In this document: positions 1 through 64,000 of the stretch, one piece after another
Layout of the letters: every line of letters begins with the position of its first letter
Position numbering within the stretch: position 1 is the stretch's first letter
NCBI GenBank assembly: GCA_032622095.1
Contig: CP136067.1
Coordinates: forward strand, 195,140,052 to 195,204,051
Source of the DNA: Siphonodentalium dalli
Taxonomy: Eukaryota > Mollusca > Scaphopoda > Gadilida > Siphonodentaliidae
Length of the DNA stretch: 64,000 bases
Direction of reading: 5' to 3'
Made by a program: the position numbers and the translations under genes
The notes under the pieces: generated by a model
Told to the model about the DNA's origin: nothing
Database searches by the model: none
What the model saw: the letters and a program-made list of their open reading frames with translations, nothing else

Positions 1-71
1 GGGAAAACGTAACTAAAAACAATGTTAATTTGATTCCATAGATACTTCCCAGAAGATGAGGTCTAAGCAGA

Positions 72-205
72 ATGAGGTCCCCAGAGGGTGAATTTAGTGA
101 TGCTAGCCCGCTATGCGGGATAGCGTCACTAAATTCACCCTATGGGGACCTCATTCTGCAAATGACAGACACACTATTTGCAGACTTGCTCATGATCCAA
201 ATAAG
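72..205. mobile_element. Damaged copy of the two-hairpin MITE (8-bp TSD family)
   Basis: One palindrome (AATGAGGTCCCCAGAGGGTG and its inverse, loop around GCTATGCGGGATAGC) followed by the family's right end, TGCAAATGACAGACAC then CTATTTGCAGACTTG. The left end and first hairpin seen in the intact copies at 16.7, 23.2 and 26.2 kb are missing. The 104-codon open frame over it is a by-product of the palindrome. Confidence 0.8.
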
Positions 206-445
206 CCTGTCAGATCAGTTATTAACATTATGCAATAATGTAGCCTACATGTATAAGGAGCTTACTCAGGTTTGTACATATATCGGAAAATGTGGACAAA
301 CTGCACCTGCAATCGGATTACTGGCTTCAGCGGATTACTGGTTTCAGCGGATTACTGGCTTCAGCGGATTATGGACTCCTCTATAGTTCCCGCTGAAGTC
401 AGGCACATACTTAGCTCACTCCATGCAGGGCCCTGCTTGACCTGG

Positions 446-1009
446 ACTCTACACAGGTCAGGCAGTCGCATGGAGCTTTTTCTGGAATTCTGGGTTACAC
501 GATCATGGTCCTTCTCCAGGACCCTCTGTTGGTGGTAACCTGAAGGAGCTGGATCCCACCAGCGACCCGCCACTGCCGGGGACACCAGAGGGAGGAGATG
601 GAAGAGGAAGACTCCGGCTCAGAGAAGAAGGGATGTACAGTAGCTAGGATGGCTGAATGGAAGAATGGCAGCTGCAACATCACCAGCAGGCTCTTCCCAC
701 TCAGCAATGGAAATGGGACAACTTCATCCCCCCCCCACCACAGAAGCTGCCAGCATCCGGACAGTACGGGAACGGTCTGAGAGACGGCCAGACCCCTATT
801 CCCGTGTGGGACAGCCGACTGACGACATCAAGCCGGCTTACGATGCTACTGTGACGGACAGTGAAACATCTTTCTGTCCGATGACTCCAGAAAACAGCCC
901 GGAGTCATCCACCACCAGAGATAACAACAACAGCAGTGCCTCTGCCGGCATTAATCCGGAAATTATCAGACAGGAACAAGCCGAATGTGTGGAAATTGTA
1001 GCGAGATAA
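446..1009 (+). pseudogene. Proline/serine-rich coding-like block with frame change, unrecognised
   Basis: A GC-richer stretch than its surroundings that reads like protein in two frames. From ~446 one frame gives segments such as GNLKELDPTSDPPLPGTPEG; after two in-frame stops near 645-656 the same frame resumes with WDNFIPPPP. At a run of about ten C (729-738) the plausible reading moves to another frame (RSERRPDPYSRVGQPTDDIK ... CPMTPENSPESS) and ends at a TAA at 1,007-1,009. An acceptor-like CTCTACACAG lies at the start. It could be the last exon(s) of a plus-strand gene, a decayed gene, or a homopolymer-length error in the assembly. The polyproline and acidic/Ser-rich make-up suggests a disordered cytoplasmic tail; I do not recognise the family. 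Confidence 0.35.
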
Positions 1010-1051
1010 AAAGTAAAATACCGACTACTCCACCAACAATATATTTTTAGG

Positions 1052-1160
1052 CCAATGTATTCTCTTATATATGTGAGGCTCCCTATGGGAGACTCACCAC
1101 ATATATAAGAGAATGCATTGGCACAGGGTTTTCACAAAATTTCTGGAAACTCTGGAGGGA
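1052..1160. mobile_element. Remnant of TTAA-type MITE with the CATTCTCTTATATATG hairpin
   Basis: A ~70-bp palindrome (GCCAATGTATTCTCTTATAT ... GAGAATGCATTGGC) followed by TTTCACAAAATTTCTGGAA, matching the right part of the elements at 23.6 and 31.5 kb. No left terminal repeat is visible. Confidence 0.7.
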
Positions 1161-1555
1161 TTAAAGCATCAAAAGACTTTCTATGTTTGATTTTACCATT
1201 CTATACTCTTATTCTGGCAGTCTGGCCAGCACTATTATTGAGTTCGACAAAATTGTTCAGACTGTACTCTTATTCCACGCCATACATGTATGATCCAGGA
1301 ACCGGAGACTATCTAATTCTATAGTACTGGTACTACACATTATCTACATCTGAAAAAGGGGCTTTCAAATTACACTAGTATGTTCCTGAAAACAAAATAA
1401 CTTAATTTGGTAGCTAATCTTTTGGCACATATCTTTTTTGTCACAGATGGCGACACATGGTGGTCTAAAGCAACATGTACCATACTGACTGAGCCACTGG
1501 GAACCACCGATTGACAGAATAAAATATATTTGCCATATATGGTGATAAACAATCA

Positions 1556-2263
<708 letters not shown>

Positions 2264-2723
2264 TTCAAAATCCAATCCACATATCTGAGATGTGTCTGTG
2301 TTCACACAAATTAAGACATTAGCAAGTCTGGATCGAATCAACAAAAACAATTCTTCATTAGAAGATGTGAATATCATTGGACGCTTTTGGAAACACTCCT
2401 GATGGCAAACTCTGATTACTCAGCCCTGTTAATTAATTAACAAATATTTGCCTATGCTAAAAAATTACCCAGGTCAGAAATATTCCCTCAGCTAAAAAGC
2501 CTAGGATCCAGATACATGTACAGTGTAGTTCCTCTACACATACAAGTATATTTTCAATTCGCAATTAGAACTTGACCTATTATCATCCATGGCAAACCTT
2601 CGCTGGGTCTGGCTTTAATAAAATCTCTGATTATCAAGATACATGTGTAATCATTGTTATCTCACAGTCCTTGGCATTCAACAATGAATTTTTGCTGTCT
2701 GCAGACTTCCAGTGTGACATTAA

Positions 2724-3115
2724 CCTTTTACCCAACAAACCGGCCAAAACCGGCCAAATAAAGCTTCAACAGCCTAAAATATCTTCGGTCTGTCTCAATA
2801 AAACCATACAAATATGGATATCATTGGAACCGGCTCCTTGACCACATTGTGATAGTTACAGTTATACCCTGTGCCAATGCATTCTCTTATATATGCGAGT
2901 CGACCATAGGTCGCCTCGCATATATAAGAGAATGCATTGGCCTAAAAAAAATCTTTTTTTAACACTTTTAACCATTTTTTCTTACATTCTTTAACAATTT
3001 TATAATTTTTAATGTGTTAAGCCAATGCATTCTCTTATATATGCGAGGCGACCTATGGTCGACTCGCATATATAAGAGAATGCATTGGCACAGGGCCCTT
3101 CTGTTGGGTAAAGGG
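2724..3115. mobile_element. TTAA-flanked MITE (piggyBac-like), copy 1
   Basis: 392-bp element with terminal repeats CCTTTTACCCAACA / TGTTGGGTAAAGGG, flanked on both sides by TTAA (2,720-2,723 and 3,116-3,119). piggyBac-type elements characteristically use TTAA targets and begin CCY. It carries two ~69-bp hairpins (2,873-2,941 and 3,021-3,089). No coding capacity. Confidence 0.88.
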
Positions 3116-3385
3116 TTAATTAACAAATATTTGCCTATGCTAAAAAATTACCCAGGCCAGAAATATTCCCTCAGCTAAAAAGCCTAGGATCCAGATACAT
3201 GTACAGTGTAGTTCCTCTACACATACAAGAACTTGACCTATTATCATCCATGGCAAACCTTCGCTGGGTCTGGCTTTAATAAAATCTCTGATTATCAAGA
3301 TACATGTGTAATCATTGTTATCTCAACAGTCCTTGGCATTCAACAATGAATTTTTGCTGTCTGCAGACTTCCAGTGTGACATTAA

Positions 3386-3766
3386 CCCTTTACCCAACAA
3401 ACCGGCCAAATAAAACTTCAACAGCCTAAAATATCTTCGGTCTGTCTCAATAAAACCATACAAATATGGATATCATTGGAACCGGCTCCTTGACCACATT
3501 GTGATAGTTAAAGTTATACCCTGTGCCAATGCATTCTCTTATATATGCGAGTCGACCATAGGTCGCCTCGCATATATAAGAGAATGCATTGCCTAAAAAA
3601 AATCTTTTTTTAACACTTTTTACCATTTTTTCTTACATTCTTTAACAATTTTATAATTTTTAATGTGTTAAGCCAATGCATTCTCTTATATATGCGAGGC
3701 GACCTATGGTCGACTCGCATATATAAGAGAATGCATTGGCACAGGGCCCTTCTGTTGGGTAAAGGG
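3386..3766. mobile_element. TTAA-flanked MITE (piggyBac-like), copy 2
   Basis: Near-identical to the element at 2,724, with ends CCCTTTACCCAACA / TGTTGGGTAAAGGG and TTAA at 3,382-3,385 and 3,767-3,770. It lies in the second copy of a tandem duplication, so it arose by duplication rather than a separate insertion. Confidence 0.88.
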
Positions 3767-3997
3767 TTAAGACAATATCTGCAGCAATTTGTTTCAATTT
3801 TGCACAAAACATTGGCAGGTTCTGAGATTTCCCTCGGCCACAAATTAGCCGATGAAATTTATTTTTTGCTCAGGCGATAGCCGACGCTAATTAACAGAGC
3901 TGAAGATTACTGAAGTACATATCATGAGGGACTAAGGACAGACTGTCTGATGGACAGAGTTTCAATATAATATTTTTAAGCGTAAATAAAAGGATAC

Positions 3998-4079
3998 TAG
4001 TTTTTCCTGCTGCATCCAGTCCCAGCATGAGTATCCTCATCTCTTTGTTTCCAAATATTTTGGATATAAGCTTTCCCAT
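3998..4079 (-). CDS. ARF6: ARF6 small GTPase, first coding exon
   Basis: Encodes residues 1-27 of ADP-ribosylation factor 6, a myristoylated GTPase that in animals acts at the plasma membrane and endosomes in membrane recycling and cortical actin control. The peptide starts [17 protein letters not shown]: Gly2 is the family's N-myristoylation site, [12 protein letters not shown] is typical of ARF6 rather than ARF1-5, and GLDAAGKT is the P-loop. The exon ends inside a Thr codon at a donor reading GTATCC, which is a weak consensus. Joining that A to the CT that opens the next exon gives GKT-T-ILY, exactly the family sequence, which fixes the splice. A pyrimidine-rich acceptor ending in CAG lies 9 bases before the ATG (minus strand, at 4,089-4,090), so a 5' untranslated exon probably lies further right. 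Seen: the translation and splice sites. Family knowledge: function. No disabling change is visible. Confidence 0.93.
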
Positions 4080-4555
4080 TTTGATTTACTGAAATGTAGA
4101 GAAAACATTTTATCTATGCATACATGTGATGTACATGTACATTTCCCAGTAGTATCATTCAAATAACACCATTTTAATCAATTCTGACAATACAAAGGAC
4201 ACATGAATATTAATGAGTTTTCACAAAATGGAAAATGGGGATTCCCCCTTAATCTCTGAAATGAGTTATATAAGAGTTCCAGTGTCGCGAGATGCACATG
4301 TACATTTAGTTGATAGAAATGAGACAGAGTCTGGATATTTATCAGACTGATTTCCCAGCAGATAAGATAAAATAAGACTATGTAATGAGTTGTAATGCAC
4401 TCTTTATTAAAATAAAATTGTTACAAAAATGTCCCCAAAACACAGGGTTTGCGGATACAATAAAAACCTTGCAAGTGACTAAAAGCTCTCAGGGGAAAAT
4501 ATGAGCAACCGCTAGAGTTATCCGCCATCTATCCATCTCAGATTAGTGTTGGCGC

Positions 4556-7500
4556 ACATGATCCCAATTGCCCCCGATTAATCCGGCTGCAGGATAAATC
4601 GGGGACAATCGGGACTGTGTGTGCCTAACTTTGGAGCGTTTTTTGTCGGATCCGATTTAATAGGACCGATCAAACTTGAGTTTGATTTCATCAGGAAAAT
4701 CGGCTCGTGATGATGGCAATGCGCGTGTTTTGCTTGTCACATGACCAAACCCTCATTCAAAATGTCGGAATAGTTAGCGGTGACCGCTATTCGAAATTAA
4801 ATCAAGAATTCTGATCGATCGAACAACGGCTGGTAGACCTGTGGGCAGAAAATGAGTGCCTGTATAATAATCGGAACAAGAGGGCGGCAGCTGTGGAAAG
4901 GTCTATTACGCCAATTTACGGCTATTGCTCGTGACCTCAATATATTATTAATATATTTATTTAGTTTATTATTAATAAATATTAGTCTTCAGAAATACCA
5001 CCATGAGTAGCTATAGTAACTGTTGCTGCATTTTAAAGTTTTTAACAGGTCTACACTAAACTAAATAACAACTAAACACATGTTTGAGCAGATAGCTTAT
5101 CACATACTGATACTCTAGACAACTCAGTTGCATTTGCACGTTACACTACAGACAACCCTAACCCACGTTACGCTACAGACAACCCTAACCCTACGAAATG
5201 CATGTAGATGTACATGCAAACTGTACAAATTTCGCAGGATTTTAGTTCCGATAATCCGTTTAGTGGTTATATTTTAATTGTGGTGATGGCGCATGGACGT
5301 TTTAACCTGTTTTTCTCGACAAATATCAATTGAAGTTAATAGTATCGCAGACGACAGTTCATCGCCACATTTTAAAGTTATGATGAAACTTCATGCATGT
5401 AGTTCATAGAACGTTTCACAAATTGTCTAATCTAAAACATGCCTAATTGAGAATGCAAACACACAGGTATGGTTCGATTCGATATTCGATATGATTTCGT
5501 AAATTCGATTCGATCAATATCTCCAATTCGCAGGACCATATGCCCGGTAGGAGAGGTTCCACGATAAAGAGACCCAAATCTGGACTGAGTACAAATGAAA
5601 ATGATTCCTGGATACATACAAAATCAGAGTCAAATCAGTAGGCTAAACACAACACTCAACAGTGCCTGCATCGGAAGAAAATAACTTCAATCTCGCATTG
5701 ACCGAGACTGGTGTGCATTTATGTATCTGTATAGAGATCTGTAGATATTTCAGCGCAGGAACCAATTCTAATTTCTGGTTAAATGTGATGACTCCAGTAG
5801 CGTTCTTGAACTCACACACCGAGGCATGTACACAGGTCAGCCATTAATGTCTGCACCCGACCGGACAGCGTACTGAACCCATGACAACATACCTGGACAA
5901 ATGTTTAATGGGGGGGGGACCAGCATTTTGCAGTCGGATATTTATTCATTAATAAAGTGATCTGGAATGAGACTCTTCAGCCTGACAAACCTGGTATCTG
6001 ACAGAGTTCTGATTTCTGTCAAAATAACCTGACCAGGTTGTGATCCCAGGTCCACTAGCATGAGACCAGTATGCTACCTCTTGGCTACTGATTTCCCATT
6101 TATATAAATGAACAAAGTGTGGCAGTGTGCAATTCTGTTTAAAATGTTACGACATCAACCCCCATTTGCATCAATTATATTTTATAACTGTCAACATCCT
6201 AGAGGCTAGATGCTTGATACCATGACAGAGGGTGACGACCCCCCTTTTCGGACGCCGGATTCGGGGTCTGTTATGGCGTATTCCGGATCCAGACCAGCGT
6301 ACGCCGGATGCATTCGGGCGCATATTTCGGATGCCGGATGCTTCCATTGATATTCTTCTTGTCGTTAAACATGTTCGGTCCGCCAATTTATATTTCTTTG
6401 CTCGAACATAATATTCTCCACAATTTAGCTTGTTTTATACTTCTTGTTAATATAGCTAAATGTTAATTAATAATAGTTCAAATAGCTCGTAATGATGACC
6501 TGTGGTTTGCTATATTCCCTGATAGAGTTGCCTTCCACCTGGCATCTGCTTGATAGGTCAGAACATTGATCTAAATTAGTTTGTAATGCCGAGTGCTCCA
6601 CACTAGAATATAGTGGAATAGTTACGTTCATTTCAAGAATGGAATTTGTTAGAATTGGAAGAATTTGCAAGTAAAAATGCAAAAATTGTCAATCTTTTGA
6701 CACTGCATAATAATAAATGCGACAAATATCTCACAAAACTCAGAGGATTAATAACTACATAAATTTTGTTTCTGAAGATTCTGAGTTCTATTCAATAAAT
6801 CCAAATAGAGGTCGGAGGGTTCTTCGGACAACCAAAACCCTTAATTATTCACCAACAGCCTGCACCCTACCGTTTAATCCGTGAACATTGGACCATGCAT
6901 GCAGAAAGGAGATTTTGGGCATTTTGCCATTTTCGGTCGCAGGGTACGTATGGATACCCAGTGCCAGTCGGTTTTGTGGTAAATATTTGGAGTGGAATCT
7001 TAATTAACATTAACAGCCACCCTACAATGTTTATTCCGCGAAAATCAGACCAGAAAGATGCTTTCGGGCAATTTTCCATTTCGGGTTGCACGGTATATAT
7101 GGGAACCCAGTTGGTGGTAAATTTTTTGGGAGGTATTTTAATTATTTGTCAACGGCACATTATATATGTATATACAGTGTCGTTTATTCCGTGAAAAATG
7201 GACCAGAACAATGAATAAGTAACTTTCAATGGTTTGTTTCTACACAAAAATACTCACACCGGTTTGCAATTGTACTCCAATGCATGTTTCAACACAATTC
7301 TATACCAATGTATTCATGTATGTGTTATCAGATTATAACTTCAGTCAAGCTGCTAAACCAGGAAAACAAGCCTACTATAGCCAATATGCAGACAAATTCC
7401 AATGCATCATGTCAACGTTTGCTTCATTACTCACTCTATTTTCAATACATTTAGTGAAAAGACTATTCCAGATGCCGTCTCCCTGTTATGGAGTATTCCA

Positions 7501-8380
7501 GATGCCGGGGTCAGTTTTAAGCCGGATGCCGGATTCCAGGGGGGTCGTCACCCTCAATGGGCTCATGACGGTCACGGTATTAAAATTGAACTTGAAGATT
7601 AGGAAACAATTTCATAAATATTGTAAATTAAAAATTGTAATTTGTATATTATAGTATATATGTATATAACTCTTCTTCACCAGATTGATGACGACACACA
7701 TGCAGAGAATAGCACCTAGAGAATATAGCACCAGCAGTTATTGAGTTAGTGTCGGCACACACGATCCCGGTTGTCGGGGGTTCAGCGCACACGAGTCCGA
7801 TTTTCACTCCGGTCGTACCGGTATATGCATGCTATGGTCACTGTAGTATATAGCCAACTGGTGTGGTCAGCCTATCTAGCCATTTACTGTAGCTAGTCAT
7901 GGTGATTTATATTAATATGTATTTCTATTTTATTAATAAATAAACTAAATATATCAATTGATATTAATAATATACCGTATATATTGAGGTCACGAGCAAT
8001 GCTGCCAATAGCCGTAAATTGGCGTAATAGACCTTTCCACAGCTGTCGCCATCTTGTTGCGATTATTATATACGGGCACTCATTTTCTGCCCATAGGTCT
8101 ACCAGCCGTTTTTCCTCGTCGATTGATCAGAATTCTTGATATATTTTCGAATAGCAGTCGCTGCTAACTATTCCGACATTTTGAATGCGGCTTTGGCCAT
8201 GTGACAAGCAAAACACGTGCGTTGCCATCGTCACGAGCCGGATTTTCCAGATGAAATCAAACTCAGTTTGATCGGTCCGATTAAATCGGATCCATCAAAA
8301 AACCGGCCCAAAGTTAGGCGCACACGATCCCGGTTGTACCCGATTTAATCGGGGACAACCGGAATCGTGTGCGCCGACAC
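4556..8380. mobile_element. PIF/Harbinger-like element with ~440-bp terminal inverted repeats
   Basis: 3,825-bp element whose ends read GTGTTGGCGCACATGATCCC and, inverted, GTGTCGGCGCACACGATTCC, with a 3-bp TTA at both sides (4,553-4,555 and 8,381-8,383), the target type of PIF/Harbinger. The inverted similarity continues for ~440 bp on each side (to ~4,985 and from ~7,905), with mismatches. No transposase is recognised. A second element lies inside (6,228-7,555), and a stray extra end of the same family (TTAGTGTCGGCACACACGAT) lies at 7,746. The superfamily call rests on target and end sequence only. Confidence 0.75.
6228..7555. mobile_element. Nested TIR element, GAGGGTGACGACCCCCC ends
   Basis: Ends GAGGGTGACGACCCCCC and its exact inverse, 1,328 bp apart, inside the Harbinger-like element. 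GCCGGAT-type motifs follow each end (GACGCCGGATTCGGGG on the left; GATGCCGGATTCC on the right). A diverged ~160-bp direct repeat lies at ~6,895-7,110. No clear TSD and no coding sequence. Confidence 0.6.
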
Positions 8381-8383
8381 TTA

Positions 8384-9663
8384 AAGCACTAAAGACATTA
8401 TTCATTTATAATCAGCTACTGATGATTACGAAGCCAACAACAACAATTTGTATATAAATTTGTAGACAAATATATTGGAGCTATAATTATTTATATTGTA
8501 ATCCAGATGTTGGATGACATTAAAGAAATGAAAGAAGAAATTTAATAGTACTTATTCGTCTTCGATATTATTATTACATTCACGTTGACATCGGGAGATT
8601 CGGCTCGAAATTAGGAAACATAAATTTAGAAATGACGTGCTCAAATAGCGAGATGTGATATTTCTACTGCAAATGTAACTATAAAATTGGGATATATGTT
8701 TGGTAAGATGCAAATACCGCTAATCGAATAACAAATATGTACATATGCGAAACGTTTGACTTCGTCTCCGCCCAAATAATATCCCTCTCGATTTACATTT
8801 ATTTTTCTCAACGTACTTCCTCAAAATCCCCGAGTAAGATTGTCGAGTTATAATCTCGACCTCTCTGTCTTCTTATACTCCGTATGGAACTCCTGTCGAT
8901 CATTCAAGTCGTTAATGAGAATGTGTAGCGGGTCATGAGGCCGATTACAGACCGAAACTTCAAAAAAATAACACAACCATTTTTGTTGCAAAAATCTAAA
9001 CAAATCGAATTCGTTTTCTTGTTTGACCTCACTTGTTCCGCAAAATGGCGACAGAATATAGTGCGTCTGAAATTGGTTTCACTTGAAGCAATGATCGGTT
9101 TGAGCTGACTTCCAATAATTCTTATTCAAATGACGATTAATATTTGCACCCGTTTCTGATATTATGTTGGCTTTAATCCACTAACAACGAAATGTAGAAC
9201 CCGGAAGTCGCAACGATTCATTTTGACGATTTAAACTTTCCATTGCGCAATGATATTTACTGTCTAATAAGGTGCGCTGATTGCCGGTACCGGTTGGGGG
9301 AGGGGGCTGCAAAACATCTGGATGACGTTGTGTGAGTTGGTGGACTGTCAAGTGTTACGTCTTGTCCTGGTGGCCGTGCGCCGATAAACAAAGTTATGAC
9401 CGTTCGTTGAAAGTGAAACAGTGATTAAATAATATTATAGCTACAAATAAATTAACCGTGACTCTTAAATTTGAAAGCCAATTTTAGCTTCCAGGGAGCC
9501 GGGGATTTTCATTCAAGACAAAAAAAAAATCCTCGCAACATATTCTAGCTAGGCAATATATATAAAGGGTTGAAATTGTTCTCATTTGTTTAATTTTCCA
9601 ACCAGTAATTTAGTGGGGAATAGTTTTCTACTTTTGTTTTGAAAAAAATGGGTCTGAATAAAT
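8384..9663. other. No gene or element recognised
   Basis: AT-rich sequence with no convincing open frame, terminal repeat or RNA gene. Some non-repetitive, slightly GC-richer sequence lies around 8,760-9,360. Confidence 0.5.
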
Positions 9664-9834
9664 TTAAAGGTACTCAATCCGATCAGACCCTCATAAATTA
9701 TGGGAGAGCGGGGCATATTGGAACGTTTTTTATTCAATCACACATGTAATTATATACATGGAAATGTGAGCATGGCCCCCCTTCCTTTTTTCAACTTTTA
9801 TTATAAAGTATATCAAAGACTTTAAATATGGCAT

Positions 9835-10966
9835 ATGTTATACATTTATCATATAGAGGAGTTATTGGCGACCACATGGGTCCATAATATACATTCATTG
9901 CGGGATATTTTTGTCCGATATCACGTTTTCCCAAATGCCGGTATAATAGGCCGAAGCCGAATCTACGTTAATAAAGCGATGTAATGTTTCGAATCAATGA
10001 ATGTTATTGCTATTATAACAACACCCATGCATATATATGTGCAGGAGATACTCGAGCTAGGATTCCTCTTATACCTGAGTTGAGGAATATTTACCCAAAT
10101 CCAAGATGGCGGCCAAAATGGCCACCAGAAATAAAAAATCGCCGAAAATCGGTGATTTTAACATCAGTGAGCATTATTGTCATGACAACTCCACACCTGC
10201 TTACTATTGTAAGTTGGGAGCAAAGTTGGCAAAGAACTTTCCTTGTACCATATCCAAATAAAGTCCCCCAAATTCAAAATGGCGCCCACAATGGCGGACA
10301 GATTGTGAAAAATCACCGAAATTCCCTCATATTCACATCATTGGGCATTATTGTCGAGACAACTCCACCCATGCTTACAATTGAGTTGGAAATACTGAGG
10401 TGAAGTAATTACAATAGATCTCATGCCATAAATTGTTTTCCAAATCGAAGATGGTGGCCAAAATGGCGACCGAAATTTGAAAACAAGTCTACATTCCTTT
10501 ACTTTCTTACGATGGGCGTTATTGTTTCGCGATTTCTATCCACTATTACATGTTGATATGGAATAGTGACATGAAGTATTCATTAGGGTTTGGCAATTGA
10601 TACTCACAGCCAAGATCGCTGCTAAATTGGCGTCTAGAAATTGAAAAGAAATCGAATACGATTTTTTATTTCTGGTAGCCATTTTGGCCGCCATCTTGGA
10701 TTTGGGTAAATATTCCTCAACTTAGGTATAAGAGGAATCCTAGCTTGAGTATCTCCTGCACATATATATGCATGGGTGTTGTTATAATAGCAATAACATT
10801 CATTGATTCGAAACATTACATCGCTTTATTAACGTAGATTCGGCTTTGACCTATTATACCGGCATTTGGGAAAACGTGATATCGGACAAAAATATCCCGC
10901 AATGAATGTATATTATGGACCCCATATGGTCGCCAATGACTCCTCTATATGATAAATGTATAACAT
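9835..10966. mobile_element. Foldback element with ~310-bp arms and a ~172-bp-monomer core
   Basis: Arms 9,835-~10,136 and ~10,655-10,966 are inverted copies with few mismatches (ends ATGTTATACATTTATCATAT). The core and the inner edge of the left arm hold three diverged monomers spaced 172-173 bp, anchored at CCAAGATGGCGGCC (~10,101), AAATGGCGCCC (~10,276) and GAAGATGGTGGCC (~10,447). The open frames across it (up to 139 codons) follow the repeat structure and are not taken as genes. Confidence 0.75.
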
Positions 10967-11250
10967 GACGCAAAGATGCCAACATTTTCCCACAGAGACA
11001 AACGAAAGATGGTAACATGTCAGAAAAATAGCATATTTTCACATTTCGGCGGCCATCTTGGCCGCCATATTGGATTCTGGTGTCGGAATTTTGGCTAATT
11101 TGTAAGGGTTGTATATTAGCATAACGAATCGAGCGGAAAACAAGACGGAATGTGACATCATCTTTACTATAACGGCGATCAAAGAGACCTGGTGCAATTA
11201 AAAAAAATGGCCGCCATGATGGACGCCATCTTGTCTGGAGTCTCTGCGGC

Positions 11251-11811
11251 CACTTTTTTTTCTTGTTAACACAGGGGGGGGGTCGGAAAAAAATTTCAGG
11301 CACGTATGGCATTTTCCCCCCTTTCGATAATTTTTTGTACCCACCCACCCCCACCGCCAAATTTTTTTCCGTTTTCGGCAGTTTTTTCCGACCATTTTTT
11401 GACACCCACCCCCCCCTTTTAACACTAAAACAGAGATTTGCGGGGGGAAATTCACTGTAAACAGCTGTATATGAATTTCTGTGCATACTATTTATCATGG
11501 ATGTTAACATGGACATGTAAATAGGAATGAGTCATTTTGAGGTCATTCGACCAAAAAAACATGGCTGCCAGCGCCCATCTTGGATTTCAAAATTTGCAAC
11601 AAAATACAACACGATAACTGCCTGCAGTCAGTTTACAGTTAGAATTACATTATTTCTCTCATTCAAAGTGGGTTTGAAGCCCAACTCATTGCCAAAACAC
11701 TAAAAAACAAGCAGGAATTTTTTTTTTTAGTTGCTTTGACCACCCACCCACCCCGGCATACGTGCCGGATTTTTTTTTTTCACCCCCCCCCCCCCCCTGG
11801 TTAACAAGTGA
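11251..11811. mobile_element. Hairpin MITE with G-run/C-run arms
   Basis: Left arm CACTTTTTTTTCTTGTTAAC then ACAG and a run of ten G; right arm a long C run, then CTGGTTAACAAGTG. GGCACGTATGGC (left) pairs with GGCATACGTGCC (right). G-rich and C-rich tracts also mark the middle, around 11,340-11,430. No TSD seen. Confidence 0.6.
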
Positions 11812-13249
11812 AAAAAATTAGAGGAGACCTTAAGGAAGAAAATTAGTGGTGTGAAGTTAAGTCCTGGGGGGGGGGGTGCAGGGGTCGACCAATATCTCCT
11901 GGACTATATCATTATGTATGATCTATTTCGTTTTTACATGGAAAAAGTCGAAAATAAATTCGTTCCAACATGCCCCGAGTTGTTTGAAACCAGGGGGCAA
12001 ATTGGAACATCGACCGGGGTAAGTTAGAACACTGATCGTATAAGGAACATATATGAAATCAATGTATAATAGAGGCAAAACCACTAATATATTCCAAGAA
12101 CTATATAGTTGCTAGTATGAAACATAATAGTTGAGTCCGGTAAATAAAGTATGTTCGAGAAATCGTCATTATTGGAAAACGCAGCACATCCAATGAAAAC
12201 GTCGTTTCACATACAGGAGGGACGTAGCAAGGCAAAATTTGGAAGGGTTTTAGTGCTATCGATACAAACCTCCCCATTTGCCACACAAATAATTATTCAT
12301 CAACGAAAACGTATTGAAATCATATTTAGGACACGGTTGCAAGCAACTGAGATGCATTCATCCATAATTCCATCTGATTTTTTCCATAATGGTTAGTTAT
12401 AGTAGCTCAATGCACAACTTTGATGGGGTTTTCGGGACTTTTCCCGTAAGTCGCACTATGGCGACACAATGGGGTGTTCCAACATGCCCCAAACATGGAA
12501 AAAGGGTCTAATGGTACACGATTTTGGAAAGACATTAGTAATCGGTAATTTTTTTTAATTATAACTGAAATGAAATGAAACTGGATCAATTGACATAAAT
12601 TACACCCTTTACGTCGCGAAATTTTATCTTGAACATTGATGAAACCTGAAAATCTAAAAAATTACTTCATACCCCTCAAAAACGATTTTTGTGCATATCT
12701 CTTACACCATTCCGAGAATAGTCCGAATTTGTGTGTGTTATTTGTGCATACAAGAGTGTTTTCCACAAATAAGTGGCAATTGTAGATGCTGTTTAATTTT
12801 TTAACAAGAGAGGTGGGGTGTTTCAATATACCCCACGTTCCAACATGCCCCGGTCTCCCCTACTATTTCTTTGGCTTCGGGGGTAACAGATATTTGATTC
12901 GAGTCGAGGAACCTACCCATCAACGCTCAGAGTGATCAGATATCATTTTTTGAAGTTTCGTTATTTCTATTGTTTGTGGCCCAGAAACACGCCGTCAAAA
13001 TGATGGTCTAGTTCAAAATTGCGTTATTATTACCACTTGATTTTAGAGTTATCCATCTTCATCCGTTTGAATAAGTGTTTCTGGGGCAATTATTAGTACA
13101 CGTCTCGAGAAATAACAAACTTCAAAAATCAATATCTGATCACTCTGAGCTTTGATGGGTGGGTTCCTCGACTCGAATCAAATATTTTTTACCCCTGAAG
13201 CCAAAGAAATAGTAATTTAGGGGTGCTTAATCGGATTGAGTACCTTTAA

Positions 13250-15769
13250 TGACCGATCGTAGTCTATATGCGAATTTTCACTGTAGTCCCCCCCCCCATA
13301 TTTGAGGTCTTGGAACACATATACCATATATGCATCACGCACTGAAGGGGTTATGTTCTCAATATCAACATATAGGTTGTGGCCCAATGGCCATTATATC
13401 AGGCACTATATATAACCTATATATAACCGTTTTGGTTTCCAACAGCCGTGGACACTTTACAAAAAGCGGCTGGCAAATAACAAAAATGCAATTATATAAA
13501 TAACTGGGTTTTTTTTTTGTGTGACCACATATACTAATTTAAGTCATGAAAACACCACGAACCGATTGGATATGCTCTCATTTTTAACTGAGGATGCGGA
13601 CAGATGGTATTTATATCAGGAAGTAAACAATTATATATAAGGATGGATTATTGGTTCCCGAATCCTAGGAGTCTGGGACAGTTTGCAATAATCGGCTGGC
13701 AAATATTTATACGAAAAGCGAATTTTCACTGTTTTGGGGACGCCCTACCCTATGTGAAGTCTCGAACATACCACGAACTAAAATGATATGCTATATACGT
13801 CTTAATATTTTACTACATTTGGTCAAAATTGTGGACTGAAATGGTCATCGGTTGGAGATTTTTTTCAACCTAAGGGTGAGTATGAGGTTTTAAATTTCCA
13901 ACACTAGGAGAGCTTGAGGCCAGTCTAGAAGCTAGGAATTTTCCAACCAAAGGGTGAGTATGTTGGAAATTACCAAAACTAGGAAAGCTTGAGGCCAGTC
14001 TGGGTGCAGGGATATTGCGATTTTCTTGTTTCTTGTCCATAGCCGTGTACATTTTTCAGGCGTTGGACCACTAGATGTTAGGATTAATGCAATTTTCAGG
14101 TTTAAATATCAAGGAGGTGCAAATGGAATTATGTAAAACTTGTTTTTGGTCGGATTCAATTGGGGGGGGGGGGGGGGGTTGCAGTTGGAATTTCCCAAAG
14201 TGGATACCCCCAACGGAGACCTCTATACACGTCCCTGATTCTAATATATCACTGCATGGTCAACATGGCGGCGTGGGATCTTGGGGGGGGGGGGGGGTAT
14301 ATATGCATGTTAAAGTTTGTATGGTATCTTGATGAACTGGTATGTTCGCTCTTATCCATGTTATAGCCATACAGTCAATTTTGAAACTGTTAATCTGTCC
14401 AGAGACGTTCGTGTCACCCACAACTATAGGCAATGACCACACAGGAAGTTCGTGAATAATGTTGTATATGTGAACGCCAAACCTTGGTGATGTACATAAA
14501 TACAGTCTTGACTGCATGAACCGAGGATTTATATCAAAGTAAACACGGAATAAACGTGGAGCTTAGGTTTAAACATGGATTTTTTTTTAAAGTCCCCGTT
14601 CGATCGTGACTTTTCTCCAAAGTTGTTTGGAAGCCATTTCCATCGAAATACTAATGTTTACAGTTAAAATTTTAACACCGATGAGTTATAGGATCTTATA
14701 GGTGGGAGCTTCGTGTTTAAATTTGAAGACAAGATCCGGCGTACATATGCACCGACCCTCTACCATATATGTGATAGCATTATATACATGCATGGATTAA
14801 CAATAGCATGCACCGCAGGCGAAGAACAATATATATGTGCCAGTTTTTGGCAATTTCATATTGTACTGTGTACATAACTCTGGTAAAATTTGACTGGTAT
14901 GACATGATATGGAACTAAAAACCTTTAACGGGTATTGTACACCAAATCCGGCCATTTATGGGACCACCCCCCTTTATACTCAGCATATAATATATGCAAC
15001 AAATCAATGAATTTTAGCCACGGATTAGTGCAAAATACACTGACTCAATCGTCACCCTCGTCGAATCGGCTTACAGGAATCGACGGAAAGTACCGAGGAT
15101 TCCTATTTTTAGTCTATGACACTGACTGTGTATATCCGACACCGGAAATGGTGCAGGAATTTTGCCAATTTTGTCTTCTTGATTGAATATACAACCATTA
15201 GAATTTTATCAATTTCATTTATAAATCGTAATAATTTTGACAACGTCTCTCGCTGAATACGTTCGCTGTGCAATGGCATTGGTGGATTATCGACGATGAG
15301 GTGAACGGTTCAACGCACTCGGAGTACTAGCTGTTCAATGATAGCGCGTTCCTGCACGGGAAAATATAAATAATGAGAGCTAAAACGCATCTTATTTAAT
15401 ACACCCTCTTCAATTTTCTCGAGTCATCAAAGTGTTCCAACGAAGAAAGGAGTGGTAATTTGTATGTCAATTGTCAGCGCATCCGCACACAATCATACTC
15501 AACCGTCAGATGCTATAGTGTACGGCAAATTACAAATCACAATAGAGATCTTTCACAAAACCCACGATTACGTTTACGATTACGGATAGGGTATACGTCA
15601 CCAACATGTGTGTACTTTCTAATTTTGTCGTAGTTTACTACCAGTAAGAGCGGATACGATTTCATGAATTCTTATATATTCATCTGATTTTATTTCTAAA
15701 ATATACCATTTCGCTTTACAATATATACACTATCAAAAGCAGCTTATGTGGCAGGCCCATTTCTATTAA
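13250..15769. other. Diverged repeats, G-tracts, no gene
   Basis: Two diverged copies of a segment containing GCGAATTTTCACTGT (13,270 and 13,719), each with a GGCTGGCAAATA-containing piece nearby. A 78-bp tandem duplication lies at ~13,865-14,010 (GGGTGAGTATG, then GAGCTTGAGGCCAGTCT). Long G runs occur at 14,162-14,178 and 14,284-14,297. No coding region is supported. Confidence 0.5.
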
Positions 15770-16183
15770 CCATTTACCCAACAAAACGCCCAGAAAAATA
15801 GCCCAAATGAAGCTGCAACAGCCTAAATTATCTTGGGTCTGTCTCAATAGAACCATACAAATATGGATATCATTGGAACCGGCTCATTGACCACATTGTG
15901 ATAGTTATAGTTATGCCATGTGTCAATGCATTCTCTTATATATGCGAGTCGACCATAGGTCGCCTCGCATATATAAGAGAATGCATTGGCCTAACACTTT
16001 TTACCATTTTTTCTTACATTCTTTAACAATTTTATAATTTTTTCTTACATTTTTTAACAATTTTTATAATATTTTTCTACATTCTTTGACAATTTTATCA
16101 TTTTTAATATGCGAGGGGACCTATGGTCGACTCGCATATATAAGAGAATGCATTGGCACAGGGCCGTTTTGTTGGGTAAAGGG
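15770..16183. mobile_element. TTAA-flanked MITE (piggyBac-like), copy 3
   Basis: Same family as 2,724 and 3,386: ends CCATTTACCCAACAAAACG / CGTTTTGTTGGGTAAAGGG, with TTAA at 15,766-15,769 and 16,184-16,187. It has one complete CATTCTCTTATATATGCGAG hairpin and one that has lost its left arm. Confidence 0.85.
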
Positions 16184-16651
16184 TTAACCTGGATTTGTGA
16201 TTTAGATTGGCTACTAAGATACTCGTCGTCGTGAATCGCAAGAAACGTGCGAAAAAACGCGCCATCCTGCATAAGATCACGTGCACCAATGAAACTGTAT
16301 GCCAATCCTAATTGTCTGTTTTGTTATACATTTGCCACGAGAACTTGCTGAAATATGAGATCGGTCATTACATACACAATGTATACCCATAGTGTTGGCA
16401 ATCTGCATCTAATCATTATCTTATTGGTGCTGTACATGTTGTATAAATAACGTTACAGACGACTGGATACAAAACCAACGTTTCAAGTTTTAAACGTGGT
16501 ACGAAATAGTTATTGTACGCGGTCGTCAAAACTCTCATCCGTGGTCGTTTTGCGAAAGGACTTTGTGTCCATATACATACGGATAGACCTACGACTACCA
16601 ATAGCTATCCGTATTCGTAATCGTAAGGATGCGAAAGGTCTCTATTATGAA

Positions 16652-16905
16652 CAAGCCTTGAAATAGGGTGTCTGTCATTTGCATAATGAGGTCCACAGAG
16701 GGTGAATTTAGTGATGCTATCCCGCATAGCGGGCCAGCATCTCCAAATTCACCCTCTGGGGACCTCATTCTGCTTACACCTCAGCAGAATGCGGTTCCCA
16801 GAGGGTGAAGTTGGTGATGCTAGCCCGCTATGCGGGGTAGCATCACTAAATTCACCCTCTAGGGACCCCATTCTGCAAATGACAGACACCCTATTTCAAG
16901 GCTTG
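16652..16905. mobile_element. Two-hairpin MITE, 8-bp TSD ATTATGAA
   Basis: 254-bp element with inverted ends CAAGCCTTGAAATAGGGTGT, made of two adjacent ~85-bp palindromes that share the arm AGAGGGTGAATTTAGTGATGC and a GCCCGCTATGCGGGG-type tip. A perfect 8-bp duplication ATTATGAA flanks it (16,644-16,651 and 16,906-16,913). 8-bp targets are typical of hAT-type transposases, but the end sequence is not a textbook hAT end. Confidence 0.93.
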
Positions 16906-16913
16906 ATTATGAA

Positions 16914-18320
16914 AGGTGTCATTGACATGTTTGAGGGGAGTGGTTGGGCGCGAAACGCCCGGGATGGCCGAAAAGATCGAGTGATCTTCTCCTTCACCCC
17001 ACAACATGTAGGTCATTCGGCAAAGAAACACGGCCGCCAGCGGCCATCTTGGATTTCAAAATTCAATACATTAGCATGGGCTACAGGCCGGAGTGTTCGT
17101 CTGATTATCATGAAATTTGTCGTGGAAGTTAATATTGACATGTAAGATGGGAACGAGTCATTTTGGGGTCATTTGGTCATAAAAGATGGCCGCCGACAAC
17201 CATCTTGGATTTTACTATTTGCATGACTATATCATTTGACACAGGTTACAGGTCGTACCTTTGGTCGCATCACCAGGAAATTTGTCACGGCTGTTATAAT
17301 TGACATGTAAATGGGAACGAGTCCTTTTAGGGTCATTCGGCAAAAAAAAACATGGCCGCCAGCGGCCATCTTGAATTTCAAAATTCAATCCATTAGCACG
17401 GGCTACAGGCCGTACTGTTTTTCCGATCATCATGAAATTTGTCATGTATGTTAATATTGACATGTAGATGGGAACGAGTTATTTTGGGGGTCATTCGGCC
17501 AAAAAACATGGCTGCCAGTTGCCATCTTGGATTTTACTCTTTGGATGACTAAATCCTTTGGCACGGACTACAGGTCGTACATTTGGTCGGTTCATCGTGA
17601 AATTTGTCATAGATGTTAACATTGACATGTAGATGGGTAAAAGTCATTTTGGTGTCATTTGGTCATAAAACATGGTTGCCGGCAGCCATATTGACCAAAT
17701 CCTTTGGCATGGGCTACTAGTCGTAACTTACATGTAGGTTGGATCATTATGAAATTTGTCATGGCTGTTGACATTGACATGTATATGGGAACAGGTCATT
17801 TTGGGGTCATTAGGCATCTTGGATTTCAAAATTCAATCCATTACTACGGGCGAAAGTCCGGAGTGTTCGTCTGATTCATGAAATTTGTCGTGGATGTTAA
17901 TATTGACATGTAGATGGGAACGAGTCATTCGGCCATAAAACATGACTAAATCCTTGGCACGGGCTACAGGTCGCATCTATCGGATCATGAAAATTGTCAT
18001 GGCTGTTGACATTGACATGTAGATGCGAACGAGTCATTTTGGCATCATTCGGTCATAAAACATGGCCGCTGGCAACCATCTTGAATTTTATCTTTGCAAG
18101 ACTAAATCCTTGACAGGGCAACAGGTCGTACCTTTGATCGGATCATTATGAAATTTTTCACATGTGACATGTAGATGGGGACAAGTCATTTTGGGGTCAT
18201 TCGGCAAAAAAATGGCAGCCATATTGGATTTCAAATTTCAGGTCATCATTCCATTCATTGCTCACAACAAAAATTGAACTTCTTCGCAAAGTTGAGCTAC
18301 AGTGTCATTGACACTTTCAT
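16914..18320 (-). mobile_element. Satellite-bearing element A, reversed and lacking its 3' hairpin
   Basis: The right edge carries, inverted, the family's 5' terminus (ATGAAAGTGTCAATGACACT then GTAGCTCAACTT) at 18,287-18,320. Leftward run ~8 decayed monomers with GGCCATCTTGGATTT, ACAGGTCGTACCTTTG and ATGGGAACGAGTCATTTTGG, the reverse complement of the monomers at 28-47 kb. The 3' hairpin seen in the plus-strand copies is absent. Monomers are more diverged than in the 27-47 kb arrays, so this copy looks older. Confidence 0.85.
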
Positions 18321-20262
18321 TCAATGTTTTATGCTAATATTTTACCTGGTGATCCCATTTGAATGTATCTAAATGTGAGTCACCTTCTGAACATCTACAC
18401 CAGATATGAACCCATTCGGTCTTGTTTCTGGAGATGTTTAAAGAATTGTTGATGGATGCACAAGTATTTGGCACAACAGATCCCACCACCTCAAAGACAC
18501 ATATATAAGACAAGGTAACTATCAATCAAATGACCTGAACTCCCACCACCTGTCATTATCAAGCATTGGCTAAATATTTATGTTATGCTAGTCACACTAT
18601 AACACCTGTTTTGTTCAAGAATGGCTATGGTTCAGTTTGGCATATCACAGGACTTGATCGGTTGATTACAGGTTACACAGAGCTTCCGATGAATGGCAAC
18701 AAGCCATAATTCCGACTAAATCCTGAAAAGTTACCCATAATTCTGCTGTGGTTAAGGAGTCCATTATTTAGGGCATTACTGTAACTAAACATACAAAATG
18801 GTCTTTCGACAATGAACACAGGCTGCAATGGCAGATACTTAATAATCAACACTCCTACAACCCCAAAAATGTGTACTGCTCCCACAGGAACAGGAAATAT
18901 GAGTCAGACATGTAGCAGGTCTTATGTCTGACTGAAATTTCTTGCTCAGATATAATTAAGAATAATAATAGCCACAGGAAATTATACTGTGGTGAGCACA
19001 TTGCATTGTCAGGGCATGAAGATAACTTCTAAAAATAAATTAGTAATTTTCTTGCTGACATTTCTTAATATTTCTTCAATTTAATACTGGTTTTGTGGGA
19101 TGCACTTTAGTGCATCGGCAGTTATGTTCACCAGCCACGACTATAGTATAGTTTGGGTGGTGTATACCGAGTGAGACTTACCAACTATAGTACTGTAATA
19201 AGTGATCCTTTTCCTAAATAGCATTCTTTAAATATATAGAGCATGTTATAGAGTCAATTGAAAATTTGTTACGTGGCCAGCCGCTTAACAGACATCAGTC
19301 ACAATTATCCATTTTACTAAACTGTAGCCACACAAGTAATAGTTTGTGAGAACGGATGGACAGATGGAAGAACGAGGAGTGATTGATAGCTCTAGACTGT
19401 CTCAGGTGAGCTGAAAAGTTAAATTACCCCGTTTCTACTAAATTCTACAGACTCATAAGTAATCTCATTTATCATGAAGCTAAATGAGATGTGTGGTTGG
19501 ATCATTTGATTAAATTATCATTTTAACTGGTTTGATTGACACATGCATGTTCAATGGTCAGACAGGGAAAATCACATTATCCCTTGGAGATAAGGACCTG
19601 TTAAAGAGAGACTGCCTAAATCCAGCAATTTATGGGGCTATTTCCTACTTTATTCAACAGAAAATATGCAACAAACGAATGAATTTGAGTCAGGGATGAG
19701 TGCAATATATAAGGATTAACTGTGACCACTTAACTCACGGTTACATCTCCATAAAAACAGTCCACATGACAGTTAATCCTTATATTTATATACATTTAGC
19801 GAAAAAGCCACTTTTGTAAATGTATTTAATTCGAAAAGTGTATCATGACAAAACCAGCCCAAAATAACCCTTGGCAAAAGTTAACAGGAACAATTGAAAC
19901 CCGATGATTTATTAAGTCAATCCTGCGCGAATCCAAATGCGCCCAAAACATTACGCGTTCGTCTTTCCAAACCCAAATGACGTATCGATGTTGTTATGAG
20001 CTTGCAGTTATGAGCTGTTGCGCATTCACCGAGAAATAATTGCAACTAGCCACGTGGGCGCCGACCAATTGGAATGCTGGATTTAGTGATGATCACACTT
20101 AGTATGTAAATATACACTAATAATGTACTCTATGAATGATGTAAAGAAACATAATTATAATGAAAATGAAATTAAGCCTTTTACACATTTTCATTTTAAT
20201 TATCATGTTGTTATAGGTTCTTTGAAAATGTGAGTGTATTTAACTCTCATTCTTTACTCATA
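18321..20262. other. No gene; scattered repeat fragments
   Basis: ~18,360-18,470 resembles 32,330-32,410 (both contain ATGAACCCATTCGGTCTT), and GACTGTCTCAGGTGAGCT recurs at 19,397 and 32,478, so these are pieces of one dispersed repeat. An inverted pair (TATAAGGATTAACTGT / ACAGTTAATCCTTATA) lies at ~19,700-19,785. Nothing coding is supported. Confidence 0.5.
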
Positions 20263-20266
20263 TTAA

Positions 20267-20722
20267 ACATACACAATCCAATCAGACGGTCCCCATACCA
20301 TCAAGAATTCAAGATACAACAATATTTCTTCAAAATATGCTTGTTATCAGAATTGATTTATTGCAACAAAATAATGCTAACCACTGTCAACTACGGTATC
20401 AAATTTCCCAAAACTTGTAATTTATCAACATTTTGTTCAACAAAATATGGCCGTATTATCACTAAAGTATCACAAAATTTGACCGTATTACCACTTGATT
20501 TTAGAGTTATCCATCTTCATCTGCAATTTTATCGAGAATATCCGTTTGACCACATGTTTCTGGGCCACATTATTGCACATCTCGAGAAATAACAAACTTA
20601 AAAAAATCAATATGTGATCACTCTGAGCTTTGATGGGTGGGTTCCCAGACTCAAATCAATATTTTTTACCCCCGAAGTCAAAGAAATAGTAATTTAGGTG
20701 CGTCTGATCGGATTGAGTACCT
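20267..20722. mobile_element. TTAA-flanked MITE, AGGTACTCAATC family
   Basis: 456-bp element with ends ACATACACAATCCAATCAGA (decayed) and inverted AGGTACTCAATCCGATCAGA, TTAA at 20,263-20,266 and 20,723-20,726. It shares its right half (TCACTCTGAGCTTTGATGGG, CCAAAGAAATAGTAATTTAG) with the elements ending at 13,245 and 26,068. Confidence 0.85.
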
Positions 20723-20726
20723 TTAA

Positions 20727-22538
20727 TTCTTTTACTGAATATTTTATGTTGAGTATAGCAGGAGATGGCACCATAAATAGCTGGATCTAGGTACAGTCTC
20801 CATTCAAGTTTGACAACAATGTAATGTGACATCAAAGTTTTATTATAACGTGAGCAGAAATAAAACAGATTTCAGTATAAAAGCAATTGACATGCACATA
20901 TATTCAAAAGTAATTAGCAGAAGATGTCTATTAAAGTAAATTCCTTCATTGAACCAGCATCCTATTTGAATATAAACAGAGATAAATACCAAAAACTATG
21001 AGCATATGTCATGCATATATAACATTGATGGTGTCCTGATTAGATCCTGAAACATTTTCAATTTAGTTTAGAAAAGTCAACATACATTGATAGCAGTTCT
21101 GTTTTGGATCTAGAGTTCAAAAACTTAGAGAACACGGTCATTATCACACTCATATTAGTACTATCGGTACATGTATACAATCCAACAATTGCAAGTTGAT
21201 CAATTCGAACAAGCCACTGCTGTGTGAAGTCAGCGGTGGACTGTGAACTCATCTCGATGTGTTGACAGCGAAGACAAGTCCAATACGCTAACCACTGGAC
21301 CATGGAGCTCTACTAGGCCAAAAGTGCAGTTGTGAATATAATTAGAGCATCATGCATGCAGTTGTACCAAATGCCTTGGTCACCAATAATAAGCTAGTGA
21401 GAAACAAGTTTGACTGCAAATTTACAAACACCAAGTTATATGAATCATCGAAATACCAAGGTATTTTTGAAAGAACATGGCAAGGCCTAATTTTATATAC
21501 CCTTGAATATTGTATTGCCAACTGCTGATATACAACTATTTCATGGAAACAATGATTATATTTGATAAATTAAAAGGGAAAGTTGTAAAATAAAAGGGAA
21601 ATGTTCAGTATATAAGCAGTGAACAAATAATGAAACATTCGGCTATAAGAAATCTACCGGAGATTCGATGTGAATAGATCAGGAACATGGTTAGGCCAAA
21701 AAAAAACCTCTTTGTTTCCAATACCCTGCCTGGCTGAGATTTTCTTGACAGTCTTAATTTTTTTCTTCAATTTTATCCAGAAGGCTAGTCTATAGTTACC
21801 TGTTAGAGTGTCAATGTGAATATTTATCGTTTTTCTCAATCCCAAAAGCAAAAAAAGTTGCTTATTAAGCTCAACATTGGTAGAGATCTACATGTATGTT
21901 ACTGCAGAGTGAATGAATTGAAGGGACAGCATGTTTTTATCAAATGCTTGGCTCATATTCAAAACACATTGATCTACCATATTCCTTATTATATCGCTCA
22001 CAGCTGAAATTGTAAAAAAAAAATCCCTGCCTGCCTGTCTGGAAAATTATCCCAATGTTATCGGAAACCGAGAAGATTTTTGATTTGGCCTTATCAGGGT
22101 CACTGCTATCTCAGTTGTTGAGGACAAACAATGACTCTGCCTGTCAAATAAACGTATAAAATAATATATGACAAGTGAGGAATTTCAGAATAGAAAAAAA
22201 GGAGCATTGCTAGGGATTGGCAAAATACGCCCGTGGTAATTCTAACAAATGGTTATAACTCTGGTGAAAATTGGCAGGCCAAATTCAAACTTGACATGCA
22301 TTTTGTGCTAGTATACCCACATACCATATTTCAATTACAATCAGTTGAGACTATCTAAAGTTATCATCTGGACACCAAAAGCGAACGAAGACGTAAGCTT
22401 TTTTGTTTATTATCTGTCAGCAGCAGCTGAGAAATATTAAAATCTGGCGAAAAAAATTAAAAGGTTAACTTTAATATGTATAAATTTAGATTATGTATGC
22501 CATTGCAATATCCATGTTATTGCTGCTTTCACTCTTGG
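20727..22538. other. No gene; one tRNA-like fragment
   Basis: Apart from the tRNA-like piece at 21,200-21,310 there is no convincing gene, terminal repeat or RNA in this AT-rich stretch. Confidence 0.5.
21200..21310 (-). repeat. tRNA-like / SINE-like fragment
   Basis: On the minus strand GCTCCATGGTCCAGTGGTTA contains TGGTCCAGTGG (21,292-21,302), a full match to the pol III A-box TRGYNNARNGG, followed by GCGTATTGGACT as in many tRNA 5' halves. B-box candidates downstream are imperfect (GTTCACAGTCC and GTTCGAATT). No clean cloverleaf forms, so it is a tRNA pseudogene or the head of a tRNA-derived SINE. Confidence 0.45.
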
Positions 22539-22546
22539 CTATTAAG

Positions 22547-23126
22547 TAGGGATGTAACTTGTTCCTGATAGGATACGAATCACGATACACAATCAACGAC
22601 ACGTATCATGATACACTCAATTAGTGTTCCCAAATGAATACCACCTGAATGATGAGAACTAACATGTTTATAACTGGCGATAGAGTTTATTTTAGACTAC
22701 ATTGCAGTTTAATAGTTAGCTAGACGAATCAAATACACATACTAGACAGTCGTCAAATACACATACTAGACAGTCGTCAAATACACATACTAGACAGTCG
22801 TCAAATACACATACTAGACAGTCGTCAAATACACATACTAGACAGTCAATAAATTTGGCCACGGCAATAAGCAATGTCAACATGTGGAATCTAATACGCC
22901 ACATCATTAAATTTGCAGTGGGACATTTTTCCTTATTTCGAGCCAAATTCGAGGGATGCAATAGACAAGTAAACTTGAGAGAAAATTGCAAGTTTTGCTC
23001 TTTTACTGATGCCCATCTTAAAAAATTAATTGATGTCCTCTATCGTGCTACCAATGACATGACACGATACGCATATTGTTTGTTAGTGTATTGCGATATA
23101 TCAAATTTACGATCGTTACAGCTCTA
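22547..23126. mobile_element. hAT-type MITE, 8-bp TSD CTATTAAG
   Basis: 580-bp element with ends TAGGGATGTAAC and inverted TAGAGCTGTAAC, a widespread hAT end type, and a perfect 8-bp duplication CTATTAAG at 22,539-22,546 and 23,127-23,134. Subterminal GATACG/CGATAC motifs occur near both ends. It contains a 24-bp minisatellite and no transposase. Confidence 0.9.
22729..22848. repeat. 24-bp minisatellite, 5 copies
   Basis: Five near-perfect copies of TCAAATACACATACTAGACA-GTCG inside the hAT MITE. There are no spacers, so it is not CRISPR-like. Confidence 0.95.
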
Positions 23127-23216
23127 CTATTAAGCTAACTGACTCAAATAAGGAGTGAAATATGGTATACATTGTAATTTTATTTTTGGTAGTTCTTTCA
23201 TAGGAAGACAAAGAGA

Positions 23217-23465
23217 CAAGCCTTGAAATAGGGTGTCTGTCATTTGCAGAATCCCAGAGGGTGAATTTAGTGATGCTACCCCGCATAGTGGGCTAGCATC
23301 ACCAAATTCACCCTCTGGGGACCTCATTCTACTTACACCTCAACAGAAAGAGGTTCCCAGAGGGTGAATTTGGTGATGCAAGCCCGCTATGCGGGGGTAG
23401 CATCACTAAATTCACCCTCTGGGGACCTCATTCTGCAAATGACAGACACCCTATTTCAAAGCTTG
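23217..23465. mobile_element. Two-hairpin MITE, 8-bp TSD CAAAGAGA
   Basis: Same family as 16,652: inverted CAAGCCTTGAAATAGGGTGT ends (right end CAAGCTTTGAAATAGGG), two palindromes, and perfect 8-bp flanks CAAAGAGA at 23,209-23,216 and 23,466-23,473. Confidence 0.93.
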
Positions 23466-23638
23466 CAAAGAGATATAAATTGTAATTTCAAACTAAATAC
23501 CATTGGATTACTCAGCATAAACGATTCATACTGAAATGAGAGAAAGCGTAATCATTTGAGATAGGAATAGGCCATAGTTGTTTTCCGGTACTCTCATTGT
23601 GCCAGAGTCAACCAGATCAACCCTAAAAAATATAATAA

Positions 23639-23797
23639 CCCTTCCATGATGGGAGCTGAGCTGGTGCAGCATTGATGATCCTGTGTCAGTGTATTCTCTT
23701 ATATATGCGAGGCTCCCCATGGGATACTCACATATATAAGAAAATGCATTGTCACAGGTTTTTCGCAAAATTTCAGGAAGCTCCAGTCATGAAAGGG
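23639..23797. mobile_element. Short TTAA-type MITE, CCCTTCCATGA family
   Basis: Ends CCCTTCCATGATGGGAGC and inverted CCCTTTCATGACTGGAGC around one CATTCTCTTATATATGCGAG hairpin. Flanks are ATAA and TTTA, so one or both TTAA copies have decayed. It matches the intact copy at 31,502. Confidence 0.7.
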
Positions 23798-24608
23798 TTT
23801 ATAAACAGGGGTTAAATTTTACCATAGTCACTTAACATCCGGAAAAGTTAAATTTCCATTAAAATGCAAATGACGGCCGACAGGAGTATCAGTCAGAGCA
23901 CAGGTGATGAGGCATGGTTGAAATTTTAAACTATGTGTTGTTGTTTCCAACTGATGTAAATATAAAACAGGGTACTATAGTTAGCAAACCATTTTTTGAG
24001 ATTTCCCCAACAATAGTATGTTGATTATACTAACTGATCTGGTCACACCTGGCACTAAATGTTAAACATTTTCGATTAGCTAACTCATATTGCACTGTGA
24101 AGTATGCATTAAATTATCTGTATGATGCACTGACCAAACACTATGGTCACATGCATAGCATCAAATAATGATCCATACTTGCATATCAACATTCATCAAA
24201 ACATGTCGAAATGAATTGCTGAGTGCTGATTGTATTAGTGAGAAGAGACATACATGTATGAGAGGATAAAGATGTGATGATGATTTGACGAGAATCTATT
24301 GACAACATTAAAACATTCAGCTGTTTCTATTCTGGGAGACGATTCTCTCCAGAGGCTTCAAATGCAGTGGTAGTTTCGCCGCACCATTGACAAGCAATCA
24401 AATTGCACTTCCCTCCATGTTTTGATTCTGAAATTAGAGATACAATAGAAATGTTTTAACATTAAGAAATTTTTAGATGGTATACCAACACCAAGACAAA
24501 ATGGGATAGCATAAACGTGTCATGAAAGAACAAGTGCACCGCCCTGAGTATCCCCCCCCCCCCGCCGAGGTGGCTTTCCGCTGAGGTTTATTATATTTCT
24601 GATATGGC
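23798..24608. other. No gene or element recognised
   Basis: AT-rich sequence with a C run at 24,551-24,562. No supported feature. Confidence 0.5.
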
Positions 24609-24612
24609 TTAA

Positions 24613-26068
24613 TGGTACTCAATCTGATCAGACGTTCACCATACCATCAAGATACAACAACAACTAGAATGCACTCAGAGAGATGCCAACGTGCGCAAAA
24701 ATGTAATAAACAATAATTTAAGAAATAATTTCACTGTATTTTACTTAATTTATTTAATTTAATTTAATGTTAGCAAAAAAAGACAATTACCATTTCTCAT
24801 TTCATCACAGATAAAAGGCAAATTACTATATTAATCATTTAAGTAATTAAAACCAATTCCATGTTGCCGAAAGGATGAGACTTTAATATCGATTACATTT
24901 TTTTCAGCGGCATATTTTGATTTTCATTTTCCGATAGTCAAAGTTGACCAAAGGAGCAATTATAAGAAATAATTAATACCATTTGTGTAAATATTGATAG
25001 CAGCCAATATGCAACAATAAATATCAATAATTAATCAATAACGATCATTTTATGTAATAATAAACTCTTCAAACGGTGTTTGTGTCAACAAATGCGTTTT
25101 GTTTTGTGTTACGTCATTCGTCGTATTTGACCCGGAACTCGGCTGAAGGTTAGGCTATTCAGCCTATTGCGTCGAATTACGAAATCGCGTTTTGAATGTC
25201 ACTCTTTTCCCGCACGATAAAAAGAGGTCTTCGCACGAACCAAAAATGATAAAACTTCCCAATTATAAGTAAAAATACCCAAATGAAGGAGTCTATGTAG
25301 GTCCCGAAGGAGTCTCTAGACTCTTTGATGTAGAGTTCTGATGGAGAAAATGTAGGTTGATCTATTTTTGTCATAACTCTTGACGTATTTTGACCTGGGA
25401 GAAAAAATCAAAATCGAGGCTCACTACGAGCATGCCAGTTTTAAATATAGAAACAGGGAATCCCGACAAATGGCGATATCGGCGACAAACAAATAATCAA
25501 AAACAACACATAAAATAAACATAGCAAAAACGCGGCACAGTAAAAATGTCAACGCCACAAGGTTTTACGTCGTTTTTGGTGACGTCATGGAGTGAAACGG
25601 AGTAGGGTGACACCAACCTACGAATCTGTCTGATCGCCATACTGTTGCGCGAGCGCACGTAACAACATTTGTTCAAAATACGCTTTTGTTATATCAGAAA
25701 CGATTTATCGCAACAAAATAATGCTAACCGCTGTCAACTATCACATTTCACAAAACTTGTTATTTATCAACATTTTGTTCAACAAAATATGGCTGTATTA
25801 TCACTAAGGTATCACAAAATTTGACAGTATTACCATTTGATTTTAGAGTTATCCATCTTCATCCCCAATTTTGTCCGAGATCATCCGTTTTGATCACGTG
25901 TTTCTGGGCCACATATTATTACACATCTCGAGAAATAAAAAACTTCAAAAATCGATATCTAATCACTCTTGAGCTTTGATGGGTGGGTTCCTCGACTCGA
26001 ATCAAATATTTTTTACTCCAGAAGCCAAAGAAATAGTAATTTAGGACGTCTGATCAGATTGAGTACCT
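24613..26068. mobile_element. TTAA-flanked element, AGGTACTCAATC family, long copy
   Basis: 1,456-bp element with ends TGGTACTCAATCTGATCAGA and inverted AGGTACTCAATCTGATCAGA, TTAA at 24,609-24,612 and 26,069-26,072. Its right ~390 bp matches the copy at 20,267. About 1 kb (~24,665-25,690) has no counterpart there: either an insertion, or internal sequence lost from the short copy. A TGACGTCA occurs at 25,580. Confidence 0.82.
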
Positions 26069-26184
26069 TTAATTCAAAAGGAGTCTTAATCAAGTTAATC
26101 TGGCCTGTGATTACTGAATAAAACCTGCACCAATACCAGAAATTATTGAAATACTAAGTTCCATTACATAATAAGGATTGTAAT

Positions 26185-26438
26185 CAAGCCTTGAAATAGT
26201 GTGTCTGTCATTTGCAGAATGAGGTCCCCAGAGGGTGAATTTAGTGATGCTACCCCGCATAGCAGGCTAGCATCACCAAATTCACCCTCTGGGGACCTCA
26301 TTCTGCTTACACTTCAGCAGAATGAGGTTCCCATAGGGTGAATTTGGTGATGCTAGCCCACTATGCGGGGTAGCATCACTAAATTCACCCTCTGGGGACC
26401 TCATTCTGCAAATGACAGACACAATATTTCAAGGCTTG
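26185..26438. mobile_element. Two-hairpin MITE, 8-bp TSD (A/G)TTGTAAT
   Basis: Third intact copy of the family at 16,652, with flanks ATTGTAAT (26,177-26,184) and GTTGTAAT (26,439-26,446), one mismatch. The right palindrome and ends are otherwise conserved. Confidence 0.92.
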
Positions 26439-26587
26439 GTTGTAATTCTGGAAATGAAAGTGTCAATGACACTGTAGCTCAACTTGGGTAGGGGAATAAT
26501 TTAATGGAGGAATAGGAAAGGTGCTAATTGAAATGTCTAAGTAAGACTAGATGTACATGTCAATATCAACATTCATGACAGGTTTCA

Positions 26588-27804
26588 CAAGAGATGGACT
26601 GTCGTCCGGTGCATACCCCCTCGTGGCATACCGCCTAGTGTGGGCATATCTATAACTTATGATGGCTATACTCAGACATATGGACCCAGAAATCAGCATT
26701 TTCATATAAACAAAGATGAATAACTATAGAACAAAAAACCAAAACAAACATTTGAATGTGCCATTAAATGTCCTCATAGTGGTGAACATCCATACAAAAT
26801 TTCATTGAGATCCGAGCATTACTGTTCAAGTTATGAGCTGAACAGACATCGGATGGATCAAACAGCCAACATTTCCAGATAAACAAAGATGAATTACTCT
26901 AGAATGGAAAAGCAGAACAGAACAATGGAACCCCCTATTGAATGTCCTCATAGCAGTGAACATCTATACCAAATTCCATTGAGATCCCAGCACAACAGTT
27001 GAAGTTACGACATGAACAGACACCAGACGGACCAAAATGCCAACATTTCCAGATGATCAAAGATAAATAACTCTAGAATGGAAAAGCGGAACAAAACGAT
27101 GGAACCCTCCTTTTCAGGTCATCATAGTAGTGAACATCCATACCAAATCCCATTGAGATCCCAGTACAACTGTAGAAGTTACGACATGAACAGACACCAG
27201 ACGAACCAAAAAGCCAACATTTCCAGATGAACAAAGATGTATAACTCTAGAATGGAAAATCCGAACAAAACGATGGAACCCTCTATTGAATGCCCTCATA
27301 GTAGTGAACAGCCATACAAAATTTCATTGAGATCCGAGCACTACTGTTCAGGTTATGACATGAACAGACACCAGATGGACCAAAAATCCAACATTTCGAG
27401 ATAAACAAAGATGAATAACTCTAGAATGGAAAATCCGAACAAAACGATGGAACCCTCTTTTTAATGTCCTCATAGTTGTGAACATCCACACCAAATTTGG
27501 TTGAGATCCCAGCACAACTGTTGAAGTTACGACATGAACAGACACCAGACGAACCAAAAAGCCACTATTTCCAGATAAACAAAGATGAATAACTCTAGAA
27601 TGGAAAATCCAAACAAAATGATGGAACCCTCTATTTAATGTCCTCATAATAGTGAACATCCATACCTAATTTCATTAAGATCCGAGCACTACTGTTCAAG
27701 TTATGACATGAACAGACATCGGACGGACGTACGGACTCACGCACGCACGGACGGACAGGTGCAAAACAGTATACCCCCCTTTTTTTTTTTAAAAGGGGGT
27801 ATAA
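26588..27804 (+). mobile_element. Nested satellite-bearing element, second family
   Basis: Comparison with element C at 32,786 gives the empty site: GGTTTCA joins TAATGATCGG there, while here 1,217 bp separate them without a target duplication. The 5' end has the short palindrome GGACTGTCGTCC, then GCATACCCCC. The core has about five ~174-bp monomers (GCCAACATTTCCAGAT, TAACTCTAGAATGGAAAA, ATTGAGATCC). The 3' end is a hairpin, TATACCCCCCTTTT ... AAAAGGGGGTATAA, that inverts the 5' subterminal motif. The plan matches its host, but the sequence is unrelated. Confidence 0.85.
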
Positions 27805-27859
27805 TAATGATCGGATCAGGGATGTGGTGATTATGGTGTGCCAAAGGATTTATTGATGC

Positions 27860-29885
27860 AAAGAGTAAATTCTAAAATGGCCACCGGCAGCCATGTTTTT
27901 TTCCGAATTACCCCAAAATGACCTGTTCCCATCTACAGCCTTTACAAATCTCATAATGATCTGTGCCAATGGATTTAGTCATGCAAAGAGTAAAATCCAA
28001 GATGGCTGCTGGCGGCCATGTTTTTTGGCTGAACGACCCCAAAATGACTCGTTTCCCATCTACATGTCATTGTTAACATCCATGACAAATTTCATGAAGT
28101 TCCGACCAAAGCTACGACCTGTAGCCCGCACCAAAGGATTTAGTCATGCAAAGAGTAAAATCCAATATGGTTGCTGGCGGACATGTTTTTTAGCCAAACG
28201 ACCCCAAGATCACTCGTTCCCATCTACATGTTAATATTAACATCCATGATAAATATCATGATGATCAGACGAACAGTACGACCTGTAGTCCGTGCCAATG
28301 GATTGAATTTTGAAATCCAAGATGGCCGCCAGCGGCCATGTTTTTTGGCCATATGACCTCAAAATGACTCGTTCCCATCTACATGTCAATATCAACATTC
28401 ATGACAAGTTTCATAAAGATCAGATCAAAGGTACGACCTGTAGCCCGCGCCAAATGATTTAGTCATGCAAAGAGTAAAATCCAAGATGGCTGCTGGCGGC
28501 CATGTTTTTTGGCCGAACGACCCCAAAATCACTCGTTCCGATCTACATGTCATTGTTAACATCCATGACAAATTTCACGAAGTTCTGACCGAAGCTACAA
28601 CCTGTAGCCCGCGCCAAAGAATTTAGTCATGCAAAGAGTAAAATCTAAGATGGCTGCTGGTGGCCATGTTTTTTGGTTGAACGACCCCAAAATCACTCGT
28701 TCCCATCTACATGTCAATATTAACATCCATGACAAATTTCATGATGATCAGACGAACAGCACGACCTGTAGCCCACGCCAATGGATTGAATTTAGAAATC
28801 CAAAATGGCCACCAGCGGCCATGTTTTTTGGCCAGATGACCCCAAAATGACTCGTTCCCATCTACATGTCAATATCAACATTCATGACAAATTTCATAAC
28901 GATCAGACCAAAGGTACGACCTGTAGCCTGCGCCAAAGGATTTAGTCATGCAAAGAGTAAAATCCAAGATGGCTGCTGGCGGCCATGTTTTTTGGCAGAA
29001 CGACCCCAAAATCACTCGTTCCCATCTACATGTCATTGTTAACATCTATGACAAATTTCATGAAGTTCTGACCAAAGCTACAACCTGTAGCCCGCGCCAA
29101 AGAATTTAGTCATGCAAAGAGTAAAATCTAAGATGGCTGCTGACGGCCATGTTTTTTGGCCAAATGACCCGTTCCCATCTACATGTCAATATTAACATCC
29201 ATGACAAATTTCATGTTGATCAGACGAACAGCACGACCTGTAGCCCGCGCCAATGGATTGCATTTTGAAATCCAAGATGGCCACCAGCGGCCATGTTTTT
29301 TGGCCAGATGACCCCAAAATGACTCGTTCCCATCTACATGTCAATGTCAACATTCATGACAAATTTCATAAAGATCCGATCAAAGGTATGACCTGTATCC
29401 CTCGCCAAAGGATTTAGTCATGCAAAGAGTAAAATCTAAGATGGCTGCTGACGGCCATGTTTTTTAGACGAATGACCCAAAAATCACTCGTTCCCATCTA
29501 CATGTCATTGTTAACATCCATGACAAATTTCATGAAGTTCTGACCAAAACTACGACCTGTAGCCCGCGCCAAAGGATTTAGTCATGCAAAGAGTAAAATC
29601 CAAGATGGCTGCCGACGGCCATGTTTTTTGGCCGAATGACCCCAAAATGACTCGTTCCCATTTACATGTCAATATTAACATCCATGACGATCAGACGAAC
29701 AGTACGACCTGTAGCCCGCGCCAATGGATTGAATTTTGAAATCCAAGATGGCCACCAGTGGCCATGTTTTTTGGCCGAATGACCCCAAAATGACTCGTTC
29801 CCATCTACATGTCAATGTCAACATTCATGACAAATTTCATAAAGATCAGACCAAAGGTACGACCTGTAGCCCGCGCCAAAGGAAA
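27860..29885 (+). repeat. ~160-bp satellite array in element B
   Basis: Two monomer types alternate irregularly. One has CAAGATGGCTGCTGGCGGCC and ends GGATTTAGTCATGCAAAGAG; the other has CAAGATGGCCACCAGCGGCC and ends TGGATTGAATTTTGAAATC. Both share GACTCGTTCCCATCTACATG and GGTACGACCTGTAGCC. Short open frames across monomer joins (60-113 codons) are not genes. Confidence 0.93.
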
Positions 29886-29958
29886 TTGTTGACGGACACA
29901 CAGACGACGGACGCCAAAACATGGCAATAGCTCAAACTTACAAAGTAAGTTGAGCTAA

Positions 29959-30108
29959 AAATCAATGGATGAAACCCGCTGTTTGTAAATACATGTACTC
30001 TTTCCCCCATGTTGGTTCATCAAGTTATCAACATACTGAAGATGATATAGAGCTTCAAGGGTGTACCGAAGGATTTATACATGCAAAGAGTAAAATCTAT
30101 TTTCACAC
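29959..30108. other. Unique flank with a satellite scrap
   Basis: The right edge (GGATTTATACATGCAAAGAG, then TAAAATC) is a broken piece of the ~160-bp monomer, followed at once by a TA-type MITE. Confidence 0.55.
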
Positions 30109-30110
30109 TA

Positions 30111-30453
30111 CCGCTATACTTAAAGTAATTGACCACCAATAACGTGGTGTCACCCCGTTAATATGGCGGTACTATACCACGGTATCCTCCAATACCGCGG
30201 TACTGATACCGCTTGTTAACGCGAACAAGTATGTGTGAGTAAATACCTCCCCTAAAAGAGTTCCATGAAAATCACCGCGGTATTCAACAAAATTAATGCG
30301 GTGCCCGCTAAAAGACCACGGTATCATTATCGCCCAATATCGTAACTCCACGCCATGACCGTCTCGATACCGCTACCGTTTATTACCGGTATCACTGCGG
30401 TCATGACCGGGGTATCACCCCGTTTTTCTGGTCAATTACTTTGAGAATAGCGG
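30111..30453. mobile_element. TA-flanked MITE, CCGCTATNCT ends
   Basis: 343-bp element with inverted ends CCGCTATACTTAAAGTAATT and CCGCTATTCTCAAAGTAATT, both continuing GACCA, and TA at 30,109-30,110 and 30,454-30,455. The inside is dense in ACCGCGGT-type palindromes. A related ACCGCGGTC-rich patch lies at ~38,130-38,235. Confidence 0.85.
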
Positions 30454-30455
30454 TA

Positions 30456-31497
30456 TGTCCCATTACACAATAAAGGCCATTACTCTGGATAAATCAATGG
30501 ACGAAACCCGCTGTTTGTAAATTCTCTTTCCTCCATGTTACTTAATTAACAAACCAAAGAATTAATATCTGGCTGTCGATGACCAAGATAGAGAGCTTCA
30601 AAGATGTTATTGACTCACAGACGGACAGAGCCCATTTATATACCCCCCCCCCTAAACTTTGTTTGCGGGCGATAACAAGACAGTCAATGACTGTGGGATT
30701 GCTCATCTGACTCTAAAGATTACACGAGTCAGTACTTGTCAAATTTACTTCAACATAAGTAGTTAGAACTATACACTTAGCTTAGAAATTAAAGTGTTCA
30801 CATTGACATATACATGCATACACATTCTTAATTCATTTAAATTGAGTGCAGAGTATTAAATCTGTAATGTCTTCCCCTCCTCAAATAACCAATCCAATTT
30901 GATCAAACCCGATACCGGTTTGAGATTCAGATGTTGACATTATGTGCACCATATGCGTACATGTTGGAAAACAAAAAATTGTATTACAATAACATACATC
31001 AGCAGATATTTTTAAATCTTAAAAGTGTATGTCTGTATGAACTGATTCTACAGGGAGTTCATACTCAAATTTAAATGTTACAACAGTAGGACAAACAGAC
31101 AATGCAAGGTTTCAAATAACCACACCCATCATGTAAGCTTTAAGAAACCTATAAAAAAAATATTTTCACTGCAATTTTTTCCTCATCAGAAGCCGGACCA
31201 ACCCCATAATATCTTGTTATAAAATAATATATATTGGCCATTGGGTAAATATTAAAACTAGGAGCCCCATTCTCTTGATCAATGGTCTATTATTTTATAT
31301 TAATTTTAGTTTGTGTAATCTGTTTTTGAAAAAAAATGACATCTCATTAAACAAATCTGCAACCCAACTCATGCGGGCATTTATTTGGATGCTCAATGTT
31401 CAATTGAGGAAAAACATTTGTGCCCCACTGTTATGAGTACATAAACAAATAAATCAAGACTTTGCAAATAAAACAAAGATATGTGGGTTAACCCTTC
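30456..31497. other. No gene; repeat-end fragment at 30,600-30,665
   Basis: A CAGACGGACAGAGCCC-type tail followed by a TATACCCCCCCC run resembles the 3' end of the nested element at 26,588. The rest shows nothing that can be supported. Confidence 0.5.
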
Positions 31498-31501
31498 CAT
31501 G

Positions 31502-31744
31502 ATTGCAGCTTCCTGAAATTTTGCGAAAAACCTGTGCCAATGCATTCTCTTATATATGCGAGTCTCCAACAGAAAGCCTCGGATATATAAGAGAACACAT
31601 TGGCCTAAGAATATTTCTTGACCTTGAAAGCCAGTGAATTCTCTTCTATATGTGAGGCTCCCTGTGGGAGACTTGCATGTATAAGAGAATGCATTGACAC
31701 AGGGTCTTTAATGCTGCATCAGCACAGCTCCGGTCACGAAAGGG
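31502..31744. mobile_element. TTAA-flanked MITE, CCCTTCCATGA family
   Basis: 243-bp element with ends CCCTTCCATGATTGCAGC and inverted CCCTTTCGTGACCGGAGC, TTAA at 31,498-31,501 and 31,745-31,748. It carries two CATTCTCTTATATATG-type hairpins like those in the unrelated ACCCAACA family. Confidence 0.85.
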
Positions 31745-31748
31745 TTAA

Positions 31749-32785
31749 TACTAATAATAAACTTGTAAACTGTCAAAGGTATAGATGTCAACACATTGGT
31801 TTAAACTGCAACCCACTATCTGCTGGGAAACTATGAATATTTTATAGAGATAACTAATTACTTTATAATAACAGACAGACAACTGTGCAGAGTAAGGACA
31901 GAACTAGTATCTCTGGTATTTTGTTGTTCTATCTACACATTGGCATGTCAAATAGCCACTGCAGTGTAGTCAAAAGAATACAGGGTAGGAAGTGGGAGGG
32001 ATGTGATGTGGTGTGTCTAAAAAGAAAGAGTTAAATGTTTTAAATCTAAATTATATATTCATTTTTGTTTAAATTTTTTTATTTTAATTGAGCAAGGGTT
32101 TCAATCTAAAAAAATTAGTTTTTTTAAAAGAGTATTGTCCCTGGCTCTGCCCCTATTTTACCCACTAACCCGATTTGAACAAATCTGAACCACAGTCACC
32201 CAAGGACCCTCCATACCAAATATAAGCTAATTAGGCCTGGTGATTCTTGAGAAGAAGTTATTTTAAGAATTACTATGGAGGAAAAAATTTATGGCCCTGG
32301 CTTCACAACTATTTGACTTGGTATCCTCATTTTAACATCTGAATGTAAGTCACCCAGGGAACATCCACACCAAATATGAACCCATTCGGTCTTATGGTTT
32401 GGGAGAAGAGGATGATTCTTGACAGACAGGTGGACGGACAGACGGAGAATAATGTCTACAGCTCCATGGTCCACCGAGACTGTCTCAGGTGAGCTAAACA
32501 GAAGAGCTGTTAACAAATGGTAGTCTTATCCATATCAAATTCTCTTTATTAGTCAAATAAGGATGCAGGCTGCTCTGTCAAAAAGCTGAAATTTGTTCAA
32601 TAAATTCATGAAGCAACTGAGCAAATATAAAATCTTATCCATCTAAAAATAAAGAATGGCAGTAATTTTTGCCTCTCAAAACTATTAATGTTTCCGATGA
32701 TAGTACAATTTAAATTTGCAATGAAAACAGTACTTGTTGTACAAGAATGTTAAGATTCATTTGTGAATCCAAATGGATACATAAT
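31749..32785. other. No gene; dispersed repeat fragments
   Basis: 32,160-32,500 contains two diverged copies of a CACCAAATATGAA-type segment (CACCCAAGGACCCTCCATAC and CACCCAGGGAACATCCACAC), then GACAGACAGGTGGACGGACA and TCTCAGGTGAGCTAA, a repeat tail also found near 19,400. No coding region is supported. Confidence 0.5.
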
Positions 32786-35130
32786 ATGAAAGTGTCAATG
32801 ACACTGTAGCTCAACTTAGTTAGGGGAATAATTTAATGGTCGACAGTAAATGGAGGAATAAGAAAAGTGCTAATTGAAATGTCCAAGTAAGACTAGATGT
32901 TCATGTCAATATCAACATTCATAACAGGTTTCATAATGATCGGATCAGGGATGTGGTGATTATGGTGTGACAAAGGATTTATTGATGCAAAGAGTAAATT
33001 CTAAAATGGCCACCGGCAGCCATGTTTTTTGTCCGAATTACCCCAAAATGACTTGTTCCCATCTACAGCCTTTACAAATCTCATAATGATCTGATCAAAG
33101 GTATGACCTGTAGCCTGTGCCAATGGATTTAGTCATGCAAAGAGTAAAATCCAAGATGGCTGCTGGCGGCCATGTTTTTCGGCTGAACGACCCCAAAATG
33201 ACTCGTTTCCCATCTACATGTCATTGTTAACATACATGACAAATTTCTTGAAGTTCCGACCAAAGCTACGACCTGTAGCCCGCACCAAAGGATTTATTCA
33301 TGCAAAGAGTAAAATCCAATATGGCTGCTGGCGGACATGTTTTTTAGCCAAACGACCCCAAAATTACTCGTTCCCATCTACATGTTAATATTAACATCCA
33401 TGATAAATATCATGATGATAAGACAAACAGTACGACCTGTAGCCCGTGCCAATGGATTGAATTTTGAAATCCAAGATGGCTGCCAGCGGCCATGTTTTTT
33501 TGGCCGTATGCCCCCAAAATGACTCCGTTCCCATATACATGTCAATATCAATATTCATGACAAATTTCATAAAGGTCAGACCAAAGGTACGACCTGTAAC
33601 CCGCGCCAAATGATTTAGTCATTGAAAGAGTAAAATCCAAGATGGCTGCTGGCGGCCATGTTTTTTGGCCGAACGACCCCAAAATCACTCGTTCCCATCT
33701 ACATGTCATTCTTAACATCCATGATAAATTTCATGATGATCAGACGAACAGCACGACCTGTAGCCCGCGCCAATGGATTGATTTTGAAATCCAAAATGGC
33801 CACCAGTGGCCATGTTTTTTGGCCGAATGACCCCAAAATGACTCGTTCCCATCTACATGTCAATGTCAACATTCATGACAAAATTAATAAAGATCAGACC
33901 TTAGGTACGACCTGTAGCCCGCGCCAAAGGATTTAGTCATGCAAAGAGTAAAATCCATGATGGCTGCTGGCGGCCATGTTTTTTGGACGAACAACCCCAA
34001 AATCACTCGTTCCCATCTACATGTCATTGCTAACATCCATGACAAATTTCATGAAGTTCTGATCAAAACTACGACCTGTAGCCTGCGCCAAAGGATTTAG
34101 TCATGCAAAGAGTAAAATCCAAGATGGCTGCCAGTGGCCATGTTTTTTTGGCCGTATGACCCCAAAATGACTCGTTCCCATATACATGTCAATATCAATA
34201 TTCACGACAAATTTCATAAAGGTCAGACCAAAGGTACGACCTGTAACCCGCGCCAAAGGATTTAGTCATGCAAAGAGTAAAATCCAAGATGGCTGCTGGT
34301 GGCCATGTTTTTTGGCCGAACGACCCCAAAATCACTCGTTCTCATCTACATGTCATTATTAACATCCATGACAAATTTCATGATGATCAGACGAACAGCA
34401 CGACCTGTAGCCCGCGCCAATGGATTGAATTTTGAAATCCAAAATGGCCACCAGCGGCCATGTTTTTTGGCCGAATGACCCCAAAATGACTCGTTCCCAT
34501 CTACATGTCAATGTCAACATTCATGACAAAATTCATAAAGATCAGACCGACCTGTAGCCCGCGCCAAAGGATTTAGTCATGCAAAGAGTAAAATCCATGA
34601 TGGCTGCTGACGGCCATGTTTTTTGGCCGAACAACCCCAAAATCACTCGTTCCCATCTACATGTCATTGTTAACATCCATGACAAATTTCATGAAGTTCC
34701 GATCAAAACTACGACCTGTAGCCTGCGCCAAATGATTTAGTCATGCAAAGAGTAAAATCCAAGATGGCTGCTGACGGCCATGTTTTTTGGCCGAACGACC
34801 CCAAAATGACTCGTTCCCATCTACATGTCAATATTAACATCCAAGACAAATTTCATGATGATCAAACAAACAGTACGACCTGTAGCCCGCGCCAATGGAT
34901 TGAATTTTGAAATCCAAGATGGTCACCAGCGGCCATGTTTTTTGGCCGAATGACCCCAAAATGACTCGTTCCCATCTACATGTCAATGTCAACATTCATG
35001 CAAAATTTCATAAAGATCAGACCAAAGGTACGACCTGTAGCCCGCGCCAAAGGAAATTGTTGACGGACACACGGACGACGGACGCCAAGCCATGGCAATA
35101 GCTCAAACTTACAAAAGTAAGTTGAGCTAA
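32786..35130 (+). mobile_element. Satellite-bearing element C (uninterrupted)
   Basis: Same ends as B: ATGAAAGTGTCAATGACACT at the start, and the hairpin AGCTCAAACTTACAAAAGTA-AGTTGAGCTAA at the end. It holds about 13 monomers (33,000-35,040). It keeps the site into which the nested element of B was inserted, and it diverges from B by scattered substitutions and monomer losses, so the two are separate old copies or an old duplication. Confidence 0.9.
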
Positions 35131-35774
35131 TAAGCACTTAACTACTTTACTTACAAAAATGCTCCTACATGTCTAGTTATAAAATGAGACAACTCTTCTG
35201 GTCTCTGAACGGATTCTCTGATTGGTTGACGCCTATCACCAATGCATCTGCTTGAGCATTCTGGTTAGTGTAGTTAAGTATCCTGAAAACAGAGAAAGGA
35301 ATCTTTGGAAGCCATATATATAAAACCACCACCTCTAGGCTATCAGGACTAGTGCTGAAATGGTTGACAACAGTCTACTGTCGACAACCGGTTAACCGCT
35401 ATGGAATACACACGATGCAGACAACAACAAATAAAGTACATGTATAACGGTCCCTAATCAGCGCTAGACTGTCAGCAGTATATTTTAAACATGAGTACTT
35501 TATAAATTTTATCACATACTTTATTACTTAAAGGTGTATAGTACTGTTCAAATTAAGTGTATCCAGTCAGAATCGGGTGTGAGATCAAATGTCTTCCATG
35601 AATTGAAAGATACATTGTCTGGCTTTGGCGGCTTAATATTAAAGATGCATGACATCTGAGACGTCTGGGATACACGTGCACTGAGTAGTCAACAAAGATC
35701 AATGCAATTGTTTTCAATGCAGTATGGCCTGGTCATTTGACAATTGTCAGACAAACTAGACGGTAACATACTAC
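35131..35774. other. Flank with a possible hAT end at ~35,350
   Basis: TAGTGCTGAAATGGTTGACA at ~35,350 resembles hAT termini and lies 425 bp before the transposase relic. No matching right end with an 8-bp duplication was found. Confidence 0.35.
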
Positions 35775-37979
35775 ATGTATATTATGGATATTTCATTCTC
35801 CTTCGAAGAAAATAAGAAAATCGCCGAATGTAAATTATTTCATACAAGGTTTACTTACTCGGGGTCTACTTCAAACATGAAGCAGCATGTTCTGAAGAAA
35901 CATGCAGTGGGGTCACCCTCAACAGATCAAAATGTTGCTAGCAGTATAAGATTCCTCGAGCACCAAGAAAATCCAGACCAAAACTGAACTTTCAGAAGCC
36001 AAAATCTAAATAGATTGTTCAATGGTGCGCGATGGACATTAGACCCATAAGCATTGTAAATGGAGAAGGTTTTAAGAATATGGTCAGCCTGTTGTAATTA
36101 GTTTTCTAATTGGGATTTTCCCCAGGCGCAATTCGTGCTACTTTCGCTTTCGTAAATATTCTCTTTCTCTTCCAAAACCACCCACTTTATTGGGCCAAAT
36201 TAACGTAATTACCTATACTCTCATATAAACTCCTTTACATTACTTATATTCATTGTTAATTCAATTGCTATACGGTAGGTTATGTGTTTCAATGTATAAA
36301 TTCAATTTATTCAGTGTTTGTACCGCTAGGCAGCCGTTTTCCTTGTTTACTGTATGCACATGGATGCAACGAGGTACGCTGTCAGGCTGGTGACCGCTAC
36401 TATGTATCAATGGAAACAAACCACTCTCTGGCGCATAACCCGTACAGCCTTTGTCGACACTTTCTACTTTGGCAGAACTAATTAATCTTACCTGACGCTT
36501 ACATTTACGGCATTTTAATCTTACCGGGACTTCGACTTTGGAATTTTTGGCACAGTGTTTACGCTATAGTGGAACTTAGTGGTTCGTTTTACTTACTTGG
36601 GAGTTAATCGAAAGTCCTCCCTTTGCTAGCTGACGTCTATTGGGATTCCCAACTTCCAAATTTAACCCATTTTACATGTAGGTCAGATTCTGGACTCTCC
36701 TTGTTAACATAGCTTTGGCTCCTGTACTAATATGCATGGGAATACAACCACTGAATCGGCGCATTATCGACAGACTATACAGGTATGCTTGCATGTTGAA
36801 ATACAATGATATTCTTTAAATAAAGAATTATTTTATACGTTTATTCTTATTACCCCAGATTACCCAACATATAATCCTGTGAAGATTGTAGGAATTAACC
36901 ACTCTACCACATTATGTCCACATATACATTTCGGGTTTGAAAACTAAACCGGACCCTACAACATTACAATCATATGACCATCCGGAATTATCTGAAAGTG
37001 GTCTATGACGGGTCAAAGAAGGCCACAACAAATTGTTGGACAATTTGCGCTACAGAGACTCCGATAGTTACCTGTATGTTACTGTGACAGTGCACTATCA
37101 GGATCCAGATTGGACTTTTCAGAATTTTGTGTTGTACATGTGGTAGGTTAGTGACATACACACGTCAAGACAATTTAGCCAATGCACTGCAGAACATCCT
37201 ACAGGAATTCGGAATTTCCGACAAGATTTTGGCAATTACAACAGATAATGGGACCAATGTTGTCGCTTGTGTCCATGAAATGGGCCTCACTCATATCCGC
37301 TGTAGGGCATACAATACAATTTGTTAATGCCAGTCTAAACATGACAACAATTCATCGAGCGAGGGGAGGCTGAAGGCGATTGGTGACACATTTCAAGAAA
37401 TCTAATGTTGCCAGCACAGAACTGAAAACCGGTCAGAAAGAAATTCATTTGCTGGAGAAATGCATGATGGAAGATGTATCCACCCGGTGGAATTCAACCT
37501 ATGCTACATATATGTTCAACAGGTTGCTGGAACAATGTCTACCAGTTTTAGCAGTAATTCTAGATCCAATGTCCGATGTCACTTCACAATCTGACGGCTG
37601 CATCCTAGAACTCAGTGATGAATTCTGGCGCACTATGGAGGCTGTCACACTTGTATTGAAGCCCTTTCAAATGGCTACAACTGTGTTGTGCTTGGAGGAA
37701 TTTTCAACACTAAGTATGGTGTACCCAGTCATATGTGCTCTCTTGAAAATCCATTTGATTCCCAAAGAAGATGATCCAAAGGAAGCAAAGGATCTAAAAA
37801 AAACTGTTTCAGATGATTTGAAAAAAAGGTGTTCCATTGATGATTTCTCTAAGAATCCAATCACAGTTGCCATAGCATTGAACCCACAGTACAAGGGTTT
37901 ACCATTTCTCAACGAAGTTCAAAAGGTTACTATTTTTGATGGAATCATCCCGCTGTTGAGAGAGCAGCCCCAGTGCTGA
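35775..37979 (+). pseudogene. hAT transposase relic (ZBED type)
   Basis: A decayed transposase in several frames. 35,775-35,985 encodes a BED zinc finger, AECKLFHTRFTYSGSTSNMK then QHVLKKH; the second metal-binding Cys is Phe. About 36,030-36,085 reads DIRPISIVNGEGFKNMV, the segment that follows BED in this family. Roughly 36,086-36,850 interrupts it with an unrelated insert or intron-like stretch. 37,046-37,140 reads DSYLYVTVTVHYQDPDW, and 37,127-37,326 has ITTDNGTNVV, the second catalytic-Asp region of hAT. The longest intact piece, 37,380-37,979, has STRWNSTY and VLKPFQMATTVLC. The hATC dimerisation domain expected at the C-terminus is missing. Broken frames and the lost Cys make it inactive. 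Confidence 0.9.
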
Positions 37980-38129
37980 CAGAGTGACAAGCAGTGCGTG
38001 TTAATCCAGTGATGCTTGTGATTTTAGCAGATGAGACACTGACGCGAGTCAGATGGCCACCCCTGCCACTAATGCCCTGCGAAAACACTACTGTGGTGTA
38101 CGTTGGTAATGGACTAGTTTACAGCGGTG

Positions 38130-38235
38130 GACTTCCAACACGACCGCGGTCAGATACCACGGGTCACCGCAATTTGTCGCGGTGCTACCGCTTGACCGCG
38201 GTCTAGTGGCGGTATGACCGCGGTCATTACCGGCC
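38130..38235. repeat. ACCGCGGTC-rich palindromic patch
   Basis: Repeated ACCGCGGTC / GGTATGACCGCGGTCATTAC motifs related to the MITE at 30,111. No complete ends are seen. Confidence 0.5.
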
Positions 38236-38795
38236 CATAACCTCATAAAGGGGTCGATTAATTAGAGCATAGCTGTACATTTCCTATTTTAGGAAAATCC
38301 GGGTTCTGTAACAGAATAAAGTTAAGAACTATTCCTCAAGTAATGAAAGCATTATCAACAAAAAACAATAACAACAAATAACATTTCTCAAATGTTTCCT
38401 AGACATAGATAACTTACTCATCTACAACTCTGCAAAGATGAATTCATTCTTGTCAACGGTGTTCTAAAAAAACAGTACACACAGAACAGATTTGTGAAAA
38501 ATTTTAAACTCTGTTAATTTGGGGCCTGGAATGATTTTTTCACTGCAGAGTTGTAGATCAGTATGTTATTTATAGAAAACAGCCGACATATGCCCGGTGT
38601 TTGTGTTTAGTGCGTATATTTGGGATATGTTTGTCCGGCTATTTGGTAATGCTTCCATTACTTGTCATACTTTAGCATTTATATTGTAATACCAATAAAT
38701 TTGATAAACTTTATTTTCGGGACATCATGTCCAGTAACTGTGACTGAACTCAAGAGTTTTCTTTTAATTTATGTTGATTTACATCAAAGATTTAA

Positions 38796-39172
38796 CCCTT
38801 TCAGTGCCAGGGGCCGATCCCCATTGGCCATAATTTACGGTCTGTAAAATCGGCCCTAAAAAAATATAAAAAATTGCTATAGCGAATTTAAAAACAAACT
38901 GGATAAAACCTTAGGGGCATGTTATAACTATCACCAAGTATTCATAGTAATAATTTTGATGCCCATGAAAAACGTGAGATTCCCTGGTACTAAACCTACA
39001 AAATAAGTCTGTTAAAGAATATAAGAAAAAATTATTTAAATTGTAAAACATAATAACAAATGATGAAAAATTGTTAGGCCAATGCATTCTCTTATATATG
39101 CGAGGCGACCTATGGTCGACTCGCATATGGGTATATGGGTTGATACAAAAATCGGACCTGGCACTCAAAGGG
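38796..39172. mobile_element. TTAA-flanked MITE, CCCTTTCAGTGCCAGG family, copy 1
   Basis: Ends CCCTTTCAGTGCCAGG and inverted CCCTTTGAGTGCCAGG, TTAA at 38,792-38,795 and 39,173-39,176, in piggyBac style. It carries a damaged form of the CATTCTCTTATATATGCGAG hairpin (~39,077-39,128), with the right arm cut short. Confidence 0.88.
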
Positions 39173-39941
39173 TTAAGGCGTCAGTGCTGACTGCTACACT
39201 AGCTAATTCGTGTGATGCAATTGATCAGACTCAGTGATAACTTGTCACTGTGGCACGTGTAATACTACGCGTATAGTACTAGTAGTGAGGCAACAAAATG
39301 GTTTCAAGAATATACGAAATGTCTGCTAACATCAGGAAAGTTGAGAAACGATCGATGTTTGATCTGAAGTAAGCACCAATAGAGCGGAACATTTTCATGG
39401 TAAAAAAAATGGTTCACGTTGCACTTCAGTTTTCGAAATCAAATTGTGGTGGGTTCACCAGTAGTATTGAATACTATTGACATGTAGCTTTTGAAAGCAA
39501 AGTAACCACTGACAATCATGTCTTGTTTTGCGTTTGAGTGTTCTGAAACGGAAAGTTGGATACCGGTACTCAAAACTGCCACACCGACCATTTTATACCT
39601 ATGATTATCCTAGGGTATGTCTATGGGCATAGAATTAAGAAAGGGGAAATTCAGCAGGGGTCCGACTAATCGACTAACTAGTAGTAATAGTAGTAATAGT
39701 AGTAGTAGTAGTGTCTAGTGACTCAGTCAATGAGTAGTACAGTAGTACTATCAGTATAATATATATTATATTATATAGCTGAATGGTATGATTTCAGCTG
39801 AAATTTCACATTTCCCAGATGGGCAGACCTGATAGTGATAGTGATATTTTTTGTGGAAATTGGAAATGTTATGGAAGCTTGTCACCACAGGTTTTGGTAG
39901 TTTTTTTTACCTTTTTCATGAAAATGTTATCACCATTTTTA

Positions 39942-41744
39942 ATGAAAGTGTCAATGACACTGTAGCTCAACTTGGAAAGGGAATAATTTAATGTATTACA
40001 GTCAATGGAGCGATTAGGAATGTGGAAAGTTGAATGTATAATACTAGTTTATAGACATGAAGAGAAAAGTAAAATCCAAGATGGCTGCTGGCGGCCATGT
40101 TTTCGGCCGAATGACCCCAAAATGATTGTATCCCATCTACATGTCATCGTTAACATCCATGACAAATTTTATGACGATCAGACTAAAGGTACGACCTGTA
40201 GCCTATGCTAAAGAATTTAGTCATACAAAGAGTAAAATCCAAGATGGCTGCTGGCGGCCATGTTTTTTGGCCGAATGACACCAAAATGACTCGTTCCCAT
40301 CTACATGTCATTATTAACATCTATGACAAATTTTATGACGATCAGACTAAAGGTACGACCTGTAGCCCATGCTAAAGAATTTAGTCATACAAAGAGTAAA
40401 ATCCAATATTAACAACCATGACAAATTTCATGATGATCAGACGAACAGTACGACCTGTGGCCCATGCTAATGGATTAAATTTTGAAATCCAAGATGGCCA
40501 CTGGCGGCCATGTTTTTTGTCCGAATGACCCCAAAATGACTCGTTCCCATTTACATTCCAATTTCAACAGCCATGACAAATTTTATGATGATCAGACTAA
40601 ATGTACGACCTGTAGCCTGTGCTAAAGGATTTAGTCATACAAAGAGTAAAATCAAAGATGGCTGCTGGCGGCCATGTTTTTCTGCCGAATGACCCCAAAA
40701 TTACTCGCTCCCATTTACATTCCAATTTCAACAGCCATGACAAATTTTATGATGATCAGACTAAAGGTACGACCTGTAGCCCGTGCTAAAGGATTTAGTC
40801 ATACAAAGAGTAAAATCAAAGATGGCTGCTGGCGGCCATGTTTTTCTGCCGAATGACCCCAAAATGACTCGTTCCCATCTACATGTCATTATTAACATTC
40901 ACGACAAATTTTATGATGATCAGACTAAAGGTACAACCTGTAGCCCGTGCTAAAGGATTTAGTCATACAAAGAGTAAAATCCAAGATGGCTGCTGACGAC
41001 CATGTTTTTTGGCCGAATGACCCCAAAATTACTCGTTCCCATCTACATGTCATTGTTAACATCCATGACAAATTTTATGATGATCAGACGAACAGTACGA
41101 CCTGTGGCCCGTGCTAATGGATTAAATTTTGAAATCCAAGATGGCCACTGGCGGCCATGTTTATTGGCCGAATGACCCCAAAATTACTCGTTCCCATCTA
41201 CATTCCAATTTCAACAGCCATGACAAATTTTATAATGATCAGACTAAAGGTACGGCCTGTAGCCCGTGCTAAAGGATTTAGTCATACAAAGAGTAAAATC
41301 CAAGATGGCTGCTGGCGGCCATGTTTTTTGGCCGATTGACCCCAAAATGACTCGTTCCCATCTACATGTCATTATTAACATTCTTGACAAATTTTATGAT
41401 GATCAGACTAAAAGTAGGACCTGTAGCCCGTGCTAAAGGATTTAGTCATACAAAGAGTAAAATCCAAGATGGCTGCTGGCGGCCATGTTTTTTGGCCGAA
41501 TGACCCCAAAATGACTCGTTCCCATTTACATTCCAATTTCAACAGCCATGACAAATTTTATGATGATCAGACTAAATGTACGACCTGTAGCCTGTGCTAA
41601 AGGATTTAGTCATACAAAGAGTAAAATCAAAGATGGCTGCTGGCGGCCATGTTTTTCTGCCGAATGACCCCAAAATTACTCGCTCCCATTTACATTCCAA
41701 TTTCAACAGCCATGACAAATTTTATGATGATCAGACTAAAGGTA
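39942..41744 (+). mobile_element. Satellite-bearing element D1, truncated by the duplication junction
   Basis: Starts with ATGAAAGTGTCAATGACACT-GTAGCTCAACTT, then about 10 monomers of the variant with GATTTAGTCATACAAAGAG and GACAAATTTTATGATGATC. It stops inside a monomer at 41,744, so it lacks the 3' hairpin. Confidence 0.9.
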
Positions 41745-41827
41745 TTATTTTCGGGACATCATGTCCAGTAACTGACTGAACTCAAGAGTTTTCTTTTAAT
41801 TTATGTTGATTTACATCAAAGATTTAA

Positions 41828-42204
41828 CCCTTTCAGTGCCAGGGGCCGATCCCCATTGGCCATAATTTACAGTCTGTAAAATCGACCCTAAAAAAATATA
41901 AAAAATTGCTATAGCGAATTTAAAAACAAACTGGATAAAACCTTAGGGGCATGTTATAACTATCACCAAGTATTCATAGTAATAATTTTGATGCCCATGA
42001 AAAACGTGAGATTCCCTGGTACTAAACCTACAAAATAAGTCTGTTAAAGAATATAAGAAAAAATTATTTAAATTGTAAAACATAATAACAAATGATGAAA
42101 AATTGTTAGGCCAATGCATTCTCTTATATATGCGAGGCGACCTATGGTCGACTCGCATATGGGTATATGGGTTGATACAAAAATCGGACCTGGCACTCAA
42201 AGGG
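41828..42204. mobile_element. TTAA-flanked MITE, CCCTTTCAGTGCCAGG family, copy 2
   Basis: Copy of the element at 38,796 carried by the 3-kb duplication; TTAA at 41,824-41,827 and 42,205-42,208. It differs by a couple of bases. Confidence 0.88.
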
Positions 42205-42976
42205 TTAAGGCGTCAGTGCTGACTGCTACACTAGCTAATTCGTGTGATGCAATTGATCAGACTCAGTGATAACTTGTCACTGTGGCACGTGTAATACTAC
42301 GCGTATAGTACTAGTAGTGAGGCAACAAAATGGTTTCAAGAATATACGAAATGTCTGCTAACATCAGGAAAGTTGAGAAACGATCGATGTTTGATCTGAA
42401 GTAAGCACCAATAGAGCGGAACATTTTCATGGTAAAAAAAATGGTTCACGTTGCACTTCAGTTTTCGAAATCAAATTGTGGTGGGTTCACCAGTAGTATT
42501 GAATACTATTGACATGTAGCTTTTGAAAGCAAAGTAACCACTGACAATCATGTCTTGTTTTGCGTTTGAGTGTTCTGAAACGGAAAGTTGGATACCGGTA
42601 CTCAAAACTGCCACACCGACCATTTTATACCTATGATTATCCTAGGGTATGTCTATGGGCATAGAATTAAGAAAGGGGAAATTCAGCAGGGGTCCGACTA
42701 ATCGACTAACTAGTAGTAATAGTAGTAATAGTAGTAGTAGTAGTAGTGTCTAGTGACTCAGTCAATGAGTAGTACAGTAGTACTATCAGTATAATATATA
42801 TTATATTATATAGCTGAATGGTATGATTTCAGCTGAAATTTCACATTTCCCAGATGGGCAGACCTGATAGTGATAGTGATATTTTTTGTGGAAATTGGAA
42901 ATGTTATGGAAGCTTGTCACCACAGGTTTTGGTAGTTTTTTTTACCTTTTTCATGAAAATGTTATCACCATTTTTA

Positions 42977-45353
42977 ATGAAAGTGTCAATGACACTGTAG
43001 CTCAACTTGGAAAGGGAATAATTTAATGTATTACAGTCAATGGAGCGATTAGGAATGTGGAAAGTTGAATGTATAATACTAGTTTATAGACATGAAGAGA
43101 AAAGTAAAATCCAAGATGGCTGCTGGCGGCCATGTTTTCGGCCGAATGACCCCAAAATGATTGTATCCCATCTACATGTCATCGTTAACATCCATGACAA
43201 ATTTTATGACGATCAGACTAAAGGTACGACCTGTAGCCTATGCTAAAGAATTTAGTCATACAAAGAGTAAAATCCAAGATGGCTGCTGGCGGCCATGTTT
43301 TTTGGCCGAATGACACCAAAATGACTCGTTCCCATCTACATGTCATTATTAACATCTATGACAAATTTTATGACGATCAGACTAAAGGTACGACCTGTAG
43401 CCCATGCTAAAGAATTTAGTCATACAAAGAGTAAAATCCAATATTAACAACCATGACAAATTTCATGATGATCAGACGAACAGTACGACCTGTGGCCCAT
43501 GCTAATGGATTAAATTTTGAAATCCAAGATGGCCACTGGCGGCCATGTTTTTTGTCCGAATGACCCCAAAATGACTCGTTCCCATTTACATTCCAATTTC
43601 AACAGCCATGACAAATTTTATGATGATCAGACTAAAGGTACGACCTGTAGCCCGTGCTAAAGGATTTAGTCATACAAAGAGTAAAATCAAAGATGGCTGC
43701 TGGCGGCCATGTTTTTCTGCCGAATGACCCCAAAATGACTCGTTCCCATCTACATGTCATTATTAACATTCACGACAAATTTTATGATGATCAGACTAAA
43801 GGTACAACCTGTAGCCCGTGCTAAAGGATTTAGTCATACAAAGAGTAAAATCCAAGATGGCTGCTGACGACCATGTTTTTTGGCCGAATGACCCCAAAAT
43901 TACTCGTTCCCATCTACATGTCATTGTTAACATCCATGACAAATTTTATGATGATCAGACGAACAGTACGACCTGTGGCCCGTGCTAATGGATTAAATTT
44001 TGAAATCCAAGATGGCCACTGGCGGCCATGTTTATAGGCCGAATGACCCCAAAATTACTCGTTCCCATCTACATTCCAATTTCAACAGCCATGACAAATT
44101 TTATGATGATCAGACTAAAGGTACGGCCTGTAGCCCGTGCTAAAGGATTTAGTCATACAAAGAGTAAAATCCAAGATGGCTGCTGGCGGCCATGTTTTTT
44201 GGCCGAATGACCCCAAAATGACTCGTTCCCATCTACATTCCAATTTCAACAGCCATGACAAATTTTATGATGATCAGACTAAAAGTAGGACCTGTAGCCC
44301 GTGCTAAAGGATTTAGTCATACAAAGAGTAAAATCCAAGATGGCTGCTGGCGGCCATGTTTTTTGGCCGAATGACCCCAAAATTACTCGTTCCCATCTAC
44401 ATGTCAATATTAACATCCATGACAAATTTTATGATGATCAGACTAAAGGTACGACCTGTAGCCCGTGCTAAAGAATTTAGTCATACAAAGAGTAAAATCC
44501 AAGAAGGCTGCTGGCCGCCATGTTTTTTGGCCGAATGACCCCAAAATTACTCGTTCCCATCTACATGTCAATATTAACATCCATGACAAATTTCATGATG
44601 ATCAGACGAACAGTACGACCTGTGGCCCGTGCTAATGGATTGAATTTTGAAATCCAAGATGGCCACTGGCGGCCATGTTTTTTGTCCGAATGACCCCAAA
44701 ATGACTCGTTCCCATCTACATTCCAATTTCAACAGCCATGACAAATTTTATGATGATCGGACTAAAGGTACGACCTGTAGCCCGTGCTAAAGGATTTAGT
44801 CATACAAAGAGTGAAATCAAAGATGCCTGCTGGCGGCCATGTTTTTTGACCGAATGACCCCAAAATGACTCGTTCCCATCTACATGTCATTATTAACATT
44901 CTTGACAAATTTTATGATGATCAGACTAAAAGTACGACCTGTAGCCCGTGCTAAAGAATTTAGTCATACAAAGATTAAAATCCAAGATGGCTGCTGGCGG
45001 CCATGTTTTTGGGCCGAATGACCCCAAAATTACTCGTTCCCATCTACATGTCAATATTAACATCCATGACAAATTTCATGACGATCAGACAAACAGTACG
45101 CCCTGTAGCCCGTGCTAATGGATTGAATTTTGAAATGCAAGATGGCCACTGGCGGCCATGTTTTTTTACCGAATGACCCCAAAATTAATCATTCTGGTCT
45201 AAATGTTGATGTCAACAGCTATGACAAATTTCATAATGATCCGACCAAAGGTACGACCTGTAGACTGCATTGTTGACGCCTTACGTACACACGTACACAC
45301 GGACGACAAAGCCATGGCAATAGCTCAAACTTTACAAATTAAAGTTGAGCTAA
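42977..45353 (+). mobile_element. Satellite-bearing element D2 (complete)
   Basis: Same 5' terminus as D1, about 13 monomers, then the tail CACACGGACGACAAAGCCAT and the 3' hairpin AGCTCAAACTTTACAAATTA-AAGTTGAGCTAA. It is the intact counterpart of D1. Confidence 0.9.
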
Positions 45354-45630
45354 TAATAAGTACAGGTGTATAAGTAGCCACGAAAGTAGCAATGTGCCCA
45401 ATGTACATGTAGACCTAAAATACCATATTCAGCGCAAGTTCCGGTTTGGTAAAGGTGGATTATCATAAGAACATCTAGAGCATAATGTACTCGGGTACGA
45501 AAATAAAAGTGTGTTCAAATTGGATTGTTCCAGATATCTCATCAATAAAACAATTGCCTTGGTCACACATTTAAGCAGAACTAAATGAAAGGGTGTCTAG
45601 TATTTTAATTATTTATCAAAATGAAACAAA
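45354..45630. other. Short spacer between satellite elements
   Basis: Non-repetitive AT-rich DNA between D2 and E; no gene. Confidence 0.5.
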
Positions 45631-47884
45631 ATGAAAGTGTCAATGACACTATAGCTCAATGGAGTGATTAGGAATGTGGAAAGTTGAATGTCTATTACTA
45701 GTTTATGGACATGAAGAGAAAAGTAAAATCCAAGATGGCTGCTGGCGGCCATGTTTTCGGCCGAATGACCCCAAAAAGAATCGTTCCCATCTACATATCA
45801 ATATTAACATCCATGACATATTTGATGATGATCAGACTAAAGGTACGACCTGTAGCCCGTGCTAAAGAATTTAGTCATACAAAGAGTAAAATCCAAGATG
45901 GCTGCTGGCGGCCATGTTTTTGGGCCGAATGACCCCAAAATTAATCGTTCCCATCTACATGTCAATATTAACATCCATGACAAATTTCATGATGATCAGC
46001 CGAACAGTACGACATGTGGCCCGTGCTAATGGATTGAATTTTGAAATCCAAGATGGCCACTGGCGGCCATTATTATTTGTCCGAATGACCCCAAAATGAC
46101 TCGTTCCCATCTACATTCCAATTTCAACAGCCATCACAAATTTTATGATGATCAGACTAAAGGTACGACCTGTAGCCCGTGCTAAAGGATTTAGTCATAC
46201 AAAGAGTAAAATCAAAGATGGCTGCTGGCGGCCATGTTTTTTGACCGAACGACCCCAAAATGACTCGTTCCCATCTACATGTTATTATCAACATTCATGA
46301 CATATTTTATGATGATCAGACTAAAGGTACGACCTGTAGCCCGTGCTAAAGGATTTAGTCATACAAAGAGTAAAATCCAAGATGGCTGCTGGCGGCCATG
46401 TTTTTGGGCCAAATGACCCCAAAAAGAATTGTTCCCATCTACATGTCAATATTAACATCCATGAAAATTTGATGATGATCAGTCTAAAGGTACGACCTGT
46501 AGCCCGTGCTAAAGAATTTAGTCATACAAAGAGTAAAATCCAAGATGGCTGCCGGCCGCCATGTTTTTTGGCCGAATGACCCCAAAATTACTCGTTCCCA
46601 TCTACATGTCAATATTAACATCCATGACAAATTTCATGATGATCAGACGAACAGTACGACCTGTGGCCCGTGCTAATGGTTTGAATTTTGAAATCCAAGA
46701 TGGCGGCAATGTTTTTTGTCCAAATGACCCCAAAATGACTTGTTCCCATCTACATTCCAATTTCAACAGCCATGACAAATTTTATGATGATCGGACTAAA
46801 GGTACAACCAGTAGCCCGTGCTAAAGGATTTAGTCATACAAAGAGTAAAATTAAAGATGCCTGCTGGTGGCCATGTTTTTTTGACTGAACGACCCCAAAA
46901 TGACTCGTTCCCATCTACATGTTATTATCAACATTCATGATAAATTTTATGATGATCAGACTAAAGGTACGACCTGTAGCCCGTGCTAAAGGATTTGGTC
47001 ATACAAAGAGTAAAATCCAAGATGGCTGCTGGCGGCCATGTTTTTGGGCCAAATGACCCCAAAATTACTCGTTCCCATCTACATATCAATATTAACATCC
47101 ATGACAAATTTCATGATGATCAGACGAACAGTACGACCTGTGGCCCGTGCTAATGGATTGAATTTTGAAATCCAAGATGGCCACTGGCAGCCATGTTTTT
47201 TGTCCAAATGACCCCAAAATGACTCGTTCCCATCTACATTCCAATTTCAACAGCCACGACAAATTTTATGATGATCGGACTAAAGGTACGACCTGTAGCC
47301 CGTGCTAAAGGATTTAGTCATACAAAGAGTGAAATCAAAGATGCCTGCTGGCGGCCATGTTTTTTGGCCGAATGACCACAAAATGACTCGTTCCCATCTA
47401 CATGTCATTATTAACATTCTTGACAAATTTTATGATGATCAGACTAAAAGTACGACCTGTAGCCCGTGCTAAAGAATTTAGTCATACAAAGAGTAAAATC
47501 CAAGATGGCTGCTGGCGGCCATGTTTTTGGGCCAAATGACCCCAAAATTACTCGTTCCCATCTACATGTCAATCTTAACATCCATGACAAATTTCATGAC
47601 GATCAGACAAATAGTACGCCCTGTAGCCCGTGCTAATGGATTGAATTTTGAAATGCAAGATGGCCACTGGCGGCCATGTTTTTTTACCGAATGACCCCAA
47701 AATGAATCATTCTGGTCTAAATGTTGATGTCAACAGCTACATGTATGACAAATTTCATAATGATCCGACCAAAGGTACGACCTGTAGACTGCATTGTTCA
47801 CGCCTTACGTACACACGCACACACGGACGATGGACGACAAAGCCATGGCAATAGCTCAAACTTTACAAAGTAAAGTTGAGCTAA
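45631..47884 (+). mobile_element. Satellite-bearing element E
   Basis: 5' terminus ATGAAAGTGTCAATGACACT, then ATAGCTCAATGGAGTGATTA: relative to D, ~35 bp of the leader is deleted, removing most of the subterminal repeat. About 13 monomers follow, then the 3' hairpin AGCTCAAACTTTACAAAGTA-AAGTTGAGCTAA. Monomer starts measured at 45,731, 45,894, 46,049, 46,213 and 46,378 give spacings of 163, 155, 164 and 165 bp. Confidence 0.9.
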
Positions 47885-47901
47885 AAACCCAGTTGACTTA
47901 C

Positions 47902-48118
47902 TGAATATGTTGAATGTAATCATGTCTAATGTAATCAAATACTGAACGCGAAATGTCTCCATGCGCCATACCAAACGTCCTTGAACTTCAGCAATAGTAG
48001 GGTCGCTGGGGTTGTTTTCAATACAACGGCAGTCGCCATCCAAAACTCTGTCCAAGGCTGGAACAGCAGGTCGATAATCGAACAGACCTGGATCAATCAG
48101 AGTCAACCGAGTAGACCC
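47902..48118 (-). CDS. Candidate internal exon of an unrecognised gene
   Basis: A 217-nt open segment bounded by an acceptor TAG (48,119-48,121) and a full-consensus donor GTAAGT (47,901-47,896) on the minus strand. It encodes ~72 residues, beginning GSTRLTLIDPGLFDYRPAVP and including CRCIENNPSDPTIAEVQGRL then VWRMETFR. The mixed, non-repetitive composition looks like real protein, and a TAG stop precedes it in frame, as expected for an internal exon. Its donor is only ~15 bases from the 3' end of satellite element E, so the downstream intron would contain the satellites. I do not recognise the family. It could also be a decayed gene piece. Confidence 0.4.
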
Positions 48119-48347
48119 CTACATCAGCGATTGCCCTAAACAGACGCACGTTTTCAACGATTTTATTTCTTCAAAATATTGTTTTTAAGGAACAATGTGT
48201 GTACGATGAAGTATGTAATATATATAATGGTGTATTGAAGTATATCAGAGTTTCCGCTATAGCGGCAGGGGATCCCTTTTTAGGCCCCATTCCCCCAGCC
48301 AATTTTCCCCCTTCTGTCATACCACAGGATATATTCCATATGTATAC

Positions 48348-49283
48348 TAGGGCTGTAACGATACGCTTGGTCACGATACGATACGTATCACGATACGGGG
48401 CCAACATTACGATACGTATCGTGATACGCAAAATTTGATCCCACGATTAAATACTAGTAGCTATTCAAGTTCAACACTCCAAATTTGCACAACTCTCAGA
48501 TGTTATCGTAGAAAGATGAACTATACTAATTTTAGTGAACAGTACATGTATATTATTTCACAGTTGGCAGTCAGTTGCTGGAGTTTCTGACTGAAAATGA
48601 GCTTTTCTGACAATATACTCAGATATAACTATTGACAAGTAGTGTAAGCACCCAGCGACAGTTCGCCATGCACCATTAAACTATATGCCTAATAATGGCA
48701 CATGACAAAATGTCACTGGGCAGCTGGGCTCTTATACACTACTTTTTATTATGCTCATAGTTATATCTGAGTATATTGTCAGAAAAGCTAATTTTCAATC
48801 CGAAACTCATGCAACAGTGATTCAAGTCTTATTTTTTAAATTCATTTTATATTTTAATCAACAGTAATTCAACACAACAATGTGACATTTAATAGTCACA
48901 ACTCACAGTCTTAGCCAATTTAGAACACACATCTTGGAGACGCAGCTGACCTGATGATTTGGAAACGCTAGATGGGCTCGCTGGGGTTGAGTTCGTCAAG
49001 TCTATAGTCTAGAATGATGTCGTTTCAAATGGTGCGACATGTTGGTCGTAACACCAGTCTTGTAACTTATGTAAGAGGTTGCCGTCGAACATAATTTGGA
49101 TATCGTTTTAGTTCTGTCTGTCTTAATGCATCCATCCTCTTCAACGGTGTACGTCCCAAAACCGAAATACTGCCAGACTTTCGACCTGTAGGCCGCTGGC
49201 GGATTGACAAGTTTTAAGCACGTGTTGTTGTTTTGCCGCAGACGATATATCCAATATACTAGTAGCTGATTGGTTGAAATCAC
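48348..49283 (-). pseudogene. hAT (ZBED) element remnant: one end plus N-terminal BED fragment
   Basis: At 48,348 TAGGGCTGTAACGATACG begins a hAT-type end with many GATACG/CGTATC motifs, the same end type as the MITE at 22,547. The minus-strand frame 49,002-49,283 encodes SKVWQYFGF and later SYKTGVTTNMSHHLKRHH, a BED zinc finger N-terminus; the first metal-binding Cys seems to be Ser. The catalytic part and the other end were not found. A separate inverted repeat (~48,592-48,801) lies between. Confidence 0.7.
48592..48801. mobile_element. Hairpin MITE inside the hAT remnant
   Basis: Arms AGCTTTTCTGACAATATACT-CAGATATAACTAT and their near-exact inverse, with further pairing of TAGTGTA and CCCAG inward; ~210 bp. 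No convincing TSD. Confidence 0.7.
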
Positions 49284-49299
49284 AGCAGTTCATCGCATG

Positions 49300-52100
49300 T
49301 GCGAAGCGGGCGCCGCACGGGCTCGCCAATACGACGTTGACGACCGCCTGGTCAAACTACACACACGAACCAAGTTTCGTCCCGATCGGTCGATAATCGT
49401 AGATTTGTATCAATGACATACATACAGACAGAGGTCTTCAAAATATATAGGAGATATATACAATTTTACTCGCGAGTCCCCGAATACACAGTTGGTCGTG
49501 TCAGTTTCATAAATAAAACTGCGCAGACCGGCGAAGTTAATAGTACATTTCAATGCGATGTCGTAAGTTCTATATTTAGCCCGATTCCAGGAATTTGCGT
49601 CATCCAGATTACGTTTCTGGGAACAGCTTTGTCACCGCTCAATTCCGCGAAGGATTTAAGTTTGAGGTGCTAAAATACATTGTAATTTTTCACAAACACA
49701 GCCGATAAAAGACGTGGGATTTCCGAAGTGACTCGCCAGTTTAGTTCGAAATACGCGACGCTATTCGATGCACAGCATGGCCAACTGCGGGTTGGCTTTA
49801 TATTTATATCTATAATACAATATATCTAGAACGTGCGATCGTATACGCTCACCCATGCGTCAGTTGATGCATGTGGTGGTTGTAAAAAATATCACACAAT
49901 TTTACAAATAAACTTTAAAGGTATACTGACATAGCGCTTCAATAAACTATAATATATTGGACTTGTTATTAAACTTAATGTCACCTCGCAACTAACTTGA
50001 TTGAAGTTGAGTCCTGCACACCTTCAAACACGTTGACCAGTCAGTGCTGGCCTTATGAAAAATCTGCAGGGGCTAAAATTCGCCCTCGCCAAAATACTTT
50101 GCAGGGGCTAAAATATTTTGCAGGGGCAATTTCTGTTTTATGGGGTATTTATGTTGTAACATATGAAATACCAGTAAACTGACATATGTCATATTGCATA
50201 TAACTTATTATGTGGTAAGTGATAATATTTAAATTTAATTAATTTATAATCATATATTAATTGTGAAATTATCAATGAATGTTGTATAACTTATTAATGT
50301 TTAAAAGTACTTTTATAAATGTTATACCATGTCTTGCATATATGGTATTGTTGTGTTTGTTCCTTTATGCCTGATCCAAGTGACCTAATGGTTAACCAGA
50401 ATCAATCATTATAATATATTTATATCATATATGACATATATTTTTATTGCATGCTGTTAATAAAGTGTTATACTGTATAATGATATCATGGTAAGATATT
50501 ATTGTAAGTTAACCAGAATCAATCATTATGCCATGCATATATTGTACATACATGTACATGATATAATGTTTGTGTTTGTTCCTTTATAACTGAGTGACCA
50601 AGTTACCTAACCAGAATCAATCATTATATCATGCATTTATTTGTTCCATACTTTTATCTATATAATCCATCGGTACATTCGCGGCTTCCGTACATTTGTT
50701 AAATTTCGTCCACTTCTATCGCGTCAAAACATACATTATTCCGTACATATCATAAATTAAATCACTTCTATGTTTGTATCATCTCATAAACCATCCGTGC
50801 TATGTATAAATCACTCATTTCATGTTATTAATAGCACGATATCGCGATATTTATTCTTTGTTTTCGTCACTTCATTCACATCATTTGTTTACATGTCAGC
50901 GAGCACTGTTGCGTGATTGGCGGATTCCTTCGTAGCCCCACCCATCGCTGTCAACAGCGCTCATCAAACTTCCTTGTAGGTTAGGTATGATTTGTGGGAA
51001 GCACTGTACGTTCACAGTTAGGTCATGTAATCGTCAGTCTGTCACTGGTGACGGGTGTGTAGCATGGTTTGACCTAATTAGATATACCTGTGGTAGCCGA
51101 CTGTTAACATACATGTAGCATGTGTCTCCTGCTTCAAAGATGCGATGTCGCGTTGCCTTATATGTTTTCAAACGGATAACTCATCAAAATTACGACTGCA
51201 AAAGTATGTTGGGTAGGAATGTTGCACGAGCGATATATCGCCCACGCCAAATTGAAATTGCGCGGGCGACGCGCGAGCGATAAAATCGCTCGCGCCATAA
51301 TGCCAGGCCTGACCAGTTATCACTCAGATCAATTCCGTCACGCCAAAATAGACACGCTATTAGGCGCTGATTCTTTGAAGTTGATTATCAAAGCTGGCCG
51401 TCTCAACTTCAAAGAATAAGCCGCCGTGGCGCCAACAAATACATTGAGTTGAGGTCATTGGGTTTCGCGCTCGTGCATGACCACCAAGTACTGAAAGCAG
51501 TTATCGCATCAAAGGGACAACAAAGAAGGCTTTAACAAGCTAATTGTGATAGTGTATTTTGATAGCCTGATTGTTTAAATTGTCCAGTAATTCGGTAATG
51601 GCAGCAACAGCACTGCTTTCGCGATGGCATAATGGTGGTGGGTGTGTTCCGACTAGTTGCTTTCGGAATCGACTAATTTAATAATCGCGTCGATTTTGAT
51701 AAGTCGATTAATCGTTTCAACACTATAGAAAATGGATGCAGAAACTATCAGCAAATCTATTCTCTGTTTCTTCTATTGGCCAATACAACAAAAGTAGGTC
51801 CACTAGTGTTTCCACAACATTGAAAACATTGACTGCATTTTCCCCACGGCAGATACAAGAACCGTTCCCCAAAACCTAGCGGAAAACCTGAGTATATAAT
51901 AATAATATTACTCATTTAGCATATAATATATATGATATAGACAACTTACATGTCATGTGTGTGGTTAAACAGGGTTTCCGCCAGGCCAGCTGCGGGTCCG
52001 CCCCACGGACCCATTCCCCCCGTCGGTCGTTGCATGAAATCCCGCTCATACACAAATAAATGACGTTATTAAAAACTTATTCAGTCTTGTCTGTGTCGAC
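49300..52100. other. No gene recognised; a hAT-like end near 51,710
   Basis: ATTAATCGTTTCAACACTATA at ~51,707-51,727 is the inverted form of a common hAT end (TAGTGTTGAAACG), preceded by TCGACTAATTT motifs; no partner end is visible. 50,380-50,640 has a diverged triplicate around AACCAGAATCAATCATTAT. 51,235-51,300 is GC-rich with GCGCGAGCG motifs. No coding region is supported. Confidence 0.45.
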
Positions 52101-52103
52101 AGG

Positions 52104-52409
52104 CTATATATCTACAATTATTTTCATTAATATTGACAAAATGAAATCGACACAGTCCATCTCCCGTAAAAACAATAAGAATAGCACCCAAATACATTGG
52201 AGCAAAACATCAAAGGCGGAAAACATCAATGCCATCAGAATAAGCTGAGCAGGACTCCGTGCGGTATGCCGAATTGATCGAGCTTCACGTGCGTCAGCTG
52301 CAGACTTTTCTGGGCCTAATGATTTTCCAGGAAACCACATAATTATTGCTGAGCATATTGCAATAATATGTCCGTAGACAATGGTTCCGATTGTTGTCGA
52401 CATCAACAA
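52104..52409 (-). CDS. Hydrophobic ORF, possible terminal exon of a membrane protein
   Basis: Minus-strand open frame whose first ATG gives MSTTIGTIVYGHIIAICSAI. It has a hydrophobic segment at about residues 4-25, a charged loop (PEKSAADAREARSIRHTARS), and a second long hydrophobic stretch (LILMALMFSAFDVLLQCIWV then LFLLF), ending at a TAG. The frame stays open upstream past an acceptor-like TTTTCGAACAG, so it may be the last exon of a larger protein. A helix-loop-helix layout of this kind occurs in many receptor families, but no diagnostic motif is present. It may also be chance. Confidence 0.25.
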   Translation of the reverse strand: MLMSTTIGTIVYGHIIAICSAIIMWFPGKSLGPEKSAADAREARSIRHTARSPAQLILMALMFSAFDVLLQCIWVLFLLFLREMDCVDFILSILMKIIVDI

Positions 52410-52436
52410 GCTTTGTAAATAACTGTTCGAAAATTT

Positions 52437-52520
52437 TACGAATGGTCCTCGGAAAGTGAATTTAGTGGCACTAGTCTGCTAGCGTTACCAAATTCGCCTT
52501 CTGTGGAGTTAATTCTTGAA
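52437..52520. repeat. Decayed hairpin related to the two-hairpin MITE
   Basis: GTGAATTTAGTGGCACTAGT and ACCAAATTCGCCTTCTGTGG form a degraded version of the AGGGTGAATTTAGTGATGC palindrome. No ends or TSD remain. Confidence 0.45.
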
Positions 52521-52693
52521 TATTAAATACATTTTCCAAGCCCTTGAATTCCTTAGGTTTCCGACCCCATCCGGAAAACCCTTAATTCCCTTCAAACCAT
52601 GGGAAAAAGTCACAAATAGTTGCCCAATAGAGCGATTGTAAGATCATATAAATTAGAATTTCCAATTACGCAAGGGGAGACTCAAGCTGAAAG

Positions 52694-53952
52694 GGGTCGG
52701 GGTCGATTCGGTCCAGGGCTGTTTCGGCCGGGCTTGTTCGGCCCATGGTTTGGGCCGAACAGTCTCACCTAAAAATGTTTTTATCAGTAGGATATTTGGA
52801 TGTTTATATATATTTTTCTTTTGTATGTTATTTTATTATTATAATAAAGCGTTTAATATTTTGATTAAAGTGTATAAAAGGGTAGCATTGCTCTAGTTTA
52901 TATTATATATATTGATCTTATGATTTGATTTAATATTCTTACCTGTGATTTGTCTGAGAAAGATGATAATAAAGTTGTAGATATATGTTACTATATAGAT
53001 TGTATCTACCTTTTTACACTCAGAACGGCTTCTGGCATGTTTGTTTGGACAAGATAAAACGGTGATTGATCTGAGTTGAGAATCACTCAGTTGGTGAGTT
53101 GAAACTTGTTCATGCAATCACAACAAGAGTATTATTATCAATTTATATAAACCAAAAATTTCTTCTTCTTCACCATATTTTTATTGAACTACAAAAGTAC
53201 AAACAAATTTAATGAAATTTCGTCTTCTTCACCATATTTTTATTGAACTACAAAAGTACAAACAAATTTAATGAAATTTCGTCTTCTTCACAGCTTGGCA
53301 CAGGCGGCTTAACATGAAGGGGAGCAGATTGTCTTTCTTGACAGAGACCTTGTGGCGATATGGGTATCATACAAAGACGGCACCATCAAGACAACCGAAT
53401 TCCTGAAGGATGTGAACGCGATCTACAAGAATGGCCAATCCAAGAAATAAAGAAGAAGAATAAAGAAGAAGACCTACGCAAAGAAGAAGAAAGAAGAAGA
53501 CCTACGCAATGTTTTAATCTTTATAAATAAATAATGTATTGACTGATTTTTCCATGTTTTATCTTGTTTTTAATCATTAAATAACCAGATGTTTTATCAT
53601 GTAAACTGTATATATTTACTGTTTTAACTTGTTTTTAATCAATAAATGTTCATATCTTTCATCATATATTCACGTTATTGTTCGAATTTGTTGCAGTGTT
53701 AATTACTATGTGGGTATACCCATTACTATTGTTGCGAATAAAACGTTAATTGCAAACATAAATCTCCATTGTCATCAAAAGACCGGTTCCAAATCAAAGG
53801 CAATTAACATGCCGTCCAATTAACACCCACACTACCTAATTACCCGAATTGAATAGGGGCCGAACAAGCCCGGCCGAACAAGCCCGGCCGAAAGAGCCCT
53901 GGACCGAAAGGTCGAAGACCGAAAGAGCCCTGGACCGAATCGACCCGCTCCC
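52694..53952 (+). mobile_element. TIR element with 8-bp TSD GCTGAAAG and transposase tail
   Basis: 1,259-bp element with ends GGGTCGGGGTCGATTCGG and inverted GGGAGCGGGTCGATTCGG, both continuing TCCAGGGCT. GCTGAAAG flanks it at 52,686-52,693 and 53,953-53,960. The subterminal zones repeat GGCCGAACAAGCCC / TCTTTCGG-type words. Inside are two ~59-bp direct repeats (53,165-53,283), a purine-rich AAGAAG tract, and a short transposase-like coding tail. The target size suggests a hAT-, KDZ- or MULE-like mover; not resolved. Confidence 0.85.
53294..53450 (+). pseudogene. C-terminal transposase-like remnant
   Basis: After an acceptor-like CTTCTTCACAG the sequence reads WHRRLNMKG in one frame; one base later it continues in another as EQIVFLDRDLVAIWVSYKDG, then TIKTTEFLKDVNAIYKNGQS, to a TAA at 53,448-53,450. 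A W-H-x-R-L-N-x-x-G block followed by a charged helical tail and an LLxxCxxIY-like end is a pattern I associate with the C-termini of MULE/FLYWCH-type transposase-derived proteins. The rest of the enzyme is absent, so this is the tail of an internally deleted element. Family assignment is tentative. Confidence 0.4.
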
Positions 53953-53960
53953 GCTGAAAG

Positions 53961-55800
53961 TCCGAGTTTAGTCCCCTGCTAGCTTAGCAAGGGCACTGAA
54001 TTGTTTTACGGAAGAGTGGTAACATCGGAAGAGCTACATGTATACTCGTCCTTGACCTCGGTTAAAGGTATACTTGTATGGCGCGCATCTATACTCACAT
54101 ATCGACTCCACCCACCGCGCATGTACAATTTTACTTATATATCAGGATGTTCCACCCACTTTGGTGATCTAAAAACCACCGGAAAGAGATCCGTTAATTA
54201 GTTTAATATAACGTGACTGCCATTCTGGGGTGAAGGTCAGAGTATAGCTCTTGCGATGTTACCCCTCCACCCTGTTTTGCAGCTTGGGGAGACTAGCGAT
54301 GTAGCACTCTGATCCCAGTTTGACCTTTGCACTGGCCTCCACATTGCTCCAAAGATTTCATGTCTGTCCACATTCCTAAGATTTCAGTAAATCAACTTTA
54401 AAAAAACGCTGGGTGCTTAGTCCGAGAATGCACATTTTTGCGAGCACCGTTTACAGAAGGACACTGGTTGACATCTGAAGGCACTGTCCGCCGTCGTGAT
54501 TGTGTCGGTAGGAAAACTTTGCTACCGTCCATCGTTAGCCGATTAGATGTGACATGCTGATGGCGCGTGCATGTGTATTTCTCCGTGTCTCAGATGCATG
54601 GAACTGGCGTTTCCGGCGCTGTTGTAAAACGGAACATTTTCTTATGCATGCGTGAACCATGGTCACTCCCGCCGAACTGTGCCCCCCCCCCCCCCCCCCC
54701 CACCCAGGACCGGACCCATTTATTTTTCCCCAATGTTTTAAACTTTCGTGATTTCTGCTACAGAATTACTTATACACCTGTACTTATTATTAACAATGGT
54801 GATAACATTTTCATGAAAAAGGTATATAAAACTACCAAAACCTGTGTTGTCACCGTCTTGCCTATTGAGACTTTGAGTATTGGATTTTGGAATGGAAGAA
54901 AAATGTTAAATGGTGGTCAACATACTGTCCTATTGCTTGAGAAACGGGTATTCTCTGTATGCTGGCCTCTTGTCTAAGCTGTAGGAGCTGTTTTTGGAGA
55001 TTCTGAACTTGCGTTGACATGGTGAGCTGTTATTTTGTGGCTTTAATTCGCAATAAAAAGGAAAACAATATAATTCCCTTTCAAGCTTTTGAAATCTCGT
55101 AGAGGCGCACCTGCTTGCGAGATAACGCGAGAACCCGTTAGATCGTCTGAAGCCAAGCCGCACAGATACCGTAACAGTTTGATCACAATGAAATTACCAA
55201 ACTCCATGTTTATATATTATGTGCATAACACAAATTCTATAGGGACCTGTAATATATTTATTATAGAGGTCTATATATTTAGACCAAATAACTGATCTTT
55301 ATCTTTTCTTATTTCTTATACATATACCGTAAGTATGTTTTGTGATAGCAATTTACCCCGACATGTATGAGTCAATATCAATTTTGGTCAAAATTACAGA
55401 TATGCCACATGGCATTTTTTTAGTTCCGATAATGGGGAAAGTTGTTGTCATTTCGAGATATATAGCTATTTAACTGGAAGAAACGACTGATGTTCGAGCT
55501 TAAACATCCAGCACTGATATGTTATGATGCTATGAATGGTGGATGTCTGGAAATTATGTCTCTTCTGTAACAGTATTGTCATCTGGTATATCATTTTTCA
55601 GAATAGAGATATTGGAGTACTTTTTGATCCGAATTGAGTATTGACCGGTAATGCATAGCTCGAGAAAACATTTACCCTTTGTATAGCTGGTTTTCAATGG
55701 GGGCCACAATGGAACTCATTTTTCTCAGAAAAAATCTAATTTCAACACAACATTAAACTATATCAAATCAAGATAATCAAATGTCACACACTTTCTAACA
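53961..55800. other. No gene; C-run and a dispersed repeat copy
   Basis: A run of about 20 C lies at 54,682-54,701. 54,797-54,855 is an inverted copy of 39,876-39,934 (CATTTTCATGAAAAAGGTA, ACTACCAAAACCTGTG). The 136-codon frame across the C run has low-complexity composition and is not accepted. Confidence 0.5.
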
Positions 55801-55805
55801 TAATA

Positions 55806-56295
55806 TTGAATTGGACACTCCTTGTCCATCAAATATTGAACAAAACTGGAATTGAAGTATATAACGTTTCATTTATAGATGAAAAAATAATATGTGTTAC
55901 ACGACGGACTTCAGCGCAACACGAAAGACACATATTTGCTACGGGGTGGACAATATCTGATAAATTTCTGTATAAAAGCCATGTCGAAATCCAGAGTTAC
56001 GAATATGCTAACAAGATGATAAAACCTGTTATTCATAAAGAAAATACAGCGACGAACTACACAATCAGGATATCTGACGTTTGGTATACAATGTAGGAAT
56101 ATGCTTTGTTACAGTAAGGACCACAACGTTACACAACTGACACAGTCATATGCGAAATGTCATTTGTATACATATAGGTATCATAATCATGTACTGGCAT
56201 CAGTGCAAATTCAATATTATGGCGATTCTCGCGAGAATTCATGTCCCAAATACTTAATGATGTTTTCTGACGCGTATTTCTATATCAATATATGA
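55806..56295 (+). other. Two short adjoining open frames, doubtful
   Basis: Frames of 96 codons (55,806-56,096; starts MNWTLLVHQILNKTGIEVYN) and 64 codons (56,101-56,295) follow one another with similar composition. No known motif or splice signal supports them; they may be remnants of a decayed repeat, since GTTACAGTAA-type words like those at 61-62 kb recur here. Confidence 0.15.
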
Positions 56296-56677
56296 TGTGC
56301 GTTACAGTAAAGATTACTCGATTGACAAAAAAAGGCGCATAGCATATATACAGGCTATTATATAAAACGAGGTTCAATTTGTGGAATTTCTTTTCATAAT
56401 AAATGCCCCACTGTTTTTTACACATTTAGTACACATATGGTATAACGAATATTGTTAACTGAATACCACCGTGTCTTGTGCTATAGTAAATAAATTGTCG
56501 TTACACGATAGACATTGGTTATAGTCGGGTGAACACTCTATCCCTTGCTTTATCAAATGACATAATATGAACGTACACTAACATTCGTTTGTGTTTAAAT
56601 ATAATACAACTATGTGGCGAAGAGCTGCCCGCGTACTGGACAATATGTAAGGATAAAGAATATTGTGTGTAGGTTAA

Positions 56678-58236
56678 CCCTTTGAACCCGACTGGCCGCA
56701 AAAGCGGCCAGCCAGAAAACGTTCATACACCCGACTGGCCGCAAAAGCGGCCAGCAGCATTCAGTGACATCATATGCCTATGTAGCATGTGTATACATGT
56801 TATAACCATTGGTATATCCACTTATATCTATGTAAATGATCCCAAGGAACTTCAGCAGTGCCATGGGTGCATGTGTATGAGTTTGTTGCCGACTAGTTGG
56901 GGTAGAAAAACATGCGCATGCGCACAGCGCAGAATTCAACAAACGTACATTATTTGAAGCGATTCGGATAAAGCTCTACATTGTTGCGCGGTTCGCAGGA
57001 TTGTAGAAAGACACCATTTCGATCACTCTTTTTGGTTTAAATTAGTATTGCATACATAATTAGTGTTCTGTCATATGTGAGGAAGGCGCACGCAGTTTCT
57101 TATTTGAGTCGATTTGTTTCGCGCATGCGCATAGGATAAAATGATAAATGTATGGATTTTTGTGAAATGATACAATCACATCAAGGATCACCATAGTACA
57201 TAAATTTTCGTTATACAGCTACACGTGTTTACATTGCACCAGAGTAGTACTGTGGAAATGGGTTGCATGGTCACAATACCAACTAGTCCGATCTACTTGC
57301 GCGTGCACATTACAAACACGTGGTCAAATCGTGCATTATTGAGCAAGACTCGTGGCACCATTTGAACATGACCATCACCGTGCCCTATAGGCGATGTCTA
57401 AAACGGGACGTAATGTCATTGAATGCACAGGGAAGTGGTGTCATTCGATCACTTGGGCTATATGCTTAGCAACCATTGATACCGTTAAATACAAACTACA
57501 TGTAGGTTGAATCTTCTGACCTGATGTATCTCCAGTTTCACAATATGGTATTGACTGCATAGAAAATGCCGTTTCTTAGCGCGGAATTATACGACGCTAT
57601 AAGCTATAATTCCATTATACTTTCAGTTCCGGGTAGTTGCTTAGAAACCCTTACCAGGGAGTGATAGTGTGGCAAAGTATACCGTTCTAAAAAAAATACA
57701 CATTGGCCCATGGGAACATACCTGTAAAATTTCAGACCTGTAACACCATTTGAACATAACCATCAGCATGTGCATGCCAAGAATGTCTAAATTGGGGCAT
57801 AATACAATTGGATTCACGGGGCAATGGTGTCATTCGAACATTTGGGGTATTTGCTTAGCAACCGTTGCTATCATCAAATACAAGTTAGGATCAGACTTCT
57901 GGCCAGATATATCTCAAATTTCACAATAGGGTGTTGACTGCATCAACAACGCCATTTCCTTGGGCTGAATGGCCACCGTAAAGCTATAATTGTATTTTAC
58001 TTTCAATATCGGGTAGATGCATAGCAACCGTTACCAGGGAGTGACCACGTGGCAATGTAACGTGATCGTAAAATAATCAGTGGTCCATGGGGAACATACA
58101 TCTAAAGTTTCAGAAATGTGACACCACTTGAACATAAACAACACCATACATCTAAACACTGGCCACAATATAAAAAATACCACTGGGAGCCCAGGGTGAG
58201 GGTGTCGATCGTTGTGGGGAGCCAGGGTTCAAAGGG
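56678..58236. mobile_element. TTAA-flanked piggyBac-like element, 1.56 kb
   Basis: Ends CCCTTTGAACCCGACTGG and inverted CCCTTTGAACCCTGGCTCC, TTAA at 56,674-56,677 and 58,237-58,240. Just inside the left end the hairpin CTGGCCGCAAAAGCGGCCAG occurs twice (56,691 and 56,734). The right half holds a diverged ~390-bp tandem duplication (~57,355-58,130; CACCATTTGAACATNACCAT, GGTGTCATTCGA, TTACCAGGGAGTGA). No transposase. Confidence 0.85.
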
Positions 58237-58507
58237 TTAAACTATTGTGACAGATTCGAGTAACATACGACAGGGATATGCTATGGGATTATCCGGATAC
58301 ATGTAAATTAGCACCCATTGTATATTTGAATCCCTTTCGTATATGGTACCTGTCTCGTTTAGCTTTGTGCTCGGTTGAGATAAATTAAAACAAGTGCATG
58401 TCCGTGTTTCATAAATATAAGTACATGTTCCTGGTGTTAGATAAGCTATCCCGATGCACATTGCTCGAATTCATCATTACAAGCATGAATTCCACCTTCA
58501 TTATATT

Positions 58508-58559
58508 CACAGGTCCCCAGAACAAAAATTTACCACAATTTTTGTTTTGGGGACCTGTG
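58508..58559. mobile_element. 52-bp palindromic MITE, 8-bp TSD ATTATATT
   Basis: Almost the whole element is two arms, CACAGGTCCCCAGAACAAAA and its near-exact inverse TTTTGTTTTGGGGACCTGTG, around a few bases. Perfect ATTATATT flanks lie at 58,500-58,507 and 58,560-58,567. Confidence 0.85.
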
Positions 58560-58710
58560 ATTATATTCACATATAAAACAAGTATATTAGTGAGGTGAAG
58601 TAATGATAACTTTTAAAACAGTTTACTCATCGCCGAGTCCCACGCACATTCCCCAACAGCGAAATGTGAATGAGACCCCTCGATCAGTTGTGGATCTGGA
58701 ATAAACGAGA

Positions 58711-59890
58711 TCACTTCATCATAATTATACCAAGAAATGTCATTAAATTTTTTCGGCCAGCAAAAGCAGTTAGAATATTTAACGCAACACCTTGCTCAAC
58801 CACCGTCTTCTTACATATCTGCTCGCCCCGTATTTCCGCGGCAACCTCTACCTGTGAACCTTGGTTCATGCTCGACTCATAATTCTTGCAATAATCGTGT
58901 TCAACCCAGCTTCCATCAACTATGTCCTCATCAACAAAAGTCACATCGACGCGCACACCACTCTGCTCACAACTTTCACTGACCACGCTACCTTGCTCGA
59001 CCTCCACCTCCTCACATATCTCCTCACCACCAAAACCACTTCCGCTGCAACATCAAACTCAAACGCGCTAATCTCGCTACAAACTGGATCTGCCTCCGCA
59101 ATCGTGCATATCTCCTCACCCTCAACGACCACATCACTCGACTCACAACATGCATTAACCACGCTACCAAACTCCTCAACCTCCATCTCCTCACATATCT
59201 CCTCACATATCTCCCGACTCCCCACAACCACATCTACCAGCACATCACTCGACTCACAACATGCATTAACCACGCTACCCCTTGTTCAACCACTATCTCC
59301 TCACATATCTCCTCACATATCTCCCGATCCCTCACAGCCACATCTACCAGCACACCACTCGACTCACAACATTCATTAACCACGCTACCTCGTTCCCCAA
59401 CCTCCATCTTCTCAACCCCAATCCCCATATCTACCAGCACACCGCTCGACTCAAAACATTCATTAACCACGCTACCACCTTGTTCAACCACTATCTCCTC
59501 ACATGTCTCCTCGCATATCTCCCGATATCTCACAACCGCATCTAACAGCACACCACTCGACTCACAACAATCATTAACCACGCTACCACCTTGTTCAACC
59601 ACTATCTCCTCACATATCTCCTCACATATCTCCCGATCCCTCACAGCCACATCTACCAGCACACCACTCGACTCACAACATTCATTAAACACGCTACCTC
59701 GTTCCTCAACCTCCATCTTCTCACCCTCAATCCCCACATCTACCAGCACACCGCTCGACTCACAACATTCATTAACCACGCTACCACCTTGCTCAACCTC
59801 TTCGCGTATCTCCTCACCCCTTGCAATCCTACTTCCATCAAATATGCCTTCACCTCTCACATTACTTGTTCTCTTAATACATATTGTTGA
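58711..59890 (-). pseudogene. Repeat-protein-like ORF in a 111/87-bp minisatellite
   Basis: The minus strand reads as tandem repeats of 37 residues (GSVVNECCESSGVLVDVAV then RDREICEEICEEIVVEQG) and 29 residues (GSVVNECCESSGVLVDVGIE then GEKMEVEER), ordered 37-37-29. The frame is open from 59,890 to ~59,280, where one A is missing (GCTACCCCTTG instead of GCTACCACCTTG), then continues in another frame. A second shift near 59,020 leads to a non-repeat C-terminus ending at 58,711. No ATG starts the long frame, so an upstream exon would be needed. The product would be acidic, with paired Cys in each unit. No known family is recognised. The opposite strand is also partly open, so coding is unproven. 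Confidence 0.4.
59130..59800. repeat. Minisatellite with 111- and 87-bp units
   Basis: The word CTCGACTCACAAC (one copy CTCGACTCAAAAC) recurs at about 59,137, 59,248, 59,358, 59,445, 59,556, 59,667 and 59,754: spacings 111, 110, 87, 111, 111 and 87. The higher-order unit is 309 bp. All unit lengths but the 110 are multiples of three. Confidence 0.92.
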
Positions 59891-59969
59891 TCAGTTATGT
59901 CTTTGCTACATCGTCACACAATTCATTACTATATGGGACAATATGTTGTAACACTTTACATAAGAAATG

Positions 59970-60107
59970 AACGGCGGTTTCAATGTGGTCATGGGATTTT
60001 GACCGCGAGAAAAAATCAGCAAACTGCATGAACCCCGAAGGGGTTCATTTGGAGTTTGCTGATTTTTAATCGCGGTCAAAACCCATGACCACGTTGAATC
60101 CGCCGTT
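59970..60107. mobile_element. 138-bp palindromic MITE, AACGGCGG ends
   Basis: Arms AACGGCGGTTTCAATGTGGT and CATGGGATTTTGACCGCGA, with AATCAGCAAACT, pair with the right half; the tip is GAACCCCGAAGGGGTTC. AT-rich flanks show no clear TSD. Confidence 0.8.
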
Positions 60108-60648
60108 TATTATTTATATTTATATACTTAAATTCATTATGAACTAGGATTGTCTGTCTTTCCCACTATTTATTCATCTATTTAAATGAACGAATGGAGT
60201 CCAGTTAAGAAAGTTTGAATCCTGTTTTTTTGGAAAACCAAACATTTTGAGAATCCGTTCACGGAGAACGGAAAAAAAACGCAATTTCACAGTTACGTAT
60301 ACACATATGACAAACTGTCTTGTTTAGCTAGTAACTAATGTAGACCTGTCGATTTCAAGAATGATATCTGAAACTAACAATTAAGTTTCGGCTGTGGATA
60401 AGAAATCGACAACACGTCGTTCTACGTTCTACCATAATGATATATTTGTGAGGTTCGGGGGGGGGGGTATTTGTAGCGGTAAGGAAAATGGTAAAACGCT
60501 ATTGAGTATCGGGCTTTTTTAACGTCAACGCTCAGTAACAACGGGCAACAACACTGATTATAGACCAAAATAAATTTCTTGCCAAATTCGGACGTACTAT
60601 ATATATACTCAAGCAGTCGGCAATGTCCGACAATATCCGGGACCAATG

Positions 60649-60712
60649 TGTTCATAAACCTATGAACGACATTGGAAGTGACGTCACGTTGCGTTCATAG
60701 CTTTATGAACGT
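60649..60712. promoter_or_regulatory. Hairpin with central CRE palindrome
   Basis: GTTCATAAACCTATGAACG and CGTTCATAGCTTTATGAAC form an imperfect inverted repeat around GTGACGTCAC (60,678-60,687), a perfect CREB/ATF-type site. No gene start is identified beside it, so regulatory use is unproven. Confidence 0.3.
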
Positions 60713-60799
60713 ATTGGATAAGGGGCGTGTCTACCGTAACGCTATGGGGAAATCGGAAGAGATATTAGGTGTATGTAAATATAAGAACATGTCCTTCCA

Positions 60800-61850
60800 A
60801 TAACACTGGCTGTATTTCTGTAACAACCACTCAAGTTGTGTTCGATCGTGCACACAATGAACACACACGACTAATATAACTAACGAAAAGCATTATAATA
60901 TATATTACTTCCTATTGTCGTAGTTCGGAAGCCTTCCCTGAAACAAAATATCGACATAACATACACGAACATACTTAACCTAACAACAATATCTTTCGTG
61001 TAACAATAAAGCCAAAACCTCAACGCTAGAAAACGTAATATTTTTTAAATCAGAGAACTATTGCTAGGTGAATGATAAATAAAGTATTGCTCAATCATTG
61101 GCACATCATGTGATATATTTTCCGGCACACTGGAAACTTTAAGTCATCAGGCAACTCAGGCAGATCGTACGCATTGGCATTGGATGTATTTAATGTAACG
61201 GACACATGCTTTCAGAAGAGCGTACATGATATCGTGAAGGAATTGGCACGCGTGATTATTATAACTTAGCGAACTCATTATAATACATTTTACTCCATGG
61301 CCATATTGTTTAAAAGACGCCCCATAACGCATAATCAACTCACAACGTATCAATATCATTACTATAACATACATATATCCCTCGTGTAACACTAATTTCC
61401 TAAATTTAACACTAGAAAGGTTACTATTATCCATACCAGAAAAATAGTTCGAGTTGAAAGACAAACATAACAAATTAAATATTATGTACATCGTGTGATA
61501 TATTTCCGCGGCAAAGAAAAGAGAACAAATTATTAAATGCCACAGGCATGTCCTCTGGATAACAATTGTTGTATTTACTGTAACGGCCACTCGATTTGAG
61601 TTAGATCGTACACGGAATCATGTTGCAACCGAAGGAATAACTAATAAAAAGTAACAGTCTCGTTATAATTGATGTTTTCTCCCGGCTATCATGGTTTCAT
61701 ACCAATCACATGAAATGCAAAATCGACTTACCACATAAGAACATCTTTAATGTAACATAAACATATCTTTCATGTAACGAAAATTCAAAACATCGACGCA
61801 CGAAAATGATAATATTTTCCAAATCAAACACATTTTGTAATCTGAAAGAA
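60800..61850. repeat. Diverged ~385-bp tandem repeat, about 3 copies
   Basis: GTAAC-(A/G)-(A/C)-CAC-type starts recur at ~60,820, 61,195 and 61,579; each is followed by a GATCGT-like word, then AACATAAACATATCTTTCNTG-TAAC at ~60,975-61,005, ~61,365 and ~61,750. Copies differ at many positions. Confidence 0.6.
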
Positions 61851-62106
61851 GAACAAGACCCCAGTTACACCCTCTAGATATTTCAGCTTGGTGTTGCGTG
61901 TGTTCACGCACAAACAGCCTCTGTAAACAGCAGCCTTCCCCTTTCGTTACAGTATTGGTCTCTCCTGTAACGTTTTGGCCTGTTACAACAGAGAACGTTA
62001 CAGTAGAGATGTACAGACCATTCTGGTCACGGCATTCAATGAGTTCTCCCTCCAGTATGGCGAAAATAGGGAAGTATAAAATACACCACAGTGGCTTCGG
62101 AAACAT
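61747..62106 (-). CDS. Signal-peptide-like ORF, unrecognised secreted protein candidate
   Basis: A 119-codon minus-strand frame. Its start, MFPKPLWCILYFPIFAILEG, has a short basic n-region and a hydrophobic core, like a signal peptide. Next comes a polar stretch with N-glycosylation sequon NVTG, Thr/Val-rich sequence, and Cys residues (ECRDQNG, GEGCCLQRLF). The C-terminal third overlaps the ~385-bp repeat and looks less protein-like, so a real exon may end earlier at a GT donor. The DNA is full of GTAAC/GTTAC words, so repeat origin is possible. No family recognised. Confidence 0.25.
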   Translation of the reverse strand: MFPKPLWCILYFPIFAILEGELIECRDQNGLYISTVTFSVVTGQNVTGETNTVTKGEGCCLQRLFVREHTQHQAEISRGCNWGLVLLSDYKMCLIWKILSFSCVDVLNFRYMKDMFMLH

Positions 62107-62930
62107 TTATTTGAACTATAATTATATATATGTTATAGCGAACAAACATGCGTTATTTAAAAGACGACTTTGAAAAGTACGCGAGGGGGTCAACCTACCT
62201 ATTATATAATTGTGTTATCGCAAGTTGTTTTTTTATTCAGACGACATGCGTTTCCGATATTGTGATGTACACAGCGTCACGGAGCACAAAATACGAGGAT
62301 TATAAATATCAGGGATACGTCATTATATCAAGTAAATAGCACTTCGTTACATGAGAGACAAAATGCTGAGGTACAAAGTTTCTGAGCAATTTTCACTTAG
62401 TTAAGTTCAATCTTGGGTGTCGTATATGTGACAGTAGTTCATATCAAGAACTAAACTATTGATATGCCAGAGGATTTTCTCGGTGGCATGTAGTTAATAT
62501 ATCGAAATTTCGATTTTAGCCTGTAAAATTTTCCTGGGGACAGGCCATTTTGGTCAAATATGGCCATGAATGAGCCCATTACACACATATGTACCCGAAC
62601 ATCACGCTTATTTGTGTGTGCATGTTATGACAGTGATGGAGATGCACACTGGGAACAATAGTTGGGATCCGCACGTTGCATTATGCACTCATCATCCACC
62701 GAGGACATAAATTTTGACCAAAATTGATATTGACTCGTATACGTACCCTGCAACTAGCATGGGATGATGGGAATCGGCTCGACTTTTTCTTTGTTCGCTT
62801 CCAACTGGCCTATTCAATTAAAAAAACAACTTCTTCGGGAATAATCTAATTTAGCACATAAACAGACAGCTGAACTAAACACCGATAGGCCTACTCGACC
62901 TCGTCCTGTTGGCGGTCCGTTTTCTAGCTA
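62107..62930. other. No gene recognised
   Basis: AT-rich sequence leading to the GC-richer CRE-bearing region; nothing else supported. Confidence 0.4.
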
Positions 62931-62938
62931 AGCCGAAT

Positions 62939-62972
62939 GTCACGCAATGTGACGTATCAAGCTCTGACGTCA
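62939..62972 (+). promoter_or_regulatory. CRE-containing candidate promoter
   Basis: A perfect TGACGTCA (62,965-62,972), with a GTCACGCAATGTGAC palindrome just upstream (62,939-62,953) that contains TGACGTA. It lies ~45 bp upstream of a possible first exon, a usual position for CREB/ATF sites. Inference only. Confidence 0.3.
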
Positions 62973-63015
62973 AACTGTGCGTGCACAACTGTTCATGAAT
63001 ACTCCTGCCTTTCTT

Positions 63016-63128
63016 ATGGCGTCTTGTGTTCTGGTGCTCATTTTTGGTGTTGGCTGTCGCTACTTATATTGTTTTTGGCAAATAAAGGATTCAATTTCTT
63101 TATTTTGGAATACAAGGCACTATCCGAG
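63016..63128 (+). CDS. Possible first coding exon ending at a GTAAGT donor
   Basis: ATG at 63,016 opens a 113-nt frame starting MASCVLVLIFGVGCRYLYCF, hydrophobic enough for a signal peptide or anchor, and running to CCGAG|GTAAGT, a full-consensus donor at 63,129. A CRE lies just upstream. Another frame starting at 62,937 also reads through. No downstream exon was identified, and the family is unknown. Confidence 0.25.
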
Positions 63129-63136
63129 GTAAGTTA

Positions 63137-64000
63137 ACTTTTGTGAGAAACTTCATATTTTATGTGTAAAATTAATAAATCATTTGCCCGATAGTTTTCG
63201 CTAATTAATGTGAACGACAAAGTTCTGAATGTTGGCATGCCGTGCATATTATATACAGTTAAGTTATACCGGTAGCTAACACGTAGAATACTTATATGAC
63301 ATATATATGCATGGAGGGGCACCAAAGCTGATACAAAAATGTTTAGCACTAATTCTGTCAAATTCATTACACGTTCTTCTCCAATGATACGAGGAATCAA
63401 ATCATCATGTGGGTTAAACTTAAAGACACTATAGTATTGTGTGTTTGGGTAAGGTATGGAGAGAGGAGGGGCACTAACATTGATACGAATGTTTTAGTTG
63501 CTGATATCGACCACATGCAGTTCTATAATTTATATAGTCATCTCCATACTTATGGGAGGTCCTTTTCACATTTATTAATATATTTATTTGCGCTTAAGCG
63601 CAAACAAATTGATAGACCATAATTAAGCATAAATAATTTGCGCTTTAGCGCAAATACCTAACACTCCCTTACTTCCTTCCGATTGTGAATGGTTGAATGG
63701 TTGAGTCCATCTCATAGTAAATTAGTATGGGCCCATATGTATCATAGTAGTAGTCCCATACAGACTGGAAAATTGAAGAAAAAACACATTTCCATTTATG
63801 GCTTTATGCATATATTAGCATCTCTCATTCTCTGCATGTGCCTGGTGTCCCAAGAATGGTGCCTCACCCCGGAGCAGCTAGGAGCTCTAGTATATGTTAT
63901 TAAAGCCAGGGACATATCCGGCACAGATATATACCATTTCCATAGCATGGCCATAAACAGGGAATTGTGGGTTACGGGGGGGGGGGTATTTCCCTCATAT
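63137..64000. other. No gene; small palindromes and a G run
   Basis: TTTGCGCTTAAGCGCAAA (63,587-63,604) and ATTTGCGCTTTAGCGCAAAT (63,638-63,657) are two matching short hairpins ~50 bp apart, perhaps ends of a small element. A G run lies at 63,978-63,987. Confidence 0.45.

Follow-up and report, generated by a model that had tools for sequence, protein, structure and literature searches.

A satellite-bearing family, very probably of non-autonomous Helentrons, in the scaphopod Siphonodentalium dalli, and a coding relative that shares its ends

BIV160 of bivalves resembles the family reported here in plan and monomer size, as far as its description allows the two to be compared. Satellite-carrying HINEs, the Cg_HINEs, have been described in the oyster Crassostrea gigas (Vojvoda Zeljko et al., 2020, PMC7492417); according to that paper, no relation to the Cg_HINEs could be established for 10 coding elements of C. 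gigas, and pearl of bivalves was recast as a non-autonomous Helentron. In the accessible part of another study, HINEs are deletion derivatives of a partner encoding Rep-helicase and endonuclease (Thomas et al., 2014, PMC4067079), and such a partner was found here too.

The stretch analyzed, hereafter the window, comprises 64,000 nucleotides of Siphonodentalium dalli (contig CP136067.1, positions 195,140,052 to 195,204,051). Its repeated copies very probably belong to a satellite-bearing, non-autonomous Helentron family (HINE), a larger relative of which has the same ends and array. The original prediction had proposed a Helitron2/Helentron plan. Since the coding relatives possess an endonuclease, the Helentron half of that proposal was retained and the Helitron2 half was abandoned.

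Copies in the window

Repeated copies with fixed ends around an internal satellite array had been predicted, and exact end matches in the window bore this out. The sequence ATGAAAGTGTCAATGACACT was found exactly at the expected starts of copies B, C, D2, and E (26454, 32786, 42977, and 45631, plus strand), and also in D1 (39942, plus strand) and in the reversed copy A (18301–18320, minus strand). As foreseen, it continued as GTAGCTCAACTT in all copies but E (45631), while AAGTTGAGCTAA lay at the far end of B, C, D2, and E, finishing at 29958, 35130, 45353, and 47884. The naming of the ends had to be reversed, as the claimed 5′ end is the 3′ end by Helentron convention; the Helentron-sense strand is therefore minus for B to E and plus for A.

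On the minus strand, copies B (26454–29958, Helentron 5′ end at the 29958 side) and C (32786–35130) had both ends exact, with flanks TTTT and T for B and TTAT and A for C. Copy D2 (42977–45353, minus strand) also had both ends, flanked by TTAT and T, and copy E (45631–47884, minus strand) carried the variant 3′ subterminal word CCATTGAGCTATAG. The single end predicted for D1 (39942–41744, minus strand) was confirmed and is a Helentron 3′ end. A tandem duplication (38711–41744 and 41745–44770, 95.6% over 3,047 aligned positions) contains D1 and D2, and the break between its units is where the array of D1 stops, so that D1 lacks its other end. The claim of several copies stands, with D1 and D2 counted as one insertion. 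Copy A (17011–18320, plus strand) retained the 3′ end together with some of the array, and no 5′ end was found beside it.

Read in the Helentron sense, the family plan consists of a 5′ hairpin TAGCTCAACTT..AAGTTTGAGCTA, a GTCC-type microsatellite recognized by eye, the 164-bp array, the 3′ subTIR AAGTTGAGCTA, a palindrome, and the terminus TTTCAT, the array being located between the left (microsatellite) module and the right module. The predicted inversion of a subterminal word near the other end corresponds to the 11-bp subTIR pair TAGCTCAACTT and AAGTTGAGCTA. In copy B, the 3′ end module (26454–26485, minus strand) contained the 3′ subTIR AAGTTGAGCTAC, the palindrome AGTGTCATTGACACT, and TTCAT, and identical modules were present at 32786–32817, 39942–39973, and 42977–43008. 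The 5′ terminal hairpin of B (29926–29958, minus strand) had one extra T in its inner arm; those of the other copies were located at 35097–35130 (C), 45319–45353 (D2), and 47850–47884 (E), all on the minus strand. Rfam at gathering scores gave no match in the 64-kb window.

The satellite arrays, all on the minus strand, were delimited using Tandem Repeats Finder, together with monomer comparison, in B (27965–29883, 164-bp monomers), C (33074–35054), D2 (43103–45263), and E (45722–47787). Instead of two alternating monomer types, as had been proposed, the arrays consisted mainly of a three-monomer higher-order unit of 155 + 164 + 164 = 483 bp. The first three position-matched monomers of D2 and E had similarities of 0.98 each, which indicates that the array moves with the element. 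Copy B contained a second, unrelated array of 174 bp (26587–27805, minus strand; Tandem Repeats Finder), which was 91% similar to an array downstream of the reading frame of another Helentron locus, b. Helentron b was considered as a parent on account of this common array and was dropped, as the array looks independent and has its own edges.

Ends and insertion sites across the genome

The exact 3′ end, a 32-mer with a chance expectation of about 7e-10 copies from base composition, occurred 11,170 times genome-wide (reversed-pattern control, 0), and the exact 5′ end occurred 12,758 times. A partner end within 6 kb, on the same strand and in the expected direction, was found for 58 of the 87 listed ends on contig C1, and on the opposite strand for none of the 87, with random placement giving a mean of 0.9 and a maximum of 4 in 500 trials. 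For the other 29, an exact partner was lacking over that distance and in that direction, which speaks against the family reading, although truncation and mutation would have the same effect. The original prediction had tied the family to ends at a fixed orientation and distance from each other; the orientation was fixed, but the distance in pairs varied from 648 to 5,991 bases. Three wider spacings on C1 (11.7, 15.7, and 19.8 kb) are about at chance level by estimate, and no Rep match was found in them among the matches listed.

The insertion target is T-rich, with the element between TTWT and T, and is not duplicated. Among 21 hand-picked copies, two of which share one site, the left flank was TTWT in 19 and the right flank was T in 20. 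An exact empty site without target duplication was found for a 1,595-bp HINE copy in Helentron b2. Joined flanks matched another sequence across the junction for five of the 21 copies, in two cases with small gaps and in one at only 72%, and those of D2 matched window positions 54767–54852 at 94% over 86 bases, gap-free across the junction. A search for an empty paralogue of the site of copy C returned only the site itself. High copy number, short length, and the lack of coding sequence would also be expected of a MITE of a cut-and-paste transposon, but the usual inverted repeats at both termini are absent and the empty site shows no target duplication, which leaves this explanation with almost no probability.

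Coding relatives

The genome search for a Rep-helicase partner with the same ends, which the original prediction had proposed, led to a broken copy at C3:62736050-62754343. This locus, i, is 18.3 kb long and was read as DNA except for 6.5 kb in its middle; its coding sequence for Rep-helicase and endonuclease has broken frames. The exact 5′ end, preceded by TTTT and followed by satellite, lies at C3:62736050, and about 1.7 kb is made up of this end and the same satellite as in the HINEs. The first monomer was closest to the first monomer of D2 (0.95). Rep-helicase matches were located at 62749258–62752894, with an endonuclease match to PF03372 (1.8e-7). The 3′ end, 213 bases past the last frame, reaches to 62754343 with one subTIR mismatch and is followed by TATT, and the last 102–107 bases were 91–92% similar to those of HINEs L052, L054, and the b2 copy. 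In a sibling locus, f, an exact 3′ end was found 240 bases past a frame that matched Rep, PIF1, and endonuclease. Its frames are likewise broken, and the search for its 5′ end yielded no more than 431 bp of satellite. Exo_endo_phos was present in both f and i. Two further copies of the f/i type are located at C4:234099302-234102147 and C2:76764895-76766925.

The same satellite was also found as a long array, at least 26 kb in length, that contained none of the listed ends, and the exact end was absent within 4 kb of four of 26 sampled satellite matches. Both observations would suit a satellite that spread by itself, with the common ends as conserved array edges and locus i as a chance satellite insertion beside a Helentron. 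This is highly improbable: the ends are fixed and accompanied by a palindrome and a target, the exact empty site already contradicts it, and one coding locus has both ends with matching flanks. By an estimate from the genome count, the exact end word would turn up by chance in the 250 bp following a given frame, in the same orientation, with a probability of about 6e-4.

None of seven further loci of Helentron type (a to e, g, and h) had both family ends properly placed around the frame in the stretches read, which extended downstream for about 17 kb in b and c, 6 to 8 kb in a, d, e, and g, and 2.7 kb in h. A second copy of c had a diverged 5′-end-like word downstream of the frame, and family b ends in CTAG before T (three copies compared). 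A HINE 3′ end was observed upstream of the frame in b, c, and e, and in b and e it lies just ahead of the start codon. These upstream ends were considered as the internal terminator of the parent, and the idea was dropped. In b, the sequence preceding the end is 78–84% similar to the endonuclease tail of f and i; the upstream ends were therefore read as probable remains of older elements.

Locus i might itself be a composite rather than the parent, either an unrelated Helentron inserted in a HINE or one that captured HINE ends. Composite Helitrons formed by self-insertion were proposed in Fusarium in the part of that study available (PMC5148889), the upstream 3′ ends of b, c, and e could be taken in the same sense, and the 3′ modules of f and i differ even though their coding sequences are 92–93% alike in the 3′ part. 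However, f and i are collinear in pieces, from satellite to frame to 3′ end, so the arrangement is older than their split, and the match to one HINE subfamily behind the frame of i extends about 75 bases past the 32-base end. A composite origin is consequently considered unlikely, and locus i is preferred as a coding relative of the HINEs.

Terminal hairpins, mechanism, and comparison with known systems

The inner arm of the 5′ hairpin contained the extra nucleotide in 12,758 copies and lacked it in 39, and a second family gave 5,929 with and four without. The exact 3′ word with its end was found 11,170 times, and with the extra base three times. The 5′ stem pairs covary, the first inner pair being A-T in 32, T-A in 64, G-C in three, and G-T in one of 100 copies. 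Predicted energies were -9.0 kcal/mol for the local 5′ hairpin versus -11.9 kcal/mol for the 5′ arm with the distant 3′ subTIR, and the palindrome AGTGTCATTGACACT after the 3′ subTIR was predicted to form a 6-bp stem (-3.8 kcal/mol). The extra base would weaken the local hairpin below the perfectly matched 3′ subTIR pairing, so that the 5′ end could switch. In a joint reading, which we regard as possible but doubtful, the extra nucleotide would be a selected working part through which the 5′ end switches from local hairpin to end-to-end pairing upon completion of the single strand, thereby proof-reading both ends in Helentron families generally, and in parallel the coding Helentron would seed long satellite arrays. 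The fixed one-base asymmetry, common to two families with about 18,700 exact copies in all, offers a testable structural rule for Helentron end recognition.

By analogy with Helitron work (Helraiser), Rep would nick at the 5′ end, one strand would be peeled off or copied across the array, with the 3′ palindrome as the end signal, and a circle with the array would be inserted at a T-rich site. The HINEs may have arisen from the coding element by deletion or recombination. The array would be copied with the element, its length also being changed by local exchange, and one locus may have grown into, or been derived from, a long ordinary satellite array.

The asymmetric inverted repeats are like those of Helitron2/FoHeli elements of Fusarium, some FoHeli groups of which have hairpins at both ends, and FoHeli insertion between TNAT and T resembles the target found here (PMC5148889, as far as accessible). 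These features would fit a Helitron2 driver, with Rep-helicase and without endonuclease, but in f and i, the sole coding relatives with such ends that the search recovered, an endonuclease follows the helicase. For FoHeli, the accessible text makes no mention of a satellite array like the one carried here. A canonical Helitron would have TC..CTRR ends and a target between A and T, neither of which is present, the ends being TAGCTC..TTTCAT. A driver of either kind is very unlikely. With HINE/DINE-1 elements and Helentrons, as described in the available part of PMC4067079, the family shares subTIRs, a palindromic 5′ side, a 3′ stem-loop, and a T-T target. Here the 3′ subTIR stops about 20 nt short of the 3′ end, versus 38–60 in mite families, and, unlike in those Helentrons, the coding element contains a satellite array of about 1.7 kb.

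The plan and monomer size are also like those of pearl, by description rather than by sequence. There is further agreement with Cg_HINE, for which the accessible part of PMC7492417 gives an 11–12-bp subTIR with a complementary IR on the 5′ side, a GTCC-type microsatellite, central satellite monomers of 140–180 bp, a 3′ subTIR followed by a palindrome, and an oligo-T target without duplication; two Cg_HINEs hold two arrays, as copy B does. The end and monomer strings of our family that were looked for are absent from that text and from the other papers searched. One-mismatch subTIRs predominate in most Cg_HINEs, whereas here the exact 3′ word is present 11,170 times, and the 5′ IR carries an additional base that is fixed. 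In the same text no satellite HINE is tied to a coding Helentron, whereas here the link is made within one genome, through a coding relative that has both ends and the array in common with the HINEs, which makes the spread of satellites by rolling-circle transposons directly testable.

Copies of the element in the window

Several copies with shared ends had been noted, and the 20-base word marking one end was indeed present at six places in the window, with the opposite end at four. The orientation originally assigned to them had to be reversed. By the Helentron convention, taken from the available text of Thomas et al. 2014 (PMC4067079), copies B (26454-29958), C (32786-35130), D1 (39942-41744), D2 (42977-45353), and E (45631-47884) lie on the minus strand, and copy A (17011-18320) on the plus strand. 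Read this way, the element begins with TAGCTCAACTT(TAC TTT GTA)AAGTTTGAGCTATTGCCATGG, followed by a GTCC-type microsatellite and the satellite array, and its 3′ end comprises the subTIR AAGTTGAGCTAC, the palindrome AGTGTCATTGACACT, and TTCAT. Since D1 and D2 lie within a tandem duplication (38711-41744 and 41745-44770; 95.6% over 3,047 aligned positions), with D1 ending at the start of the second unit, the six word sites represent five insertion events rather than six separate insertions.

Copy B carries a second tandem array (26587-27805) with a 174-bp unit unrelated to the HINE satellite. This array has a CCCC(T)nAAAAGGGGGTATACTG edge and was 91% identical to one lying 3′ of the frame of another Helentron, family b (b positions 11793-13001, stretches L003 with L004). 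A foldback repeat, GCAGAATGAGGTCCCC.., occurs in three copies of about 250 to 275 bases (16642-16915, 23217-23465, and 26174-26449), one adjoining copy B directly and another beside copy A. Other tandem arrays were found at 1736-2264 (44-bp units), 22729-22847 (24-bp), and 59130-59798 (about 111/309-bp).

Paired ends, insertion sites, and the satellite array

In the 2.23-Gb genome (nine contigs), the exact 32-base 3′ end had 11,170 copies and the exact 5′ hairpin 12,758, while the reversed-pattern control of each search gave zero. Pairing was analyzed on the first 100 places per end search, which yielded 87 3′ ends on contig C1 below 25.81 Mb. Among the matches listed there, 58 of the 87 were paired as expected, with a same-strand 5′ hairpin lying no more than 6 kb away on the expected side. 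Eight had a hairpin on the same strand but on the other side, none had one on the opposite strand, and 29 lacked a partner on the expected side. With the ends placed at random, 500 trials averaged 0.9 such pairs and never exceeded 4, compared with the 58 observed. The ends of these pairs were 648 to 5,991 bases apart. Element length therefore varies while the order and orientation of the ends are constant, so that of the fixed distance and orientation anticipated for the ends, only the orientation held.

The junction set comprised both junctions of 17 hand-picked pairs of the 58, plus B, C, D2, and E (n = 21), and represents at most 20 independent sites, because two copies (L034/L035 and L044/L045) have near-identical flanks (57/60 bases). 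In this hand-picked set, the left flank was TTWT in 19 of 21 copies, with T at −4 in 21, at −3 in 20, and at −1 in 21; the base right after TTTCAT was T in 20 and A in copy C. A natural empty site was provided by a 1,595-bp copy present in Helentron b2 (contig C2) and absent from its relative b (C1): without this copy, the b2 flanks aligned to b gap-free and with no duplication over the junction CATTAT|ATTAG. When the joined flanks of all 21 copies were compared against the window and the genomic stretches taken, five had a junction-spanning match. D2 matched at 94% over 86 bases with no gap. The two copies with near-identical flanks matched at 90-91% in alignments of 135-136 bases that contained 1 to 3 gap positions, and one further copy matched at 86% in an alignment of 106 bases with a single gap; the fifth match was weak (72%). 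No empty paralogue of the copy C site was found in the genome search. The sequence matched by the two near-identical flanks was the satellite monomer itself, which places both copies inside another satellite array. These two HINEs (C1:3008512-3010510 and C1:17524859-17526713) differ in length and occupy the same monomer position, either because the target was used twice or through duplication.

For comparison of the arrays, monomers were cut at a fixed anchor, keeping the 57 of 69 intervals in five elements that measured between 120 and 200 bases. Instead of the two alternating monomer types proposed originally, the spacing in D2, E, and the coding locus i was mainly 155, 164, and 164, forming a 483-bp unit, which was also repeated within single copies. 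Each of the first three D2 monomers matched its counterpart in E at 0.98, monomer 1 of i had its best match in monomer 1 of D2 (0.95), and the monomers of B and C had their best mutual matches near the 3′ ends (B_13/C_13, 0.98). Position-matched monomers together with repeats within copies indicate that the array was inherited with the element and then altered in length, in agreement with the suggested mobilization with the array inside.

A 34-base stretch of the monomer was counted 26,482 times genome-wide. Among the 26 satellite matches listed on C1 below 5.7 Mb, 22 had an exact same-strand HINE end no more than 4 kb away, and 16 had both ends. The other 74 matches listed formed one array of at least 26 kb (C1:5713534-5739695), in which spacings of 483, 164, and 319 predominated and no exact HINE end among those listed was present. 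The long array may derive from the element or the element from the long array.

Coding relatives

The genome contained at least 151 matches to Pfam Helitron_like_N (150 of 457 candidates scored) and at least 80 to a Rep query from family a. Flanks were examined at nine loci in eight families (a to h, and i, which belongs to the family of f), and in these stretches only f and i had the HINE 3′ end behind the frame. Locus i, 18.3 kb in total, was examined as DNA on either side of the middle stretch 62746301-62752799. Its exact 5′ end (C3:62736050) is preceded by TTTT, and this end and the satellite after it are 82% identical to copy B over about 1.7 kb. Rep-helicase matches (C3:62749258-62752894) are followed by an endonuclease domain (PF03372, 1.8e-7), which the available text of PMC4067079 gives as the mark distinguishing Helentrons from Helitron2. 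The 3′ end starts 213 bases past the last frame and closes at C3:62754343, with one subTIR mismatch, followed by TATT.

Locus f (C5) has a single 1,484-residue frame with partial Helitron_like_N (3.7e-24), PIF1 (5e-23), and an endonuclease match (4.3e-7). An exact 3′ end starts 240 bases past this frame and 431 bp of satellite lies upstream, where no 5′ end was found. Collinear pieces of f and i align at 75-97%, and the 3′ coding part at 93%. Both loci are broken: i has one frameshift and one stop, and in f the stretches ahead of the long frame are separated from it by stops or are in a different frame. Four loci at least 86% identical to f were found among the matches listed, against some 12,000 HINE ends. 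The full-length Rep-helicase partner with the same ends, for which a search had been proposed, thus exists in locus i, but with broken frames. The best explanation, which we hold with high confidence, is that the copies are a satellite-bearing non-autonomous Helentron family with a coding relative sharing its ends and array.

The last 102-107 bases of i were 91-92% identical to the HINEs L052 and L054 and the b2 copy, while the 3′ module of f was 81% identical to B, C, and L046. Since i and f match different HINEs, these sibling loci carry the 3′ modules of two HINE subfamilies, a sequence pattern that points to possible exchange between HINEs and their parent.

HINE 3′ ends were also seen on the same strand upstream of the frames of Helentrons b (L003, L009, L011), c (L015, L016), and e (L026), in b and e no more than about 60 bases ahead of the probable start codon; a promoter or repeated insertion is possible. 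Helentron b carries OTU, DUF6570, Rep, and PIF1 domains (C1:214417503, C2:2766078, C3:70877906, and others), and 16 matches listed at 58% to the query had open frames of at least 2,056 residues. Its 3′ end was a Helitron-like CTAG|T in the three copies compared. A tandem array of 1,734-bp repeats starts at the CTAG end (L018, C1:214429101-214439100), and most of its 200-base windows are identical at this lag. Helentron c (L020, C8:82454400-82464399) has a 1,737-bp array downstream.

The extra base in the 5′ hairpin and known systems

The hairpin search fixed the outer arms and left the inner stem free to vary, and all counts refer to exact arms. In the 100 places listed first, pair 1 of the inner stem was A-T in 32, T-A in 64, G-C in 3, and G-T in 1, and pair 2 was C-G in 32, A-T in 65, unpaired in 2, and too short in 1; these are related copies and hence not independent events. 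The inner arm of the outer stem carried an extra T in 12,758 exact copies versus 39 without it; the 3′ subTIR, a potential pairing partner of that outer arm, occurred 11,170 times without an extra base and 3 times with it. Predicted DNA folding energies were −9.6 kcal/mol for the natural hairpin and −12.5 for one lacking the extra base; the outer arm gave −11.9 when paired with the 3′ subTIR versus −9.0 kcal/mol when folded onto its own inner arm. Each family could have inherited the extra base from a single founder. However, a second family, TTAGCTCACCTGAG..GGTGGAGCTA, carried an additional G in a comparable position (5,929 versus 4 without), and different letters at that place in two families weaken single-founder inheritance. 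The term "bulge" did not appear in three papers on Helentrons, HINEs, and Helitron2 that were searched for it.

In Helraiser, according to the available text of PMC4778049, the element depends on its 5′ end, uses the 3′ hairpin as a terminator, forms circles, and takes flanking DNA with it when the 3′ end is bypassed. The Helentron Rep probably acts in an analogous way, nicking at TTWT|TAGCTC; copying would then run through the satellite array, and the palindrome of the 3′ end would stop it.

By the tests for HINEs, the element is one. Six strings from its ends and monomer were absent from the literature searched, and no published coding Helentron tied to satellite-bearing HINEs was found among the titles and abstract openings listed. 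A target close to the TTWT|T of the S. dalli HINE is used by Helitron2-like elements of Fusarium, whose insertions fall between TNAT and T (PMC5148889, available text). The Cg_HINE plan of Crassostrea gigas fits the S. dalli element part by part in the available text of PMC7492417, where no link could be made between the Cg_HINEs and the 10 coding C. gigas Helentrons found. The S. dalli element is thus a further member of this known kind, with a coding parent and a regular extra base in its 5′ hairpin.
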